Below are positions 1-64,000 of a stretch of DNA of 64,000 bases, one piece after another. Positions within the stretch are counted from its first letter, which is position 1. The number at the start of each line of letters is the position of its first letter. The position numbers were made by a program, and so were the translations under genes. The DNA is from Streptomyces sp. NBC_01231 (GTDB taxonomy: Bacteria; Actinomycetota; Actinomycetes; Streptomycetales; Streptomycetaceae), in the NCBI GenBank assembly GCA_035999765.1, contig CP108521.1, forward strand, positions 1,054,001-1,118,000. Direction: 5' to 3'. Under the pieces are notes generated by a model. It did not search any database and was not told the DNA's origin. It was given only the letters and a program-made list of their open reading frames with translations.

Positions 1-1209
1 CGAGGCGTTGAGGGACCGGTTCACGGCGTCCGTCGAGGCGGGCGCGAGCAGGAGGCCGATACCGGCGCCGGCGAGGGCTGCGTAGAGCCACTGGTCGTGC
101 ATCGAAAGGTCCGTCAGCTTGCCGGCCCACAACGCGAACCCGACCGCGCCGAGTGCCGTACCCAGTTTCATCGCGGGACGCGCGCCACGCTTGTCGAGGA
201 TTCGCCCGCCCCACTGGGAGGCGATACCGAAGCCGATGAAGAAGTACAGGAGATACAGCGCGGCCTGGTTCGGGGAGGCGCTGAGGGAGACCTGGGCGTA
301 GACGGAGGCGAAGAAGAACACCGGGACGAAGGCGAGCATCGCGAAGAACAGGACGGCCGAGTCGACGCTGAACGCCCTGTCTCGGAAGACCTGGAGCCTG
401 ATGAGCGGTTCCTCGACGCGCAGTTCGTACGCGCAGAACGCCACCAGCACCGCGAGTCCGCCGATGATGCAGGCCCAGGTGGCGAAGCTGCTCCAGCCCC
501 AGGCGGAGGCCTGTTGCAGGCCCAGCACGCTCAGCCCCATGCCGGCGGCGACGAGGACGGCGCCGGGCACGTCGAGCCGTTCACGGCGGACCTGGTGGGG
601 GATGTGGGCGAGCGCGGTCAGGACCAGGGCGATGACCGCGACGGGCACGTTGACCCAGAAGATCGAGCGCCAGGTCCAGTCGGTGAGCCAGCCGCCGAGG
701 AGCGGGCCGAGCGCGGTGAGGGCGCCGGACAGGCCGAAGAACAGGGCGAGGGCCCGGCCGCGCCTGTCCACCGGGAAGACGGCGACGACGACGGCGAGCG
801 CGGCGGGGAACATCAGGGCGGCGCCCAGTCCCTGGGTGGCGCGGAAGACGATCAGCCAGCTCTGGGCGAAGCTGTCGTCGGGGACGCAGCCGCACAGCAC
901 CGAGGAGACGACGAAGAGCAGGGTGCCGATCACCATCATCCGGCGGTGCCCCAGGATGTCGGCGAGCCGGCCGCCGAGCGCGAAGAACGCGGCCAGGGCG
1001 AGCAGATAGGCGTTGATCACCCACTGCATCCCCGACGCGGAGAGGCCGAGCTCGTCCACGATGCTGGGAGCGGCGATGGCGACGATCGTCTGGTCGATGA
1101 ACGTCATCGACACGGCGAACAGCGTCGCCGCGAGAGCCAAGGTCTCGTTGGGCGGAGCAGGACCGGGAACGACCGCCTCAGAACCAGAACGTCCCTTTAT
1201 GTCTGCCAT
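1..1209 (-). CDS. MFS drug-efflux transporter, DHA2 (EmrB/QacA) type, 3' end cut by window
   Basis: The frame starts at ATG 1209, preceded by GGGAG about 11 bases upstream, and runs off the left edge, so the C-terminus is missing. The visible ~400 residues give regularly spaced hydrophobic helices. The first carries the DHA2-type signature FIDQTIVAIAAPSI, followed by the cytoplasmic loop GGRLADILGHRR (MFS motif A) and LGPLLGGWLTD (antiporter motif C region). Family members are proton-driven exporters of drugs or metabolites with 12-14 helices. It is divergent from a VOC-fold gene 100 bases away, a pairing that often means resistance by export plus binding or modification, but no substrate can be read from the sequence. 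Family call is firm; specificity unknown. Confidence 0.9.
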   Translation of the reverse strand, partial: MADIKGRSGSEAVVPGPAPPNETLALAATLFAVSMTFIDQTIVAIAAPSIVDELGLSASGMQWVINAYLLALAAFFALGGRLADILGHRRMMVIGTLLFVVSSVLCGCVPDDSFAQSWLIVFRATQGLGAALMFPAALAVVVAVFPVDRRGRALALFFGLSGALTALGPLLGGWLTDWTWRSIFWVNVPVAVIALVLTALAHIPHQVRRERLDVPGAVLVAAGMGLSVLGLQQASAWGWSSFATWACIIGGLAVLVAFCAYELRVEEPLIRLQVFRDRAFSVDSAVLFFAMLAFVPVFFFASVYAQVSLSASPNQAALYLLYFFIGFGIASQWGGRILDKRGARPAMKLGTALGAVGFALWAGKLTDLSMHDQWLYAALAGAGIGLLLAPASTDAVNRSLNAS

Positions 1210-1250
1210 ACGCGGATTCTCCCTCTGCCTCGGATGGTGCGCACGCGACA

Positions 1251-1278
1251 GCAGGCCGTCGTTGCCCGTCCGGCCTGC
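1251..1278. promoter_or_regulatory. Dyad in the divergent MFS/VOC promoter region
   Basis: GCAGGCCG (1251-1258) and CGGCCTGC (1271-1278) are perfect 8-base arms separated by 12 bases, in the 100-base gap between the divergent efflux and VOC genes. It could be an operator for an unlinked regulator; a chance GC-rich dyad is possible. Confidence 0.35.
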
Positions 1279-1309
1279 CTCCTGTCTCGACTCGCGGCAC
1301 AGTGGAGGT

Positions 1310-1750
1310 ATGAACGCAGACGACAGGAACCTGCTGGCTCGGGGACGCGTGGCGACCAGGCTGCCCGCCCAGGACCTGGACCGGGCACGGCGTTTCTACT
1401 CCGAGCGGCTCGGCCTGGAGCCCGTCGACGAACGGCCCGGTGGCCTGCTGTACCGGTGCGGAGGGACGGATTTCGCCCTGTTCGAGTCGACGGGGTCCTC
1501 GACCGGCGCCTTCACCCAGATGGGGTGGGAGGTCGATGACATCGAGACGATCGTCGCGGAACTCAAGCGGCGCGGTGTGGTGTTCGAAGAGGTCGACGTC
1601 CCCGGGTTCCGGACGAAGGACGGGATCGCCGAGATCGACGGAAACTACCCGAGCAAGGGCGCACGGGGTGAGCGCGCCGCCTGGTTCCGCGACAGTGAGG
1701 GAAACCTGCTGGGCATCGGCGAACCGGTGGCGGTGGCCGCGCCTGCGTGA
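1310..1750 (+). CDS. VOC-fold (glyoxalase/bleomycin resistance-like) protein
   Basis: A 146-residue protein starting at ATG 1310, just after AGTGGAGG. The N-terminal part RLPAQDLDRARRFYSERLGL is the usual first beta-alpha unit of the vicinal-oxygen-chelate fold. The second half contains FALFESTGS, a WEVDDIETIVAELKRRGV helix and the closing WFRDSEGNLLGI strand, as in glyoxalase/dioxygenase and bleomycin-binding proteins. Length fits a single two-module VOC protein. It lies divergent to the efflux gene, so it may sequester or modify the same compound; that is inference. A longer in-frame extension upstream exists but overlaps the divergent MFS gene and looks non-coding. Confidence 0.85.
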   Translation: MNADDRNLLARGRVATRLPAQDLDRARRFYSERLGLEPVDERPGGLLYRCGGTDFALFESTGSSTGAFTQMGWEVDDIETIVAELKRRGVVFEEVDVPGFRTKDGIAEIDGNYPSKGARGERAAWFRDSEGNLLGIGEPVAVAAPA

Positions 1751-1779
1751 TGACCGTGATGACCAGGCCGGGCAGCGGG

Positions 1780-1831
1780 CGCCGGAAGAACACCTTCTCC
1801 CCTCGGCAGGACGCCGGAAGAACACCTTCTC
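1780..1831. repeat. 20-bp direct repeat, period 32
   Basis: CGCCGGAAGAACACCTTCTC occurs exactly at 1780-1799 and again at 1812-1831, in the gap between the convergent VOC and aldo/keto reductase genes. Each copy holds the short dyad GAAG-N5-CTTC. No gene covers it. Function unknown. Confidence 0.7.
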
Positions 1832-1863
1832 GCCGGGCAGGCATGTACGTGATTCCGGCGAAC

Positions 1864-1885
1864 TCGGGAGCTGCCCGACTCCCGA
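1864..1885. terminator. Weak hairpin between convergent genes
   Basis: TCGGGAG (1864-1870) pairs with CTCCCGA (1879-1885) across an 8-base loop, downstream of the VOC gene and ahead of the end of the aldo/keto reductase gene. There is no T-run. A modest bidirectional terminator is the simplest reading. Confidence 0.35.
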
Positions 1886-1929
1886 CTCAGGAGTAGCCGG
1901 AGACGATGCCGGGGCCCACCGCCGGACTA

Positions 1930-2949
1930 TCAGCGGCGCCGCAGTGCCGGGTCGAGCAGCGCGGGCGGGGTGTCGTGCTTCTCGTGCGCGGCGAGGTCGG
2001 TGCCGGGGGCGACGATCGCGTCGATCGCGTCGAGTACGTCGGCGGAGAGCACGGTGTCCGCGGCGGCGAGTTGCGAGTCCAGGTGGTCCAGCGTGCGGGG
2101 GCCGATGAGCGCGCAGGTCACGGCGGGGTGCGCGGTCACGAATCCGAGCGCGAGCTGGATCATCGTGAGGCCGGCCTCGTCGGCGACCTTGGCCAGCCGC
2201 TCGACCACGTCGAGCCTGGCCCGGTTGGCGGGGATGGCGGTGTCGAAAAGTTGCGGCATGAACGTGGAGCGGCTGGTGGTGATGTCCCGGCCCTCGCGGA
2301 TCGCGCCGGAGAGCCAGCCCGAGGCCAGCGGGCTCCACACCAGCACACCGAGCCCGTACTCCTCGGTCACGGGCAGCACATCGGTCTCGATCCCGCGCTG
2401 CAGGATCGAATAGCTGGGCTGTTCGGTGACGTAACGGCTCAGGCGGTTGTCGCGGGCGGCCCACTGCGCCTGCACGAGGCGGTACGCCGGGAAGGTCGAG
2501 GAGCCGAAGTAGCGGATCTTCCCCGCGCGCTGCAGGTCGGTCAGAGCCGACAGGGTCTCCTCGTCGCTGGTACGCGGGTCCCATCGGTGGATCTGGTAGA
2601 GGTCGACGTGATCGACACCGAGGCGGCGCAGGCTGTTGTCCAGCTCGGTGACCAGCCAGCGGCGTGAACCGCCCTGGTGGTTGCGCTCGTCGCCCATCGG
2701 CATGCTCGCCTTCGTGGCCAGCACGATGTCGTCACGGCGGCCGGCGATGGCTTTGCCGACCATCTCCTCCGACTCGCCGTTGCTGTACATGTCGGCGGTG
2801 TCGATGAGGTTGATGCCACCCTCGAGAGCGGCATCGACGATGGCGGTGGCCTCGTCCTGGGTGGTGCGCCCGATCGCGCCGAAATTCATCGCGCCGAGCG
2901 CGAGCGAGCTGACCTGCACACCGGTGCGGCCCAAGGTGCGGTACTGCAT
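1930..2949 (-). CDS. Aldo/keto reductase
   Basis: A 339-residue NADP-dependent oxidoreductase of the aldo/keto reductase superfamily. The tetrad is visible: Asp50 and Tyr55 in LIDTADMY, Lys80 in VLATKAS and His121 in LYQIHRWDP. The C-terminal cofactor-loop region IGPRTLDHLDSQLAA follows the pattern of the YajO/Tas-like class. The start at 2949 gives the canonical MQYRTLGRTGVQVS N-terminus. The gene is divergent from a TetR regulator, with two identical palindromes between them, so it is very probably the regulator's main target. The physiological carbonyl substrate cannot be told from sequence. Confidence 0.93.
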   Translation of the reverse strand: MQYRTLGRTGVQVSSLALGAMNFGAIGRTTQDEATAIVDAALEGGINLIDTADMYSNGESEEMVGKAIAGRRDDIVLATKASMPMGDERNHQGGSRRWLVTELDNSLRRLGVDHVDLYQIHRWDPRTSDEETLSALTDLQRAGKIRYFGSSTFPAYRLVQAQWAARDNRLSRYVTEQPSYSILQRGIETDVLPVTEEYGLGVLVWSPLASGWLSGAIREGRDITTSRSTFMPQLFDTAIPANRARLDVVERLAKVADEAGLTMIQLALGFVTAHPAVTCALIGPRTLDHLDSQLAAADTVLSADVLDAIDAIVAPGTDLAAHEKHDTPPALLDPALRRR

Positions 2950-3032
2950 GACTGTGTTCCTCCACTGCGAATGAAACGTGGTGACAACGCATGGCTTGGT
3001 TGCGGGGCCCCTGCTCTGACATCATGGGCAAG

Positions 3033-3071
3033 CGGAACCTCGTTCCGGTAACAATACGGAACACGGTTCCG
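3033..3071. promoter_or_regulatory. Two identical TetR-type operators (CGGAAC-N3-GTTCCG)
   Basis: Perfect inverted repeats CGGAAC-CTC-GTTCCG (3033-3047) and CGGAAC-ACG-GTTCCG (3057-3071) lie in the gap between the aldo/keto reductase and the TetR gene, centres 24 bases apart. A minus-strand -10-like TATTGT (3056-3051) lies between them, so binding would cover the reductase promoter. Arm identity and position make autoregulation plus repression of the reductase likely. Confidence 0.8.
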
Positions 3072-3105
3072 CTTTGGCAAGCTCGGCGGCGGAGGGAACG
3101 GCACG

Positions 3106-3693
3106 GTGAACGGCAGCGACGAGAACGCGGGGCGAGCCCAGTCCAAGCGTGCGGACGCCCGGCGCAACAAGGAGACTCTGCTCGACGCGGCCGCCGCGGT
3201 CTTCGTCACCTCAGGCGTGGAAGCGCCGGTACGGGACATCGCGGCCGAGGCCGGCGTCGGGCTGGGCACGATCTACCGCCACTTCCCGACGCGCGCGGAT
3301 CTCATCATCGCCGTCTACCGGCACCAGGTCGACGCCTGCGCCGAGGCCGGTCCGGCCCTGCTGGCGACCAGCGCGACCCCTCACGCCGCACTGGGGCAGT
3401 GGATCAACCGCTTCGTCGACTTCCTGGTCACCAAGCACGGACTCGCCGCCGTGCTGCAGTCCGACAACGCCGGCTTCGACACGCTGCACGCCTACTTCCT
3501 CGACCGCCTCGTGCCCGTGTGCGCCCAACTGCTCGACGCCGCGGCCGCTTCCGGCGAGATCCGCTCCGACCTGGAGGCCTACGAACTCATGCGCGGCGTC
3601 GGCAACCTCTGCATCGGCGCGGACAACGATCCACGCTACGACGCACGTCGACTGGTCGAGCTCCTCATCGCGGGACTGCGCCTACCGCACTGA
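3106..3693 (+). CDS. TetR-family transcriptional regulator
   Basis: A 195-residue protein starting at GTG 3106, seven bases after GGAGGGA. The N-terminal helix-turn-helix is clear: ETLLDAAAAVFVTSGVEAPV then RDIAAEAGVGLGTIYRHFPT (about residues 20-65). The rest is an all-helical ligand-binding domain of the usual length. It is divergent from the aldo/keto reductase and separated from it by two identical 15-bp palindromes, so it should repress both itself and the reductase until an unknown small molecule binds. Confidence 0.92.
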   Translation: MNGSDENAGRAQSKRADARRNKETLLDAAAAVFVTSGVEAPVRDIAAEAGVGLGTIYRHFPTRADLIIAVYRHQVDACAEAGPALLATSATPHAALGQWINRFVDFLVTKHGLAAVLQSDNAGFDTLHAYFLDRLVPVCAQLLDAAAASGEIRSDLEAYELMRGVGNLCIGADNDPRYDARRLVELLIAGLRLPH

Positions 3694-3782
3694 CCCATCG
3701 GCCAGGCAGCCGCCCAGGGGCAGGTCTCTCAGCGCGCATTCCCCGGAGTGGGCCCGGAGTCCCGCGACCGGACCGCGCGTGA

Positions 3783-4382
3783 TCAGCCGTTGCCGACCTC
3801 CCGCGCCGCGTCCTCCAGGCGACGGCGGTGGGCCTGCCACGACGCATGGTCGCCCGCCAAGATGTCGTCCTTCCCCTTCACCCAGCCGACGGCCCCGTCG
3901 ATGAGCTCTCGCACGATGTCCGCGTGGCCTGCGTGGCGGTTGGTGTCGGCGAGTACGCGTACCAGGAGGTGGTGGAGTGTCGTCTCTCGTCGTTCCTCCG
4001 GCCACCACGGAACATGGCCGACCGCGTCGAGCGGCAGCGTCGCGAACGTGCTGTCCGAGTGCTCCCACGCCTGGTGGTACAGCCCGACGATGTCCTCACG
4101 TGACTCGTCCGCCGTGGCCCACATGTCCGCGTTGGGTTCGGCGTCCTCCGTGTACCACACGGGCGGCGGCTCCTCGGTGAAGAACGGCCGTCCGAACGTG
4201 TCGCCGAAGTACCCCAGCTCCACGCCCGCGACATGTTTGACCAGCCCCAGGAGATTGGTACCGGTGGGCGTCAGAGGGCGGCGGATGTCGTATTCCGAGA
4301 GCCCTTCGAGCTTCCACACCAGGGCTTCCCGGGCATCTCGCAGGTAGTGGAGAAGGTCCGCCTTCGCATTGGATTCGATCAT
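3783..4382 (-). CDS. DinB/DUF664 family protein
   Basis: A ~199-residue protein of the DinB-like four-helix metalloenzyme superfamily (DUF664 branch). Typical blocks are seen: LHYLRDAREALVWKLEGLSE, the metal-ligand region LLGLVKHVAGVELGYFGDTF, and ADTNRHAGHADIVRELIDG with the later histidines near the C-terminus. Some DinB relatives are mycothiol- or bacillithiol-dependent transferases, but the substrate here is unknown. The start MIESNAKADLL at 4382 matches the usual N-terminus of this branch; in-frame starts at 4412 (ATG) and 4430 (GTG) would add 10-16 residues. It follows gudD on the same strand at 81 bases, so it may be read through from the glucarate operon. Confidence 0.85.
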   Translation of the reverse strand: MIESNAKADLLHYLRDAREALVWKLEGLSEYDIRRPLTPTGTNLLGLVKHVAGVELGYFGDTFGRPFFTEEPPPVWYTEDAEPNADMWATADESREDIVGLYHQAWEHSDSTFATLPLDAVGHVPWWPEERRETTLHHLLVRVLADTNRHAGHADIVRELIDGAVGWVKGKDDILAGDHASWQAHRRRLEDAAREVGNG

Positions 4383-4463
4383 GCCGGGCAGTCTCGCATC
4401 CGGCACGGACATCCGGGTGAGGCCGTGCACGGTCTCGCCCGGATGCGACCCGAAGGCTCCTGG

Positions 4464-5792
4464 CTATCGCACGAGACAGGGGCGTTTGCTGCTGAACTCC
4501 CAACCAGGGACGAGGTATTGCATACCCGCGGCATCGTCACGTGCCCCCAGTGCCTTCTCCTGGTAGAGGGCGTGGGCCGCCAGGAGCCGGTCCATGTCGA
4601 GCTGGATGCCCAGGCCGGGGGCGTCCGGTACCGCGATCTCACCGCCGACGATGCGCGGCGGTGCGGTGGTGAGCCGTTCCAGGCCTTCCTGCCAGATCCA
4701 GTGCGTGTCCAGGGCGTTGTACTCGCCCGGGGCCGCGGCTCCGCAGTGCGTGACCATCGCCAGGGAGATGTCGAAGTGGTTGTTGGAGTGACAACCCCAG
4801 GTGAGACCCATCGCGTTGCACAGCTGCGCCACGCGTACGGAACCCTGCATGGTCCAGAAGTGAGGGTCCGCCAGCGGAATGGAGACCGACTGCAGAGCCA
4901 GGGCGTGCGTCATCTGCCGCCAGTCGGTGGCGATCATGTTGGTCGCCGTGGGCAGGCCGGTGGCGCGTCGGAACTCGGCCAGGATCTCCCGTCCCGAGTA
5001 GCCACCCTCGGCCCCGCAGGGGTCCTCCGCGTACGCGAGCGTGCCGGTCAGCGGCCCACAGAGCTCGATCGCCTCGCGCAGCGACCACGCCCCGTTCGGG
5101 TCGAGGGTGATCCGTGCCTCGGGGAATCGGTCCTTGAGGGCCCGTACGGCCTTGACCTCCTCGGCGCCCTCCAGGACACCGCCCTTGAGCTTGAAGTCAC
5201 GGAAGCCGTAGAGCGCATGGGCCGCCTCCGCCTGTCGGACGATCGCCTGCGCCGACAGGGCTTCCTCGTGCCGCACGCGGTACCAGTCGACGTCCGAGTC
5301 GGGTTCGCGGACGTACTCCAGATCGGTGCGGTCGGGGTCGCCGACGTAGAAGAGGTAGCCCAACACCCGTACGGACGAACGCTGTTGTCCGTCGCCCAGG
5401 AGCGCGGCGACGGGCACGTCGAGGTGCTGTCCGAGGAGGTCGAGCAGCGCCGACTCGACGGCCGTGACCGCGTGGACGGTGGTGCGCAGGTCGAAGGTCT
5501 GGGCCCCGCGTCCGCCGGCGTCACGGTCGGCGAAGTGGTCCCCGATCTCGCGCAGGACCCGCTTGTAGTCGCCCACCTTCGCGCCGACGACAAGGGACTC
5601 GGCGTCGCGCAGTGTCCGCGTGATCTTCTCCCCGCCGGGCACCTCCCCCAGCCCCGTGCGCCCCTCGGAGTCGGTGAGCACGACGACGTTGCGGGTGAAG
5701 TAGGGGCCGTGGGCGCCGGAGAGGTTCAGCTCCATGCTGTCCCGGCCGGCGACGGGATAGACGGAGAACGTGGTGACGGTCGGCTGACTCAT
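4464..5792 (-). CDS. gudD: Glucarate dehydratase (enolase superfamily)
   Basis: A 442-residue enzyme that dehydrates D-glucarate (often L-idarate too) to 5-dehydro-4-deoxy-D-glucarate. Enolase-superfamily landmarks are in place: Lys201 and Lys203 in DFKLKGG, metal-binding Asp231 (LDPNGAW), Glu256 (YAEDP) and Asn285 (TNM), then Asp309 and His339 in [14 protein letters not shown], the expected catalytic pair of the GudD group. The start is ATG 5792 with AAGGA upstream; the long open frame beyond it overlaps the permease and is not coding. It is the last gene of kdgD-permease-gudD, 41 bases behind the permease, so uptake and the first two catabolic steps are encoded together. Confidence 0.95.
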
Positions 5793-5833
5793 GCTCAAAG
5801 AAGTCCTTGCGTACGAGGGTGGCGGGGCCGTGG

Positions 5834-7171
5834 TCAGAGGCTGAGGACGTCGAGGACCCACTCGGCCGTCAGGACGCCGCCGAGCCCGAGGATGGCGAGC
5901 ACGGTCGTATAGCTGGTGCGGACCTTGATCGCTTCGATGACGGAGAGGTTGAAGTACTCCTTGAACAGCCAGAACCCGGGGTCGTTGACGTGTGAGCAGG
6001 CGATCGAGCCGCAGGCGACGGCCAGCACCATCGTCTCGGGGTGGACGCCGCTGCCCGCGATGAGCGGCAGCACCACACCGGAGGCGGTGACGACGGCGAC
6101 GGTCGCCGAGCCGAGCGCCACGCGCAGGATCACGGCGATGAGCCAGGCGAGGATGATCGGCGAGATGGACCAGCTGTCGGTGGCGTCCTTGATGTAGTCG
6201 GAGATCCCGCCTTCGACGAGGACGTTCTTGAACGCGCCGCCGGCGCCGATCACCAGGAGGATCATCGCCATCGCCTGGGCCGCCGAGGTGCAGGAGGCGC
6301 TGACGTCGCTCAGGCTCCGGCCGATCCGGGGGCCGAACGCCCAGATCGCCAGGCACAGGGCCAGCAGGAGCGCGATCGGCGCCGAGCCGATGAAAGCGAC
6401 GGCATGCAGGAACGGACTGTCACCGGAGGTGGTCATGTCGGTCACCGCGGCGGCCACGATCAGCACCACGGGGAAGAGCGCCACGAACAGCGACCAGCCC
6501 AGGCCGGGCATCTCCTCGTCGGTGAACTCCCGCTCGCTGACGAGGCCCTTGGGGATGGAAGGGTCCATCGCCCTGATGAACGGCAGGCGAGGCCAGGCCA
6601 GAGCGATGAGCGCACCGGCCGGGACGGCTATGAACAGGCCGTAGAACAGGGTCAGTCCGACGGAGGCGTGGAAGGTCGCGGCGACGGCGGTGGGGCCGGG
6701 GTGCGGCGGCAGGAAACTGTGCATGGTGGACAGCGCGATGGACATCGGCAGCCCCACCCACAGCAGCTTGGCTCCGGTGACCCTGACCAGGGTGAACGCT
6801 ATGGGGACGATGATGATGAAGGCGACCTCGTAGAACATGGTCACGCCGATGAGCATGGACGTGACCACCATCGCGACCTGCACCCATCGCGGGCCGAAGG
6901 CGTCGAGGAGTTTGCCTGCGATCCGCTGTGCGGCGCCGGAGTCCCCCATGACACGCCCGACCATGGCACCCAGCCCGATGGTGAGCATGGTGTCGCCGAT
7001 CTGGTCCCCGATGCCCTCGGAGAGGACGTCCGGGATGTCCGCCACCGGAATGCCACGGACCAGCGCGACGCCGACCGCCACGAGCAACAGGGCCGCGAAC
7101 CCGTTGAGTCTCAGCCTGGTCATGAGGAGCAGCAGAATCAGAACGCTGATCCCGACTACGAGGAGAGGCAT
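5834..7171 (-). CDS. GntP-family gluconate/glucarate-type permease
   Basis: A 445-residue polytopic membrane protein of the gluconate:H+ symporter (GntP) family. It starts at ATG 7171 with AAGGGGA seven bases upstream. Family features include [35 protein letters not shown] (the conserved HPGP loop) and the C-terminal [20 protein letters not shown] segment; about a dozen hydrophobic helices are apparent. Family members carry gluconate or related hexonates. Lying between 5-dehydro-4-deoxyglucarate dehydratase and glucarate dehydratase, it most likely imports glucarate or galactarate. Classical GudP is an MFS protein, so this would be a non-homologous replacement; the substrate is inferred from context. 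Confidence 0.9.
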
Positions 7172-7297
7172 GTCAGTTCCCCTTTGAACTGCGATGGGGT
7201 GGCGCACCGGCCCGGTCGTGCGGGCCGTGCGGTCATCGGGCGGGTACAGCGGTCATCTGGAGGTACGAGGGACGCCTGCGCGTCCGTCGGCCGGGGC

Positions 7298-8257
7298 TCA
7301 GGCGGGTCGCCGTGCGGCACCGACCAGGCTCAGGCCGTGGTCCAGCACCTTCTCCAGGTCGGCGAGGTCGTCCGGGCCGGGGTCGGTGAGCGGGGCGCGC
7401 ACCGGGCCGACCGGGAGACCGCGCAGCCGGGCGGCGGCTTTGACCAGCGAGACGGCGTATCCGGGCACTCGGTCACGGAGTTCGACCAGCGGGATGTAGA
7501 ACTCGCGCAGGAGCCTGGTCACGCCCGCGTCGTCCCCGTCCCGCAGGGCGGCGAAGAAGGCGTTCGCGATCTCCGGCGCGAAGGCGTGGACGGCTGACGA
7601 GTAGGCGGGGACGCCGACCGTGGCGTAGGCGCGGGCCTGGATCTCCGCGGTGGCGGCGCCGTTGAAGAACAGGAAGTCCTCGGGGGCGGCGAGCGTGAGG
7701 CGCTGGAGCCGGTCGAGGTCGCTGTGGCCGTCCTTCAGGCCGACGACGCCGGGTATCTCCGCGATCCGGCGCAGCCCGTCGGCGGTGAAGGCGACCTGAC
7801 CGCGCTGGTACGCGATGAGCGGCAGCCGGGTTCCGGCGGCGATCCGGCGCACCTGCTCCACCAGGCCGTCCTGCGGGGCGGTGACCAGGTAGTGGGGCAG
7901 CAGCAGCGCCGCGTCCGCGCCGGCGTCCTGCGCGATACGGGCGAACCGCAGCGCCTGCGCCCAGCCGTACCCGATGCCCGCGACCACCGGCAGCCGTCCG
8001 TCGGCGACCTCGACCGTGGTTTCGACGACGGCGCGGTACTCGTCCTCGTCCAGCGAGAAGAACTCACCGGTCCCGCAGGCGGGGAACACCGCGCCGGGCG
8101 CGGTGTCCAACCGGTCGGTCAGGTACGACCGGTACGACTCCAGGTCGAGGCCGCCGTCGTCACGGAAGCTCGTGAGCGGGAAGGACAGCACCCCACGCGC
8201 CATTCCGTCACGGAGCCGTCGGACGGCCTCGTCGGCCTCCGCGCTGATCCCTGTCAT
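7298..8257 (-). CDS. kdgD: 5-dehydro-4-deoxyglucarate dehydratase
   Basis: A 319-residue TIM-barrel enzyme of the DHDPS/NAL class I family that converts 5-dehydro-4-deoxy-D-glucarate to 2,5-dioxopentanoate with loss of CO2 and water. The Schiff-base lysine is Lys175 in VVGLKDGHSD, Tyr150 is in LIAYQRG, and the glycine-rich substrate loop is FPACGTGEFFSLD. The residue set and family context match KdgD rather than dihydrodipicolinate synthase. It leads an operon with the permease (126 bases downstream) and gudD. The next enzyme, 2-oxoglutarate semialdehyde dehydrogenase, is not in this window. A clear promoter with candidate IclR sites lies upstream. Confidence 0.93.
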   Translation of the reverse strand: MTGISAEADEAVRRLRDGMARGVLSFPLTSFRDDGGLDLESYRSYLTDRLDTAPGAVFPACGTGEFFSLDEDEYRAVVETTVEVADGRLPVVAGIGYGWAQALRFARIAQDAGADAALLLPHYLVTAPQDGLVEQVRRIAAGTRLPLIAYQRGQVAFTADGLRRIAEIPGVVGLKDGHSDLDRLQRLTLAAPEDFLFFNGAATAEIQARAYATVGVPAYSSAVHAFAPEIANAFFAALRDGDDAGVTRLLREFYIPLVELRDRVPGYAVSLVKAAARLRGLPVGPVRAPLTDPGPDDLADLEKVLDHGLSLVGAARRPA

Positions 8258-8271
8258 GAAACCTGTCTCTC

Positions 8272-8330
8272 TATGCAGACGACGTCTACGTATGCAGATG
8301 GAGGTTAGGTTGGTGAACGGGACGGGTCAA
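8272..8330 (-). promoter_or_regulatory. kdgD operon promoter with candidate IclR operator
   Basis: On the minus strand, TTGACC (8330-8325), 17 bases, then TAACCT (8307-8302) form a textbook promoter aimed at kdgD. The transcription start should fall near 8295. Just downstream lie two direct repeats TATGCAGA (plus strand 8272-8279 and 8291-8298) and a palindrome AGACG-A-CGTCT (8277-8287). They sit where a repressor would block initiation, and the IclR gene is divergent, so they are its likely target. Confidence 0.7.
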
Positions 8331-8363
8331 TGGGTGTGCGGGCCCGGATTTACGATGGGCGCC

Positions 8364-9149
8364 ATGGAGAGCAGAGGCGTTCGCGGCGTGAAGTCCGCGG
8401 CCCGGACCGTCGCACTGCTGGAACTGCTCGCCGCGCGGGGCGAACAGCCCTCACGCCTGGACGGGCTCGCCGAGGACCTCGATGTGCCGCGCAGCAGCAT
8501 GTACCAGCTGCTCCAGACCCTCGTCGACTGCGGCTGGGTCCGCTCCGACGCCACCGGCTCCCTCTACGGCATCGGCATCCGCGCGCTCCTCACGGGCACC
8601 AGCTACCTCGACGGCGACCGGCGCATCCGCGCGGTCCGCCCCTACCTCGACGAGGCCTCGGACGCGCTGGGTGAGACCATCCACCTGGCGCGGCTCGACG
8701 GCTGCGACGTCGTCTACCTCGCCACCCGCGAGTCCCACGAGTACCTGCGCACCATCAGCCGCGTCGGGCGCCGGGTCCCGGCCCATGCCGGCGCCCTCGG
8801 CAAGGCACTGCTCGCGGAACGTTCCGACGGCGAACTCCCTTTTCCGAACGGGCCGTTGGCCCCCCTCACGGAGAACACGCACACCAGCCGTGCCGCGCTG
8901 CTCGCCGACCTGGCGAAGGTGCGCGCGCGGGGTTACTCCATCGACCGCGAGGAGACCGTGCCCGGCATCGCGGGGTTCGGCTTCGCCCTGCGGTACGACG
9001 CGCCGGCCACCGACGCCATCAGCTGCTCGGTCCCGGTGGCCCGGCTCACCCAGGCGCACGAGGTCCGCATCGTGGCCGTCATGCGGGACGTACGAGCGAA
9101 GATCGAGAGCGATCTGCCGCCCGTCACCGGTGCGCCCGACTGGCGCTGA
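8364..9149 (+). CDS. IclR-family regulator of the glucarate operon
   Basis: A 261-residue regulator with an N-terminal winged helix (KSAARTVALLELLAARGEQP, LAEDLDVPRSSMYQLLQTL, residues ~9-60) and a C-terminal IclR effector domain (ETIHLARLDGCDVVYLATRE, GRRVPAHAGALGKALLA, REETVPGIAGFGFALRYD). IclR proteins sense small carboxylates and commonly control sugar-acid catabolism. The gene is divergent from kdgD with the promoter and repeats between, which supports glucarate or a breakdown product as effector; that is inference. ATG 8364 is chosen; an in-frame ATG at 8355 adds three residues, and neither has a strong ribosome site. Confidence 0.9.
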   Translation: MESRGVRGVKSAARTVALLELLAARGEQPSRLDGLAEDLDVPRSSMYQLLQTLVDCGWVRSDATGSLYGIGIRALLTGTSYLDGDRRIRAVRPYLDEASDALGETIHLARLDGCDVVYLATRESHEYLRTISRVGRRVPAHAGALGKALLAERSDGELPFPNGPLAPLTENTHTSRAALLADLAKVRARGYSIDREETVPGIAGFGFALRYDAPATDAISCSVPVARLTQAHEVRIVAVMRDVRAKIESDLPPVTGAPDWR

Positions 9150-9162
9150 CTCCACGGCGGGA

Positions 9163-10140
9163 TCACGAGAACAAGGCGTCCAGATCGGGCTTCTTCCCGC
9201 CGAACAGGCCGTCCTCCTCGCCGAGGGAGGCCAGCTTCTCCAGCGAGGTCATGTCGACATCCGCCGGCCAACTGGGCAGCGTGAGCCGCTTCAGGACATC
9301 GCCGCTGATCTTGGTGTAGGTGGTGAGGACCTGGCGCGCCTCGTCGGGGTGGCCGGAGGCGTAACGCAGGGACTCGGCCATCGCCTCGGTGAACTTCCGC
9401 ACCAGATCGGGGTTCTGCTGGGCGAGCCGCGTCGAGGTGAAGTACGTGGCCACGGTGAGCCTCGGGTCCGTCTCGGCGAACGGCGAGGCCACGACGCGGG
9501 CGCCCTGAGCCTTGGCGATCGTCTGCGCGGGCTCCCCCATCCAGGCGGCGTCCACGCGTCCGCCGTCCACGGCTGCCGGCATCTGGTCGAACGCGATCTC
9601 GACGAACTTCACCTTCGCCGGGTCGCCGCCGGCCCTGCGCACCGACTCGCGCACCGTGGTGTCCCCGATGTTCTGCAGGGTGTTCACCGCCACCGTGCGT
9701 CCGGCCAGGTCCTTGGCGGTCTTGATCGGGCTGTCCTTCTTGACCACCACACCGGTGACATCGGCGCCGACCTTGCCGTTGGAGGCCGCCCCGTTGGCCA
9801 CCGACTTGACCGGAACTCCCTTGGCCTGAGCGACCATCAACGACGTGGTGTTGCTGAACCCGAACTGGAACTGCCCGCTCACCACTCCGGGAATGATCGC
9901 CGCGCCGCCCTGGGCACTCACCATCTCCAGCTTGATGCCGCGGCTGTCGAAGAACCCCTTTTGCTGCCCCAGGTAGAGCGGGGCCACGTCGACGATCGGG
10001 ATGACGCCGACTTTGACCGTCGTGGTCCTGTCGCCGTTCGAAGGGGACGAACCACTCGCCCCCGAGTCCGACGACCCGCACCCGGCCAAGCCGATGACGG
10101 TGACGAGCACTGCTCCGAGGCCGAGAACGCGCCTTTGCAT
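9163..10140 (-). CDS. Substrate-binding lipoprotein, SsuA/TauA/NMT1-like, orphan
   Basis: A 325-residue periplasmic-binding-type lipoprotein starting at ATG 10140 behind AGGAGGAG. The signal peptide ends in the lipobox LAGC (GLAGCGSSDSG). The mature part follows the NMT1/SsuA pattern: VKVGVIPIVDVAPLYLGQQKG, GIKLEMVSAQGGAAIIPGVVSGQFQFGF, an AGRTVAVNTL hinge and DGGRVDAAWMGEP. Such proteins deliver sulfonates, nitrate or pyrimidine-type ligands to ABC importers. No permease or ATPase lies next to it: the neighbours are a convergent IclR gene 13 bases away and an unrelated ThuA gene. It may serve an importer elsewhere. Ligand unknown. Confidence 0.85.
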   Translation of the reverse strand: MQRRVLGLGAVLVTVIGLAGCGSSDSGASGSSPSNGDRTTTVKVGVIPIVDVAPLYLGQQKGFFDSRGIKLEMVSAQGGAAIIPGVVSGQFQFGFSNTTSLMVAQAKGVPVKSVANGAASNGKVGADVTGVVVKKDSPIKTAKDLAGRTVAVNTLQNIGDTTVRESVRRAGGDPAKVKFVEIAFDQMPAAVDGGRVDAAWMGEPAQTIAKAQGARVVASPFAETDPRLTVATYFTSTRLAQQNPDLVRKFTEAMAESLRYASGHPDEARQVLTTYTKISGDVLKRLTLPSWPADVDMTSLEKLASLGEEDGLFGGKKPDLDALFS

Positions 10141-10452
10141 GGGCTCCTCCTGGCGGAAAGCACGGGTGCGTAGCGGCAGCACGGATAAGGTTGTGCATTT
10201 TGCTGACGGCCGCAATCTACACACCTGGTGTCAGAGTGTCAGCACCCCGGACAGCCGAGGTTGTGACCGGGCCTGAGCGCCCGAGGCCGGACATGACGTC
10301 GGTAGGAGGAGCCGCTGGGAGCGAAACATTTTCGGGCCGTCACGCTCCGGCCACCGGGGCGGGCAGCCGCTGAGCTGGGGGAACCGGTCCCCGGTCCGGA
10401 CTCCCCCCGGGTCTTCGCCGTCCGCCCGACGCCTTGTGGCGGTCCGCCGTCC

Positions 10453-10481
10453 TTGACGGTCCCTGACCTGCTGCTTAGGGT
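10453..10481 (+). promoter_or_regulatory. Consensus promoter for the thuA/oxidoreductase operon
   Basis: TTGACG (10453-10458), a 17-base spacer and TAGGGT (10476-10481) lie about 100 bases before the ThuA start. It fits a primary-sigma promoter. The rest of the 10141-10579 gap, between the lipoprotein and this operon, holds no gene I can support. Confidence 0.65.
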
Positions 10482-10579
10482 CATTTTGGATCTCGGTTCC
10501 CTGTTCGACCACCGTGCATCCCGACAGCACCTGGCAGACGTGGAAACACGTAGGGACAACGCGCCCCGACGGAGAACGT

Positions 10580-11281
10580 TTGACTGAGCAACGCCGACAA
10601 GCCCTGGTCGTCCGCGGCGGCTGGGAAGGCCATCAACCGGTCGAGGCGACCGAGTTGTTCATCCCCCATCTGAAGAACCACGGTTACGACGTCCGCGTCG
10701 AGGAGTCGCCCGCCGTCTACGCGGACGCCTCCTTCATGGCCGGCGTCGACCTGATCGTGCAGTGCGTGACCATGTCGACCATCGAACAAGCGGAACTGCG
10801 CGGCCTGCGCGCCGCGGTCGAGGCGGGCACCGGCCTCGCGGGATGGCACGGCGGTATCGCCGACTCCTACCGCAACAGTTCCGACTATCTGCACCTGATC
10901 GGCGGCCAGTTCGCCTGCCATCCGGGCGTACGGCCGTCGGAACGCACCGGCGAGCAGTCCGACAACTACGTCTCCCACACCGTCACCATGCTGCCCGCGG
11001 CCGCCGACCATCCCATCACCCGCGGCATCGGGGACTTCGACCTCGTCACCGAGCAGTACTGGGTCCTCTGCGACGACTACATCGACGTCCTGGCCACCAC
11101 CACACAGCGGGTGCGGGAGTGGGACCCCTGGAACCGGCCCGTGGTGTCCCCCGCCATCTGGACCAGACAGTGGGGCAGGGGCAGGGTGTTCGTCGCCACT
11201 CCCGGGCACCACCTCCCGGTCCTGGAGGACCCCCACGTACGGACCGTCATCGAAAGAGGACTGCTGTGGGCGAGCCGCTGA
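10580..11281 (+). CDS. ThuA-domain protein (glutamine amidotransferase-like fold)
   Basis: A ~233-residue ThuA-family protein. The start is read as TTG 10580 because GGAGAA lies five bases ahead and the product then begins LTEQRRQALVVRGGWEGHQP, the usual N-terminus; GTG 10514 in the same frame has no ribosome site. Conserved blocks are VVRGGWEGH, GLAGWHGGIADSYR, LIGGQFACHPG and the C-terminal WGRGRVFVATPGHH. ThuA proteins have a class I glutamine amidotransferase-like fold and accompany sugar dehydrogenases in trehalose/palatinose-type pathways; the exact reaction is not settled. It overlaps the next gene by 16 bases, a common ThuA/Gfo-Idh pairing. Confidence 0.88.
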   Translation: MTEQRRQALVVRGGWEGHQPVEATELFIPHLKNHGYDVRVEESPAVYADASFMAGVDLIVQCVTMSTIEQAELRGLRAAVEAGTGLAGWHGGIADSYRNSSDYLHLIGGQFACHPGVRPSERTGEQSDNYVSHTVTMLPAAADHPITRGIGDFDLVTEQYWVLCDDYIDVLATTTQRVREWDPWNRPVVSPAIWTRQWGRGRVFVATPGHHLPVLEDPHVRTVIERGLLWASR

Positions 11282-12381
11282 ACATCGGTGTGATCGGCTG
11301 TGGGGTCATCAGCGGCCAGTACCTCGCGAGCTTCGACCGGCTGGCGGCCGTGAACCTGGTGGCCGTCGCGGACATCGCCCCCGACCGTGCCGCCGCGGCC
11401 ACCGACGGCCGGGCCGGAGTCAGAGCCGCCACGGTCGCGGAGCTGCTGGCCGCCCCCGACGTCGAGCTGGTGGTCAACCTGACCGTCCCGGACGCACACG
11501 ACGAGATCGCCCTTCAGGCGATCGCGGCCGGGAAGAGTGTCTACGGCGAGAAACCGCTCGCGTCCACCACCCAGCGGGCGCGTGCCGTTCTGGACGCGGC
11601 GGAGAAGGCGCACATCGTCGTGGGCTGTGCCCCGGACACCGTCCTGGGAACCGGCGTCCAGACCGCCCGCGCGGCGATCGACCGGGGTCTGATCGGCGCT
11701 CCCGTCGCGGCCACGGCCACCATGGTCGTCCCCGGTCACGAACTGTGGCACCCGAACCCCGACTTCTACTACCAGCCCGGCGGCGGCCCGCTCCTGGACA
11801 TGGGTCCCTACTACGTCTCCGCCCTGGTCACCCTGCTCGGCCCGGTCGTGTCCGTGATCGGGACCGCCAGCCGCACCCGGTCCACCAGGGTCATCGGGTC
11901 CGGCCCGCGCAGCGGGGAGGCGATACCGGTCAGCACCGGCACCCATGTCACCGGGGTCCTCACGCATGCGTCCGGTGTGCTGTCGACCCTGGTCATGAGC
12001 TTCGACGCCGTCGCCACGAGGTCGGCGAACATCGAGGTCCACGGCGAGACCGGCAGTCTCGCGCTCCCCGACCCGAACCGCTTCGACGGCGAGGTGCAGT
12101 GGCGCCGTCTGCACGGCGAGGGATGGGAGACCCTGCCCGTGTCCGCCGGGTACCGCGACGCGGGCAGGGGGTACGGGGTCGCCGACCTGGCGTTGACACC
12201 GCCCGGTGCGGAACCGCGGGCCGGAGGCGTCCTCGGGTACCACGTGCTGGACATCATGGAATCCGTCCTCGACTCCGCCGCCAGTGACCGGAGAGTGCCT
12301 GTCACGAGCACGGTGGAGCGGCCTCGGCCCGTGCACCTCCAGTCGCTCGGCCCCGACGCTTCCGGGACGCGTTCCGGCTGA
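11266..12381 (+). CDS. Gfo/Idh/MocA-family sugar oxidoreductase
   Basis: A 371-residue NAD(P)-dependent sugar or inositol dehydrogenase family member. GTG 11266 follows AAGAGGA and overlaps the ThuA end, giving MGEPLNIGVIGCGVISGQYL with the GxGxxS/G nucleotide-binding loop near residues 9-15. The EKP motif is present in GKSVYGEKPLAST, and GGGPLLDMGPYYVSALVTLLG is the typical substrate-domain start with the catalytic Asp-Met-Gly-x-Tyr/His region. The substrate cannot be assigned, but coupling to ThuA suggests oxidation of a 3-keto-forming disaccharide or related sugar. Confidence 0.9.
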   Translation: MGEPLNIGVIGCGVISGQYLASFDRLAAVNLVAVADIAPDRAAAATDGRAGVRAATVAELLAAPDVELVVNLTVPDAHDEIALQAIAAGKSVYGEKPLASTTQRARAVLDAAEKAHIVVGCAPDTVLGTGVQTARAAIDRGLIGAPVAATATMVVPGHELWHPNPDFYYQPGGGPLLDMGPYYVSALVTLLGPVVSVIGTASRTRSTRVIGSGPRSGEAIPVSTGTHVTGVLTHASGVLSTLVMSFDAVATRSANIEVHGETGSLALPDPNRFDGEVQWRRLHGEGWETLPVSAGYRDAGRGYGVADLALTPPGAEPRAGGVLGYHVLDIMESVLDSAASDRRVPVTSTVERPRPVHLQSLGPDASGTRSG

Positions 12382-12578
12382 CATGTGCGCCCCGGCGTCC
12401 GTGCAGGTGGGCGAGGTGCTCAGGCCACCGCCGCGCCCTCCCCCGGTCCCGGGCCGTCGCCCCGCCCTCGCCCAGGTCCGGGCGCCGACCCGTTCGCGCG
12501 CCACGGCGAGTACGGTCAAGGTGTACGGGTCCGGAGGGCGGACTGACGCGAGTGACGACCTGGGCCGGACGGTGACAG

Positions 12579-13271
12579 ATGGAGTGGCGAGAATTCGCCG
12601 AGCGGATGGCGGAGCTCGCGCGCGAGCTGCTGACCAAGGAATCGGTGTCGGAGACCTTGGACGAGATCGCCGCGTCCGCCGTGAAGCTCATCACTGGCTG
12701 TGACGCCGCCGGGATCCTCGCGGTGCGCAAGGGGCACGCCGTGACGCTCTCCGCATGCGGGGAATGGGTCCGGGAGAGCGACCGGCTGCAGGGGGAACTG
12801 GGTGAGGGACCGTGCTTCGACCTGGCCCGCGGCGCCGCCGAGGAACGGGCGTACCGGATCGAGGACATGACCGACCCCCAACCGAGCTGGCCACGGTTCG
12901 CCGAGGCGGCCCGCGACCTCGGGATCGGCAGCATGACCGGCGTACTGCTGTACACCGACAAGGAGGACTTCGGCGCGCTGAACCTGTACGCGCGGCGGCC
13001 CGGCGCCTTCACCCATGAGTTCGAGACGGCAGGGTGGCTGCTGGCCTCACATGCTGCCGTGGCCCTGTCCAGCGCCCGCACCATCGACCAGCTCGAACAC
13101 GCGATGCAGACCCGGCACGGCATCGGCGAAGCCATGGGCATCCTGATGGAACGCCACCGGCTGAGTGAGGACGACGCCTTCAACGTGCTGCGCTCCATCT
13201 CCCAGGAGCACAACATCAAGCTGCGCGACGTCGCCCAACGTGTCCGGGACGACCGTACCGAACAGCTCTGA
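12579..13271 (+). CDS. GAF and ANTAR domain regulator
   Basis: A 230-residue predicted RNA-binding antiterminator. Residues ~10-160 form a GAF sensor (TLDEIAASAVKLITGCDAAG, LGEGPCFDLARGAAEERAYR, GVLLYTDKEDFGALNLYA). Residues ~172-225 form an ANTAR domain (HGIGEAMGILMERHRLSEDD followed by AFNVLRSISQEHNIKLRDVA). Family members bind paired hairpins in nascent RNA and prevent termination in response to a signal sensed by the GAF domain. It stands alone about 200 bases after the oxidoreductase, so its targets are probably elsewhere. ATG 12579 is the first start that keeps the full GAF domain. Confidence 0.9.
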   Translation: MEWREFAERMAELARELLTKESVSETLDEIAASAVKLITGCDAAGILAVRKGHAVTLSACGEWVRESDRLQGELGEGPCFDLARGAAEERAYRIEDMTDPQPSWPRFAEAARDLGIGSMTGVLLYTDKEDFGALNLYARRPGAFTHEFETAGWLLASHAAVALSSARTIDQLEHAMQTRHGIGEAMGILMERHRLSEDDAFNVLRSISQEHNIKLRDVAQRVRDDRTEQL

Positions 13272-13305
13272 CCGGTCAGCCGAGCGGCGACGGCAGGGGC
13301 GGCGG

Positions 13306-13668
13306 CTACTTCGTGGAGCCGGGCGCCGGGCGCGGCGACCGGGGTGGCCCCGATGTCTGCGGTGACCCTGGTGACCTCGGGATCCGCCCTCTCCGTCCGG
13401 GCCGCTGAGCGAGCCACCCCATCCCGACGCCGACGAGGGACGTCACCGTGGTGACCTCCGTCAGCTCCATCGCTTCCCCCGGTGCCACACGCACCACCGC
13501 GGCTACCGCGTGGTAGAGGACGGTGACGCCGAACAGCGCGTACCCGGCACCCCACAGGCGGGGCCTGGCCACCGTTCCGGCCATCCAGGAAGGCATCCAC
13601 AACGAGGTCGCCGCCATGGTGCCCACGGCAAGGCAGAAGAAGGCGGTGACGAAAAGCAGCACGGTCAT
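13306..13668 (-). CDS. Small predicted membrane protein, function unknown
   Basis: About 120 residues with three to four hydrophobic segments in the first 85 (TVLLFVTAFFCLAVGTMAAT, LWGAGYALFGVTVLYHAVAA, TSLVGVGMGWLA), then a Pro/Arg/Ser-rich tail that is probably cytoplasmic and disordered. I do not recognise a family. The start is taken at ATG 13668; GTG 13680 would add four residues and neither has a good ribosome site. It is convergent with the GAF-ANTAR gene and divergent from the FAD hydroxylase. It may be a genuine small integral membrane protein, but evidence beyond hydrophobicity is thin. Confidence 0.5.
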   Translation of the reverse strand: MTVLLFVTAFFCLAVGTMAATSLWMPSWMAGTVARPRLWGAGYALFGVTVLYHAVAAVVRVAPGEAMELTEVTTVTSLVGVGMGWLAQRPGRRGRIPRSPGSPQTSGPPRSPRPAPGSTK

Positions 13669-13932
13669 GGCTATGCCCACCGCGTGATCATCGCACCACC
13701 GGTCCTTCCCGGAAACGACTCCGCTCCCGGCTTGACGAAGTCATTGCGGGAGACGGACACCGGCCGGCCCCGCCGGCGCCCTGTCGACGGCGCCCATGCA
13801 TGCCCTGACGCGGCCGAACGGTCCCGGGTAAGCGGGTGAAGCCTGAGCCGCCTGTCACCGCGCGGGGCATACATGAGGGCCCCGGCCGTATCCGGCCGAG
13901 TCGGCGGACATGACGCGCGCTGGAGGCGAGTG

Positions 13933-15594
13933 ATGAACGTAAGAGCCGGTGAGACCGGCGGCACGATCCACAAGGTCCCGGTCCTGATCGTCGGCGGCTC
14001 ACTGGTGGGACTGTCGACCTCGCTGTTCCTGGGCCGCTTGGGGGTGCAGCACACCTTGGTGGAGCGCCACGCCGGCACCTCCATCCATCCCCGGGGACGG
14101 GGCAACAACGTGCGCACGATGGAGCTGTACCGGGTGGCGGGCATCGAGTCGGCGATCCACGAGGCCGCGGCCACGCTGGCCGACAACCACGGCATCCTGC
14201 AGACGCCCACCCTGGTCGGTGACGCGGGCGAGTGGCTGTTCCGCGAGATCGACCCTGGCGGCGGAATGGCTCGGTTCAGCCCCAGTTCCTGGTGCCTGTG
14301 CAGCCAGAACGACCTGGAGCCGGTCCTTCTCGACCACGCCAAGGGGCTCGGCGGCGACCTGCGGTTCTCCACCGAGATGATGTCGTTCGACAGCGATCCC
14401 ACCGGCGTCACCGCGATCGTCAAGAGCCGGGAGACCGGTGAGCACACCACCATCCGCGCCGACTACCTGGTCGCCGCCGACGGCCCTCGCAGCCCCGTGC
14501 GGGAACAGCTCGGCATCGACCAGAGCGGTCCGGGCGACCTGTTCCACAACGTCAGCATCACCTTCCGCTCCCGCCGCCTGGCCGATGTGGTGGGCGATCG
14601 TCGTTTCATCGTCTGCTACCTGACCAGCCCGGACGCGGACGGCGCCCTGCTGCCGGTGGACAACCGCGAGAACTGGGTCTTCCACGCCCCCTGGCACCCC
14701 GAACACGGCGAGAGCATCGAGGAGTTCACCGACCAGCGCTGCGCCGACCACATCCGCCGGGCGGTCGGGGACGCGGACCTCGACGTGGAGATCACCGGCA
14801 AGGCTCGTTGGCACGCCGCCCAACGCGTCGCGCGGTCCTACCGGTCGGGCCGCGTCCTGCTGGCCGGTGACTCGGCCCACGAGATGTCCCCCACCGGGGC
14901 CTTCGGCTCCAACACCGGCATCCAGGACGCGCACAACCTCGCCTGGAAGCTGGCCGCGGTGCTCGACGGCTGGGCAGGGGAGGGACTGCTGGACACCTAC
15001 GACGCCGAACGCCGCCCGGTGGCGGAGGCGACCACCGCCCGCGCGGCCGCCCGGTCGGCCGAGCACAGCCACCCCGGCTTCGCCCCGCCGCCCGCGGCCG
15101 GCGGTGGCGGCGGGCCACAGCGCGGCATCCTCAACGTGGCTCTCGGCTACCGCTACCCGAACGGCGCCGTGGAGGGCACCGATCCCACGGCCGCGGTGGT
15201 CCCGGAGAAACTCGCGCTGGCGGGCGAACCCGGCAGCAGGGCGCCCCACCTGTGGGTACGGCACCAGGGCGAGCGGATCTCGAGCCTCGACCTCTACGAG
15301 CGGTCCCTGGTCCTGCTCAGCGACGCCGGTGAGCCGAGCGGGTGGCACGAGTCCGCCATCCGGGTCACGGAACAGATGTCCATCCCGCTCACCTCGTACC
15401 GGGTGGGGGCCGGGGCCGACGCCGAGCTGACACCCGAGGACGGCGCGGACTGGCAGGAACGGCACGGCATCTCCCCCGGAGGCGCCGTGCTCGTCCGGCC
15501 CGACGGCTTCGTGGCCTGGCGATCGCCGGAACCGGTCCCGGATGCCGAGGCGACACTTCGTCATGTCCTGACCACGGTTCTGGCACTGACCTGA
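13933..15594 (+). CDS. FAD-dependent aromatic hydroxylase (WhiE ORFVIII-like)
   Basis: A 553-residue class A flavoprotein monooxygenase. ATG 13933 follows GGAGG. It carries the FAD dinucleotide-binding loop VGGSLVGL (residues 20-27), the ribityl contact region HPRGRGNNVRTMELYR, the DG motif VAADGPRSPVRE and the GD motif LLAGDSAHEMSPTGAFGSN; the C-terminal ~170 residues form the thioredoxin-like domain of the PheA/TfdB subgroup. Standing directly upstream of a spore-pigment-type polyketide operon, it probably hydroxylates the polyphenolic pigment precursor. As I recall it, the S. coelicolor counterpart is transcribed divergently; here it is co-directional and followed by its own strong hairpin. 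Confidence 0.9.
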   Translation: MNVRAGETGGTIHKVPVLIVGGSLVGLSTSLFLGRLGVQHTLVERHAGTSIHPRGRGNNVRTMELYRVAGIESAIHEAAATLADNHGILQTPTLVGDAGEWLFREIDPGGGMARFSPSSWCLCSQNDLEPVLLDHAKGLGGDLRFSTEMMSFDSDPTGVTAIVKSRETGEHTTIRADYLVAADGPRSPVREQLGIDQSGPGDLFHNVSITFRSRRLADVVGDRRFIVCYLTSPDADGALLPVDNRENWVFHAPWHPEHGESIEEFTDQRCADHIRRAVGDADLDVEITGKARWHAAQRVARSYRSGRVLLAGDSAHEMSPTGAFGSNTGIQDAHNLAWKLAAVLDGWAGEGLLDTYDAERRPVAEATTARAAARSAEHSHPGFAPPPAAGGGGGPQRGILNVALGYRYPNGAVEGTDPTAAVVPEKLALAGEPGSRAPHLWVRHQGERISSLDLYERSLVLLSDAGEPSGWHESAIRVTEQMSIPLTSYRVGAGADAELTPEDGADWQERHGISPGGAVLVRPDGFVAWRSPEPVPDAEATLRHVLTTVLALT

Positions 15595-15617
15595 CCGACC
15601 TGACCGACCTGACCCGG
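15586..15617. repeat. Short tandem repeats over the hydroxylase stop codon
   Basis: CTGACCGAC is repeated head to tail at 15591-15599 and 15600-15608, with partial units on both sides (CTGAC, CTGACCCGG). The hydroxylase stop TGA lies in the first unit. It looks like slippage expansion. Confidence 0.6.
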
Positions 15618-15620
15618 TGA

Positions 15621-15660
15621 AACGTGCAGGCCGACAGCCACGGCTGTCCGCCTGCACGTT
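15621..15660 (+). terminator. Strong hairpin terminator after the hydroxylase
   Basis: AACGTGCAGG (15621-15630) pairs with CCTGCACGTT (15651-15660), and inside it GACAGCC (15633-15639) pairs with GGCTGTC (15642-15648), separated by a small internal loop. It should end the hydroxylase transcript, so the polyketide operon needs its own promoter between here and 15829. Confidence 0.75.
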
Positions 15661-15829
15661 CCGCCGGAAGTCGCCGAGGACAGGGGCCGTTCGGACCCCG
15701 GGCCGGTCACCCACGTAGTCCATACGAATCGCGCGCCGGTGGGGACCGGCACAGGATCGAATCACGCTCGCTGCGGATCAACGCGACCGAGGTTCGCAGA
15801 TTCCCTCCCGCGAAGGAGATGTGCCCAGG

Positions 15830-16987
15830 ATGACCACCACGCCTGTCCCCGCTTCATCACCGCTGACGCTTCAGGGGGCGCAGCGTGTCTCCCAGTCCGT
15901 GTTCGACGGCTCCAGGCTCCGGGTCGTCCTGCTGGTGGACGTCCACGACGGTGCCCAGCGGCAGTTCCTGGAGGCGTACGAGCAACTCTGCAACCAGGTC
16001 GCGTCCGTGCCGGGGCATGTCAGCGACCAGCTGTGCCAGTCGATCGAGAACCCCTCCCAGTGGCTCATCACCAGCGAGTGGGAGAGCGCGCCCCCCTTCC
16101 TCACCTGGGTGAACAGCGAAGAGCACGTGCGAATGGTGGAGCCGCTGCACAGCTGTGTCCGGGACACCAGGTCGCTTCGCTTCCATGTCGTCCGCGAGAC
16201 CGGCGGACCGGCCGCGGACGCCCGGGCCGGCGAACGCAGTCTCCAGGCGGCACCGCGGATCGGTGACGGCGTGATCCGCCACGCGCTCACGTTCACCATC
16301 AAGCCGGGCAAGGAGGCGACCGTCGCCAAGATCCTCGCCGACTACGCCTCCCCCCAGCCGAAGGTCGACGACAACACCCGGCTGTGCCGCACCTCCCTGT
16401 TCATGCACGGCAACCGGGTGGTGCGGGCCATCGAGGTACGGGGCGACCTGCTCGCGGCGCTGCGCCACGTCGCCCGGCAGCCCGAGGTGCGGGCCGTCGA
16501 GGAGGCCATCAACCCGTATCTGGAGCAGGACCGGGACCTCAACGATCCGGAGTCCGCGCGGGTCTTCTTCACCCGGGCCGCGCTGCCCGCAGTCCACCAT
16601 GTGACGGCGGAGCAGGAGGACCCGGCTGCGGAACGGCACGCGTTGCTCTACCCCGCCCGGCCCGACTGCGGCATGCGACTGGCCGAACTGCTCGCGCAGC
16701 GGGACGAGGCTGCCGCGAGCGATCCGCGCAGCCCGGTCCTGCGCAGCACGATCTTCCAGCGCGACGACGTCGTGGTACGGCTGATCGATGTGCGCGGCGG
16801 ACTCGACGCCGGCGACCCCGAGCTGCTCCTGGGCCTCCCGGACCCCGCTCTGGTCGCCGAGCTGACCACGTTCCTGGACGGCAGCACCGGTGCGGCCGCC
16901 TCCGCGCCGAACGACGGTGACCTGAGGCGCTTCCTCAAGCTCGCCCGCATGGAACTCGTCACCGACCGCCGGTCCCCCGACGCCTGA
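15830..16987 (+). CDS. SchA/CurD-like protein (WhiE ORFI homologue)
   Basis: A ~385-residue protein of the family found first in the spore-pigment operons of S. halstedii (schA) and S. curacoi (curD). The N-terminal ~110 residues resemble an antibiotic-biosynthesis monooxygenase-like ferredoxin fold ([40 protein letters not shown]). A second, similar module follows at ~145-230 ([40 protein letters not shown]), then a SchA/CurD C-terminal part. The biochemical role is not established. ATG 15830, eleven bases after GAAGGAG, is preferred; GTG 15821 sits too close to that site. First gene of the polyketide operon. Confidence 0.88.
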
Positions 16988-17056
16988 TCCGCCCGGCCCC
17001 ACGCATCGCGGCGGCCACGGCCCCCTGTCGACACAGCACACGATCGGAGCAACGTC

Positions 17057-17518
17057 GTGACCAAACCCCGTCCCAGAATCGTGGATCTCCGCGAGGTGGA
17101 GCCCAACACCCGGCGTGGCGGCGATCTGCGCGCCATGCTCACCCCCAACACGGTCGGCTCCACCAGCGGGTTCATGGGCGTGGCCATCGTGCAGCCCGGC
17201 GACCGCATCGCCGAGCACTACCACCCCTACTCCGAGGAGTTCATCTACGTCGTCTGCGGCCGGCTGGAGGTCGACCTGGACGGCGAGCCCCACCCGCTGC
17301 AGCCGGAGCAGGGGCTCATGATCCCCGCCCACATGCGCCATCGCTTCCGCAACGTCGGCAACGTGGAGGCCCGTATCGTCTTCCACCTCGGTCCGTTGGC
17401 CCCGAGCCCGCCGCTCGGCCACGTCGACACCGAGGAGACCGACGCGGTACCGGTCCGGGTGGAGGAAGTTCCCGCGGGCGCCGACCGGGCGGCCGAACGA
17501 CGTCAGGTCCGGTCATGA
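17057..17518 (+). CDS. Cupin protein (WhiE ORFII homologue)
   Basis: A 153-residue single-domain cupin. The metal-binding motifs are visible: [21 protein letters not shown] (His, His and Glu ligands in cupin motif 1) and [12 protein letters not shown] with the later His in motif 2. Cupins of this kind occur in spore-pigment and other aromatic polyketide operons, where an oxygenase or cyclase-assisting role is proposed but not proven. The start is GTG 17057 behind GGAGCAAC. Its stop overlaps the KS-alpha start (ATGA at 17515), indicating translational coupling. Confidence 0.9.
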
Positions 17519-18783
17519 CCAGGCGGGTCGCCGTCACCGGCATAGGCATCGTCGCACCGGGCGGCGTCGGCGTACCGGCGTTCTGGGATCTGCTGTCCCA
17601 GGGGCGCACCGCGACGCGCGGCATCACCTTCTTCGACCCGAGCGGTCTGCGTTCACGGATCGCCGCCGAGTGCGACTTCGACCCGGCGGCCCTCGGTCTG
17701 GAGGCGGAACAGATCGCCCGGTGCGACCGGTACATCCAGTTCGCCCTGGTCGCCGGGGAAGAGGCGGTGCGGGACTCAGGCCTCGACCTCGACCGGGAGG
17801 ACCCGTGGCGGGTCGGGGTGTCCCTGGGCACAGCGGTCGGCGGCACCACACGACTGGAGTCCGACTACGTCCTGGTCAGCAGCGGCGGTGAACGCTGGGA
17901 CGTGGACCACCGAGAGGCCCGACCGCATCTGCACCGCGCGTTCTCGCCCAGCACGCTCGCCTCGACGGTGGCGGAACGGTTCGGGGCGCGCGGGCCGGTG
18001 CAGACCGTCTCCACGGGCTGCACCTCGGGGCTCGACGCGGTCGGGTACGCCTTCCACACGATCGAGGAGGGCAGGGCCGACGTGTGCATAGCCGGCGCCT
18101 CGGACTCGCCCATCTCACCGATCACCATGGCCTGCTTCGACGCGATCAAGGCCACCTCCCCCAACAACGACGACCCCGCCCACGCCTCGCGCCCGTTCGA
18201 CGCCGACCGCAACGGCTTCGTCATGGGTGAGGGCGGCGCCGTACTGGTCCTGGAGGAGTTCGAACACGCCCGGGCCCGCGGCGCGCACGTGTACTGCGAG
18301 CTCAGCGGCTACGCGACCTTCGGCAACGCCTACCACATGACCGGTCTGACCAGCGAGGGACTCGAGATGGCCCGGGCCATCGAGGACGCCCTCGACCACG
18401 CGCGGCTCGACGGCACGGCGATCGACTACGTCAACGCGCACGGGTCGGGCACCCAGCAGAACGACCGTCACGAGACCGCCGCGGTCAAGCGGGCCCTGGG
18501 ACAGCACGCCTACGACACGCCCATGAGCTCCATCAAGTCCATGGTGGGGCACTCCCTCGGCGCGATCGGTGCGATCGAGGTCGTCGCCTGTGTGCTGGCC
18601 CTGGCCCACCAGGTGGTACCGCCCACCGCGAACTACGAGACACCGGACCCCGAGTGCGACCTGGACTACGTCCCGCGCGTCGCTCGCGAACGGAGACTGA
18701 ACGGCGTGCTCTCCGTGGGCAGCGGGTTCGGCGGCTTCCAGTCCGCGGTGGTCCTGACCCGGCCGAGGGAGAGGACACCATGA
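17515..18783 (+). CDS. Type II polyketide ketosynthase alpha (KS-alpha)
   Basis: The 422-residue condensing subunit of a minimal type II PKS. The catalytic triad is intact: Cys169 in [11 protein letters not shown], His309 in [11 protein letters not shown] and His346 in [24 protein letters not shown] is also typical. With the following CLF it forms a heterodimer that extends malonyl units on the ACP. Gene order and neighbours identify the operon as spore-pigment (WhiE) type, where the product is a long poly-beta-ketone chain. ATGA overlaps link it to the cupin upstream and the CLF downstream. Confidence 0.97.
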
Positions 18784-20033
18784 GCGAACCGCATCCACGG
18801 CGCGCCGCCGTCACCGGAATCGGTGTGGTCGCGCCCAACGGCACCAGCACCGAGTCCTTCTGGAAGTCCACCCAGGAAGGCATCAGCGTCCTCGACCGGA
18901 TCACTCGCGAGGGCTGCGAGCACCTGCCGCTGCGGGTGGCGGGCGAGGTCCGGGACTTCGAGCCGTCGGCGGTGGTCGAGGAACGCTATCTCGTCCAGAC
19001 CGACCGGTTCACACACTTCGGGATGGCCGCGGCCGACCTCGCGCTGGAAGACGCCCGCATCGGGCAGGCCGACACCGGCGAAGCACCGTTCTCCGTGGGC
19101 GTGATCACCGCGGCCGGTTCCGGCGGCGGTGAGTTCGGGCAGCGGGAACTACAGCAACTGTGGGGAAAGGGCCCGCGGTTCGTCGGTCCGTACCAGTCCA
19201 TCGCCTGGTTCTACGCCGCCAGCACCGGCCAGATCTCCATCCGCCGCGGCTTCAAGGGCCCCTGCGGTGTGATCGCCTCCGACGAGGCCGGCGGTCTGGA
19301 CGCCGTCGCGCACGCGGCGCGGGCCGTGCGGCGTGGCACCGACGTGATCATGGCGGGCGCGACCGAGGCGCCGCTCGCCCCCTACTCGGTGGTCTGCCAA
19401 CTGGGCTACGAGGAGCTGAGCACCGCCGACGACCCGACGCGCGCCTACCGCCCGTTCACCGACGGAGCGTGCGGCTTCGTACCCGCCGAGGGCGGCGCCA
19501 TGCTGGTCGTGGAGGCGGAGGCCTCGGCCCGGGAGCGGGGCGCGCGGGTGCGGGCCACCGTCGCCGGTCACGCGGCGACGTTCACCGGCGCCTCCCGTTG
19601 GGAGCAGTCCCGCGAAGGGCTCGCCCAGGCCATCCGCGGTGCCCTGGACGAGGCCGGCTGCGCCCCCGAGGAGATCGACGTGGTCTTCGCGGACGCGCTC
19701 GGCGTACCGGAGGCGGACCGTGCCGAGGCGCTGGCGATCGCCGACGCTCTCGGCGCGCACGGCGGGCGGGTGCCGGTCACCGCGCCGAAGACCGGCATCG
19801 GCCGCGGCTACTGCGCGGCGCCCGTGCTGGACGTCGCGGCGGCCGTGCTCGCCATGGAGCACGGCCTGATCCCCCCTACCCCCAACGTCTTCGACATCTG
19901 CCATGACCTCGACCTCGTGACCGGCCGAGCCCGTGTCGCCGAGGTGCGCACGGCGCTGGTCCTGAGCCGGGGCCTCATGGGGTCGAACTCGGCGTTGGTG
20001 CTGCGGCACGGCGCGGCCGCCGTCTCGCGATGA
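18780..20033 (+). CDS. Type II polyketide chain-length factor (KS-beta/CLF)
   Basis: A 417-residue partner of KS-alpha with the same thiolase fold ([34 protein letters not shown] region, [11 protein letters not shown]). The cysteine position aligned to Cys169 is Glu169 in [12 protein letters not shown]; most CLFs carry glutamine there. The GGLDA signature after it is kept. CLFs set chain length and prime the complex. ATG 18780 overlaps the KS-alpha stop (ATGA), and the ACP follows after a 32-base gap. Whether Glu is normal for the spore-pigment subgroup should be checked. Confidence 0.96.
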
Positions 20034-20065
20034 GGCGACCCGAAGCGACAAAGGAGAAGAACCGC

Positions 20066-20807
<742 letters not shown>

Positions 20808-20825
20808 GTGGAGAGGGCGGATCCG

Positions 20826-21158
20826 ATGCACCAGGCTCTGATCGTCGCTCGGATGGCTCCGGGCTCGGCTCCCGACATCGCCAAGGTGTTCGAGGAGTCG
20901 GACCGGGGAGAGCTGCCGCACCTCGTCGGCGTCGTCCGGCGCAGCCTCTTCCAGTTCGGCGATGTGTACATGCACCTGGTCGAGTCCGAGCGCGAGCCCG
21001 GTCCGGCCATCGCCAAGGTCACCGGACATCCCGCGTTCCGGGACGTCAGTGAGCGCCTGTCGGCGTACGTCAGCGCGTACGACCCCGAGACCTGGCGGTC
21101 CCCGAAGGACGCCATGGCGCAGCGTTTCTACCTCTGGGAGCGCGATCCGGCCGGCTGA
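20826..21158 (+). CDS. TcmI-family polyketide cyclase (WhiE ORFVII-like)
   Basis: A 110-residue ferredoxin-like cyclase; HQALIVARMAPGSAPDIAKV and VVRRSLFQFGDVYMHLVES are typical of the TcmI/WhiE-ORFVII group, which close a later ring of the polycyclic skeleton. ATG 20826 is chosen because GGAGAG lies nine bases upstream and the protein then begins like other family members; GTG 20808, which directly abuts the aromatase stop, would add six residues. Last gene of the operon, followed by a strong terminator. Confidence 0.93.
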   Translation: MHQALIVARMAPGSAPDIAKVFEESDRGELPHLVGVVRRSLFQFGDVYMHLVESEREPGPAIAKVTGHPAFRDVSERLSAYVSAYDPETWRSPKDAMAQRFYLWERDPAG

Positions 21159-21173
21159 CCCACCGACCACGAA

Positions 21174-21211
21174 CGGCCGCCGGGCCCGCGACGCTGCGGG
21201 CCCGGCGGCCG
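21174..21211. terminator. Perfect 16-bp-stem terminator after the pigment operon
   Basis: CGGCCGCCGGGCCCGC (21174-21189), loop GACGCT, then its exact complement (21196-21211). It is followed by a T-rich run of TCTG repeats rather than a plain T-tract. It can serve both the polyketide operon and the convergent methyltransferase. Confidence 0.88.
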
Positions 21212-21248
21212 TCTGTCTGCTCTGTCTGCTCTATCTGCTTTGTCTGAG
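21211..21248. repeat. TCTG-rich tandem repeat behind the terminator
   Basis: TCTGTCTGCTC-like units are repeated about three times with small changes directly after the hairpin stem and before the methyltransferase stop. The run is pyrimidine-rich on the plus strand and may replace the U-tract. Confidence 0.55.
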
Positions 21249-21258
21249 GGATGGGGGG

Positions 21259-22284
21259 TCAGCCCGGCACGTGGCAGTCGAACGCGTGCAGGTAGGGGTT
21301 GACCGGCCGGATGTCGTCGATGACCAGGCCCGCCTGGGTCAGTCGGCCGACCATGCTCTCCGTGGTGTGCTTCGCCCCTCCGACGTTGAGGAGCAGCAGC
21401 AGGTCCATGGCGGTGCTGAACCGCATGGAGGGCGTGTCGTCGACGAGGTTCTCGATGACGACGATGCGCGCGCCGGGGCCTCCCGCCTCGATGACGTTGC
21501 GCAGCGTCCGGGCGGTGCTGTCGTCGTCCCACTCCAGGATGTTCTTGATGATGTAGACGTCGGCCTTGACCGGGACGGCCACGCGGACGTCGCCGGGCAC
21601 GATGCGGGCGCGGTGTGCGAGGTCTCCCTCGCGCAGCCGCGGCACGGCGTTCTCGATGACGCGCGGCAGGTCGAGCAGACTGCCGTGCATCGAGGGGTAC
21701 TTGTCCAGAAGGCTCGTCACCACGTGCCCCTGGCCCCCGCCGATGTCCGCGACCGACGTGCTCCCCGACAGGTCGAGCAGAGCCGCGACATCCCGCGCCG
21801 ACTGCTCGCTGGAGGTCGTCATGGCACGGTTGAAGACCGCGGCCGACTCCGGGGCGTCCTCGTTGAGATAGGTGAAGAACTCCTTGCCGTACAGGTCCTC
21901 GACCACGTTGTGGTCGGTGCGCACCGCCTCGTCCAGCTTCGGCCACGCGTCCCAGGTCCACGGCTCGGTGCACCACAGGGTGATGTTGCGAAGGCTGTGC
22001 GGGTCGTCCTCGCGCAGCAGCCGGGACATGTCGGTGTGTGCGAACATCCCGTCCGGCCGTTCGAAGAAGACGCCGTAGCAGGACAGGGCCCGCAACAGCC
22101 GTCGCAGCGGCCCCGGTTCGGTCTTCACCGCGGCCGCCAGGTCCGCCACGGTCATGGGGCTGTCACCGAGCGCGTCGGCGATCCCCAGCCGGGCGGACGC
22201 GCGCAGGGCGGCCGCGCATGCCGCCCCGAACGCGAGTTCTCTCAGCCGCATGGACGGCGGTGGGGCAGTCTCAGCGGTCGTCAT
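21259..22284 (-). CDS. SAM-dependent O-methyltransferase (plant/DnrK-type)
   Basis: A 341-residue class I methyltransferase with an N-terminal winged-helix dimerisation part (LAFGAACAAALRASARLGIA, VADLAAAVKTEPGPLRRLLR) and a C-terminal Rossmann domain. SAM motif I is DIGGGQG (180-186), followed by LLDLPRVIENA. At the usual catalytic His position it has Glu251 (IKNILEWDDD). ATG 22284 follows AAGGAAGGAAGG. It is convergent with the pigment operon and may methylate its polyphenol, as O-methyltransferases do in related aromatic clusters; convergent placement means it is transcribed separately. The role is inferred. Confidence 0.9.
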   Translation of the reverse strand: MTTAETAPPPSMRLRELAFGAACAAALRASARLGIADALGDSPMTVADLAAAVKTEPGPLRRLLRALSCYGVFFERPDGMFAHTDMSRLLREDDPHSLRNITLWCTEPWTWDAWPKLDEAVRTDHNVVEDLYGKEFFTYLNEDAPESAAVFNRAMTTSSEQSARDVAALLDLSGSTSVADIGGGQGHVVTSLLDKYPSMHGSLLDLPRVIENAVPRLREGDLAHRARIVPGDVRVAVPVKADVYIIKNILEWDDDSTARTLRNVIEAGGPGARIVVIENLVDDTPSMRFSTAMDLLLLLNVGGAKHTTESMVGRLTQAGLVIDDIRPVNPYLHAFDCHVPG

Positions 22285-22333
22285 GTGCCGCCTTCCTTCC
22301 TTCTTGGGTCCACGAGTGGTGACGGTCGGCCGG

Positions 22334-23392
22334 TCAGCACAGACCCGCGGGCCGGGACGCCAGACAGGTGTTGCCCTCGAAGACGTTGTCCTTGCCGGTG
22401 TCCGCGTTGACGATGTCCGCCGGGGAGTTGCCCTCCAGCTTGTTGTCGCTGATCCGATTCCGCTCGCTGGTGGCGCCGACGAAGCTCTTGAACAGCACGA
22501 TGCCGCCGGAGAGCGGGGAGGTGCCGACGTTCTCCGTGATCACGTTCCGTGTCACCAGGCTGTCCTCGGCGCCGGTCAGGACGATGCCGGAGCCTTGCAG
22601 GGCGTCCAGCCGTGCGGTCTTCGGACAGGACTTGTTGTTGCGCGCGATCCGGTTGTCGCTCACGGTCACGAAGCCGGCCCTCGGCTGGTTCTCGTCCCCG
22701 ACGACGAACACCGCCGCACAGTTGCCGGTGAGGCGGTTGTGCGCGACGGTGAGGTTCCGCAGCCGTCGGACGGTCACGCCGATCCGGTTGCCCTCCAGCC
22801 GGTTGCGTTCGACCACCGTGCCCCCGGTGTCCGTCGCGCCCTGCTCCTCCTTGATCGTGTTGGCGAGGAACAGACCCGCGTCGCCGTTGTCCTTGGCGGT
22901 GTTCTCCCGGAACACACCGCGGACCGACTCCTCCTGGGCGATGCCCCACACCCCGTTCTTCACCGCCGTCACGTTCCGCACGGTCAGCCCGTCCGTCGCC
23001 ATGGCGAACACCCCGGTCCCGGTGAAGCCGGACACGGTCAGGGAGGCAACGGTGACGCCCTCGACCTTGCTGTCCTTCGCACCGATCACGCAGATGCCGT
23101 TGCCGTTCCCGGCGCAGGTGTGGGCGGTCTTGTCCGTGCCCGGTTCGATCACCGTGCTCGGGCCCGAGCCGCGCAGGGTCAGCCCGGGCGTGGTCACCTT
23201 GACACTCTCGCGGTAGGTGCCGGGCTTCACGAGGACGGTGTCGCCGGATCGGGCGGTGTCCACCGCTTTCTGGATGGACTCCCCCGGGTTGACCACGTGG
23301 GTCGAATGAGCGGGGACCGGCGGAGCGGCCCCGAGCCCCGCACCGACGACCGCTACAGCGCATGCCAAGTACGAAATGCGTCTTTTATTCAT
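22334..23392 (-). CDS. Secreted right-handed parallel beta-helix protein
   Basis: A ~352-residue exported protein. The signal peptide is MNKRRISYLACAVAVVGAG with cleavage near APPVPAHS. Then comes NPGESIQKAVDTARSGDTVL, the start typical of pectin-lyase-fold/NosD-like proteins, and about ten short repeats with the rhythm of beta-helix coils (GLTVRNVTAVKNGVWGI, GTVVERNRLEGNRIGV, LVTRNVITENVG, NRISDNKLEGNSP). Four cysteines occur as likely pairs. Such folds include polysaccharide lyases, epimerases and adhesins; no catalytic signature is evident. It is 49 bases upstream of the methyltransferase start. Function unknown. Confidence 0.85.
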   Translation of the reverse strand: MNKRRISYLACAVAVVGAGLGAAPPVPAHSTHVVNPGESIQKAVDTARSGDTVLVKPGTYRESVKVTTPGLTLRGSGPSTVIEPGTDKTAHTCAGNGNGICVIGAKDSKVEGVTVASLTVSGFTGTGVFAMATDGLTVRNVTAVKNGVWGIAQEESVRGVFRENTAKDNGDAGLFLANTIKEEQGATDTGGTVVERNRLEGNRIGVTVRRLRNLTVAHNRLTGNCAAVFVVGDENQPRAGFVTVSDNRIARNNKSCPKTARLDALQGSGIVLTGAEDSLVTRNVITENVGTSPLSGGIVLFKSFVGATSERNRISDNKLEGNSPADIVNADTGKDNVFEGNTCLASRPAGLC

Positions 23393-23484
23393 ATTCGGGA
23401 CAGTAAGCCCGAGGGTCCGCGGACGGCTCGGATGGGCCATCCGGCGGCGTGTCATGTGTGGGGTCCGCGGTGGCACGAGGAAAC

Positions 23485-23529
23485 GGGAAAGGCCGGCTGG
23501 GCGCCAACGGCGCCCAGCCGGCCTTTCCC
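23485..23529. terminator. Perfect 21-bp-stem terminator downstream of argG
   Basis: The arms 23485-23505 and 23509-23529 are exact complements around the loop AAC; the stem begins GGGAAAGGCC and ends GGCCTTTCCC. It lies ten bases after the argG stop and just upstream of the beta-helix gene, separating their transcripts. Confidence 0.9.
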
Positions 23530-23539
23530 AGGGGAACGG

Positions 23540-25029
<1,490 letters not shown>

Positions 25030-25086
25030 AGGTCCTTTCTTCTCCGTTTCCGTCGAAGGTCCCCGACCAGCACCCACCCCCACTCC

Positions 25087-25467
25087 TCAGCCGTCGAAGC
25101 GGCGCCGTGAGGCGTCGATGTGACCGAGGTACCGGTGGGTCCAGTCGCACATTCCGTTGACCGTCTCCCTAAGGGCCCGGCCCGGCTCGGTGAGGGTGTA
25201 CTCGACCCGTGGCGGCACCGTGGGGTGCACTGTCCGCTCCAGCAGCCCGTAGCGCTCCATCATGCGCAGGTTCTGGGTGAGCATCTTGTGGCTGACGCCG
25301 TCGATCTCGTTCCGCAACTCGCTGAAGCGCAGGGTGCGATCACCCAGAGCCTCGATGATCAGAAGCGCCCACTTGTTGGCGACGTCGGAGAAGATCTCCC
25401 GCGCCAGAGAATCCGCGCGCCGCAGGTCCGCTTCGTCGGCCGAGCCCCTGAACTGCTTGGTCACCAT
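25087..25467 (-). CDS. HxlR-family transcriptional regulator
   Basis: A 126-residue single-domain winged helix. The characteristic HxlR string SDVANKWALLIIEALGDRTL, LRFSELRNEIDGVSHKMLTQ, LRMMERYGLLERTVHPTVPP and RVEYTLTEPGRAL is present. ATG 25467 has GGGGAA upstream. HxlR proteins respond to electrophiles or redox stress and usually regulate the divergent neighbour, here a RidA-family gene 108 bases away. Two near-identical direct repeats lie in that gap. The C-terminus MCDWTHRYLGHID is standard. Confidence 0.93.
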   Translation of the reverse strand: MVTKQFRGSADEADLRRADSLAREIFSDVANKWALLIIEALGDRTLRFSELRNEIDGVSHKMLTQNLRMMERYGLLERTVHPTVPPRVEYTLTEPGRALRETVNGMCDWTHRYLGHIDASRRRFDG

Positions 25468-25468
25468 A

Positions 25469-25538
25469 GGGTTCCCCAGTCACCGAAAAGTGCGTTCTTC
25501 CATGTCAGCGCCTACTCTCCTACGGTTCCCGAGTCACC
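25469..25538. promoter_or_regulatory. Direct repeats in the HxlR/RidA divergent promoter
   Basis: GGTTCCCCAGTCACC (25470-25484) and GGTTCCCGAGTCACC (25524-25538) differ at one base and are 54 bases apart. One lies at the regulator's ribosome site, the other ahead of the RidA gene. They are good candidates for HxlR binding sites. Confidence 0.6.
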
Positions 25539-25575
25539 ACAAGAGACCGAATAGGACAGAGGAAAGCAGGCACAC

Positions 25576-25983
25576 ATGGCGATCACCCTGGTGAACCCCG
25601 ACGGGCTGCCGAAGATCGACGTCTACCGGCAGGTGTCGATCGCGACCGGGTCGAAGCTGGTCTTCATCGCCGGACAGGTCGCGTGGGACGCCGAAGGAGT
25701 CACCGTCGGCGAAGGCGACCTCGCCGCCCAGGTCGAGCGGAGCTATCTCAACGTCGGCACCGCACTGGCCGAGGCCGGCGCCTCCTTCGACGACGTGGCG
25801 AAGCTGACCGTCTACGTCGTCGACTGGACCCCCGACAAGATGCCCCTGCTCCTGGAGGGAGTCGCGCGGGCCTCCGCGAAGCTGGGCATCACCCCGATCG
25901 CGCCGGCCACGCTCATCGGAGTGGCCACCCTGGACGTACCCGAGCATCTGGTCGAGGTCGAAGCCACCGCGGTCCTCGACTGA
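25576..25983 (+). CDS. RidA family protein
   Basis: A 135-residue member of the RidA/YjgF/UK114 family, trimeric enamine/imine deaminases and relatives. Typical segments are YRQVSIATGSKLVFIAGQVA, DLAAQVERSYLNVGTALAEA and the C-terminal ATLIGVATLDVPEHLVEVEA. The catalytic-type Arg of true RidA enzymes, usually in a TSR or VAR motif near residue 105, is not obvious (the aligned segment reads APATLIGVA), so it may belong to a non-deaminase subgroup. It is divergent from an HxlR regulator that probably controls it. Confidence 0.9.
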   Translation: MAITLVNPDGLPKIDVYRQVSIATGSKLVFIAGQVAWDAEGVTVGEGDLAAQVERSYLNVGTALAEAGASFDDVAKLTVYVVDWTPDKMPLLLEGVARASAKLGITPIAPATLIGVATLDVPEHLVEVEATAVLD

Positions 25984-26110
25984 GGCGCCGTGTTCGCCGT
26001 ACCGACGAAGGCGTCACCCTCTCGGGGTACCGGCCACCGGGTCCGCCCGAGTGTCGACTACGGTTCCCCGACGGTTCGCTCCAGTCGCGTGCCCCCTTCG
26101 TTACGGTCCC

Positions 26111-26164
26111 TTGACGGCCCCTTTGTGATCGGTCACACTTCCGACATGAATGTGACCGGTCACA
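26111..26164 (+). promoter_or_regulatory. LacI gene promoter with two operators; leaderless start
   Basis: TTGACG (26111-26116), 17 bases, CACACT (26134-26139) places the RNA start at about 26146, the A of the ATG. Operators TGTGATCGGTCACA (26124-26137, one mismatched pair) and TGTGACCGGTCACA (26151-26164, perfect) cover the -10 region and the first codons. This is a tight autoregulatory layout. Confidence 0.7.
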
Positions 26165-27183
26165 CAAGCCGTCCGGCGAGCATCAGGGATGTCGCGTCCG
26201 CCGCCGGGGTCTCGTACCAGACCGTGTCCCGGGTGATCAACGGCCATCCCAGCGTCAAGCCGTCCACCCGGGAGCGGGTCCTCGCGGCCATCGACGAGCT
26301 GGGCTTCCGCCGCAACGCCACCGCACTGGCCTTGGCCAGCGGGCGCAGCAGGGCGGTGAACGTGCTGACCGCCAACACCACGCACTACGGCAACGCCTCG
26401 ATCCTCCAGGGCATCGAGGAGGCCGCGCGGGCCGCCTCCTACGCGGTCGGGATCGGCGTCCTCGAATCGGCGGACGAGGCGGCTGTCACCGCCGAGGTGC
26501 GGCGGGCGGCGGACACGGGCGGCGGTCTGATCGTGGTCGCCTACGATCCGGCGGGCGTACGGGCCCTGGGTGCCGTCCCCGCCGGAGTGCCGGTCGTCGG
26601 CGTGGTCGAGACCCCCGCGAGTCCGCCCGGCGGCGACCGCCCGTGGGTGTGGGCCGACGACCGCGAGGCCGCCCACGAGGCGACCCGTCATCTGCTCTCC
26701 CTGGGCCACGAGACCGTGCACTACGTCGCCATCCCGTCCAGCACCCGGCGCACCAGTGCCCGCACCACCGGCTGGCGCCAGGCACTGCGGGAGGCCGGAG
26801 CACCGGAACCCCGTACCGTGCAGGGCAGTTGGGGTCCGGCCGGAGGACACGCGGCGGGCCTGAGGCTGGCGAAGGACCCGGCCGTCACCGCGATCCTGTG
26901 CGGCAACGACGACCTCGCGCTCGGAGTGCTGCGGGCCCTGCACGAGTCCGGCCGGTCCGTCCCGGACGAGGTCAGCGTGGCCGGGTTCGACGACGCCCCG
27001 CACTCCGCCTATCTGACCCCGTCGCTGACGACCGTACGCCTGGACTTCACCGGCCTCGGGCGGTCCGCGTTCGCCCTGCTGCACGGGGTGTTGGAGGCGT
27101 CCGCGCAGATCGCCCCGCACCCCGTCTGCGTACCGGAGCTGGTGGTCCGGGAGAGCTCGGGGCCGCCACCCGCCGATCGCTGA
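26146..27183 (+). CDS. LacI-family regulator of polysaccharide module 1
   Basis: A 345-residue LacI/GalR regulator. The DNA-binding domain is SIRDVASAAGVSYQTVSRVI followed by NGHPSVKPSTRERVLAAIDE; the sugar-binding domain ends with VSVAGFDDAPHSAYLTPSLT and TVRLDFTGLGRSAFALL. ATG 26146 has no ribosome site and coincides with the predicted RNA start, so leaderless translation is likely. Two palindromic operators flank the start. It precedes the GH39-like, GH30 and GH43 genes on the same strand and is the obvious candidate to sense a breakdown sugar, though its operator sequence was not found in front of those genes. Confidence 0.92.
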   Translation: MNVTGHTSRPASIRDVASAAGVSYQTVSRVINGHPSVKPSTRERVLAAIDELGFRRNATALALASGRSRAVNVLTANTTHYGNASILQGIEEAARAASYAVGIGVLESADEAAVTAEVRRAADTGGGLIVVAYDPAGVRALGAVPAGVPVVGVVETPASPPGGDRPWVWADDREAAHEATRHLLSLGHETVHYVAIPSSTRRTSARTTGWRQALREAGAPEPRTVQGSWGPAGGHAAGLRLAKDPAVTAILCGNDDLALGVLRALHESGRSVPDEVSVAGFDDAPHSAYLTPSLTTVRLDFTGLGRSAFALLHGVLEASAQIAPHPVCVPELVVRESSGPPPADR

Positions 27184-27253
27184 ACAGCCCGTACGCGCAC
27201 CGCTGTTCCGCGTCCCGTTTTCTGGCTCTGCGGCAGGAAGAGCCCTCAGCGGG

Positions 27254-27273
27254 TCGCCCGGTCATCCGGGCGA
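27254..27273 (+). terminator. Hairpin after the LacI gene
   Basis: TCGCCCGG (27254-27261), loop TCAT, CCGGGCGA (27266-27273), 70 bases after the LacI stop. It has no T-run. It suggests that the following hydrolase gene has its own promoter within 27274-27431. Confidence 0.5.
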
Positions 27274-27431
27274 TCCAGGACCGCGCGGACAGGGGTCGGC
27301 ATCTCGTCCTCGCGTGCGCCGCGTACGCCGTGGTGACGAGCCTGCAAACGGTCGACGTGTTCCGCGTCGGCCTGCGAAAGATCGTGCCCGAATCACCAGT
27401 GGAGCCGTCAAGTGACCGGAGGTCCAACAGC

Positions 27432-30002
27432 GTGATCACCCCCACCCGCACGACCACCAGCACGAGAGCGCGAGCCAGGTCCCGTACGAGAACCGCCCTC
27501 CTCACCGCCGTCCTGGGAGCAGCCGCCATGTCGGGCACTCTTCCCGCCGCCGGATCCGCGGCGGCCGTCGCCGAACCGCAGCGCCTCACCGTCGACCTCG
27601 ACGCCTCCGAGGGCCCGGTGATGCGGGGCGCCAACGGGGCGTTGTACGGCCTCAGCGACGACGGGGTGCCCAGCGACGCGGCCCTCGCCCCGCTGAAGAT
27701 CACCAGCATCTCGCAGAAGCCGGAGGGCGGCGCCCAGCACCCCAACGGTGACGCGCTCTCCGTCTCCAGGTCGTTCTTCCGCAACGGCGGCGGCGAGATC
27801 AACGTCATGATGCAGGACATCTATGCCAAGTGGCCCTATGAGGACCTCGGCATCGACGACTACCTCCCCAAGGTCGACAAGATCGTCAAGGAGGTGGCGG
27901 CCGACCCGGACAGCGACCGCTTCGTCTACATACCGTTCAACGAGCCGGACCAGATCTGGTACCAGCTCGGCGTCTCCGACCAGGCGCGGTACGAGGTCAA
28001 CCGCGACCGGTTCTTCAAGGACTGGAAGGCGGTGTACCAGCGCATCCGGGCGATCGATCCCGACGCGAGGATCGCAGGGCCGAACGAAGCCGGTTACCAC
28101 ACACGCCTGTTGACCGACTTCCTCGCCTTCGCGAAGCGCGAGAACGTGCTGCCCCAGGTGATGACCTGGCACGAGCTGGGCTCCGGTTCGCTGCGGGACT
28201 TCCAGGGCCACTACGACACCTACCGTTCGATCGAGCGGGATCTGGGCATCGCGCCCCTCAAGATCAACATCGATGAGTACGCCAACCGCCGCGATCTTTC
28301 CGTGCCGGGGCAGCTCGTCCAGTGGGTCTCGATGTTCGAGCGGAACAAGGTGTACGCCAACCAGGCCTACTGGGATGCCGCCGGGAACATGGACGGCAAT
28401 GTCGTCCGGTCGAACATCCCCAACGGTGGCTGGTGGTTCTTCCGCTGGTACGCCGGACTGACCGGCGACACCGTCAAGGTGACCCCGCCGCAGGCCGACA
28501 CCATCGACACCCTCCAGGGTCTCGCCTCCCTCGACACCTCGCGCCGCCAGGCCCAGGTGCTGCTCGGCGGCTCCGCCGGGGACTCCGACGTGGTGGTCCG
28601 GGGTGTCTCCCGGTCCGTCTTCGGCCGCACGGTCACCGCGACGGTCGCCGAGGCCGCGTGGTCCGGCTACGAGGGGCAGCACGCGACGCCGCGCGTCCTG
28701 GCGCGGACGAAGGTCGAGGTGGCGGCCGACGGTTCGGTGACCGTCCCGCTGCGGGGCCTGCACAAGATGTCCGCGTACCGGGTCGTCCTCACCCCCGGCG
28801 GCTCAGGGGCCCCGTCCGCCGCCTCCGTCCCGTGGTCCGCCTCGTACGAGGCGGAGGACGCGGCCATCACCGGCGGGCAGGTCTACACCCAGGGCACGGT
28901 CAGCAACGCCAACGGCTACGCGGCGTCCGGGACGAAGGACGTCGGCTCGCTGAACCAGGCCTCCAGCAAGGTCGACTTCTCCGTGACCGTGCCCAGGACC
29001 GGGACGTACGACCTGGCGATCCTCTACGGCAACCAGTCCGGCGCCCCCGCCACCCAGAAGCTGTCGGTCGACGGCGCTTCCCCCGTCACGGTCACGTACC
29101 CGTCCACGGAGAACTGGACCTACCGTGCGAAGAAGGACCTCACGGTCCGCCTCACCGCCGGCACCCATGTGCTGTCGCTCGCCAAGGGCGACGCCGAAGT
29201 CACCCTCGACCGCGTCGACCTGACCGCGCGTACCGGCGCTCCGTCCGCCTCGTACGAGGCCACCCTGGCGGACATCGACGGGAAGCCGAAGTACGACTAC
29301 TCCTCGTCGGCCGGGGTGGGCACGGGCGCCCTGGTCCTGCGCGACGGGGACCAGGCCGTCTTCGACGTGTACGCCCCGCGTGACGGCTACTACACCGTGG
29401 TGCCGCGGGCCTCGGCGGCGGTGCGGCTCACCCTGCACGGCGAGCGGGTCACGGCCGCCCCCGGCCGGCCCCTGCGGCTGTATCTGGTCGCGGGCAACAA
29501 CCGCGTCGCGGCGACCGCCGGGCACGCCTCCGTGCGTTCCCTCGACGCCTCGGGCGACGGCTCGGCCTCCGGCACGCTCTCCTACGAGGGCGCCTCGGCC
29601 ACCCTGGCGGGCGGCGCGAAGCTCGTCGACTCCCCGTACGCCTCCGCCGGGTCGTACATCGGGCAGCTCGGCAACAGTGCCGACAGCACCGCCGAGTTCA
29701 CGGTGCGCGCGCCCGAGTCCGGCCGCTATCTGCTGGTCGTCCACTACGCGCACAACGACCGGCGCGACAACGGCCACGCGTACAACACGGACATCATGTC
29801 CCGAACGGCGGACGTCACGGTGGGAAGCGCCGCGCCCAGGAAGGTCACGTTCAAGAACACCTGGAGCGTGAACGACTACTGGACGCTGGGCATCCCCGTC
29901 GACCTGCGCAAGGGCGCCAACAGTGTGACGTTCGGCAACGCGAGCGGGTGGGCGCCGAACATCGACCGGATCAAGCTGGGCCGGGTCGTCGGCCGGCCGT
30001 AG
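27432..30002 (+). CDS. Secreted GH39-like clan GH-A glycosidase with CBM-type domains
   Basis: An 856-residue exported enzyme starting at GTG 27432, ten bases after GGAGG. A Thr/Arg-rich signal peptide ends near AGSAAA (~45). The catalytic barrel (~55-460) has the clan GH-A acid/base in PFNEPDQIW (Asn170-Glu171) and a likely nucleophile Glu282 in KINIDEYANR, 111 residues on. The arrangement resembles GH39 or a close relative. Three beta-sandwich modules follow at ~468-605 (SYEAEDAAITGGQVY, CBM35/6-like), ~608-712 and ~714-856 (SYEGASATLAGGAKL). Some bifidobacterial GH39 enzymes remove galactosyl-arabinose from arabinogalactan proteins; with GH30 and GH43 genes next, a similar target is plausible. 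Exact activity unknown. Confidence 0.75.
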   Translation: MITPTRTTTSTRARARSRTRTALLTAVLGAAAMSGTLPAAGSAAAVAEPQRLTVDLDASEGPVMRGANGALYGLSDDGVPSDAALAPLKITSISQKPEGGAQHPNGDALSVSRSFFRNGGGEINVMMQDIYAKWPYEDLGIDDYLPKVDKIVKEVAADPDSDRFVYIPFNEPDQIWYQLGVSDQARYEVNRDRFFKDWKAVYQRIRAIDPDARIAGPNEAGYHTRLLTDFLAFAKRENVLPQVMTWHELGSGSLRDFQGHYDTYRSIERDLGIAPLKINIDEYANRRDLSVPGQLVQWVSMFERNKVYANQAYWDAAGNMDGNVVRSNIPNGGWWFFRWYAGLTGDTVKVTPPQADTIDTLQGLASLDTSRRQAQVLLGGSAGDSDVVVRGVSRSVFGRTVTATVAEAAWSGYEGQHATPRVLARTKVEVAADGSVTVPLRGLHKMSAYRVVLTPGGSGAPSAASVPWSASYEAEDAAITGGQVYTQGTVSNANGYAASGTKDVGSLNQASSKVDFSVTVPRTGTYDLAILYGNQSGAPATQKLSVDGASPVTVTYPSTENWTYRAKKDLTVRLTAGTHVLSLAKGDAEVTLDRVDLTARTGAPSASYEATLADIDGKPKYDYSSSAGVGTGALVLRDGDQAVFDVYAPRDGYYTVVPRASAAVRLTLHGERVTAAPGRPLRLYLVAGNNRVAATAGHASVRSLDASGDGSASGTLSYEGASATLAGGAKLVDSPYASAGSYIGQLGNSADSTAEFTVRAPESGRYLLVVHYAHNDRRDNGHAYNTDIMSRTADVTVGSAAPRKVTFKNTWSVNDYWTLGIPVDLRKGANSVTFGNASGWAPNIDRIKLGRVVGRP

Positions 30003-30023
30003 CCCGTCACGGACCGGCCTCCA

Positions 30024-30061
30024 CCCGGCGGTCGGCGGGCTCACGCCCGCCGGCCGCCGGG
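30024..30061 (+). terminator. 17-bp-stem terminator after the GH39-like gene
   Basis: Arms 30024-30040 (CCCGGCGGTCGGCGGGC) and 30045-30061 pair with a single G-T wobble around the loop TCAC, 21 bases after the stop. It indicates that the GH30 gene is transcribed independently. Confidence 0.8.
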
Positions 30062-30108
30062 CCACGTACGGGCAGAGGCCGGCCGTGCGACGAAGGACGC
30101 GCGATGTC

Positions 30109-30137
30109 TTGACGTGTTCATTACTGTCGTCAAACAT
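30109..30137 (+). promoter_or_regulatory. Candidate promoter of the GH30 gene with overlapping dyad
   Basis: TTGACG (30109-30114), 17 bases, AAACAT (30132-30137). TTGACG also forms an inverted repeat with CGTCAA (30128-30133), spanning the promoter from -35 to -10. A regulator binding this dyad would block initiation. Confidence 0.5.
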
Positions 30138-30198
30138 GCCCTGAACCCGATTGCTTCTGGTCGGTTCTGTGAATCCCCGTGTCATGGAAGGGAGTTAC

Positions 30199-33100
30199 GT
30201 GTTCAACCGACATCGCATCGCCCAGGCGTTGGCGCCCACCATCCCCCTGGTGCTCGGCGCAGGCCTCGTCACCGCCCCCGCCGCCGCGGCCGCGGACACG
30301 CCGACGCCGACGCCGAGCGCGGTCACGGTGCGGATCGACCCGTCCTACCGGCAGCAGGAGTTCGAGGGGTGGGGGACGAGTCTCGTCTGGTTCGCCAACG
30401 CCACCGGCGGCTATCCGGAGCCCATCCGAAGACAGCTGGTCGACATGCTGTTCGGCGAGGACGGGCTCCGCCTCAACATCGCCCGCTACAACATCGGCGG
30501 CGGCAACGCCCCCGACGTGCGCAAGGACTACATGAAGGCCGGCGCGACCATGGAGGGCTTCTGGAAGGCCCCCGAGGGGACCACCCGGCAGGACACGGAC
30601 TGGTGGGATCCGAACAATCCGGACCACTGGAACTGGGACGCCGACGCGGGCCAGCGCTGGTGGGTCGACCAGATCAAGAAGAAGGTCACCCGCTGGGAGG
30701 TGTTCAGCAACTCGCCGCCCTGGTTCCAGACGGTGAGCGGTTACGTCTCCGGCGGCCTCGACGCCGGCACGGACCAGATCCGCACGGACCGCGTCGACGA
30801 CTTCGCCACCTACCTGGTGCGCGCGAGTGAGCACCTGGAGCGGGCGCACCACATCAAGTTCGACACCATCGACCCCCTCAACGAGCCCAACACCACATAC
30901 TGGGGAACCCAGTTGGGAGCGGACGGGCAGCCCACGGGCGGACGCCAGGAAGGCGCGCACGCCGGACCCGAGCTCCAGCAGAAGGTGGTCCTCGCTCTCG
31001 ACGACGCGCTCACCCAGGCGAAGACCGGCGCCAAGGTCTCCGCGATGGACGAGACCAACCCGGGCATCTTCACCCAGAACTGGAACGCCTACGGCCCGTC
31101 GGCACGAGCCGCCGTCGACCAGCTGAACGTGCACACCTACGGCACGGGGATGCGCACCAGCGCCCGGGACATCGCCAAGGGCGCCGACAAGAAGCTGTGG
31201 ATGAGCGAGGTCGAGGGCACCTGGGGCACGGGCACCGACTTCACCGGGATGGACCCCGGACTCGGGATCGCCACCCGGATGGTGGACGACATGCGTGAAC
31301 TGGAGCCTTCCGCCTGGGTGTTCTGGCAGCCCGTCGAGGACGCCATTCCGCAGGCGGCGGCCGGCAAGAACTGGGGCAGCATCCACGTCCCGTTCGACTG
31401 CACGGCCGAGGACACCCTGGAGAGCTGTCCGATCCGGGCCAACTCGAAGTTCCACACCATCCGCAACTTCACCCACTACATCCGCCCCGGCGATCACTTC
31501 GTGAAGGTCGACGACCCGTCCAGCGTCGCGGCGGTGCGCAAGTCCGGCCGCGCGGCGACCGTGGTGCATGTGAACGGCGGTACGTCCGCGCGTTCCGTGA
31601 CCCTCGACCTGTCGCGCTTCGGCAAGGTCGCGCCGGGGGCCACCGTCACCCCTGTGGTGACGAGCGACGGCGGCGCCCTCGTACGCGGCACACCGGTCCG
31701 CGTCACCGACCGCTCGGCCACGCTCGACGTCCCCGCGAAGTCGGTCACCACCTTCCAGGTCGACGGCGTGAGCGGCGTGGCGAAGGACGCCGCGCTCGTC
31801 CGGTCCGGCCATGTCTACCGCCTTCAGGGGACGCAGAGCGGGAAGTCGTTGGCCCCGTCGGACGACGGCAGTGGTGTCGTCATCCGCTCGACCGACGCCG
31901 ACAGCGCCGAACAGCTGTGGTCCGTCCGGCAGTTGACGCCGGGCACCGACAACCGCGAGCGCTACGCCCTGACCAGCGCCACCAGCGGCAGGCGCCTCAC
32001 GGTGCGCGACAACCAGGCCGTCCTGGAGGACCCCGGCGGCACCCGGCCGGGCGAGGCGGCTCAGTGGCTCATGTCGACCACCGGTGACGGCAGTTGGACC
32101 TTCGTGAACGTCGCCACCGGCCGTCTCCTCGACGTCGCCGGGCAGTCCTCGGCGGACGGCGCCAAGGTGTCCACGTACACCCCGACCTCGGCGGCGAACC
32201 AGCGCTGGAGCGTCACCGACGAGACCGTGCTGCGCACCGAACCGGCCGACGCGTTCACCGTGCCCGGCCTGACTCCGAAGCTCCCGGGGACGGTGACGCC
32301 GGTGTACCGGGACGGCGCCCGCGGCTCACTGCCCGTGGTGTGGAGCCTGCCGCCCGACCGGAAGTGGCGCGATCCCGGGACCGTACGCGTCACGGGCCGG
32401 GCCACCGATCCGCTCGGGCGGACGGTCCGCGCGACGGCGGTGGTCACCGTGGACACGATCGGCTCGACCCTCCCGGGCCGCGCCAAGACGTACACGGGCA
32501 AGAGTCCGGAGTTGCCGGCCACGGTCGTCGGAGTCGGCCGGCACGGCGGCCGGACCGGGCTTCCGGTGACCTGGGATCCCGCGCCGGCCGGGGCGTTCGA
32601 CACACAAGGTGTCGTGACGCTGCGTGGCGTGGCACGGGTGGTCGGCGGCGGCACCGTCGACGCGAGGGTACGGGTGCAGGTCACGCAACCGGTTCAGACC
32701 AACATCGCGCCCGACGACGATGTCTCCGTCGCGGCCACGTTCACCGAGAGCGGCTACTCCGCGGAGGGGCTGCGCAACGGGAACCTGTCCGAGAAGGCCT
32801 GGTCCAACTGGAAGGCGGGCACCAAGAACCCGTCCGACACGGTCACCTTCATGCTGCCGAAGGACCGCGACCTGACCCGCCTCGTCGCGCACTTCCACCG
32901 GGACGGGAACACCGCGTCCTTCCCCGCGAGCCTGAAAGTGCAGGTGCGCGGCGCCGAAGACGGGGCGTGGGTCGACGCGAGCGGCGACATCGAGGTGGGG
33001 ACCGAGGGCTCGCCGGTGGTCGACGTCCCGGTGACGGCAGGACCGTCGAAGGGGGTGCGCGTGGTCATGACCGCCCGCCAGGGCGGCTACATCACCATGA

Positions 33101-33390
33101 GCGAGATCGAGGTGTACGCCAGGACGCCCGGAGTCTCCTCGGACGCCGCCGCCGCGTCCATCGAGGTGGCGGGCGTCCCGGTCGCGTCGTTCGATCCCGG
33201 CACGCACGACTACCGGGTCGTCACCGCCGATCCGGGCCGGGCGGTGGTCACGGCGATCGCGCGCGACCCCTACGCGACCGTGTCGGTCGAGACGACCCGG
33301 GGGTCCCGTCGGACCCTGGCCGTCGTCTCCGTGACCAGTGAGGACGGGTCGAGGACAGGGACGTACCGGATCGAAATCGCACGAAGCTGA
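30199..33390 (+). CDS. Secreted GH30-family glycosidase (endo-beta-1,6-galactanase-like), multidomain
   Basis: A 1063-residue exported protein starting at GTG 30199 behind AAGGGAG. Signal peptide 1-32. The GH30 catalytic part (~43-450) has FEGWGTSLVWFA, LRLNIARYNIGGGN, NSPPWF, acid/base Glu229 in DPLNEPN and nucleophile Glu337 in KLWMSEVEGTWG. It closely resembles bacterial and fungal beta-1,6-galactanases. Following modules: ricin-type beta-trefoil (~539-671, RWSV motif), two Ig-like domains with a Big_4 pattern (~684-830), a discoidin-like sandwich (~834-971) and a C-terminal sandwich. It probably cuts the beta-1,6-galactan side chains of type II arabinogalactan. Family firm; substrate inferred. 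Confidence 0.85.
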   Translation: MFNRHRIAQALAPTIPLVLGAGLVTAPAAAAADTPTPTPSAVTVRIDPSYRQQEFEGWGTSLVWFANATGGYPEPIRRQLVDMLFGEDGLRLNIARYNIGGGNAPDVRKDYMKAGATMEGFWKAPEGTTRQDTDWWDPNNPDHWNWDADAGQRWWVDQIKKKVTRWEVFSNSPPWFQTVSGYVSGGLDAGTDQIRTDRVDDFATYLVRASEHLERAHHIKFDTIDPLNEPNTTYWGTQLGADGQPTGGRQEGAHAGPELQQKVVLALDDALTQAKTGAKVSAMDETNPGIFTQNWNAYGPSARAAVDQLNVHTYGTGMRTSARDIAKGADKKLWMSEVEGTWGTGTDFTGMDPGLGIATRMVDDMRELEPSAWVFWQPVEDAIPQAAAGKNWGSIHVPFDCTAEDTLESCPIRANSKFHTIRNFTHYIRPGDHFVKVDDPSSVAAVRKSGRAATVVHVNGGTSARSVTLDLSRFGKVAPGATVTPVVTSDGGALVRGTPVRVTDRSATLDVPAKSVTTFQVDGVSGVAKDAALVRSGHVYRLQGTQSGKSLAPSDDGSGVVIRSTDADSAEQLWSVRQLTPGTDNRERYALTSATSGRRLTVRDNQAVLEDPGGTRPGEAAQWLMSTTGDGSWTFVNVATGRLLDVAGQSSADGAKVSTYTPTSAANQRWSVTDETVLRTEPADAFTVPGLTPKLPGTVTPVYRDGARGSLPVVWSLPPDRKWRDPGTVRVTGRATDPLGRTVRATAVVTVDTIGSTLPGRAKTYTGKSPELPATVVGVGRHGGRTGLPVTWDPAPAGAFDTQGVVTLRGVARVVGGGTVDARVRVQVTQPVQTNIAPDDDVSVAATFTESGYSAEGLRNGNLSEKAWSNWKAGTKNPSDTVTFMLPKDRDLTRLVAHFHRDGNTASFPASLKVQVRGAEDGAWVDASGDIEVGTEGSPVVDVPVTAGPSKGVRVVMTARQGGYITMSEIEVYARTPGVSSDAAAASIEVAGVPVASFDPGTHDYRVVTADPGRAVVTAIARDPYATVSVETTRGSRRTLAVVSVTSEDGSRTGTYRIEIARS

Positions 33391-33479
33391 GGTCCGGCGC
33401 GGGGCGGGGAGTGGTTGGCGCGCTCCCCGTCCCAACCCGCGGCCGAAGGGCGGCCGTTGAGAGGACGGAACCCCGGCAT

Positions 33480-33515
33480 GTTCGACTGATCGAACTTCGT
33501 TCGAAACTCTTGACG
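33480..33515. promoter_or_regulatory. Overlapping GTTCGA/TCGAAC dyads upstream of the double-GH43 gene
   Basis: GTTCGA-N4-TCGAAC (33480-33495) shares its right arm with TCGAAC-N3-GTTCGA (33490-33504), followed by TTGACG (33510-33515), a possible -35 box. The 33391-33664 gap otherwise shows no gene. Probably an operator array for an unlinked or local regulator. Confidence 0.55.
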
Positions 33516-33664
33516 TTGCACCACACCCCGATTGACACTCTCGCAACACGACGTCACACAGCCGAAACGACCAGGCGCCCCACGGCCGAGGCTCCGTTGC
33601 CGGCCCGCTCCCCCTTGCGTTCTCCCCGTCCTCCGTCAGCCATGCCTCAGCAGGGAATCCCCAC

Positions 33665-36600
33665 ATGACGTACACCGCAGGTCCGCGCAGCCGCGCGAGA
33701 CGCTGGGCGGGCCGGATCGCCGGCCTGACCACCGCGTCGCTGTTCCTGGGCCTCACCGCGCCCGCCGTCCCCGCACAGGCTGCCGTACCGGCGCGGGTGG
33801 CGCAGACCGCGGACATCACCGACGGGCTGGCCCTCTGGTACAAGCTCGACGCGGCATCCGGCGACACCGTCACCGACGCCTCCGGCAACGGCCGTGACGG
33901 CACGGTGAGCGGCACCGCCGACTGGTCCGGCACCGGCCAGGGGCTCGCCTTCAACGGGTCCGACACCTACGTCAAGGTGCCGAACGACGTCATGAAGGGC
34001 ATGGACGCGATCACCGTCTCGACGGACGTGCTGATCGACTCCGGGCAGAAGACGCCGTACTTCCTCTACGGCTTCGGCAACTCCAGCGGCAGCAACGGGA
34101 ACGGCTACCTGTTCACCACGGGCAACGGCCTGCGCACCTCCCTGGCGACCGGCAACTGGTCGACGGAACAGACGACCAAGCCGGCCGACGGTCACAACCT
34201 GACCCGCGCGGTGTGGAAGCACCTCACGTACACGCAGACCGGCGGCACGGGTGTGCTGTACGAGGACGGTGTCGAGGTCGGCCGCAACACGTCGGTCACG
34301 ATCACTCCCGGCGCCATCGGTTCCGGCACCACCACCGCCAACTACCTCGGCAAGTCCGTGTACTCCGGCGACAATCTCCTCAAGGGCCGGATCCGCGACT
34401 TCCGGGTGTACGACCGGGCGCTCGCCGACTCCGAGGTCGCCCGACTCGCCCTCCCCGTCGCCACCCAGGGCGTCGCCGACGACAAGGCCGCGCTGAGCCT
34501 CGGTGACACCAGTGCCGTGACGGCCGACCTGGACCTGCCGAAGACCGGCACGGCCGGCGGCTCCGCCATCAGCTGGGCGAGCGACAACCCGGACGTCGTC
34601 TCCGGCGCCGGCGCCGTCACCCGCCCCGCCGCCGGCGAACCGGACGGCCACGCCACGCTCACGGCGACCCTCAAGAAGGGCACCGTGACCGACACCAGGG
34701 CCTTCGACGTCACGGTCCTGCCCGCCTTCGACGACGAGACGGCCACGCGACAGGCCGCCGAGACACTCGCCGTCCACAACCTCGACGACGTCCGCGGCAA
34801 CCTGACCCTCCCGGCGGCCGGCTCCTACGGCACCGACGTCACCTGGTCCTCCGCGAAGCCGGACGTCGTCTCCGCCGACGGCGTGGTCCACCGCCCCGCG
34901 CACGGCGAGGGAGCCACCACGGTCGAGCTGACCGCCACCGTCACCAAGGGCGCGGCGAGGGCGACCCGCGCCTTCGCCGCCAAGGTCCCGGAACTCCCCG
35001 TCAAGGAAGCCCTCAAGGGCTATATGTTCAGCTACTTCACCGGCGAGGGCACCTCGGACGGCGAGCAGCTCTACTCCGCGCTCAGCAAGGGCAACGACCC
35101 GCTGAAGTGGCGGGAGTTGAACGACGGAAAGCCGGTCCTGACCTCCACCCTCGGCGAGAAGGGCCTGCGCGACCCGTTCATCATCCGCTCCCCCGAGGGC
35201 GACAAGTTCTACCAGATAGCCACCGACCTCAGGATCTACGGCAACGGCGACTGGGACGCGTCCCAGCGCACCGGCAGCAAATCCATCATGGTCTGGGAGT
35301 CCACCGACCTCGTCCACTGGACGAACCAGCGGCTGGTGAAGGTCTCGCCCGACAGCGCGGGCAACACCTGGGCGCCGGAGGCGTTCTACGACGCGAAGCT
35401 CGGCGAGTACGTGGTCTTCTGGGCGTCGAAGCTGTACGACAACGAGGCGCACTCCGGCGACACGTACAACCGCATGATGTACGCGACCACCCGCGACTTC
35501 TACACCTTCAGCGAGCCCAAGGTCTGGATCGACCGCGGGTACTCGGTCATCGACTCGACCATGATCCAGCACGACGGGACGTACTTCCGGCTGTCGAAGG
35601 ACGAGCGGAACAACTCCTCCTCCACCCCGAACAGCAAGTTCATCTTCGAGGAGAAGAGCGACTCGATCCTCAACCCGTCCTGGGACGCGGTCGCCGAGGG
35701 CATCGGCAAGGGCGCGATGAACGCCGCCGAGGGCCCGCTGGTGTTCAAGTCCAACACCGAGGAGAAGTGGTACGCCTTCCTCGACGAGTTCGGCGGCCGC
35801 GGCTATCTCCCGTTCGAGACGACGGACCTCGCCTCCGGCACGTGGACCCCGTCCACGAACTACGACCTGCCCGCCAAGCCACGCCACGGCACCGTCCTCC
35901 CGGTCACCCAGGCCGAGTACGACCGGCTGCTGCGCGCCTACCAGCCCGACGAGCTCGTGCGGAGCGTCGAGGACGTGTCGGTGAAGACCCGCGTCGGTGA
36001 CGCGCCCGTCCTGCCGGCCACCGTGATCGCCGAGTACGCCGACGGCGTCAAGCGTCCCGTCGCCGTGACCTGGGAGGACGTGCCGGAGTCGAAGTACGCG
36101 CAGGCCGGCACCTTCACGGTGACCGGCAGCCTGCCCGACGGCGCCGCGCTCCCCGTACGCGCCGAGGTCACCGTCTCCGCGGAGGGCCCGGACATCCCCG
36201 CCGGCCTCGTCCTGCACTACGGCTTCGACGAGAGCGGCGGCACCATCGCCCGTGACTCCAGCGGCCACGGCTACCACGGCACCTACGTCCGTACGCCCGA
36301 CTTCGGCACCGGCGTCGACGGCGGCTCGTTCAAGATGTCCGGCGACTCCGCCACGTCCCCGTATGTGAAGATCCCGAACGGCGTGCTGAAGAACGCCGAC
36401 AGCGTGACCGTGTCGACGTACGCCAAATGGAAGGGCGGCGACAACTTCCAGTGGCTGTTCGGGCTCGGTCCCGACAGCGACAAGTACCTCTTCGCCACCC
36501 CCTCCAACGGCGGCTCCAGCCTGTACTCGGCCATCACGAAGGCGAGTTGGTCGGCGGAGTCGAAACTGACGGGCGGCTCACAACTCACGCCCGGCGCGTG

Positions 36601-38881
36601 GCGGCACGTCACGGTCACCCTCGACGGCTCCACCGGCACGATGGTCCTCTACGTCGACGGAATCGAGGCGGCCCGGGCGACCGGCGTCACCACCAAGCCG
36701 TCCGAGCTGTACGACGCCACCAAGGACTACAGCGGCTACATCGGCAGGTCCCTGTACTCGGCCGACCCGTACTTCGGCGGCGAGGTCGACGACTTCCGCG
36801 TCTACGACCGGGCCCTGTCGGCCGCGGACGTCATGGAGCTCAGCGGCAACACCACCGGCATCGCCAGGGCGACCCACCCGGCGCTGAAGGTCGACGCGAT
36901 CATCGACAACCCGGACAGCAGAATCACGCTGCCGCTGAAGGAGGGCGCCGATCTCACCGCGCTCGCACCGGAGTTCAGCCTCGCGAAGGGCGCGGCGATC
37001 AGCCCCGCCTCCGGCAGCGTCCACGACTTCACGAAGCCGGTGACGTACCAGGTGACCGGTTCCGACGGGAAGAAGCGCGCCTGGACGGTGGCCGCGCTCA
37101 TCATGAAGAGCCCGGCCCTGCCGGGGCTCAACGCCGACCCGAACATCGTCCGCTTCGGCGACACCTTCTACATCTATCCGACCACCGACGGCTTCGAGGG
37201 CTGGAGCGGCACCCAGTTCAAGGCGTACTCCTCCACCGACCTGGTCCACTGGAAGGACCACGGCGTCATCCTCGACCTCGGGCCGGACGTCTCCTGGGCG
37301 GACAGCAGGGCCTGGGCACCGACGATCGCCGAGAAGGACGGGAAGTACTACTTCTACTTCTGCGCCGACGCGAACATCGGCGTCGCGGTCTCCGACTCGC
37401 CGACGGGCCCGTTCAAGGACGCCCTGGGCAAGCCGCTGCTCAAGGCGGGCCTGTACAGCGGCCAGATGATCGACCCGGCCGTGTTCACCGACGACGACGG
37501 GCAGTCGTACCTCTACTGGGGCAACGGCCACGCCTACGTGGCTCCGCTCAATGACGACATGACCTCCCTCGACACCTCGAAGGTCGAGGACATCACTCCC
37601 AGCGGCTACAACGAGGGCACCTTCGTCATCAAGCGCAAGGGCACCTACTACTTCATGTGGTCGGAGAACGACACCCGGGACGAGAACTACCGTGTCGCCT
37701 ACGCCACCGGCCCCTCCCCCACCGGCCCCTGGACCAAGCGCGGCGTGATCCTGGAGAAGGACCTCTCCCTCGGCATCAAGGGCCCCGGCCACCACTCGGT
37801 CGTCAACGTGCCGAACACCGACGACTGGTACATCGCCTACCACCGCTTCGCCATCCCCGGCGGTGACGGCACCCACCGCGAAACGACCGTCGACAAGATG
37901 GAGTTCGACGCCGACGGCCTGATCAAGAAGGTCGTCCCCACCCTCACCGGCATCGACCCGGTCACCGTCGTCCACGCCGGCCCGGACGCCGACGGCACCG
38001 AGGGCGACGCGATCCGGCTCAACGGCACGCTCTCCGGGGCGGGCAGCCCGACGTGGTCGGTCGAGAAGGGCGCACCCTGCGCGTTCGCCGACCCGGGGGC
38101 GGCCAGGACCACGATCACCTGTGCCGACGACGGCACCTACGAGGTCACCCTGACCGGCGGCAGCGGCAGCGACACGGCGACCGTCGAGGTCGCCAACGCG
38201 GCGCCGGTCGTCACCTCTGCGACCGGTCCGCGGTCCGCGGTGCCGGTCGGCGGTCGGGCGGTCGTCACGGCGTCGTTCACCGATCCGGGCGCGGACGACA
38301 CCCACACCTGCGAGGTCGACTGGAAGGACGGCACCCGGCCGCAGACCGGCACGGTCACCGCCACCGGCTGCCGGGCCGAGCACGGCTACGCCAAGGCGGG
38401 CATCCGTCGCCCGGTGATCACCGTCACCGACGACGACGGGGCCTCGGACAGCAGGACCCTGCCCGAGTTGATCGCGTACGACCGCTCCGCCGGTCCCGCG
38501 CTCGGTGTCGGCGTCCTCACCTCCCCGGCCGGCGCGTACCCCGCGAAGCCGGCCCTGGCCGGCCAGGCCGCCTTCTCCTTCGGCGCGGCGTACACGAGAG
38601 GAGCCGTCGCCCCGCTCGGAAAGGCGACCTTCGACTTCGGTCCGGCCCGGCTGAAGTTCCGCTCCACCGGCTCCGACTGGCTCGTGGTCACCGGCTCCCA
38701 GGCCGTGTACCAGGGCTCCGGGACGGTCGCCGGCGCTGGTGGCTACGGCTTCCGTGTCACCGCCACCGACGGCCCGGACAGCTTCCGTATCAAGATCTGG
38801 CGGAAGGCCACCGGTGATGTCGTGTACGACAACGTCACCGCCCCCAGGACCGTGGGTGTCATCACCATCGGCACCCGCTGA
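33665..38881 (+). CDS. Giant secreted enzyme with two GH43 catalytic domains, two LamG domains and a PKD-like domain
   Basis: A 1738-residue exported protein. Signal peptide 1-40; LamG ~49-264; Ig-like pair ~265-444; GH43 domain 1 ~446-756 with Asp503 (LRDPFIIR), Asp630 (IDSTMIQHDG) and Glu689 (AAEGPLVF); Big_4-like ~760-841; LamG ~845-1062; GH43 domain 2 ~1151-1438 with Asp1158 (NADPNIV), Asp1270 (IDPAVF) and Glu1317 (YNEGTF); PKD-like part ~1530-1606; C-terminal sandwich. Both catalytic triads are intact. GH43 enzymes are arabinofuranosidases, arabinanases, xylosidases or exo-beta-1,3-galactanases; two different activities on one chain would suit a branched arabinogalactan. Specificities unassigned. 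Confidence 0.85.
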   Translation: MTYTAGPRSRARRWAGRIAGLTTASLFLGLTAPAVPAQAAVPARVAQTADITDGLALWYKLDAASGDTVTDASGNGRDGTVSGTADWSGTGQGLAFNGSDTYVKVPNDVMKGMDAITVSTDVLIDSGQKTPYFLYGFGNSSGSNGNGYLFTTGNGLRTSLATGNWSTEQTTKPADGHNLTRAVWKHLTYTQTGGTGVLYEDGVEVGRNTSVTITPGAIGSGTTTANYLGKSVYSGDNLLKGRIRDFRVYDRALADSEVARLALPVATQGVADDKAALSLGDTSAVTADLDLPKTGTAGGSAISWASDNPDVVSGAGAVTRPAAGEPDGHATLTATLKKGTVTDTRAFDVTVLPAFDDETATRQAAETLAVHNLDDVRGNLTLPAAGSYGTDVTWSSAKPDVVSADGVVHRPAHGEGATTVELTATVTKGAARATRAFAAKVPELPVKEALKGYMFSYFTGEGTSDGEQLYSALSKGNDPLKWRELNDGKPVLTSTLGEKGLRDPFIIRSPEGDKFYQIATDLRIYGNGDWDASQRTGSKSIMVWESTDLVHWTNQRLVKVSPDSAGNTWAPEAFYDAKLGEYVVFWASKLYDNEAHSGDTYNRMMYATTRDFYTFSEPKVWIDRGYSVIDSTMIQHDGTYFRLSKDERNNSSSTPNSKFIFEEKSDSILNPSWDAVAEGIGKGAMNAAEGPLVFKSNTEEKWYAFLDEFGGRGYLPFETTDLASGTWTPSTNYDLPAKPRHGTVLPVTQAEYDRLLRAYQPDELVRSVEDVSVKTRVGDAPVLPATVIAEYADGVKRPVAVTWEDVPESKYAQAGTFTVTGSLPDGAALPVRAEVTVSAEGPDIPAGLVLHYGFDESGGTIARDSSGHGYHGTYVRTPDFGTGVDGGSFKMSGDSATSPYVKIPNGVLKNADSVTVSTYAKWKGGDNFQWLFGLGPDSDKYLFATPSNGGSSLYSAITKASWSAESKLTGGSQLTPGAWRHVTVTLDGSTGTMVLYVDGIEAARATGVTTKPSELYDATKDYSGYIGRSLYSADPYFGGEVDDFRVYDRALSAADVMELSGNTTGIARATHPALKVDAIIDNPDSRITLPLKEGADLTALAPEFSLAKGAAISPASGSVHDFTKPVTYQVTGSDGKKRAWTVAALIMKSPALPGLNADPNIVRFGDTFYIYPTTDGFEGWSGTQFKAYSSTDLVHWKDHGVILDLGPDVSWADSRAWAPTIAEKDGKYYFYFCADANIGVAVSDSPTGPFKDALGKPLLKAGLYSGQMIDPAVFTDDDGQSYLYWGNGHAYVAPLNDDMTSLDTSKVEDITPSGYNEGTFVIKRKGTYYFMWSENDTRDENYRVAYATGPSPTGPWTKRGVILEKDLSLGIKGPGHHSVVNVPNTDDWYIAYHRFAIPGGDGTHRETTVDKMEFDADGLIKKVVPTLTGIDPVTVVHAGPDADGTEGDAIRLNGTLSGAGSPTWSVEKGAPCAFADPGAARTTITCADDGTYEVTLTGGSGSDTATVEVANAAPVVTSATGPRSAVPVGGRAVVTASFTDPGADDTHTCEVDWKDGTRPQTGTVTATGCRAEHGYAKAGIRRPVITVTDDDGASDSRTLPELIAYDRSAGPALGVGVLTSPAGAYPAKPALAGQAAFSFGAAYTRGAVAPLGKATFDFGPARLKFRSTGSDWLVVTGSQAVYQGSGTVAGAGGYGFRVTATDGPDSFRIKIWRKATGDVVYDNVTAPRTVGVITIGTR

Positions 38882-38948
38882 ACCGCACGAACCGGTCAGG
38901 CCGTCACCCCACACCCGACGGCCCATCCCCCACAGGAGGACCTCCCCC

Positions 38949-39587
38949 ATGAGTCCACGACAGACCGCGGTTCCAACCGTCCGAACGGCAACACCCTGGC
39001 GCGGCAGGGCGGTGACCGCCGTACTGGCGGCCGCCCTGCTGGCCGGGCCCGGCGTCGCGCAGGCCGCCCCGGAGGCGGGGCCTGCCTCCCAGGAACAGGT
39101 GGCGGCGGCCAGTATCACCTGGACCCTCGAACGGGCGGCCAACCCCACTCAGGACCAGTCGACGGCGTACACCCTCATCACGTCGGCGATGAACGCGGCG
39201 GTCGCGAGGTACAACAACCTCAGCGACCTCGGCAAGAGCATCACCGTCCGGTACGACCCGGGCGTGCCCACCGCCGACGGCAGCATCAACGGCACCATTC
39301 GGTTCGGCAACCGCAGCTACATGAACGAGCGGACCGCCCTGCACGAGATCGCCCACACCATCGGCGTGGGCACCAGTGCGGGATGGTCCTCCGTCGGCGG
39401 CAGCGGAACCTGGCGCGGCAGCCAGGCCACCGCACTCGTCAAGCAGTTCGACGGTTCGGGCGCCACGCTGTCGACCGGCGGGGGGCACTTCTGGCCCTAC
39501 GGCCTGAACTACGACAACGAGTTCTCGAACACGGCGGCCGATCGCCACGTCCAGATCGTCGCCGCCATGGTGCGCGACGGCCTGTGA
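38949..39587 (+). CDS. Small secreted protein with a zincin HExxH motif
   Basis: A 212-residue exported protein; ATG 38949 sits behind AGGAGGA. The signal peptide ends near AQA|AP (residue ~39). The mature chain has RTALHEIAHTIGVG, a HExxHxxG metalloprotease motif (His132, Glu133, His136), but no histidine at the usual third-ligand position 142. The rest (LERAANPTQDQSTAYTLITS, MNAAVARYNNLS, INGTIRFGNRSYM) does not place it in a family I can name. It lies 67 bases behind the double-GH43 gene on the same strand. Cleaving the protein core of a glycoprotein substrate would fit, but that is speculation. Confidence 0.7.
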   Translation: MSPRQTAVPTVRTATPWRGRAVTAVLAAALLAGPGVAQAAPEAGPASQEQVAAASITWTLERAANPTQDQSTAYTLITSAMNAAVARYNNLSDLGKSITVRYDPGVPTADGSINGTIRFGNRSYMNERTALHEIAHTIGVGTSAGWSSVGGSGTWRGSQATALVKQFDGSGATLSTGGGHFWPYGLNYDNEFSNTAADRHVQIVAAMVRDGL

Positions 39588-39608
39588 TCCCGGGGATCGA
39601 CGTCACGT

Positions 39609-40055
39609 TCAGTCAGGAATGAGCAAGGTCGCCCACACCGCGTTGCCGCCGGTGAGCCGGGATCGGTCGATCCCCCAGGTGTGGGCGATCTCCTCGACGA
39701 GGAACAGGCCTCGGCCTCTCTCGTCCTCGGGCCCCGGAGTGCAGCGGGGAAGCCCGTCGAGCGCGTAGGCGTGGTCGTGGACCTCCACCCGCAGACAGTC
39801 GTCCGTGATGAGTCCGACCCCGCACAGGATCCGCATGCTGGGCGTGTGGCACACCGCGTTGGCGGCCAGCTCCGAGGCGACCAGCACCGCGTCCGCGGAC
39901 ATCTCGTCGGGCAACCGCCAGGCGGCCATGTGCGCCCTCACCGAACGGCGGGCGACTCCGACACTGGAGCGATGCGCGGGCAGTTCGACCCAGTGCGTAC
40001 GCTCCGGGCTCGCGACGTCCAGGAGCTGGGGGGAGGAAGTCGTGTGGGGGGACAC
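39609..40055 (-). CDS. HATPase anti-sigma/RsbW-like regulatory protein
   Basis: A 148-residue GHKL-fold ATP-binding protein of the type abundant in Streptomyces. The N-box is ASELAANAVCHTPS, the G1 region VEVHDHA and the G2 region PEDERGRGLFLVEEIAHTWG. GTG 40055 follows GGAAGGC. Family members are serine kinases and anti-sigma factors, or partners of DUF5753 helix-turn-helix proteins. It is divergent from such a gene, in the same arrangement seen around bld- and conservon-type loci. Its partner and target sigma factor are unknown. Confidence 0.9.
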   Translation of the reverse strand: MSPHTTSSPQLLDVASPERTHWVELPAHRSSVGVARRSVRAHMAAWRLPDEMSADAVLVASELAANAVCHTPSMRILCGVGLITDDCLRVEVHDHAYALDGLPRCTPGPEDERGRGLFLVEEIAHTWGIDRSRLTGGNAVWATLLIPD

Positions 40056-40367
40056 GCTTGTCGCCTTCCATCAGGGGCCGCGGTGGGGAGACGGGGCCAA
40101 GGAGAGGACCTGCCGGGGGAGGGTGTTCCCGGCAAAACGGCCCGGATAGGGCCGAATTGTCGACAAATGCCAACTCCGTGCGGTGACACGATCGTTGACA
40201 GCGATGCGCTCCCAGTCGACCGGATCGCCACACAAGTAACTATGCTCTCAGGCAAGTTCACACTGCAACCGTCCCCCTGATAATTTCAGCGAGACGGTAT
40301 CCGTCTGGTCGTGTCATCAAGTCACTCTCAGATCACGGGCAGTGACAAGGCATCAGGAGGTGGCGCA
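40056..40367. promoter_or_regulatory. 312-base divergent control region
   Basis: No gene is visible. It holds the perfect palindrome TTGTCGACAA (40157-40166), TTGACA (40195-40200) without a good -10, and a plausible plus-strand promoter TTCACA (40257-40262), 18 bases, TAATTT (40281-40286) for the helix-turn-helix gene. A TATGCT at 40241 is an alternative -10. Confidence 0.45.
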
Positions 40368-41240
40368 GTGAGCGACCCTCGTTCCGGCGCGGGCACCAGC
40401 GCACCGACGGTCCTGCGCATGATCCTCGGCCGTCGGCTCCAGGAGAGACGACTCGGCGCCGGGGTGTCGCTGGACGACGCGGCCAAGGCCCTGCGCGTGA
40501 CGTCGTTGACCATCCGCCGCCTGGAGAAGGCGGACGTCGGCCTCAAGCCTCTCTACGTCGAGAAGCTGCTGCAGACCTACGGGGCCGAACAGCAGGAGAT
40601 CGACGAGTTCGTCGACCTGGCCGAGCGGGCCAACGAGCCCGGCTGGTGGCACGCCTACCGCGACGTGGTGCCGAGCTGGTTCACCGCCTACGTGAGCCTG
40701 GAGAGCGGGGCCAGGACCCTGCGTACCTACGAGCCGCAGTACGTGACGGGTCTGCTGCAGACGCATGCGTACGCGCGCGCCGTGCTGCAAGGAGGGTTCC
40801 CCAATGAAAGCGAGGAGGACCTTCAGCGGCGCGTCGATCTGCGGCTGCGCCGCCAGAGCCTGCTGGAGAAGTCCGACGCGCCCACACTGTGGGTGGTGAT
40901 GGAGGAGGCCGTCCTGCACCGGGTCGCGGGTGACGCCGAGATCATGCGGGCGCAGATCGACCGGCTCCTGGAGGTCTCGGAGCTGGACCATGTCAGCGTC
41001 GACGTCGTGCCGTTCACCGCGGGTGCCCATGTCGGGGCGTGCGCGCCCTTCACCTACTTCCGGTTCGAGGAACCCGAACTGCCCGACGTGGTCTACAGCG
41101 AGATCCTGTCCGCCTCCGTGTACCTGGACCAGCGTTCCGACGTCTCGGCCCATCTCGAGGCGCACAACCGGATGTCCCTACTGACCTCCTCCGCGGACAG
41201 CAAGGCCCTGCTGAACCGCATGCGCAAGGAGTATTCATGA
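40368..41240 (+). CDS. XRE helix-turn-helix protein with DUF5753 domain
   Basis: A 290-residue regulator starting at GTG 40368 behind AGGAGG. An N-terminal Cro/C1-type helix-turn-helix (LGRRLQERRLGAGVSLDDAA, LRVTSLTIRRLEKADVGLKP, ~20-75) is joined to the DUF5753 domain (SWFTAYVSLESGARTLRTYE, QYVTGLLQTHAYARAVL, TLWVVMEEAVLHRVAGDAEI, FTYFRFEEPELPDVVYSE). These proteins pair with small DUF397 proteins, as BldB-related and WhiJ-like systems do, and influence development or antibiotic production. Its stop overlaps the DUF397 start (ATGA). Confidence 0.93.
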   Translation: MSDPRSGAGTSAPTVLRMILGRRLQERRLGAGVSLDDAAKALRVTSLTIRRLEKADVGLKPLYVEKLLQTYGAEQQEIDEFVDLAERANEPGWWHAYRDVVPSWFTAYVSLESGARTLRTYEPQYVTGLLQTHAYARAVLQGGFPNESEEDLQRRVDLRLRRQSLLEKSDAPTLWVVMEEAVLHRVAGDAEIMRAQIDRLLEVSELDHVSVDVVPFTAGAHVGACAPFTYFRFEEPELPDVVYSEILSASVYLDQRSDVSAHLEAHNRMSLLTSSADSKALLNRMRKEYS

Positions 41241-41488
41241 CCATCGCCGACGGCCGTGTCTACAACGGGATGCCCGCCTCCGACCTCGGCGAGCACGGGT
41301 GGGAGTGCCCCTGGAGCGGTCCCAACGGAGGCCAGTGCGTGGAGACCAAGCAACTCCCCGACGGCCGGGTGGCGCTACGGCAGTCGACCGACCCGGGCGG
41401 ACCCGCACTGATCTACACCCCGGAGGAGATCGCCGCCTTCGTCCGGGGGATCAAGCGGGGCCTCGCCGACCATCTGACGGCCCGCTGA
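41237..41488 (+). CDS. DUF397 small protein (WhiJ-associated type)
   Basis: An 83-residue protein; ATG 41237 overlaps the stop of the DUF5753 regulator. The DUF397 core is recognisable: WECPWSGPNGGQCVETKQLP, then VALRQSTDPGGPALIYTPEE and IAAFVRGIKRGLADHL. Members antagonise or modulate the adjacent helix-turn-helix protein and work in toxin-antitoxin-like or developmental circuits in Streptomyces. Slightly longer than usual at the N-terminus. Confidence 0.92.
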   Translation: MTIADGRVYNGMPASDLGEHGWECPWSGPNGGQCVETKQLPDGRVALRQSTDPGGPALIYTPEEIAAFVRGIKRGLADHLTAR

Positions 41489-41574
41489 ACCGAACCGCGA
41501 GCGGGAACGAACCACCGTCGGCCCCGGCCGCGACCCGCCCCGCATTCCCCACGCACACCATCGAAGGGAACAGG

Positions 41575-42399
41575 ATGAGCAACACCCTACCGGCACGGGG
41601 CATAGACACCAGCAGGCCGCACTCGGCCCGCATGTACGACTACTACCTCGGCGGCAAGGACCACTTCGACATCGACAAGCAGGCGGCCGAGACGGTCGCC
41701 GCGGCCTACCCCGGCATCTTCGTGTGTGCCCGCGAGAACCGGGCCTTCATGCACCGCGCCACCCGGGTCCTCGCCCAGGAGCACGGCATCCGTCAGTGGC
41801 TCGACATCGGCACCGGCATCCCCACCGAGCCGAACCTCCACCAGGTGGCGCAGAGCGTGGTCTCCGAGGCGCGTGTCGTGTACGCCGACAACGACCCCCT
41901 CGTCCTGAAGTACGCCGAACGCCTGATGCGCAGCACCCCCCAGGGCCGTACCACGTACATCGAGGCGGACGCCAACGACCCGGACGCGCTCCTCAACGCG
42001 CCCCAGCTGGCCGAGGTCCTGGACCTGAGCCAACCCGTGGCCCTGTCGCTGAACGCCCTCATGCACTTCGTCACCGACGCCCAGGACCCGCACGGAATCC
42101 TCAGCCGGCTGCTCGACGCCCTCCCGTCGGGCAGCGCGCTGGCCCTCAGCCACTGCACGCCCGACTTCGACCCGCCCACCTGGCAGAAGGTCACCGACAT
42201 CTACACCTCCGCCGGGACGCCGGTGCAGTTCCGCTCGCGGAACGACGTCGCGCGCTTCTTCGACGGGCTCACCCTCCTCGACCCCGGGGTCACCGTCGGC
42301 CACCGCTGGCGTCCCGACGCGTCGGGCGACGAGCAGCCCGCGCAGACCCCGACGGATGCCGAGGTCAGCTTGTGGACCGCGGTGGGCATCAAGCCCTGA
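41575..42399 (+). CDS. SAM-dependent methyltransferase, DUF574 family
   Basis: A 274-residue protein of the actinobacterial S-adenosyl methyltransferase family. RPHSARMYDYYLGGKDHFDI at the N-terminus, QWLDIGTGIPTEPNLHQVAQ as the SAM loop, VVYADNDPLVLKYAERL and SLNALMHFVTD are hallmarks. ATG 41575 follows CGAAGGGAA. These genes commonly accompany DUF397/DUF5753 pairs, and their substrate is unknown. It ends the regulatory group and converges on the polysaccharide operon of module 2. Confidence 0.92.
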   Translation: MSNTLPARGIDTSRPHSARMYDYYLGGKDHFDIDKQAAETVAAAYPGIFVCARENRAFMHRATRVLAQEHGIRQWLDIGTGIPTEPNLHQVAQSVVSEARVVYADNDPLVLKYAERLMRSTPQGRTTYIEADANDPDALLNAPQLAEVLDLSQPVALSLNALMHFVTDAQDPHGILSRLLDALPSGSALALSHCTPDFDPPTWQKVTDIYTSAGTPVQFRSRNDVARFFDGLTLLDPGVTVGHRWRPDASGDEQPAQTPTDAEVSLWTAVGIKP

Positions 42400-42414
42400 G
42401 CGGTCCGTGGGGCC

Positions 42415-42440
42415 GGGCACGGGTCGCAACGACCGTGCCC
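42415..42440. terminator. Bidirectional terminator between convergent genes
   Basis: GGGCACGG (42415-42422) and CCGTGCCC (42433-42440) form an 8-bp stem, extendable by GTC/GAC with one bulged base, between the methyltransferase stop and the end of the GH127/146 gene. Confidence 0.65.
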
Positions 42441-42458
42441 TCCCCCAGCGCACGGCCC

Positions 42459-44624
42459 TCAGCGCCGCAGGTCCGCGCGGGTCGCCGCCGCGACCACGCG
42501 GTCCCGTTCGGTCGGTGTGAACCGCCCCTCGGCCAGCCATGTCCCGGCGAGGGCGCGTACCGCCGCGACGAAACGGCCGGAGGACGCGAAGGGTGCCTGC
42601 GCCCAGAGCACGTCGAGGAAGGTGAGACCGTCGCCGCGGGCCCGGTTCGGTACTCCCGAGTCGGTCGTGCCGAACACGACGACGGGCTCCGAGCGCCTGA
42701 AGTAGGCGTGGTAGCGGGCGTCGTCCGCGATGTGGAACGGTGCGAGGGTCAGGCCGTGTGTGGTGAAGTGCAGGGGCCGGCCCTCGGGTTCGATCGCGTC
42801 GGCGAGATCGCCCCGGAGTGTGAAGTCCCGGTAGAAGGAGAACGAGCGGAACGCCGTCTCCCCGCTCCGGGCGACCAGCAACACCGGCCCGTAGAACAGC
42901 GACTGGACGGCGGGATCGTCCAGCGCCTTCTCGACCCGCAGACGGTAGGGAGCGGAGATCCTCACCCGGTCACCGCGCCGCCAGTCCCTGCCCAGGGTGA
43001 CGTAACTGCCGGGCACCGCCTCGACTCGCTGCCGGACCCCGTTGACGGTGACGGTGAAGCCTCCCTTGGCCCAGGACGGAACCCGCAGCTTCAGGTCGAG
43101 CCGTCCGCCGCCCTCACGGAACGTCAGCGTGCGCACGCCCTCCGCCGGGTAGGCGCTCGACTGCTCGATGACGAAGCCCCGTTCCGGCCATCGCAGGGTC
43201 GAGGCGAGGGAGAGGTTGACGTACAGGGCGTCGCCGTCGGCGGAGCGGAAGTAGACGGAGTCCTGGTACTTCGTGTGGTTCTCCATGCCGGTGCCGCCGC
43301 AGCAGGTGCCGGTGTTGTCGTACTCGCGCACGACCCCCGGGCCCATGCCGACGAAGTAGGTCACCTCCGGGCTGCTCGTGCTGGGGGCGTCCCGCCGGGA
43401 GGCGAGGATGTGGTTGGTCAGGCCCCGCTCGTAGTAGTCCATGTAGGCGGCGTCGGGCTCGTGGAAGAACAGCTGCCGGCTGAGCTTGAGCATGTTGTAC
43501 GTGGCACAGGTCTCGGCGTTGTTGGCGTCCAGCGTGGCCGCGATGGCGCCCCGGGCCCGGAACATCTCGCCCTGACCCGTGCCGCCCAGGCTGTACATGC
43601 GGGGATCCACGACCATGCCCCAGAAATTGCGGGCCGCGGCGGCGTACTCCTCCTCCCCGGTGTGGTCGAACAGCCTTAGGTAGCCGGTGAATTGGGGGAT
43701 GTGCTGGTTGGCGTGCCGCCCGTTGAGGATGTCGGTGTCCTCGGCGCAGGCGTCCAGCAGCGCGGTGTTGTCGAAGCAGCGGGCGGCGGCGAGGTGGTCC
43801 TGCTTGCCGGTGAGGGCGTACAGGTCGGCCAGTACCTCGTTCATGCCGCCGTACTCGCCGGCGATGTAGATCGACCACATGCGCTCCAGCTGTGCCTTCG
43901 GCAGCCGGCCTAGTCGGCTGTGCACCCAGTCGCCCATCGTCGAGGCGATGGCCAGGGCCTGCGCGTTCCCGGCCAGGGTGTGCGCGTCGAGGAGACCCCG
44001 CATGATCTTGTGGCAGGTGTAGTAGGGCGCCCAGATGGTGGGGTACGTCGTGTAGCTCTCCAGCAGGATGAACTGGGTCTCCGGGTACGCCGCCAGGAAG
44101 CCGGGGTGGCTCGGTTTCGGCGATCCGCGTTCCGCCAGAGCCTGCTGGCACTCACCGAGGGCGCCGACCAGGTAATCGAGCTTCGTCTTGAGCGCGGCCT
44201 CCCCGGTGTCGGCGTACGCCTGGGCGATCAGGGTGAGGAAGTGCCCGCCGAAGTGGCCGCGCAGGTTGCCGTCGGAGGTCTCCCAGCCGCCGGGCGGCCG
44301 GGCGCCACGGGTGTCGAGCCCCGCGTTGGCCCGGAAGACCGCGAGGATGCGGTCCGCGGGGTACGACCTGGCGTAGTCGAGCATCAGGTCGCGCTTGCGG
44401 CGGAAGACACCGTCGCCGAGTGTGACGTTGCCGAGGGTGAAGGGGCGTACGGCCCAGGTGGGTGGCGCGGGTGGCTCGGCCGCGGTGGCCCGTGCGAGTG
44501 CCTCGACGGAGGCCGGGGCGCCGGGGGCGGCCTGCGCCGGCGTGGCCGTGTACACCAGCGGGGTGGCGGCAGCGGTCCCTGCGGCGAGCTTCAACACGCG
44601 GCGACGGGAGGGGGGTTGGGACAT
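42459..44624 (-). CDS. Tat-exported GH127/GH146-type beta-L-arabinofuranosidase
   Basis: A 721-residue enzyme of the DUF1680 superfamily. The N-terminus SRRRVLKLAAGTAAATPLV is a twin-arginine signal ending at AQA (~32). The (alpha/alpha)6 barrel carries the zinc-thiolate site of retaining beta-L-arabinofuranosidases: Glu353 (GGTGQGEMF), Glu371 and Cys373 (NAETCATYN), Cys441-Cys442 (TCCGGTGMENH). The CCGGTG form looks nearer to GH146 than to classical GH127. It should release beta-linked L-arabinofuranose outside the cell. Tat export suggests folding with metal before secretion. Last gene of the module 2 minus-strand operon, 142 bases after the MGH1-like gene. Confidence 0.85.
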   Translation of the reverse strand: MSQPPSRRRVLKLAAGTAAATPLVYTATPAQAAPGAPASVEALARATAAEPPAPPTWAVRPFTLGNVTLGDGVFRRKRDLMLDYARSYPADRILAVFRANAGLDTRGARPPGGWETSDGNLRGHFGGHFLTLIAQAYADTGEAALKTKLDYLVGALGECQQALAERGSPKPSHPGFLAAYPETQFILLESYTTYPTIWAPYYTCHKIMRGLLDAHTLAGNAQALAIASTMGDWVHSRLGRLPKAQLERMWSIYIAGEYGGMNEVLADLYALTGKQDHLAAARCFDNTALLDACAEDTDILNGRHANQHIPQFTGYLRLFDHTGEEEYAAAARNFWGMVVDPRMYSLGGTGQGEMFRARGAIAATLDANNAETCATYNMLKLSRQLFFHEPDAAYMDYYERGLTNHILASRRDAPSTSSPEVTYFVGMGPGVVREYDNTGTCCGGTGMENHTKYQDSVYFRSADGDALYVNLSLASTLRWPERGFVIEQSSAYPAEGVRTLTFREGGGRLDLKLRVPSWAKGGFTVTVNGVRQRVEAVPGSYVTLGRDWRRGDRVRISAPYRLRVEKALDDPAVQSLFYGPVLLVARSGETAFRSFSFYRDFTLRGDLADAIEPEGRPLHFTTHGLTLAPFHIADDARYHAYFRRSEPVVVFGTTDSGVPNRARGDGLTFLDVLWAQAPFASSGRFVAAVRALAGTWLAEGRFTPTERDRVVAAATRADLRR

Positions 44625-44766
44625 GCTCGGGCTCCGATCGTGGGGCGTCGGCGGGCATGGGCGGTGGAACGGCACCGGTTCGGTCGTGAGGTGGCGGTCA
44701 GGAGTGGGTTATGTGGGGGCGGAGGTCAGGAGGGGCAGTCAGGAGTCGGTCGTGCGGGGCCGGCGG

Positions 44767-47700
44767 TCATGAGGGGGCGGTCACGGTGACGGTGGCCGTG
44801 GCGCGGTAGGTCGTACCCGACACCGTTCCCTTCACCTCGAAGGTTCCCGGTGCGGCGTACCGGTCCGGATCCACCGGGTCCCAGGTGACCGGGATGCGGC
44901 TGTCCTTGGATCCGTCGTTGTAGGTGGCGACGACGGTCGGGGGAAGCGTGGGCGCCCGGCCGGTCCGGGTGGTGAGCCGCTCCTCGGCGAGGCTGGTGAT
45001 CTCGACGGCGTCGGTCTGGCGCACCCACACGGTCGCGGTGACGGGCTGCGCGGTCCGGTCGGCGAGCCCGGTGATCCGTACACTGGTGCCGCCCTCGGCG
45101 ACCTGCTCCGCGGTGAGGGCGGGCCAGGCGACGGGTGAGCGTGCTGTCGAGCCGTCGGGGTAGACCAGCGTCACCTGGCCCGGCAGTTCCGGGATCCTGC
45201 CGCGCGGGGTGGGGACGTGGACCTCGCGCACCGAGTCCGGTGTCTGCGCGTACACCTTCCACTCCTGCACGCCGAGGGCGAGGTCGGGGTGCCCGGTCAG
45301 CCTGGCCCGCAGGGCCGTGGTGGTGACGGGGGTGAAGGTGGTCCGGTTGTAGCGGTCCTCGGCTGTGCCGTAGCCGCTGGGTGAGGCGACCTCGCGCCAG
45401 GTGTCGCCGTCGCGGTACTCGATGACCCAGGAGGCCGGGACGCCGACGCCGTCGTCCGCGCCGGGCTGGGCGTCGCGGAAGAAGTACAGGTCGGAGCCGT
45501 CCACGCGGACGGGGTCGTCCCAGGTGTACTGCACCCATTGGGTGCCCTTCTGGGGCCAGCTGCCCCAGCGCGGCGCGTCGGAGGAAGAGGCGGGTTCCCG
45601 GCCGTCGTTGAGCGCGGCCACCGACTCCCAGCCCGAGGTGTAGGACGCGGTGGGCGTCGCGGACGTCGCCACGTTCACCTGCCCGTCCGCGAGTCCCTCC
45701 GCCTTGACGACGACCTTCTTCGACGACTCCGACGTCCCGTCGCTCGCGGTGAGTCGGAGCGTGTAGGTGCCCGCCTTGGTGAACCGGGCGACGGTCGTCG
45801 GGGAGCCCGGGGTGCCGAAGAGGACGGTGCCGCCCTCCGGGCCGTCGGCCGCCGTCCACGACGCGGAGAGCTTCCGCTCCGGCAGTCCGTCGTCCTTGAC
45901 GATCCCCGTGAGTCGGACCTGTCCGGGGCGGCTGTACGTGGTGTCGCGCCACGCCTCGGCATACGGCGCGTGGTTGCCTGCCGCCGGGGCCCGGGCGCCG
46001 GTGGCGAAGGCCTGGATCTCCTTCAGGCCGCTGGTGTGGCCGTCCCGGTGGCGCATCAGCACCCGCAGTTTCTGGGTGGTCACCTTCCGGAAACGCACCT
46101 GGTTGAGGTTGGCTCGCGGATGGACCGGCGACCTGGCCGCTCCGGCCACGTCCCGCCACTGCCCGCCGCCGTCCTGGTACTGCACGGCGTAGAGCGCGGG
46201 CTCGGCGTAACCGTTCGGCCGTTTGTCGCTGTAGAAGTGGAGCCTGACGTCGTCCACCGTGCGCGGGCGACCGAAGTCGATCTCGTACCAGTCCTCGGCG
46301 TTGCCCGAGCCGCGGGCGCCCCAGAAGGGCTCGTTGATGGTGAAGCCGTCGACGGCGCCGGCCACCGGGTGCCCCTCCGCCTCGTGGGAGGCCCGGACGG
46401 TCGCACCGGCGGCGAGGTTCTCCTTCGCCACACCGGTCAGGTCCCGGCCCGCCTTGGCGAAGAGGTCGGCGACACGGTCCTTCTGGCCGTACTCGACGTC
46501 CTGCGGTTCGGCGACAGCCGTACGCAGACCAGTGGTTCGGGCCTTGGCCCCTCCCCCGTCGGGGAAGGTGACCTTGCGGGAGACGGGGTCGTAGACGAGG
46601 TGAGTGAGGCGGTCGGCGGTGAGGGCGAGCTTCCCGTCGAGGTAGAGGGAGTACCCCTCGGGGACCCGCTTGCCGTACGGCCGTTTGCCGTCGCCCGGCT
46701 CGTCCCACAGCACGGCCACGTCGGTGCCGCGGTAGTTGATGTCGGTGACGGCGAAGTGGGGCCAGTCGACGTCGATCGGCGACAGCTCGACCTTCCGGTC
46801 GTCGCGGGGCCGGAAGCCCATCGCGTCCTCGATCACGGTCCAGTTGGTGGTGCCGAGGATGGTGTGGTGGATCCAGGACCGGTAGCCGATCTTCTGCGGG
46901 TCGGCGCTGCCGTCCGCCCAGAACTCGTTCTGGTCGGGCCACCGGTTGTCGCCGTCGACGTACTGGGCCCAGGCGTTCCAGGACAGCAGCTTCTTGTACC
47001 AGGTGCGGTCGATGTACTTGTTCGGGTACTTCCGCAGTACGGAGGAGAGGAAGCGGAAGGTGACGGTGGAGTTGATGACCGAGAAGTTGTTGCTGCCCGG
47101 GTGCCCCTGCTCCGCCGCCTCCGCCTTGTCGGCCTGGTTGGCGGTGAAGAACGGGAAGACCGGGTACTGCTTGTCGTCCGCCCACAGGCGCAGCGCCTCG
47201 AGGTACTGCGGGTCCTCGTCCGGCGTGGGCATCAGGCCCACGCTGTACGGGTAGTAGTTGTTGATCTCCTTCCAGGGCACCAGGGTGTCGGTGGCCACGT
47301 GCCGGTGCTTGACCAGTTTGTCCTTCGGGTCCCACAGGTACGTGAGGACGGCGTCCTTGACCCGTTGCGCGACGCCTCGCATGTCCTGGGCCTTGTCGGT
47401 CTCACCGAGGAGTTCGTAGGCGCGGGCCGCCGCGGTGGCGTTGCTGTACACGTAGGCCGACTCGGCCCGGTCCAGTTTGCCCGGCTTCCAGTCGAAGGAC
47501 ACCGCGTCGGCGTCGTTGCCGGTCATCGCGCCCCAGTCGTACTCGATCAGCCCGTTGCCGTCGTGGTCGTAGTTCTCCAACTGGCCGCGCACGTCCCGCT
47601 CCGCGTAGCGCGCGAGGTTGCGCACGATGCCGTCGGGCCCGCCGTGCACCTGGTAGGAGCGCCAGGCGGCCTCGGAGATGTACTGGGTGTAGCTGTTGGA

Positions 47701-48906
47701 CCAGTTCTCCGGGTCCCCCGGGTTGTCCGTGTACTTGCCGTTCTTCGACACCTCTCCGGCCGACACCCAGGGACCGTAGGAGTAGCTCGGATCGCGCAGG
47801 TACTTGAGGTCGTCGACGAACATGCCGGTGGTCAGGGCGATGGCGTTGTTGTAGCCCAGCACGCCCTCCATGGAGGTGGGGAACTGGTAGTCGTTGCCCG
47901 GGATGTCGGCGTCGAGGAAGTTGTAACGCAGCAGCCACCAGCGGTAGTAGAGCGTCTTCTCGATGTTGTCGTCCGGGACGTCGAGGTAGGGCAGGTTCTC
48001 GGCCCACCACCGGTTGTATGTCTGCACATGAGCGCGGAAAGCGGCGGTCGGGGCCGCTGTGCGTACCGCCTCGTACTCGGACCGGGAGCGGGCGATCTCC
48101 TCGGTGAGGAAGCCGAGTTGGACCTTGGTGGTGAGTGCGCGTCCCGCGGGCACGGTGAGGGTCCGGGCCAGGGTCTCGCCGTCGGGTGCCATGCCGTCGC
48201 CGCTGAGCCGGGGGAAGACCGTGGTGAGGTTGTTCTTCGCGGCGACCGTGCCGGTCAGTTCGCGCCTCTCGGCGGTCGTGGTGTACGGGGAGGAGGCGCG
48301 CAGGGTCACCTCGCGACTCGTCGAACCGGTGTTGGCTACGGTCAGGTCGGTCACCGCCACGTTCGCGTCGGTGATGAACTTGGTCTGCGTCACCTTCAGA
48401 CCGGTGGCCTCGTGGGTGAACTCGCTGCGCCAGTGGCTCGGGGTCTGTGTCCTGGCCCCGGTGTCCTCCCGCAGGGTGAGGTTCTCCCCGTCCACGGCGA
48501 GGTCGACGGTGTACGCGGACCGGTTGTCGATGCTCTCCCAGTAGGCGACCTTGCCGCCGAACCCGAGCCGGGCGGGATCGTGTTCCTTCATGAACACCGC
48601 GCGTCCCCGCGTGAACAGCCAGTCGCCCGCCGGGTCCTCGCCCTTGCGGGCCAGCATGCGGTCCATCCAGAAGTCGGTGCCGTTCCCGGCCTTCCGGTCG
48701 GCCTCGTACTGGGCGCGCAGCGTGCCGTGCGTGGTGAAGCCGGCCGGTAGCTCCGGCACGGGTTCTGCGGATCCGGAGTAGACCGGGTAGCCGATGGCCG
48801 AGTTGTCCGCTGCGGCGGGTGCGGTGGCGGCGAGCGGGGCCAGCAGCCCGAGGACCAGGGCTCCGGCCAGGGCTCCGCGGCGGTGCCGTCTTCGTTGTCG
48901 GTGCAC
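44767..48906 (-). CDS. Large secreted MGH1-like (alpha/alpha-barrel) glycoside hydrolase with discoidin and Ig-like domains
   Basis: A 1379-residue exported protein starting at GTG 48906 behind GGGAGGT; that site lies in the last codons of the upstream GH127 gene. Signal peptide to ~34. An N-terminal beta-sandwich (~40-285) is followed by an (alpha/alpha)6 barrel (~290-700) with YYRWWLLRYNFLDADIPG, NNAIALTTG, LIEYDWGAMTGNDADAVSF (453-471) and DQNEFWADG (659-666); acidic residues in the last two blocks are plausible catalytic residues. Then discoidin-like (~855-985), Ig/PKD-like (~990-1080), second discoidin-like (~1085-1215) and two Big_4-type Ig domains. The barrel resembles the MGH1/GH63-type superfamily; activity is unknown. 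A shorter paralogue starts at 55952. Confidence 0.75.
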   Translation of the reverse strand: MHRQRRRHRRGALAGALVLGLLAPLAATAPAAADNSAIGYPVYSGSAEPVPELPAGFTTHGTLRAQYEADRKAGNGTDFWMDRMLARKGEDPAGDWLFTRGRAVFMKEHDPARLGFGGKVAYWESIDNRSAYTVDLAVDGENLTLREDTGARTQTPSHWRSEFTHEATGLKVTQTKFITDANVAVTDLTVANTGSTSREVTLRASSPYTTTAERRELTGTVAAKNNLTTVFPRLSGDGMAPDGETLARTLTVPAGRALTTKVQLGFLTEEIARSRSEYEAVRTAAPTAAFRAHVQTYNRWWAENLPYLDVPDDNIEKTLYYRWWLLRYNFLDADIPGNDYQFPTSMEGVLGYNNAIALTTGMFVDDLKYLRDPSYSYGPWVSAGEVSKNGKYTDNPGDPENWSNSYTQYISEAAWRSYQVHGGPDGIVRNLARYAERDVRGQLENYDHDGNGLIEYDWGAMTGNDADAVSFDWKPGKLDRAESAYVYSNATAAARAYELLGETDKAQDMRGVAQRVKDAVLTYLWDPKDKLVKHRHVATDTLVPWKEINNYYPYSVGLMPTPDEDPQYLEALRLWADDKQYPVFPFFTANQADKAEAAEQGHPGSNNFSVINSTVTFRFLSSVLRKYPNKYIDRTWYKKLLSWNAWAQYVDGDNRWPDQNEFWADGSADPQKIGYRSWIHHTILGTTNWTVIEDAMGFRPRDDRKVELSPIDVDWPHFAVTDINYRGTDVAVLWDEPGDGKRPYGKRVPEGYSLYLDGKLALTADRLTHLVYDPVSRKVTFPDGGGAKARTTGLRTAVAEPQDVEYGQKDRVADLFAKAGRDLTGVAKENLAAGATVRASHEAEGHPVAGAVDGFTINEPFWGARGSGNAEDWYEIDFGRPRTVDDVRLHFYSDKRPNGYAEPALYAVQYQDGGGQWRDVAGAARSPVHPRANLNQVRFRKVTTQKLRVLMRHRDGHTSGLKEIQAFATGARAPAAGNHAPYAEAWRDTTYSRPGQVRLTGIVKDDGLPERKLSASWTAADGPEGGTVLFGTPGSPTTVARFTKAGTYTLRLTASDGTSESSKKVVVKAEGLADGQVNVATSATPTASYTSGWESVAALNDGREPASSSDAPRWGSWPQKGTQWVQYTWDDPVRVDGSDLYFFRDAQPGADDGVGVPASWVIEYRDGDTWREVASPSGYGTAEDRYNRTTFTPVTTTALRARLTGHPDLALGVQEWKVYAQTPDSVREVHVPTPRGRIPELPGQVTLVYPDGSTARSPVAWPALTAEQVAEGGTSVRITGLADRTAQPVTATVWVRQTDAVEITSLAEERLTTRTGRAPTLPPTVVATYNDGSKDSRIPVTWDPVDPDRYAAPGTFEVKGTVSGTTYRATATVTVTAPS

Positions 48907-48908
48907 GG

Positions 48909-50951
48909 CTACCTCCCGGTGCCCTTCGGGTGCGTTCCGGTGGCCTTCGTCTGTTGTTCGGTGACCGTCGGCTGTGGTGTGGCCTTCGGCTGTGGTCCGG
49001 TGGGCTTCGGTCGTGGTTCTGTGGTCGGCAGCCAGACGCGCATCGTCGTGGGCCCGCGGTTGGCCCAGGAGTGGTAGGGGCCTAGGACGATGGCGCCGGG
49101 CTCGATAGCGGGAGCAGGGGCTCGGTCGAGCGGCCGGTACGGCCATGCGGCGTCCTGCGGTTCACCGGGTACGGCCAGTTCACCGGGTACGACGACGGTG
49201 GCACCCGCGCCGTCCGGCCCGTTCTCAGGCTCGGCGGAGGGGTCCACCCGGACGGCGTCGACCTCGCGCCCGTCCGGCAGGTCGACGGACTCGGCGCAGT
49301 ACACCAGCGGACCGCGCTGCACGGCCACCGTTCCGCGTACCGCGTCGACCCTCGGATCGGCGCGGATCCACCGCGGCCGTACGGGCAGTTCGAGTCGTAC
49401 CTCGTCGCCGGGACGGAAGACCCGGGTGGTCCCGGCGGTGCCGGGGGCGACCGCGCGGCGCCGCCCGTCCGGGTCGACCAGCCACGCGGTGTCGCCCGCC
49501 GTCCAGTCGGGCACGCGCAACGACAGGGTCCACGGGCGGTCCGGGGACCGGCCGATCCGCACGGTCACGGTGCCGCCGGACGGGTAGTCGGTACGGATCC
49601 GGAGGGCGACGCCGTGCCCGCCCGCCAGGGAGGTGGCGATCTCCGCGTCGGCGTACTGGTGCACCTGCACGCCGTGGTCGTCGGCCGTCGCCAGATACGC
49701 GGGCAGCTGGGCCAGGGTCCGGGCCACATTGGTCGGGCAGCAGGACACCGCGAACCAGGGCGCGCGCAGACTCGACTCGGCACGCCGGCTCGGAACCTGC
49801 GCGGCGGGCACGGCGCCGCGCAGGCGCCGGTGCAGGGTGTTGGCGTAGAAGAAGGCCCGGCCGTCCGCCGACGGCGAGGTCGCGACCACGTTGAACAAGG
49901 TCCGCTCGGCGAGGTCGGCGAAGCGTGGCTCGCCGGTGACCAGCAGCAGCCGCCAGCTGAGCATGACGGAGGCGACACCGGCGCAGGTCTCCGAGTAGGC
50001 GCGGTCGGGCGGCAGCACGAAGTCGTCGCCGAAGGCCTCGTCCCGGTGGTGGGAGCCCATGCCGCCGGTGAGATAGGTCCGCCGGGCGACCGTGGCCTCC
50101 CACTGCCGTACGACCGCGGCGAGCAGGGCGTCGTCGCCGGTCTCCACGCCCACGTCCACAGCCCCGGCCGCGAGGTAGAGGGCGCGGACGGCGTGCCCGC
50201 GCAGCACCGTGGCCTCGCGCACCGGCATGTCGTCCTGGTAGTAGGCGCGGCCGAACTCGATGTCGGCGAGCGTACGGTGGCCGCGTCGGTCGAGGAACAG
50301 CGCTGCCTGGTCGAGGTAGCGCTGCTCCCCCGTCGCGCGGGCCAGTTCGACCAGGGCCGTCTCGATCTCCGGATGCCCGCAGACGCCCTCGATGCCGCCC
50401 CGTCCGAAGGTGGTGCAGACGTGGTCGGCGGCCCGCCGGGCGATCTTCGCCAGCTCGCCCTCGCCCCGGGCCCGGGCCTGGGCCACGCCCGCCTGGATCA
50501 GGTGCCCTTGGCAGTACAGTTCGTGGCCCCATTCGAGGTCGCTGTACCGGGCCCGCTGGCCGGGGCGTCCGTAGGCGGTGTTCAGGTAGCCGTCCGCCTC
50601 CTGGGCGGGTGCGATGACCTCGGTGAGTGCGGCGATGTCGGAGTCGAGGGCGGTGCCGGTGCCGGACTGCCAGGCCATCGCTTCGAGGAGTTTGTAGAGC
50701 TCGGAGTCGGCGAACTCCCGTCCGCGCCGGTCCCGGTGGATCCGGCCCTCGGCGGCGGCCCGGAAGTTGCCGGTCCAGCCGACGCGTTCCATCCAGTCGC
50801 GGCAGTGGCCGATCGTCGCGGTCGCGTTGGTGTGCCGGCGCTCGGCCCAGAAGCCCCCGGTGATCCTGACCTCGTCGAGGCCGAGCGGTCGCAGCCGGCC
50901 TCGGGTCGGGGCCACCGGCAGTACGGAGGACCGCGTCGTGTTCTCCCTCAC
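48909..50951 (-). CDS. Cytoplasmic GH127-type beta-L-arabinofuranosidase
   Basis: A 680-residue DUF1680-superfamily enzyme without a signal peptide, starting at GTG 50951 (the longer upstream frame runs into the permease gap). The zinc site known from Bifidobacterium HypBA1 is complete: Glu305 (RDEAFGDDF), Glu321 and Cys323 (AYSETCAGVA), nucleophile pair Cys404-Cys405 (VSCCPTNVA). It should hydrolyse imported beta-L-arabino-oligosaccharides, matching the ABC genes 73 bases upstream. The last ~38 residues form a Pro/Thr/Lys-rich tail (PKPTGPQPKATPQPTVTEQQ) with repeat character. Two bases separate its stop from the next start. Confidence 0.92.
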   Translation of the reverse strand: MRENTTRSSVLPVAPTRGRLRPLGLDEVRITGGFWAERRHTNATATIGHCRDWMERVGWTGNFRAAAEGRIHRDRRGREFADSELYKLLEAMAWQSGTGTALDSDIAALTEVIAPAQEADGYLNTAYGRPGQRARYSDLEWGHELYCQGHLIQAGVAQARARGEGELAKIARRAADHVCTTFGRGGIEGVCGHPEIETALVELARATGEQRYLDQAALFLDRRGHRTLADIEFGRAYYQDDMPVREATVLRGHAVRALYLAAGAVDVGVETGDDALLAAVVRQWEATVARRTYLTGGMGSHHRDEAFGDDFVLPPDRAYSETCAGVASVMLSWRLLLVTGEPRFADLAERTLFNVVATSPSADGRAFFYANTLHRRLRGAVPAAQVPSRRAESSLRAPWFAVSCCPTNVARTLAQLPAYLATADDHGVQVHQYADAEIATSLAGGHGVALRIRTDYPSGGTVTVRIGRSPDRPWTLSLRVPDWTAGDTAWLVDPDGRRRAVAPGTAGTTRVFRPGDEVRLELPVRPRWIRADPRVDAVRGTVAVQRGPLVYCAESVDLPDGREVDAVRVDPSAEPENGPDGAGATVVVPGELAVPGEPQDAAWPYRPLDRAPAPAIEPGAIVLGPYHSWANRGPTTMRVWLPTTEPRPKPTGPQPKATPQPTVTEQQTKATGTHPKGTGR

Positions 50952-51024
50952 CAGTTCATGCCTTCGGTTGTCCCTTCGGTCGGCGGTGTGGGGCCGTTCG
51001 GCGTGTGCGTCGGCCCGTTGACTC

Positions 51025-51846
51025 TCAGCCCTTGATCGCACCGGACATGAAGCCCCGTATGTAGTGCCGTTGCAGCAGCAGGAAGAGCAGCAGGCAGGGC
51101 ACGGCCAGGACCACCACGCCCGCCTCGGTGGCGCCGTAGTCGACGGCGCCCATGCTCTGCTGCCGCAGATTGGCGACGGCCAGCGGCAGGGGTGCCTTCT
51201 CGCTGTCGGAGATGAGGATCAGCGGGGCGATGAAGTCGTTCCAGGCCGCGAGGAAGGCGAACAGCCCGACGGTGATCAGTCCCGGCCGCACCGCAGGCAG
51301 GAGGATCCGGCGCAGCGCCCCGGCCGTGCCGCAGCCGTCGACGAGCGCCGACTCCTCCAGTTCGCGCGGGACCGCCTCGAAGGAGATCCGCATCATGAAG
51401 GTGGCGAACGGCAGTTGGAACATGGCCAGCACCAGGCTCAGCCCGATCAGCGAGTTCTGCAGATGGAGCCGGCCGAGCAGCACGTAGAGCGGGATGAGGA
51501 GCGTGGCGTACGGGACCATGAGGATGGCCAGGGTGAGCAGGAACAGCAGGTTCTTGCCCGGGAAGTCGAAGCGGGCGAAGGCGTAGCCGCCCAGCAGCGA
51601 CACCCCGAGGGTGAGGGCTACGGTCAGCGTCGAGACGACGGTGCTGTTGAGGAGGTACCGCCACAGTCCGGCGTCGTAGTCGAGCAGCGTCCGGTAGTTG
51701 CCGAGGCCGTAGCCGGATTCCTGCGCGGTGCCGGGCTGTCCGCTGACCGAGGACCAGGCGTTCCACAGCAGCGGGAACAGGAAGATGACGGCCAGACCTC
51801 CGGCGACGACGTAGTGGGGCGTCCGGCCGAGGGCGCGGGTGAGCAC
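51025..51846 (-). CDS. ABC sugar permease, MalG/inner-membrane type
   Basis: A 273-residue permease with six transmembrane helices, read from GTG 51846 because AAGGGA lies at proper spacing and the product then begins VLTRALGRTPHYVV at normal family length. The earlier ATG 51960 overlaps the upstream stop (ATGA) but would add 38 residues made of repeated TSHDVHATR units, encoded by a 27-bp DNA repeat. The EAA loop is ELEESALVDGCGTAGALRRI. It pairs with the other permease and the lipoprotein in a carbohydrate importer. No ATPase gene is present, so a shared MsiK-type ATPase is likely. Confidence 0.88.
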   Translation of the reverse strand: MLTRALGRTPHYVVAGGLAVIFLFPLLWNAWSSVSGQPGTAQESGYGLGNYRTLLDYDAGLWRYLLNSTVVSTLTVALTLGVSLLGGYAFARFDFPGKNLLFLLTLAILMVPYATLLIPLYVLLGRLHLQNSLIGLSLVLAMFQLPFATFMMRISFEAVPRELEESALVDGCGTAGALRRILLPAVRPGLITVGLFAFLAAWNDFIAPLILISDSEKAPLPLAVANLRQQSMGAVDYGATEAGVVVLAVPCLLLFLLLQRHYIRGFMSGAIKG

Positions 51847-51873
51847 CGTGGTGTCCCTTCTTGTGGCATGGGT

Positions 51874-51954
51874 GTCATGACTGGTCCTCGTGGCGTGGAC
51901 GTCATGACTCGTCCGCGTGACGTGGACGTCATCGCTCGTCCCCGTGGCGTGGGG
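51874..51954. repeat. Three 27-bp tandem repeats between the permease genes
   Basis: Units at 51874-51900, 51901-51927 and 51928-51954 begin GTCATGACTSGTCC or GTCATCGCTCGTCC and end CGTGGCGTGGAC or a variant; a partial fourth unit starts at 51956, inside the end of the upstream permease gene. Period 27 keeps the frame open. It lies just upstream of the preferred GTG of the second permease. Confidence 0.85.
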
Positions 51955-51956
51955 TG

Positions 51957-52919
51957 TCATGACTCGTCGGCGCGGCGCAGGCCGCGGAACTGGAGGGCGT
52001 TGAGCACGAGCAGCACGGCCAGCACGATGATCGACAGCGCCGCGGCGGTGCCGAGGTTCAGCCGTTGGAAGGCCTCCCGGTAGATCAACTGGACGATCGT
52101 GACAGTGCTGTTGTCCGGTCCGCCCTTGGTGAGGATGAAGAACTGGTCGAAGGCGAGCAGGGATCCGGTCACGCACAGCAGCAGGCTCAGGGCGATGGAC
52201 GGGCGCAGCAACGGCAAGGTGATGGAGCGGAAGATCTGGCCTGGGCTCGCACCGTCCATCCGGGCCGCCTCGTACACCTCGTGGGGGATGCGCTGCATGC
52301 CCACCAGCAGGATCAGCATGTAGAAGCCGGCGAACTTCCAGACGACGAGGAAGACCGTCGACAGCAGAGCGGCCGTCGGAGTGCCGAGGAAGGACACCGG
52401 GTCGTCGACGAGGCCGAGCCTTTCCAGGGCACGGCTGAGCGGCCCGGTGGTGGGGCTGTACAAGCCCCAGAACAGCAGCGAGGCGGAGGCGAGTCCGAGG
52501 GCCCCGGGCAGGAAGTAGACCGTGCGGAAGAAGCCCGCGCCGGGGCGGGACTCCTGCACGAGCAGGGCGAGCAGGAGCGCCAGGCCGAGCAGGGCGACCG
52601 TGACGATCGCCGTGTAGAGAAGCGTGAAACGGACGGCGGGCCAGAACAGGGTGCTGTCGGTGGCGTCGGTGTAGTTCTCGGGGGCGTTGACGCCCCGGTC
52701 GCCGGCCAGCAGCGGCCACTCGCTGAGCGACATCTGCCCGACGAGCAACAGGGGGAGCAGGAAGAAGACGGTGACGAACACGGCTGTGGGGGCCGCGTAG
52801 GCGAGCCCCTTGGCCTTGCGGGACCGCCACCGGGGCGCCGCCGCGCGGGGCGGACGGACCCGGCGTTCCAGTCGGCCCCGGTCCTCGGTCGCCGCGGGGT
52901 CGGCCACCTTCACCTGCAT
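51957..52919 (-). CDS. ABC sugar permease, MalF/UgpA type
   Basis: A 320-residue permease starting at ATG 52919 behind AAAGGAGAG. After a cytoplasmic basic N-terminus (residues 1-35), about six hydrophobic segments follow (FVTVFFLLPLLLVGQMSL, FTLLYTAIVTVALLGLALLL and others). The cytoplasmic EAA loop is HEVYEAARMDGASPGQIFRS, the contact site for the ATPase. It belongs with the lipoprotein encoded 214 bases upstream and the second permease downstream. Confidence 0.94.
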   Translation of the reverse strand: MQVKVADPAATEDRGRLERRVRPPRAAAPRWRSRKAKGLAYAAPTAVFVTVFFLLPLLLVGQMSLSEWPLLAGDRGVNAPENYTDATDSTLFWPAVRFTLLYTAIVTVALLGLALLLALLVQESRPGAGFFRTVYFLPGALGLASASLLFWGLYSPTTGPLSRALERLGLVDDPVSFLGTPTAALLSTVFLVVWKFAGFYMLILLVGMQRIPHEVYEAARMDGASPGQIFRSITLPLLRPSIALSLLLCVTGSLLAFDQFFILTKGGPDNSTVTIVQLIYREAFQRLNLGTAAALSIIVLAVLLVLNALQFRGLRRADES

Positions 52920-52933
52920 GGCTCTCCTTTGCC

Positions 52934-52968
52934 GTGTGACGTGTGACGTGTGCCGTGTGCCGTGGGTC
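52934..52968. repeat. Heptamer tandem repeat upstream of the first permease
   Basis: GTGTGAC, GTGTGAC, GTGTGCC, GTGTGCC and GTGGGTC run head to tail (52934-52968) in the 214-base gap between the lipoprotein stop and the permease ribosome site. The rest of the gap shows no gene. Confidence 0.7.
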
Positions 52969-53133
52969 GTGCGAGGGCAGCGCCGGGTACGGGGTGGGGG
53001 TGCTGCGCGACAGGGAGGGTGCTGTGCGATCGAGGTGAGGCCCGTCGCCCGGAGCGGGCAGGGGCGAGGGGTGCGTGCCAGTCGGACGGAGCGGGCAGGA
53101 GCGACGGATACGCGCCGGTCTGCCGGATGCCGC

Positions 53134-54444
53134 TCAGTCCGCCAGTGACGCGGAGACCGCCTCGTTGTCCTTGTCCACGGAGCTCCCGTCGCCGAAGACG
53201 GCGTCGCGCATCAGGGTCAGCCAGGGCCCGTTGGGGTCGTTGAAGGTCTGGCCGAACTTCAACGCGTACGGGGTGCGGCCGTCCGCCACCAGTTGGTTGA
53301 TGGTCACCAGCCGCGGATCCGCCTTGGAGTACCTGTTGGACGCGAGGTCGGTGCGGGCCACCACGTCCTTGTGCGCGGCGACCACGTCGACCTGCGCCTT
53401 GTCGCCCAGGGACCAGGCTAGGAAGTTCCAGGCCTGGTCGGTGGACTTGCTGGTGGCGGAGATGCCGATGGCGTCGCCGCCGACGAAGGTGGACTTGCCG
53501 CCGTCGGGCCCGGGGATGGGCGCGACCCCGAGGTCGAGGTCCTTGGGCATCAGCCCCAGGGTCGTCGACGGCATGGGCATGACGCCGACCTTTCCCTTCG
53601 GGAAGACGCCGGTCCAGGTGACGCCGGTCTCGTCCCGCGCGCCGGGGGCGACGATGTCGTCCTTCACCCACCCGCGATAGGTGTCGTAGACCTTCTTCGC
53701 GGTGGCGGAGGCGAGCTGCGCCTCGGTTCCCTCCTCGCTCAGGACGTCCTCGCCCGCGGCCCAGATGGAGGGCCACCAGGTGAACACGCCGCAGCCGCCG
53801 CAGTTCCCGCCGAAGAAGGTGCCGTCGACGCCGCCGAGCGCGTCCACCGCCCGCGCCTGGCTGTCCCACTCGCCCAGCGTGGTGGGCGGTTTCTCGGGAT
53901 CGAGTTTCGCCCGCCGGTAGAGCTCCTTGTTGTAGAAGAGCACCGACAGGTCGAGGGTGTGCGGGACGACGTACTTCTTGCCCTCGTACGTGCCGGCCTT
54001 GATGTGCGACTGCGCCAGATCCTTGGCGAAGGGCAGGGCGTCGACGCGGTCGGTGAGGTCGGCGAAGAGCCCGCTGGAGGTGTAGTTCGGAACGAACACC
54101 ACGTCGGAGGCGAACAGGTCGGGCAGGTCCTTGGATCCGGCGGCGGCACCGACCTTGGCCTGGTAGTCGTCGGTCGGTACGACGGTCAGCTCGACCTTGT
54201 TCTTGTGGCTCGCGTTGTACGCCTTGACAAGTGCCTCGCTCTGCGGGCGGGTCGCCGCGCGTGTCCACATCGTGAGCGTGGCGCCGTCGTCGACCCCCTT
54301 CGCGTCGGCCGGCCCACCGCCTCCCCCACCCGAACCGTCCTCCCCCGACCCGCAGGCCGTGACCAGACTCGCGGCGGCGAGCAGCGCGACGGCCCCGGTG
54401 ACGAAGCGGCGCAGCTGCCCACGTGGCCCGACCGTGCTTCCCAT
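53134..54444 (-). CDS. ABC transporter sugar-binding lipoprotein
   Basis: A 436-residue family 1 extracellular solute-binding protein. ATG 54444 follows AAGGGGGA. The signal peptide ends in the lipobox LVTAC (AASLVTACGSGEDG), followed by a Gly/Ser-rich linker. Core features are LTMWTRAATRPQSEALVKAY, LPDLFASDVVFVPNYTSSGL and GTFFGGNCGGCGVFTWWPSI, with many aromatic residues for sugar stacking. First gene of the importer-glycosidase operon. With a cytoplasmic GH127 in the operon, the ligand is probably a short arabino-oligosaccharide; this is inference. Confidence 0.93.
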   Translation of the reverse strand: MGSTVGPRGQLRRFVTGAVALLAAASLVTACGSGEDGSGGGGGGPADAKGVDDGATLTMWTRAATRPQSEALVKAYNASHKNKVELTVVPTDDYQAKVGAAAGSKDLPDLFASDVVFVPNYTSSGLFADLTDRVDALPFAKDLAQSHIKAGTYEGKKYVVPHTLDLSVLFYNKELYRRAKLDPEKPPTTLGEWDSQARAVDALGGVDGTFFGGNCGGCGVFTWWPSIWAAGEDVLSEEGTEAQLASATAKKVYDTYRGWVKDDIVAPGARDETGVTWTGVFPKGKVGVMPMPSTTLGLMPKDLDLGVAPIPGPDGGKSTFVGGDAIGISATSKSTDQAWNFLAWSLGDKAQVDVVAAHKDVVARTDLASNRYSKADPRLVTINQLVADGRTPYALKFGQTFNDPNGPWLTLMRDAVFGDGSSVDKDNEAVSASLAD

Positions 54445-54575
54445 GGTCGATCCCCCTTGTGTTGCGGCGGGCCGTGCAGGGGCCTGCCGGTCGGGACGAT
54501 GGATGTGGTGGCACTGAACAGAGCGACGGGAACTGGGGGAAGGAACTGAGTGACCGAACTGAGCGACGGAAAGCA

Positions 54576-54623
54576 ACCGAAAAGGCTTTCTGTGACGCTA
54601 GAACCCTCCCCCGTACCCGTCAA
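54576..54623 (-). promoter_or_regulatory. Promoter and operator of the importer-glycosidase operon
   Basis: On the minus strand TTGACG (54623-54618), 17 bases, TAGCGT (54600-54595), then the operator GAAAGCCTTTTCGGT (54590-54576) over the expected RNA start. The operator matches the one at 55860-55874 at 13 of 15 bases, in the same position relative to its -10 box. Confidence 0.8.
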
Positions 54624-54655
54624 TCCCCTTGCAGAGAACGGCTTTAGACGGGTCA

Positions 54656-54696
54656 CCGAAATCTGTTCGGACACCCTGACCGAAAGTCTTTCGCGT
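54656..54696 (+). promoter_or_regulatory. LacI autoregulatory sites
   Basis: CCGAA-N5-TTCGG (54656-54670) and the perfect odd palindrome CGAAAG-T-CTTTCG (54681-54693) lie 65-105 bases before the LacI start. Read as GAAAGTCTTTCGCGT (54682-54696), the second is a weaker copy of the operon operators. With the minus-strand promoter it accounts for most of the 318-base gap 54445-54762, which holds no gene. Confidence 0.6.
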
Positions 54697-54762
54697 ACTG
54701 TTTCACCCATGGCGTGCCGCCCTCGACGGCGTCGGCAGGCCGTGCGAGACAGGAGAACGCCC

Positions 54763-55791
54763 ATGTCACAGGCCACCGGCCCGGCCCGTCCGCAGCCCGC
54801 CACGCTCGTCGAGGTCGCCCGGCTGGCGGGCGTGTCCGTCGCCACGGCGTCCAAGGCCCTCAACGGGCGCAGCCAGGTGCGCGCGGAGACCAGAGCGCGG
54901 GTGATCGAGGCGGCCGAGCGGCTGTCGTTCCGGCCCAACCAGGTGGCCCGCGGCCTGCTGGCCGGGCGCACGGGCACCGTCGGTCTGCTCACCAGCGACC
55001 TCGAGGGCCGGTTCAGCATTCCCATCCTGATGGGCGCCGAGGACGCCTTCGGGGCGGGCGAGGTCGCGGTGTTCCTCTGCGACGCCCGTGGTGACGCGAT
55101 CCGCGAACAGCACCATGTGCGCGCGCTGCTCGGGCGCCGGGTCGACGGCCTCATCGTGGTGGGCAGCCGGACCGATCCCCGGCGCTCGCTGGGCCGGGAG
55201 CTGCCCGTGCCCGTGGTCTACGCCTACGCTCCGTCGCAGGACTCGGAGGACCTGTCCATCGTCCCCGACAACGTCGGCGCGGGCCGGATCGCGGTGGACC
55301 ACCTGCTCGCCTGCGGCCGGACCCGGATCGCCCACATCACCGGCGATCCCGGATACCTGGCCGCGCAGGACCGGGCCGCGGGCGCCCGGGCCGCGCTCGC
55401 CGAGGCCGGCCTCGCCCTGGTCGGCGAACCGCGGTTCGGGGCGTGGTCGGAGGGCTGGGGGCGGGCGGCGACCGCGATGCTGCTCGACCGGCATCCGGAC
55501 GTGGACGCCGTGCTGTGCGGCAGCGACCAGATCGCCCGCGGTGTCATGGACGTGCTGCGCGAGCGCGGACACCGGGTGCCGGAGGACGTCGCGGTCATGG
55601 GATTCGACAACTGGCAGGTCCTGACCTCCTCTTCCCGGCCGCCCCTGACCAGCGTCGACATGAACCTCGAACAGGTCGGGCGGGCGGCCGCGCACGCCCT
55701 GTTCAGCGCGATCGGCGGGGCCCGGCGACCGGGAACGGAGACCCTGCCCTGCCGTGTGGTGATCCGGGGGTCCACAGCGGCCCTGTCCTGA
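54763..55791 (+). CDS. LacI-family regulator of polysaccharide module 2
   Basis: A 342-residue LacI/GalR regulator; ATG 54763 sits behind AGGAGAA. The DNA-binding domain is TLVEVARLAGVSVATASKAL, NGRSQVRAETRARVIEAAE and RLSFRPNQVARGLLAGRTGT; the effector domain ends VAVMGFDNWQVLTSSSRPPL and TSVDMNLEQVGRAA. It stands between the divergent importer operon and the MGH1-like/GH43 operon. Near-identical operators lie at the RNA start of both, so it should repress both and be released by an oligosaccharide brought in by the importer. A third, weaker site before its own gene points to autoregulation. Confidence 0.93.
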   Translation: MSQATGPARPQPATLVEVARLAGVSVATASKALNGRSQVRAETRARVIEAAERLSFRPNQVARGLLAGRTGTVGLLTSDLEGRFSIPILMGAEDAFGAGEVAVFLCDARGDAIREQHHVRALLGRRVDGLIVVGSRTDPRRSLGRELPVPVVYAYAPSQDSEDLSIVPDNVGAGRIAVDHLLACGRTRIAHITGDPGYLAAQDRAAGARAALAEAGLALVGEPRFGAWSEGWGRAATAMLLDRHPDVDAVLCGSDQIARGVMDVLRERGHRVPEDVAVMGFDNWQVLTSSSRPPLTSVDMNLEQVGRAAAHALFSAIGGARRPGTETLPCRVVIRGSTAALS

Positions 55792-55828
55792 ACGACCGCG
55801 TGGACAACGTCGGTCTCCCACACCCCTC

Positions 55829-55874
55829 TTGACACTCCATCAGCTCACTCCTACGTTGCGAAAACCTTTTAGGT
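55829..55874 (+). promoter_or_regulatory. Promoter and operator of the MGH1-like/GH43 operon
   Basis: TTGACA (55829-55834), 17 bases, TACGTT (55852-55857), then the operator GAAAACCTTTTAGGT (55860-55874) over the expected RNA start. The architecture is the same as upstream of the importer operon on the other strand. Confidence 0.85.
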
Positions 55875-55919
55875 CCGTTTCCGTGCTCTGCGGACCATGA
55901 ACGTCGGCGTCATCGTGAG

Positions 55920-55929
55920 CAAGCGCTTG
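55920..55929 (+). promoter_or_regulatory. LacI-type palindrome before the MGH1-like gene
   Basis: CAAGCGCTTG is a perfect 10-bp palindrome with a central CG, typical of LacI-family operators, in the leader just ahead of the ribosome site AGGGAGC. It differs from the GAAARCCTTTT site, so it may bind another regulator. Confidence 0.45.
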
Positions 55930-55951
55930 TCAACAGGACAGGGAGCATCCG

Positions 55952-58900
55952 ATGAGAAGACCGCACGTCCTACTGTCACGGCGCCGACGCACGAGGTGTC
56001 TCCTCGTCGCCCTGGTGCTCAGCGTCTGTTCCGTCGTCACCGCGACCCCGGCCGCCGCCGCCCAGACCATCGGGTTCCCCACCTTCACCGGCCCGGCGAT
56101 CCCGGCCCCACCCGTCGGCTACACGCCCGGCGACATGATGCGGACCATCTACGACGCGGAGAGTTCGGGAACCGACTTCTGGATGGACCGTCTGCTGGCC
56201 CGTCAGGGCAACGACCCGGCCGGTCCCTGGCTGATGAGCCGAGGGCGCGCGGTCTTCATGAAGGAGCACGACCCCTCCCGGCTCGGCTTCGGCGGCAAGG
56301 TCGCCTACTGGGAGAGCATCAACGACAACAACGCCTACACCGTCGCGATCACCCCGGGCACCTTCACCGAGCAGGTCTCCCAACGACGGCAGACGCCCAG
56401 CCACTGGAAGAGCGTGCACACCAGCGGCTCGGTCACCGTCGACCAGACCAAGTTCATCACCGACAACAACGTCGCGGTGACCAACCTGTCGATCAAGAAC
56501 AACGGCAGCAGCTCGACCACCTTGCAGCTGCGGGCGACCTCGCCGTACGCCACGACGGGCACCGGCGGTGAGCTGACCGGGCAGGTGAACGCCTACAACA
56601 ACCTCACCACCATCCGTCCGCGGCTGACCGGCGACGGTTTCGCCGTCTCGAGCGGCGGGCTGAACCGCTCCGTGACGATCGCCGCCGGAGCGACGGTGAC
56701 CGCCAAGGTGGTGATGGGCTTCGTCACCGACGAGATCCCCGAGTCGCTCACCGAGTACAACGCCTATGCGGGCTACACCAACGCCACCGCGTTCGCCACC
56801 CACGTCAGGGCCTACAACCTGTGGTGGGCGCAGAACGTGCCCTACATCGACGTACCCGAGCCCGCGATCAAGAAGAGCGTCTACTACCGCTGGTGGCTGA
56901 TGCGCTTCAACAACCTCGACGCCGACATCCCCGGGCAGACCTTCCAGTTCCCGACCTCGACCGAGGGCGTCCTCGGCTACAACAACGCGATCGCGCTCAC
57001 CCAGCCCATGCACATCGACGACCTCAAGTACCTGCGCAACCCGGCCTATGCGTACGGCGACTGGCTCAGCGCCGGTCAGACATCCAAGGGCGGCCGCTTC
57101 CTCGACAACCCGGGCGACCCGGAGAACTGGTCCAACAGCTACACCCAGTACATCGCCGAGGCGGCCTGGAAGAGCTACCAGATCCACGGCGGCCAGCCCG
57201 CGATCGCCGGCAACCTGGCCCGCTATGCCGAGGGCGACGTCAAGGGCCAACTCGCCCACTACGACCACGACAACAACAAGCTCATCGAGTACGACTGGGG
57301 CGCCCTGACCGGCAACGACGCCGACGCGGTGTCCTTCCACTGGAAGCCCGGGAACATGGACCGCGCCGAGTCCGCCTACCAGTACAGCGGCGCGCTCGCC
57401 GCCGCGCAGGCCTACGAGGCGACCGGCAACACGGCCAAGGCCACCGAGATGCGCACGCTCGCGAACCAGATCAAGGACGCCATCGTCAACGTGCTGTGGA
57501 ACCCGAACAGGCAGCTGTTCGAGCACCGGCTGAAGTCGACCAACGAGTGGGTGCCCTGGAAGGAGATCAACAACTACTACCCGTTCTCGGTCGGGGCCGT
57601 CCCCGACACCGCCACCTACAAGCAGGCGCTGCGCCTGTTCGACGACCCCGCCCAGTACCCCGTCTTCCCCTTCTACACCGCCAACCAGGTCGACAAGAAG
57701 GCGGCGGCCGACGCCGGGAATCCGGGCTCCAACAACTTCTCCACCATCAACTCCACCGTGCAGTTCCGGCTGTACTCCTCGGTGCTGCGCAACTATCCCA
57801 ACTCCTGGATGAAGGCGACCGACTACAAGAAGCTGCTCTACTGGAACGCGTGGGCGCAGTACGTCGGCGGCAACACCCAGTGGCCCGACGCCAACGAGTT
57901 CTGGGCCGACTGGAACGGCACCGGCATCGACTACCGGTCCTGGATCCACCACAACATCCTCGGCAGCAGCAACTGGACCGTGATCGAGGACGTCGCCGGC
58001 CTGCGGCCCCGCAACGACGCCAAGGTCGAGCTCTCCCCCATCGACATCGGCTGGGACCACTTCACCGTCAACAACCTCCGCTACCGCAACGCGGATCTGA
58101 CCGTCGTCTGGGACGACCCGGCCGACGGTGTGGTGCGCTACCCGGGCGTTCCCGAGGGGTACTCGATCTACGTCAACGGAAGCCGGGCCGCCACCGTCGA
58201 CTCGCTGGTCCCCTTCACCTGGGACCCGGCCACCGGAGACGTCAGCACCAGCGGCACGGTCACCCACCACACGGCCGTCGCGGGGCTGAAGGCCCCCAAC
58301 CAGGTGGTGCAGAACGGCCCGCGGATGGTCGACATGCTCGCCAAGGCGGGCGTGGACCTGACCGCCGACCTGACCAACCTCGCCTCCGGAGCGACCGCGT
58401 CCGCCTCCTACACCGGTTCCGGCAGCAGCGTTTCCGGCGCGGTCGACGGCTACCCCACCAACGAGCCGTTCTGGGGCGCCGGATCCTCCCCCAACAGCCA
58501 GGACTGGTACGAGCTGAACTTCGGCACCGCCCGCACGCTCGACGAGGTGCGCCTGTACTTCAAGGACAGCCGCCCCGCCAGTACGACCTACCGGGCGCCG
58601 TCCGCGTACACCATCCAGTACCACGACGGCAGTTCGTGGGTGAACGCGCCGAGCCAGACCAAGAGCCCGGCGGCGCCGCGCGCCAACTACAACCTCGTCC
58701 GGTTCCCGGCGATCAGCGCCCAACGCGTCCGGGTGCTGGCCACCAACGCCTCCGGCGCCAAGACGGGGCTCACCGAGGTCAAGGTGTACAACCGGGGCGG
58801 CGTCCAGCCACCGGCCAACCAGGCGACCTCCGCGACGGCGTCGGCGTCCTACACCTCCTCCTGGGAGAGCGTCACCGCGGTCAACGACGGCATCGACCCG

Positions 58901-59242
58901 CCCTCGTCCAACGACACCGTGAACCCGCGCTGGGGCACCTGGCCCGAGACCGGCCAGCAGTGGGCCGAGCTGACCTGGCCGTCGGCCAGGAACCTCAACA
59001 AGGCCGAGGTGTACTTCTTCGACGACGACGAGGGCATCGACCTGCCCTCCGCCTGGAAGCTGCAGTACTGGAACGGCAGCGCCTACGTCGACGTGCCCGG
59101 CGCGGGCGGCTACCCACTGGCCAAGAACCAGTACAACACCGTCACCTTCACCGCCACGAACACCACCCGACTGCGGGTGCTGCTCACCGGCAACGGCTCC
59201 AGCTCCGTCGGTCTCCTCGAAGCGAAGGTCTACGGACCCTGA
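55952..59242 (+). CDS. Secreted MGH1-like (alpha/alpha-barrel) glycoside hydrolase with two discoidin domains
   Basis: A 1096-residue exported protein starting at ATG 55952 behind AGGGAGC; signal peptide to ~37 (TPAAAAQ). It is a clear paralogue of the protein at 44767-48906 along the N-terminal sandwich and barrel: FMKEHDPSRLGFGGKVAYWE, YYRWWLMRFNNLDADIPG, NPGDPENWSNSYTQYIAEAA, LIEYDWGALTGNDADAVSF (from 444) and DANEFWADW (Glu649). It has two discoidin-like domains (~814-946 and ~957-1096) but lacks the Ig-like domains. Family resemblance is to MGH1/GH63-type barrels; substrate unknown. It leads a two-gene operon under a LacI operator. Confidence 0.78.
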   Translation: MRRPHVLLSRRRRTRCLLVALVLSVCSVVTATPAAAAQTIGFPTFTGPAIPAPPVGYTPGDMMRTIYDAESSGTDFWMDRLLARQGNDPAGPWLMSRGRAVFMKEHDPSRLGFGGKVAYWESINDNNAYTVAITPGTFTEQVSQRRQTPSHWKSVHTSGSVTVDQTKFITDNNVAVTNLSIKNNGSSSTTLQLRATSPYATTGTGGELTGQVNAYNNLTTIRPRLTGDGFAVSSGGLNRSVTIAAGATVTAKVVMGFVTDEIPESLTEYNAYAGYTNATAFATHVRAYNLWWAQNVPYIDVPEPAIKKSVYYRWWLMRFNNLDADIPGQTFQFPTSTEGVLGYNNAIALTQPMHIDDLKYLRNPAYAYGDWLSAGQTSKGGRFLDNPGDPENWSNSYTQYIAEAAWKSYQIHGGQPAIAGNLARYAEGDVKGQLAHYDHDNNKLIEYDWGALTGNDADAVSFHWKPGNMDRAESAYQYSGALAAAQAYEATGNTAKATEMRTLANQIKDAIVNVLWNPNRQLFEHRLKSTNEWVPWKEINNYYPFSVGAVPDTATYKQALRLFDDPAQYPVFPFYTANQVDKKAAADAGNPGSNNFSTINSTVQFRLYSSVLRNYPNSWMKATDYKKLLYWNAWAQYVGGNTQWPDANEFWADWNGTGIDYRSWIHHNILGSSNWTVIEDVAGLRPRNDAKVELSPIDIGWDHFTVNNLRYRNADLTVVWDDPADGVVRYPGVPEGYSIYVNGSRAATVDSLVPFTWDPATGDVSTSGTVTHHTAVAGLKAPNQVVQNGPRMVDMLAKAGVDLTADLTNLASGATASASYTGSGSSVSGAVDGYPTNEPFWGAGSSPNSQDWYELNFGTARTLDEVRLYFKDSRPASTTYRAPSAYTIQYHDGSSWVNAPSQTKSPAAPRANYNLVRFPAISAQRVRVLATNASGAKTGLTEVKVYNRGGVQPPANQATSATASASYTSSWESVTAVNDGIDPPSSNDTVNPRWGTWPETGQQWAELTWPSARNLNKAEVYFFDDDEGIDLPSAWKLQYWNGSAYVDVPGAGGYPLAKNQYNTVTFTATNTTRLRVLLTGNGSSSVGLLEAKVYGP

Positions 59243-59257
59243 AGGGATGTGCGCCCA

Positions 59258-60754
59258 GTGAACCGGTCCAGATGTCTGGCGGTGCTCACCGCCGTTCTCA
59301 CCATGGTGGTCGCCTTCCTGGTGGCGCCGCCGTCAGCGTCCGCCGCTGTCACGTTCACGACCACGGGAGTCAACCAGAACGGCGGCAACTGCCTCGATCT
59401 GCCGGGTGGTTCATCGACCAACGGGACCCAACTGCGCGCCTTCACGTGCGGCTCGGGCGCGAATCAGAACCTGGGCTTCGTCCCGGTCGCGGGGACCACC
59501 GACACGTACACGATCACCACGCAGTCCGGCCAGTGCGTCGATGTCTCCGGCGCGTCCACGGCGGACAACGCCACGATCATCCAGTGGCCCTGCCACAGCG
59601 GAACGAACCAGCGGTGGCGGCTCGTCCCGGTGTCGGTCGCCGGCGCCGACAAGACCTTCAACCTGGTCTCCGTGAGCTCGGGCAAGTGCGTCACGCCGAG
59701 CGGCGGCTCGTCGGCCTCGAACACCGGCCTGGTGCAACTGCCGTGCGCCGCCGCGAACGGCAGGGTGTGGCGGCTGCCCGGCTTCACCGGGGGCGGCACG
59801 AGCCCGGGGACGTTCACCAACCCGATCGCCCAGCGCGGGCCCGACCCCTGGCTCACGTACTACGACGGGTACTACTACCTCGCCACCACGACCTGGAACT
59901 CGACGGTCACCATGCGCAAGTCCAGTACCCTCGCCGGGCTGGCCACGGCCGACGAACAGGTGATCTTCAACCTGAGCCGGCCCAATGGGGCGGGCACGAT
60001 GTGGGCCCCGGAGTTCCACCTGCTCGACGGCCCCAACGGGAAGCGGTGGTACTTCTACTACACGGCCGGGCGGGAACCGTACGACCTGGGCACCCAGCGG
60101 ATCCATGTGCTGGAGAGCGCCGGCCTGGACCCGACGGGGCCCTACACCTTCAAGGCCGACCTGCTCGACCCGACCCAGGACAACACCTGGGAGCTGGACC
60201 CGGGCATCCTCCAGCTGGGCGGCAAGCTCTACCTGCTGGGCACCTTCTACAACGGCTCGCAGCCGATGTTCATCCGGCCGCTGTCCAACCCATGGACCGC
60301 GAGTGGCACCCGCCGCGTGTTGTCCACTCCCACCTACAACTGGGAGACCGTGGGCGGCGCGGTCAACGAGGGTGCCGAGGTCCTGCAGCGGGGCGGCAAG
60401 ACGTTCATCGTCTACTCCGCCAGTCACTGCTCCACGCCCGACTACAAGCTGGGCATGCTCACCTACAACGGCGGCGACCCGCTCAGCTCCTCCTCCTGGG
60501 TCAAGTCCCCGAACCCCGTCTTCCAGCGGTCCAACGCCAACGGTGTGTACGGGCCCGGCCACAACGGCTTCTTCAAGTCGCCCGACGGGACCGAGGACTG
60601 GATGGTCTACCACGCCAACAACTCCGCGAGCGGCGGCTGTGACATGAACCGTTCCACCAGGGCGCAGAAGTTCACCTGGAACGCCGACGGCACTCCGAAC
60701 TTCGGCACGCCGGTGGCTCTGGGCGTCCCGCTGACGGCCCCGTCAGGGGAGTAG
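59258..60754 (+). CDS. Secreted ricin-lectin plus GH43 enzyme (arabinanase/arabinofuranosidase-like)
   Basis: A 498-residue exported protein. GTG 59258 lies ten bases behind AAGGGA and 15 bases after the previous stop; GTG 59249 is too near the ribosome site. Signal peptide 1-30; ricin-type beta-trefoil (CBM13-like) ~33-175 with three Cys-containing repeats and QRW (TNQRWRL); GH43 domain ~186-498 with Asp196 (GPDPWLTYYDGYYYLAT), Asp314 (WELDPGIL) and Glu371 (AVNEGAEVL). The pattern resembles exo-1,5-alpha-L-arabinofuranosidases of GH43 subfamily 26, but subfamily is not proven. It is co-transcribed with the MGH1-like protein. Confidence 0.9.
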   Translation: MNRSRCLAVLTAVLTMVVAFLVAPPSASAAVTFTTTGVNQNGGNCLDLPGGSSTNGTQLRAFTCGSGANQNLGFVPVAGTTDTYTITTQSGQCVDVSGASTADNATIIQWPCHSGTNQRWRLVPVSVAGADKTFNLVSVSSGKCVTPSGGSSASNTGLVQLPCAAANGRVWRLPGFTGGGTSPGTFTNPIAQRGPDPWLTYYDGYYYLATTTWNSTVTMRKSSTLAGLATADEQVIFNLSRPNGAGTMWAPEFHLLDGPNGKRWYFYYTAGREPYDLGTQRIHVLESAGLDPTGPYTFKADLLDPTQDNTWELDPGILQLGGKLYLLGTFYNGSQPMFIRPLSNPWTASGTRRVLSTPTYNWETVGGAVNEGAEVLQRGGKTFIVYSASHCSTPDYKLGMLTYNGGDPLSSSSWVKSPNPVFQRSNANGVYGPGHNGFFKSPDGTEDWMVYHANNSASGGCDMNRSTRAQKFTWNADGTPNFGTPVALGVPLTAPSGE

Positions 60755-60765
60755 CCGGCCCGCCT

Positions 60766-60800
60766 CATCAGCGGGGCATCCCTGTGATGCCCCGCTGATG
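60766..60800. terminator. Perfect 15-bp-stem bidirectional terminator
   Basis: CATCAGCGGGGCATC (60766-60780), loop CCTGT, GATGCCCCGCTGATG (60786-60800), between the GH43 gene and the convergent alpha/beta hydrolase gene. Confidence 0.88.
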
Positions 60801-60810
60801 CGCGGGTGTC

Positions 60811-62166
60811 CTACCTCAGTCCGGCGAGGAACGGTGCGAGGGTGCGGGTCAGGGTGTTGTGCGACGGAGCGGCGAACAGCGGGTCCAGGTGGTTCATGCC
60901 GTTGTCCGTCTCGTACCTCCCGTACGGGACACGGGAGTTGGCGGCGACCTCCCGCGCCGCCGACACGATCGTTCCCTTGGCGTAGCTCGTCTGGAAGGCG
61001 TAGAGCGGGGTGGCCAGGTCGGTGGTGTGGAGCAGGCGCAGACCGAGTGAGCGGGCCAGGTCGGTGTCGGCGTAGGCATCGACGACGTCGAGGTCCACCG
61101 ACAGCCTGGCCGGCCAATACCACTCCCAGACGGCCGGCTCGGGGCCGCCCGCGTACGCCGTCGCGACCCGGCTGATCGGTGTGATGCCGGTGTCGATCCA
61201 GCCGCGTACGTCGCCGCTGTCGGCGAGGTGCCCCGAGTGCACGCTGATGTCGTTCGGCCAGCCGAACCCGGCGTCCACCAGGGTGCCCAGCAGCGCTGCG
61301 TTGGTGACGGGGACCGGCGGGCGCAGGGCGTCCGGCATCCGGGGTTGCAGGACCGAGCGGCCCCGCGGATCGCGGTGTGCGTACCAGCCGCCGAGTTGGT
61401 ACCAGATCTGGGTGCTCTCCGCGCGGGAGCCCAGCCCGACGGCGCTGAGGGTCATGTCGAAGACGGCCCCGCCGTCGATGGCCGCCAGCCGCTCCCGTAC
61501 CTCCCCCGGTGAGGTGTGGACGGGCTGCCCCGTCCCGTCGAACGCTCCGCGCACCCCGCCGTCGACGAGCACGAGGGCCGCGAGATCCCGGTGTCCGGGG
61601 CGGCCGTCGAAATCCCAGGCGGCGTAGGCCATCGCGGTGGTGGCACCCCAGGAGTGGCCGCCGAGCACCACCCGGCGCCGACCGCCGAGTGCGGCGGCCC
61701 GGACGACCGTGCGCAGGTCCTCCAGGGTCCGGGCCAGGCCCCAGCCTGCGGCGAAGGCGGAGGTGGCGGGGTCCTGGGAGCGGTAGCGGCCGTCCAGGTA
61801 GTACGCGGCCGGGTCGGCGGTGGTGAAGCCGGTGCGGTCGGCCAGGTTCTCCTCGCGTCGGTCGTACGCCCACACCTGCACTCCGGGCACGGCCCGGACG
61901 AGGTCACGGGCGAGCAGCCGGAAGTCGTTCGCGGCCCCGAACATGCCGGGGACCAGCACCAGGACCGTGTGCGCCGTGTCGGGGCCGACCTTGAGCACAT
62001 GCACCTGGTCCGTTCCGGCCGGACCGCTCCCGGTGCCCACGGCCAGCGGGACGTACGGCTCCCGGCCCCGCCCGGCACCGGAGGCCGGGCCGGCCACCCC
62101 GGACGTCAGGGCCAGGCCACCGGCCATCCCGCCCAGCACCGATCTGCGCGACAGCCCTCTCGTCAT
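60811..62166 (-). CDS. Tat-type secreted alpha/beta hydrolase
   Basis: A 451-residue protein with the twin-arginine leader TRGLSRRSVLGGMAGGLALT and an alpha/beta-hydrolase fold. The nucleophile elbow is LGGHSWGATTAM (Ser172), preceded by VPGMFGAANDFRLLARDL as the oxyanion region; the likely catalytic His is in DNGMNHLDPLF near the C-terminus. ATG 62166 overlaps the stop of the upstream gene (ATGA). The fold covers esterases, lipases and peptidases, and the substrate is unknown; a deacylating role near polysaccharide-degrading genes is possible but unsupported. Confidence 0.85.
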   Translation of the reverse strand: MTRGLSRRSVLGGMAGGLALTSGVAGPASGAGRGREPYVPLAVGTGSGPAGTDQVHVLKVGPDTAHTVLVLVPGMFGAANDFRLLARDLVRAVPGVQVWAYDRREENLADRTGFTTADPAAYYLDGRYRSQDPATSAFAAGWGLARTLEDLRTVVRAAALGGRRRVVLGGHSWGATTAMAYAAWDFDGRPGHRDLAALVLVDGGVRGAFDGTGQPVHTSPGEVRERLAAIDGGAVFDMTLSAVGLGSRAESTQIWYQLGGWYAHRDPRGRSVLQPRMPDALRPPVPVTNAALLGTLVDAGFGWPNDISVHSGHLADSGDVRGWIDTGITPISRVATAYAGGPEPAVWEWYWPARLSVDLDVVDAYADTDLARSLGLRLLHTTDLATPLYAFQTSYAKGTIVSAAREVAANSRVPYGRYETDNGMNHLDPLFAAPSHNTLTRTLAPFLAGLR

Positions 62167-62942
62167 GAGGCACACCCGCCCACACGCCGGGTGCTCAGCG
62201 CCACGTCGTCCATGCGGACGTCGTACGAGGAGGGAGTGGGATCGGCCTGGTAGAGCTGCCATCCCAGCTTGAGCTTGTCGAAGCGCGGGAAGACGAAGTC
62301 GTCCGCCGTGCCGCCGTGGTTCTTCGTGGAGACCGTCAGGTCGGACTGCTCCTCGCCGTCCAGGTAGACGGTGACCCGGTTGTCGGTCGCGTCGAGATGG
62401 AACTCGACGCAGCTCCAGGTCCCAGCGGTCGCGGGAGCGGAGGTCTTCCAGGCGGTCCAGTCCCCGGTGGGGCCCAGGTCCGAGCCGACGCCCCTGAAGT
62501 TCGCCTGCTCGGTGGGTACGTACTGGCCGCCCAACGGGCGCACCAGTGTGGGGGCGTCGGAGCCGGAGGCCTCCGCGATGGTCCAGTGCGCCCAGTCGGG
62601 GGCGGTGGGGAACTGGTCCACACGCACCCGGAGACGGGCCCAGAAGCTGTTGCCGGCGGGGGCGAGGTCGGACAGGACGAGGAAGGCGCGTCCGTTGCCT
62701 TCCGTGCGCAGCCGCAGTTCACGGCCGTGGCCGGTGGTGGCGGGTTCGACGGTCAGCGAACCGTCGGAGGTGTCGGTGGTCCAGCCGCGACCCTCGGTGA
62801 CCGGGCCGAGGGGAAGGCGGTCGAAGTTCTCCCGTACGAGTGTTCCGTGCGGGACGGGGGTGGCAGAGGCGGTGGGGGGTATGGCGAGCAGCACGGCTGC
62901 CGTGGCCGCCAGCATCGCGGCGGCCCTCCTCATGCGAGTCAT
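62163..62942 (-). CDS. Secreted beta-sandwich (LamG/jelly-roll-like) protein, function unknown
   Basis: About 259 residues with a signal peptide (RRAAAMLAATAAVLLAIPPT, cleavage near ASA|TP). The mature protein alternates beta-strands as in concanavalin-like sandwiches: LVRENFDRLPLGPVTEGRGW, NSFWARLRVRVDQFPTAP, WSCVEFHLDATDNRVTVYLD and DKLKLGWQLYQADPTPSSYD. It faintly recalls Cip1-like proteins, with WSCVEFHLD as the best cue. ATG 62942 is chosen without a good ribosome site; ATG 62933 is an alternative. It is translationally coupled to the Tat-exported hydrolase, so the two probably act on one extracellular substrate. Confidence 0.72.
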   Translation of the reverse strand: MTRMRRAAAMLAATAAVLLAIPPTASATPVPHGTLVRENFDRLPLGPVTEGRGWTTDTSDGSLTVEPATTGHGRELRLRTEGNGRAFLVLSDLAPAGNSFWARLRVRVDQFPTAPDWAHWTIAEASGSDAPTLVRPLGGQYVPTEQANFRGVGSDLGPTGDWTAWKTSAPATAGTWSCVEFHLDATDNRVTVYLDGEEQSDLTVSTKNHGGTADDFVFPRFDKLKLGWQLYQADPTPSSYDVRMDDVALSTRRVGGCAS

Positions 62943-62990
62943 GGGGCAAGTCTGCAACACGCACCCCCTGGGCACCACGGCCAACAGGCG

Positions 62991-64000
62991 TCATACAGAC
63001 GTCGGTTGGGGTGCCGCCGGTACGGGAACGGCCGGCTTGCGGATCAGCAGCAGTGCCGCGTCGTCGTGCAGTCGACCGCCCACATGGGCCAGCAGTTCGT
63101 CATGGAGTGCGCCGAGGGTGCGCTCCGGCTCGTCGGACACGTGGCGCGCCAGCCCTTCGAGGAGCGGGTAGAACGCACGGCCCCGGTCGCGGGCCTCGGT
63201 GACCCCGTCGGTGTACAGCAGCAGTTGGTCCCCGTCGGCGAACGGCAGCACCTGAAGGGCGGGGACCTGGCCCGCGAGGGCGCGCAGCCCCAGGGGCGGG
63301 GCCGGACGCGGCGGCTCCACGGCCACGACGTCTCCGGACTCGCGCACCAGCAGCGGAGGCGCGTGGCCGCAGTTCACCACCTCCAGCTGCCCTGCCCTCG
63401 GGTATCCGGCGACCACGGCGGTCACGAAGTCGTCGCTGCCGAGGTTGCGTGCCAGGCTCCGTTCGATCCTGTCGACGACGGCGAGGAGGTCGGGCTCCTC
63501 ATGAGCGGCCTCCCGGAAGACACCGAGCACCAGCGCGGCGGTCCCCACGGCCGGCAGCCCCTTGCCGCGCACATCGCCCACGATCAGCCGGACCCCGTAC
63601 GGGGTGGGTATCAGGGCGTAGAGATCCCCGCCGATGCGGGCCTCGGCCGCCGCGGCGCTGTAGCGGACGGCCGCCTGGAACGGGCCGACGGACGCCGGTA
63701 CGGGCTTGAGCAGCGCGTGCTGGGCGGTCTCCGCGACCGAGCGGACGGCGGCGAGCACCTGTTCCCGGCGCCCACGCAGCGCACTGGCCAGGGCGCTCGC
63801 CAGAGTGACGGCAACCAGGGCGGACAGGACGGCCGCCAGTTCACGTACGGGAACACTGTCCCAGCGTCCCAGTGTCGCGCCGAGCACCGCGGCGAGGGCA
63901 CCGACGCAGAGGACACCCCGGGGCCCGTTGGTGGTCGCGGCCAGCGCGGGCCCGGCCGCGAGCAGCGGCAGCCAGATCATCCCCGCTCCGCCGAGCAGGT
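62991..64000 (-). CDS. PP2C/SpoIIE-type serine phosphatase, N-terminal end beyond window
   Basis: The visible part has two or three membrane segments (MIWLPLLAAGPALAATT, VLCVGALAAVLGATLG, ELAAVLSALVAVTLASALA), a short linker helix (QVLAAVRSVAETAQHALL) and a PP2C-SpoIIE domain. Metal-binding motifs are visible: GGDLYALIPTPYGVRLIVGD, VRGKGLPAVGTAALVLGVF, DGVTEARDRG and HDDAALLLI. The open frame continues through LLGGAG past the right edge, so 63980 is probably not the true start. Such phosphatases dephosphorylate anti-sigma antagonists and steer alternative sigma factors; the partner is not identifiable here. Confidence 0.9.
   Translation of the reverse strand, partial: LLGGAGMIWLPLLAAGPALAATTNGPRGVLCVGALAAVLGATLGRWDSVPVRELAAVLSALVAVTLASALASALRGRREQVLAAVRSVAETAQHALLKPVPASVGPFQAAVRYSAAAAEARIGGDLYALIPTPYGVRLIVGDVRGKGLPAVGTAALVLGVFREAAHEEPDLLAVVDRIERSLARNLGSDDFVTAVVAGYPRAGQLEVVNCGHAPPLLVRESGDVVAVEPPRPAPPLGLRALAGQVPALQVLPFADGDQLLLYTDGVTEARDRGRAFYPLLEGLARHVSDEPERTLGALHDELLAHVGGRLHDDAALLLIRKPAVPVPAAPQPTSV

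Follow-up and report, generated by a model that had tools for sequence, protein, structure and literature searches.

A predicted local LacI-family regulon for beta-L-arabino-oligosaccharide use in Streptomyces, with a candidate third half-site in its operators

Two divergent operons in the window (the whole 64,000-nucleotide stretch of Streptomyces sp. NBC_01231 that was analysed, whose numbering is used below) are predicted to form a local regulon under the LacI-family protein encoded between them. This reading is well supported at the level of sequence because the sites accompany the regulator in several orders, the operator O2 is present or absent in Streptomyces along with its target gene, and an extended operator pattern has no other copy in the genome. 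It upholds the shared operator, two divergent operons and local LacI regulon proposed by an earlier reading of this DNA (the sequence-only reading). By its gene content the cluster looks like a local regulon for the beta-L-arabino-oligosaccharides of hydroxyproline-rich glycoproteins, as predicted for BauR1 of Bifidobacterium. The sites, their conservation, the target genes and a third half-site beyond the palindromic operators were read from the DNA itself.

The operators and their conservation

The regulator and its predicted sites are as follows:

54763..55791, plus strand: LacI-family regulator, 342 aa, assigned by Pfam, BauR-like by context
54595..54623, minus strand: promoter P1, TTGACG-N17-TAGCGT
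54577..54592, minus strand: operator O1, CAGAAAGCCTTTTCGG, 2 bp past the -10 box of the importer operon
55829..55857, plus strand: promoter P2, TTGACA-N17-TACGTT
55858..55873, plus strand: operator O2, GCGAAAACCTTTTAGG, immediately 3' of the -10 box
54680..54695, plus strand: operator O3, CCGAAAGTCTTTCGCG, a weaker and probably autoregulatory site adjoining a -10-like box of lacI
54696..54701, plus strand: putative -10 box of lacI, TACTGT, with no clear -35 element

The regulator has the N-terminal helix-turn-helix (PF00356, 6.6e-16), hinge and periplasmic-binding-like core (PF13377, 4e-34) of the LacI family, the hinge region appearing canonical by eye. Both promoters are present as the sequence-only reading gave them, and so are its two 15-mers, which are identical at 13 of 15 positions. 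Their offset from the -10 box, which it took to be the same, differs by 2 bp, with CACA (4) separating TAGCGT from GAAA at O1 and GC (2) separating TACGTT from GAAA at O2. It was right about the site and wrong about its extent: the consensus over 81 lacI loci is a 16-bp palindrome, CCGAAAANNTTTTCGG, which starts two bases earlier than the 15-mer, ends one base sooner, and follows the -10 box after 2 bp at O1 and 0 bp at O2.

The window by itself does not prove that these sites are real, since the 15-mer has two matches in it at up to 3 mismatches, where 0.63 are expected, and 11 of 100 shuffles also reach two. Across the 11.34 Mb host genome the 15-mer gave 11 matches at up to 2 mismatches, two of them exact, and its reversed control gave 8. 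The extended pattern GAAANNCTTTTNGGNNNNTTTC, which was derived from O1 and O2 themselves, recovered only O1 and O2 in the 11.34 Mb at up to 2 mismatches, and its reversed control gave 1 match. A wider regulon was considered and rejected. None of ten other genomic near-matches that were inspected is recovered by the extended pattern; seven lie inside coding-like frames (one of only 121 codons), the one at 3795991 is about 35 bp before such a frame, and those at 9713049 and 4237731 are neither in nor before one. The inspection covered part of the two-mismatch places and one three-mismatch place.

The main proof that the sites are real is the conservation of the predicted operator in relatives. 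The set of 81 loci comprised the window and the best 80 of 358 relatives, namely 51 Streptomyces (52 with the window; the nearest relatives of the regulator are in this genus), 7 of the Jiangella group, 9 Glycomyces, 11 Micrococcales (Cellulosimicrobium, Oerskovia, Promicromonospora and Cellulomonas), 1 Actinacidiphila and 1 unplaced MAG. O1, called at up to 3 mismatches over 14 positions, is present in 80 of these 81 loci, the exception (L080) having only 153 bp upstream, and the palindrome is perfect in all 9 Glycomyces loci. Loss of the sites at orthologous loci, which the sequence-only reading had named as one outcome that would refute it, is not what was found. O2 is present in all 36 of the 52 Streptomyces loci in which the GH121b gene directly follows lacI and in none of the 16 that do not have it; it also occurs in all three further GH121b-bearing Streptomyces genomes (L121–L123), which may repeat species already counted. 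At 3 mismatches, O2 is absent from the other 29 loci of the set. Kinship among the Streptomyces loci means that these counts overstate the evidence, and the spread over several orders is the stronger argument.

Counting against the prediction of O2 as a regulon site are nine Jiangella-type loci in which a distant GH121-like gene (34–39 percent identity) follows lacI in the same direction and no operator precedes it, the best match having 4–6 mismatches. Five of these loci are from the best 80 of 358 relatives and four were fetched separately (L063, L064, L065, L067, L071, L130, L132, L134 and L135; some are probably one species). A GH121 fragment after lacI in L155 is likewise without an operator site, and in L140 the GH121 gene (60 percent) after lacI is preceded by a 3-mismatch site, CCGAAACCCATTGCGG. 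A weight matrix built from O1/O2 sites and later genomes scored O1, O2 and O3 of the window at 21.8, 21.7 and 7.5 bits, and in 1.60 Mb around regulators it gave 124 matches of at least 9.5 bits, of which 6 were outside the O1/O2 places, those at the O1/O2 places being expected by construction.

The spacing to the promoter was taken from best-scoring hexamer pairs. The gap between -10 box and operator is 1–2 bp in 49 of 52 Streptomyces loci at O1 and 0 bp in 34 of 36 at O2, and across the best 80 of 358 relatives the -10 box is 0–3 bp before the operator in most Streptomyces and in all Jiangella-group and Micrococcales loci; in Glycomyces the operators are 15–17 bp beyond it. With a gap of 0–3 bp the start site should fall inside the operator, and a bound repressor should therefore exclude polymerase. 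These positions bear on whether a paralogous LacI-family protein uses the sites or the adjacent protein acts as an activator. LacI paralogues do occur near by in some loci, but the sites track the adjacent orthologue across orders, the half-site type changes with the recognition helix, and a protein bound at -10/+1, the place of the operators, should act as a repressor, so that we regard both possibilities as highly improbable.

An even palindrome near the promoter, conserved at orthologous loci, is what is expected of a LacI-family operator. The portion available of a LacI-family survey covering 1173 regulators gives even palindromes for 1251 of 1303, usually with a central CG pair (PMC4052901). 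In most of the best 80 relatives the centre here is CC or GG, yet membership of the family stands because CG is typical and not obligatory; the same portion lists 78 even palindromes with another or a degenerate centre.

The weaker copy that the sequence-only reading had placed at 54682–54696, before lacI, is real and corresponds to O3. The element, CCGAAA-N4/5-TCGCGTAC adjoining a TANNNT -10-like box, was found as a regular expression within 130 bp of lacI in 43 of 52 Streptomyces loci, with no other match on both strands of the 52 loci (2.05 million positions), and its conservation supports autoregulation of lacI. In the L150–L155 clade a second operator-like site, about 20 bp or less from the matched start of lacI, also suggests autoregulation.

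DNA looping between O1 and O2 across lacI was rejected, as there is neither helical phasing nor a tetramerisation helix. The O1–O2 centre distances range from 1203 to 1366 bp in 36 loci (Rayleigh R 0.17, p about 0.36). The tetramerisation helix of LacI is at its C-terminal end, and the regulator aligns to LacI residues 2–331 with two residues to spare, which leaves no room for such a helix.

Several observations on regulators outside the set are recorded here. Loci L156–L160 encode paralogous regulators (about 60 percent identity) beside another GH127 gene, with operators reading CGGCAA..TTTTCC followed by TTTCC 9–10 bp on. A same-genus genome without a close orthologue (L189, G191:C3:1306000-1321000) has GAAATCCTTTTCGGCCACACTTTC, and the surrounding 15 kb gave no LacI match at 1e-15. 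For the regulator homologue of a small genome (L165), no other match was found at 1e-50 in 43 genomes of its family, its own among them.

Target genes and the probable substrate

The importer operon is ordered SBP, permA, permB, GH127, GH121a, GH146-like, and the divergent operon GH121b, GH43; secretion signals of all enzymes were judged by eye.

53134..54444, minus strand: solute-binding protein (SBP), best solved match 6lce
51957..52919, minus strand: ABC permease A
51025..51993, minus strand: ABC permease B, start codon uncertain
48909..51041, minus strand: GH127 beta-L-arabinofuranosidase, no signal peptide by inspection
44767..49146, minus strand: GH121 beta-L-arabinobiosidase a, with F5/8C, PKD and Big_4 domains; start uncertain, searches used 44767–49062
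42459..44675, minus strand: GH146-like beta-L-arabinofuranosidase, twin-arginine-like signal by inspection; start uncertain, searches used 42459–44657
55952..59242, plus strand: GH121 beta-L-arabinobiosidase b, Pfam MGH1-like_GH, F5/8 type C-like domains, secreted by inspection
59249..60754, plus strand: GH43 with ricin-type lectin domain, best solved match 3akf (alpha-L-arabinofuranosidase), 9.2e-69

The two proteins previously labelled MGH1-like are better described as GH121 beta-L-arabinobiosidases. Both match 6m5a (2e-185 and 1.6e-207), and both keep the catalytic residues given for HypBA2, Glu383, Asp515 and Glu713 (PMC7263609, in part), within EGVLGYNN, GNDADAVS and NEFW (chain numbering offset 31). 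No third GH121 gene was found in the host genome at E 1e-20, both being in this cluster. Only one of the two enzymes formerly called GH127-type belongs to that family. It matches GH127 structures and has E, E, C, C and C aligned to HypBA1 Glu322, Glu338, Cys340, Cys417 and Cys418, which we take to be the cysteine nucleophile and metal-ligand residues. The other matches 5opj (3.7e-81) and 8k7y (1.2e-53), presumably both GH146 structures, far better than GH127 4qjy (1.2e-15) or HypBA1 (3.8e-10), and is termed GH146-like. The solute-binding protein matches 6lce at 3.3e-101, the next match being 7.5e-25; the protein in 6LCE, a beta-arabinobiose-binding protein from B. longum, is described as binding only beta-arabinobiose (PMC8106489, in part).

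The sites thus precede GH127 and GH121 genes and a beta-arabinobiose-type ABC importer, the combination of a BauR1-type regulon. The main substrate could instead be an arabinan-type glycan of another sort (arabinogalactan-protein, arabinan or RG-II side chains), since activity on AGP and arabinan is described for some GH146 members (PMC10850190, in part) and the GH43 matches an alpha-L-arabinofuranosidase. We consider this unlikely, as the two GH121 enzymes and the 6lce-type SBP point to beta-arabinobiose from hydroxyproline-rich glycoproteins.

Within the importer operon a gap of 214 bp (52920–53133) separates the SBP gene from permA, while the other genes nearly abut; in relatives this gap is about 0 to 240 bp (tblastn bounds). 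Streptomyces loci vary in having both GH121a and GH121b or one of them (L012, L028, L030 and others). A further PF07944 (GH127-type) gene is present at G000:C1:1042934-1044106, about 10 kb before the start of the window (G000:C1:1054001-1118000), with no match to the extended operator pattern near it.

A third half-site on the gene side

The sequence-only reading missed a third copy of the half-site, which is beyond the palindromic sites towards the genes:

54567..54573, minus strand: third half-site of O1, CTTTCCG, 3 bp past the 16-mer, about one helical turn from the second half
55877..55883, plus strand: third half-site of O2, GTTTCCG, on the gene side of O2

Among 32 representative regulators (less than 88 percent identical to one another and at least 65 percent identical to that of the window), 25 repeat the second half-site, at 5 or more of 7 positions, 9–11 bp further on towards the gene, compared with 0–2 of 32 in seven sets of control distances and none on the upstream mirror side. 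The summed score was 159, against a maximum of 106 in 200 shuffles, for an element that was spotted by eye first and tested afterwards. It was found in 13 of 16 representatives from the discovery set (window and best 80 relatives) and in 12 of 16 from later genomes; the seven without a clear copy are L044, L066, L086, L148, L149, L151 and L152. Over 116 sites the start of TTTC is 4 bases past the 16-mer in 79, 3 past it in 23, 5 past it in 8 and immediately next to it in 9, other places up to 22 accounting for 1–2 sites each, and one site may count twice. With regulators below 65 percent identity the signal is weaker (14 loci with a clear palindrome), and the copy is missing in L167, L169, L171, L177 and L180. 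One of the six matrix matches outside the O1/O2 places (L061, +9037) precedes a GH121 gene. In the direction of that gene the site is CCGAAAAGCTTTTCGT TCC TTTCG, and the third half-site is thus present there too.

The pattern GAAANNNTTTTCGGN{0,14}TTTC has 28 matches in 394 genomes of the class, one each in 28 genomes. Sixteen adjoin a regulator at least 71 percent identical, and all 16 have spacings equal to 9–11 bp; of the 12 without such a regulator, three share that spacing, and one (L118) is beside a 56-percent paralogue with a longer spacing. The strict pattern marks only 16 of 49 genomes having a homologue, many others carrying CCGAAANNNNTTTCGG-type arms.

It is possible, if unlikely, that the repressor does not recognise the extra element at all, and that this element instead belongs to the initial transcribed region or is a DNA-bending T-tract in phase with the operator. 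It would fall at roughly +14 to +20 of the predicted Streptomyces transcripts, and AAA and TTT tracts do occur about one turn apart. In Glycomyces, however, where the promoter is 15–17 bp further off, the element is still 10 bp from the second half-site, and TTTC is at the same place after the operator in 9 of 9 loci. The third half-site is thus fixed relative to the operator and not the promoter, which argues that the same protein reads it. Also against an unread element are the conservation of CGG after TTT in Glycomyces and Micrococcales and the partial tracking of the recognition helix by its sequence. TTCG occurs in the third copy with 19 of 28 regulators that have Ala at LacI position 18 (numbering as in PMC2978694, in part) and with 0 of 7 that have Gly (Fisher p 0.0017, uncorrected for descent, leaving out 13 loci without a third copy, 7 with Ala and 6 with Gly). 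Counting against this, the third copies at O1 in Streptomyces frequently read TTTCCG, and agreement with the second half-site at the base following TTC is limited to 23 of 35 loci. The sequence of the third copy thus appears to follow the recognition helix in part.

A second dimer on an overlapping palindrome that includes the third half-site, resembling overlapping GntR sites, seems quite improbable. The LacI-family survey reports 110 operons preceded by overlapping sites about 13 bp apart (PMC4052901, in part), but the spacing here is 9–11 bp and the left arm that a second palindrome requires is absent, TTTCGGT standing by eye in place of CCGAAAA. Because this arm is missing, we tentatively favour an alternative register for a headpiece. 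On this evidence we propose, tentatively and at slightly less than even confidence, that this clade of LacI-family repressors may use a three-half-site operator, a palindrome plus a lone direct-repeat half-site one turn geneward, conserved in at least four actinomycete orders, as a distinct binding mode in which a dimer would switch registers or a second subunit would dock.

Proposed regulation and relation to known systems

Taken as a whole, it is likely that a dimeric LacI-family repressor controls the use of plant-glycoprotein beta-L-arabino-oligosaccharides through O1, O2, O3 and the third half-site; its binding, repression and inducer, the activities of the enzymes and the role of the third half-site we infer. 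Without inducer, a dimer of the 54763–55791 protein would sit on O1 and O2, covering the probable transcription start and blocking RNA polymerase at both operons, and the regulator would damp its own gene through O3. With three half-sites at about one-turn spacing and the dimer on the palindrome, the third half-site may provide an alternative headpiece register one turn geneward, giving higher local occupancy and a longer roadblock. The substrates would be the beta-L-arabino-oligosaccharides of plant hydroxyproline-rich glycoproteins of the extensin type. The secreted GH43, GH121 and GH146-like enzymes would trim the glycan chains and release beta-arabinobiose, which the ABC importer would take up and the cytoplasmic GH127 would convert to L-arabinose; beta-arabinobiose or arabinose would free the operators.

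BauR1 of Bifidobacterium was predicted by comparative genomics to control hypBA1, hypBA2 and bauABC (PMC5928203, in part), and like it the regulator here would be a local LacI-family repressor beside GH121, GH127 and a beta-arabino-oligosaccharide ABC importer. The likeness drawn here is one of gene content, and the present regulon, in Streptomyces and other actinomycetes, differs in its two divergent operons, the added GH146-like enzyme, the second GH121 and the lectin-bearing GH43. The enzymes resemble the HypBA1/HypBA2/HypAA pathway of B. longum and Xanthomonas euvesicatoria, with extracellular GH121 and cytoplasmic GH127 (PMC8106489, in part) and conserved catalytic residues, except that the GH43 here best matches 3akf; XeHypBA1 of Xanthomonas is a GH146 (PMC10850190, in part). 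The available portions of two further papers describe the X. euvesicatoria enzymes and mention homologues in some actinomycetes (PMC6085000) and note GH121 and GH127 in a Streptomyces genome (PMC13403950), so the presence of these enzymes in Streptomyces is not new. We found no description of the regulation of Streptomyces GH121 genes in the open-licence PubMed Central literature searched.

For the operator, the nearest precedents are CytR and the overlapping GntR-type sites. CytR also uses half-sites at helical-turn spacing, in direct or widely spaced inverted repeats (PMC3454398, in part), and variable spacing is reported for CcpA (PMC5263246, in part). CytR, however, reads two weak, variably spaced half-sites, usually with CRP bound beside them, whereas here a strong palindrome of nearly fixed spacing carries one extra half-site with no known partner, and the canonical-looking hinge (by eye) speaks against loose, CytR-like half-site spacing. 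The LacI-family survey covers palindromes, tandem and overlapping sites, and its GntR-type sites likewise have an extra recognition sequence overlapping or beside the primary operator, but as two full sites about 13 bp apart and not as one lone half-site 9–11 bp on (PMC4052901, in part). No description of a third half-site in LacI-family operators was found in the open-licence PubMed Central literature searched.

The regulon is of a known kind, well delimited, in a lineage for which our searches gave no description of its regulation, and the third half-site is what is new here. LacI-family operators are usually pictured as plain palindromes, and a lone third half-site would be a departure from this. 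The predicted sites are exact enough for the regulon to be delimited genome-wide, and the regulon would extend a sugar-sensing system of gut bifidobacteria to soil and plant-associated actinomycetes.
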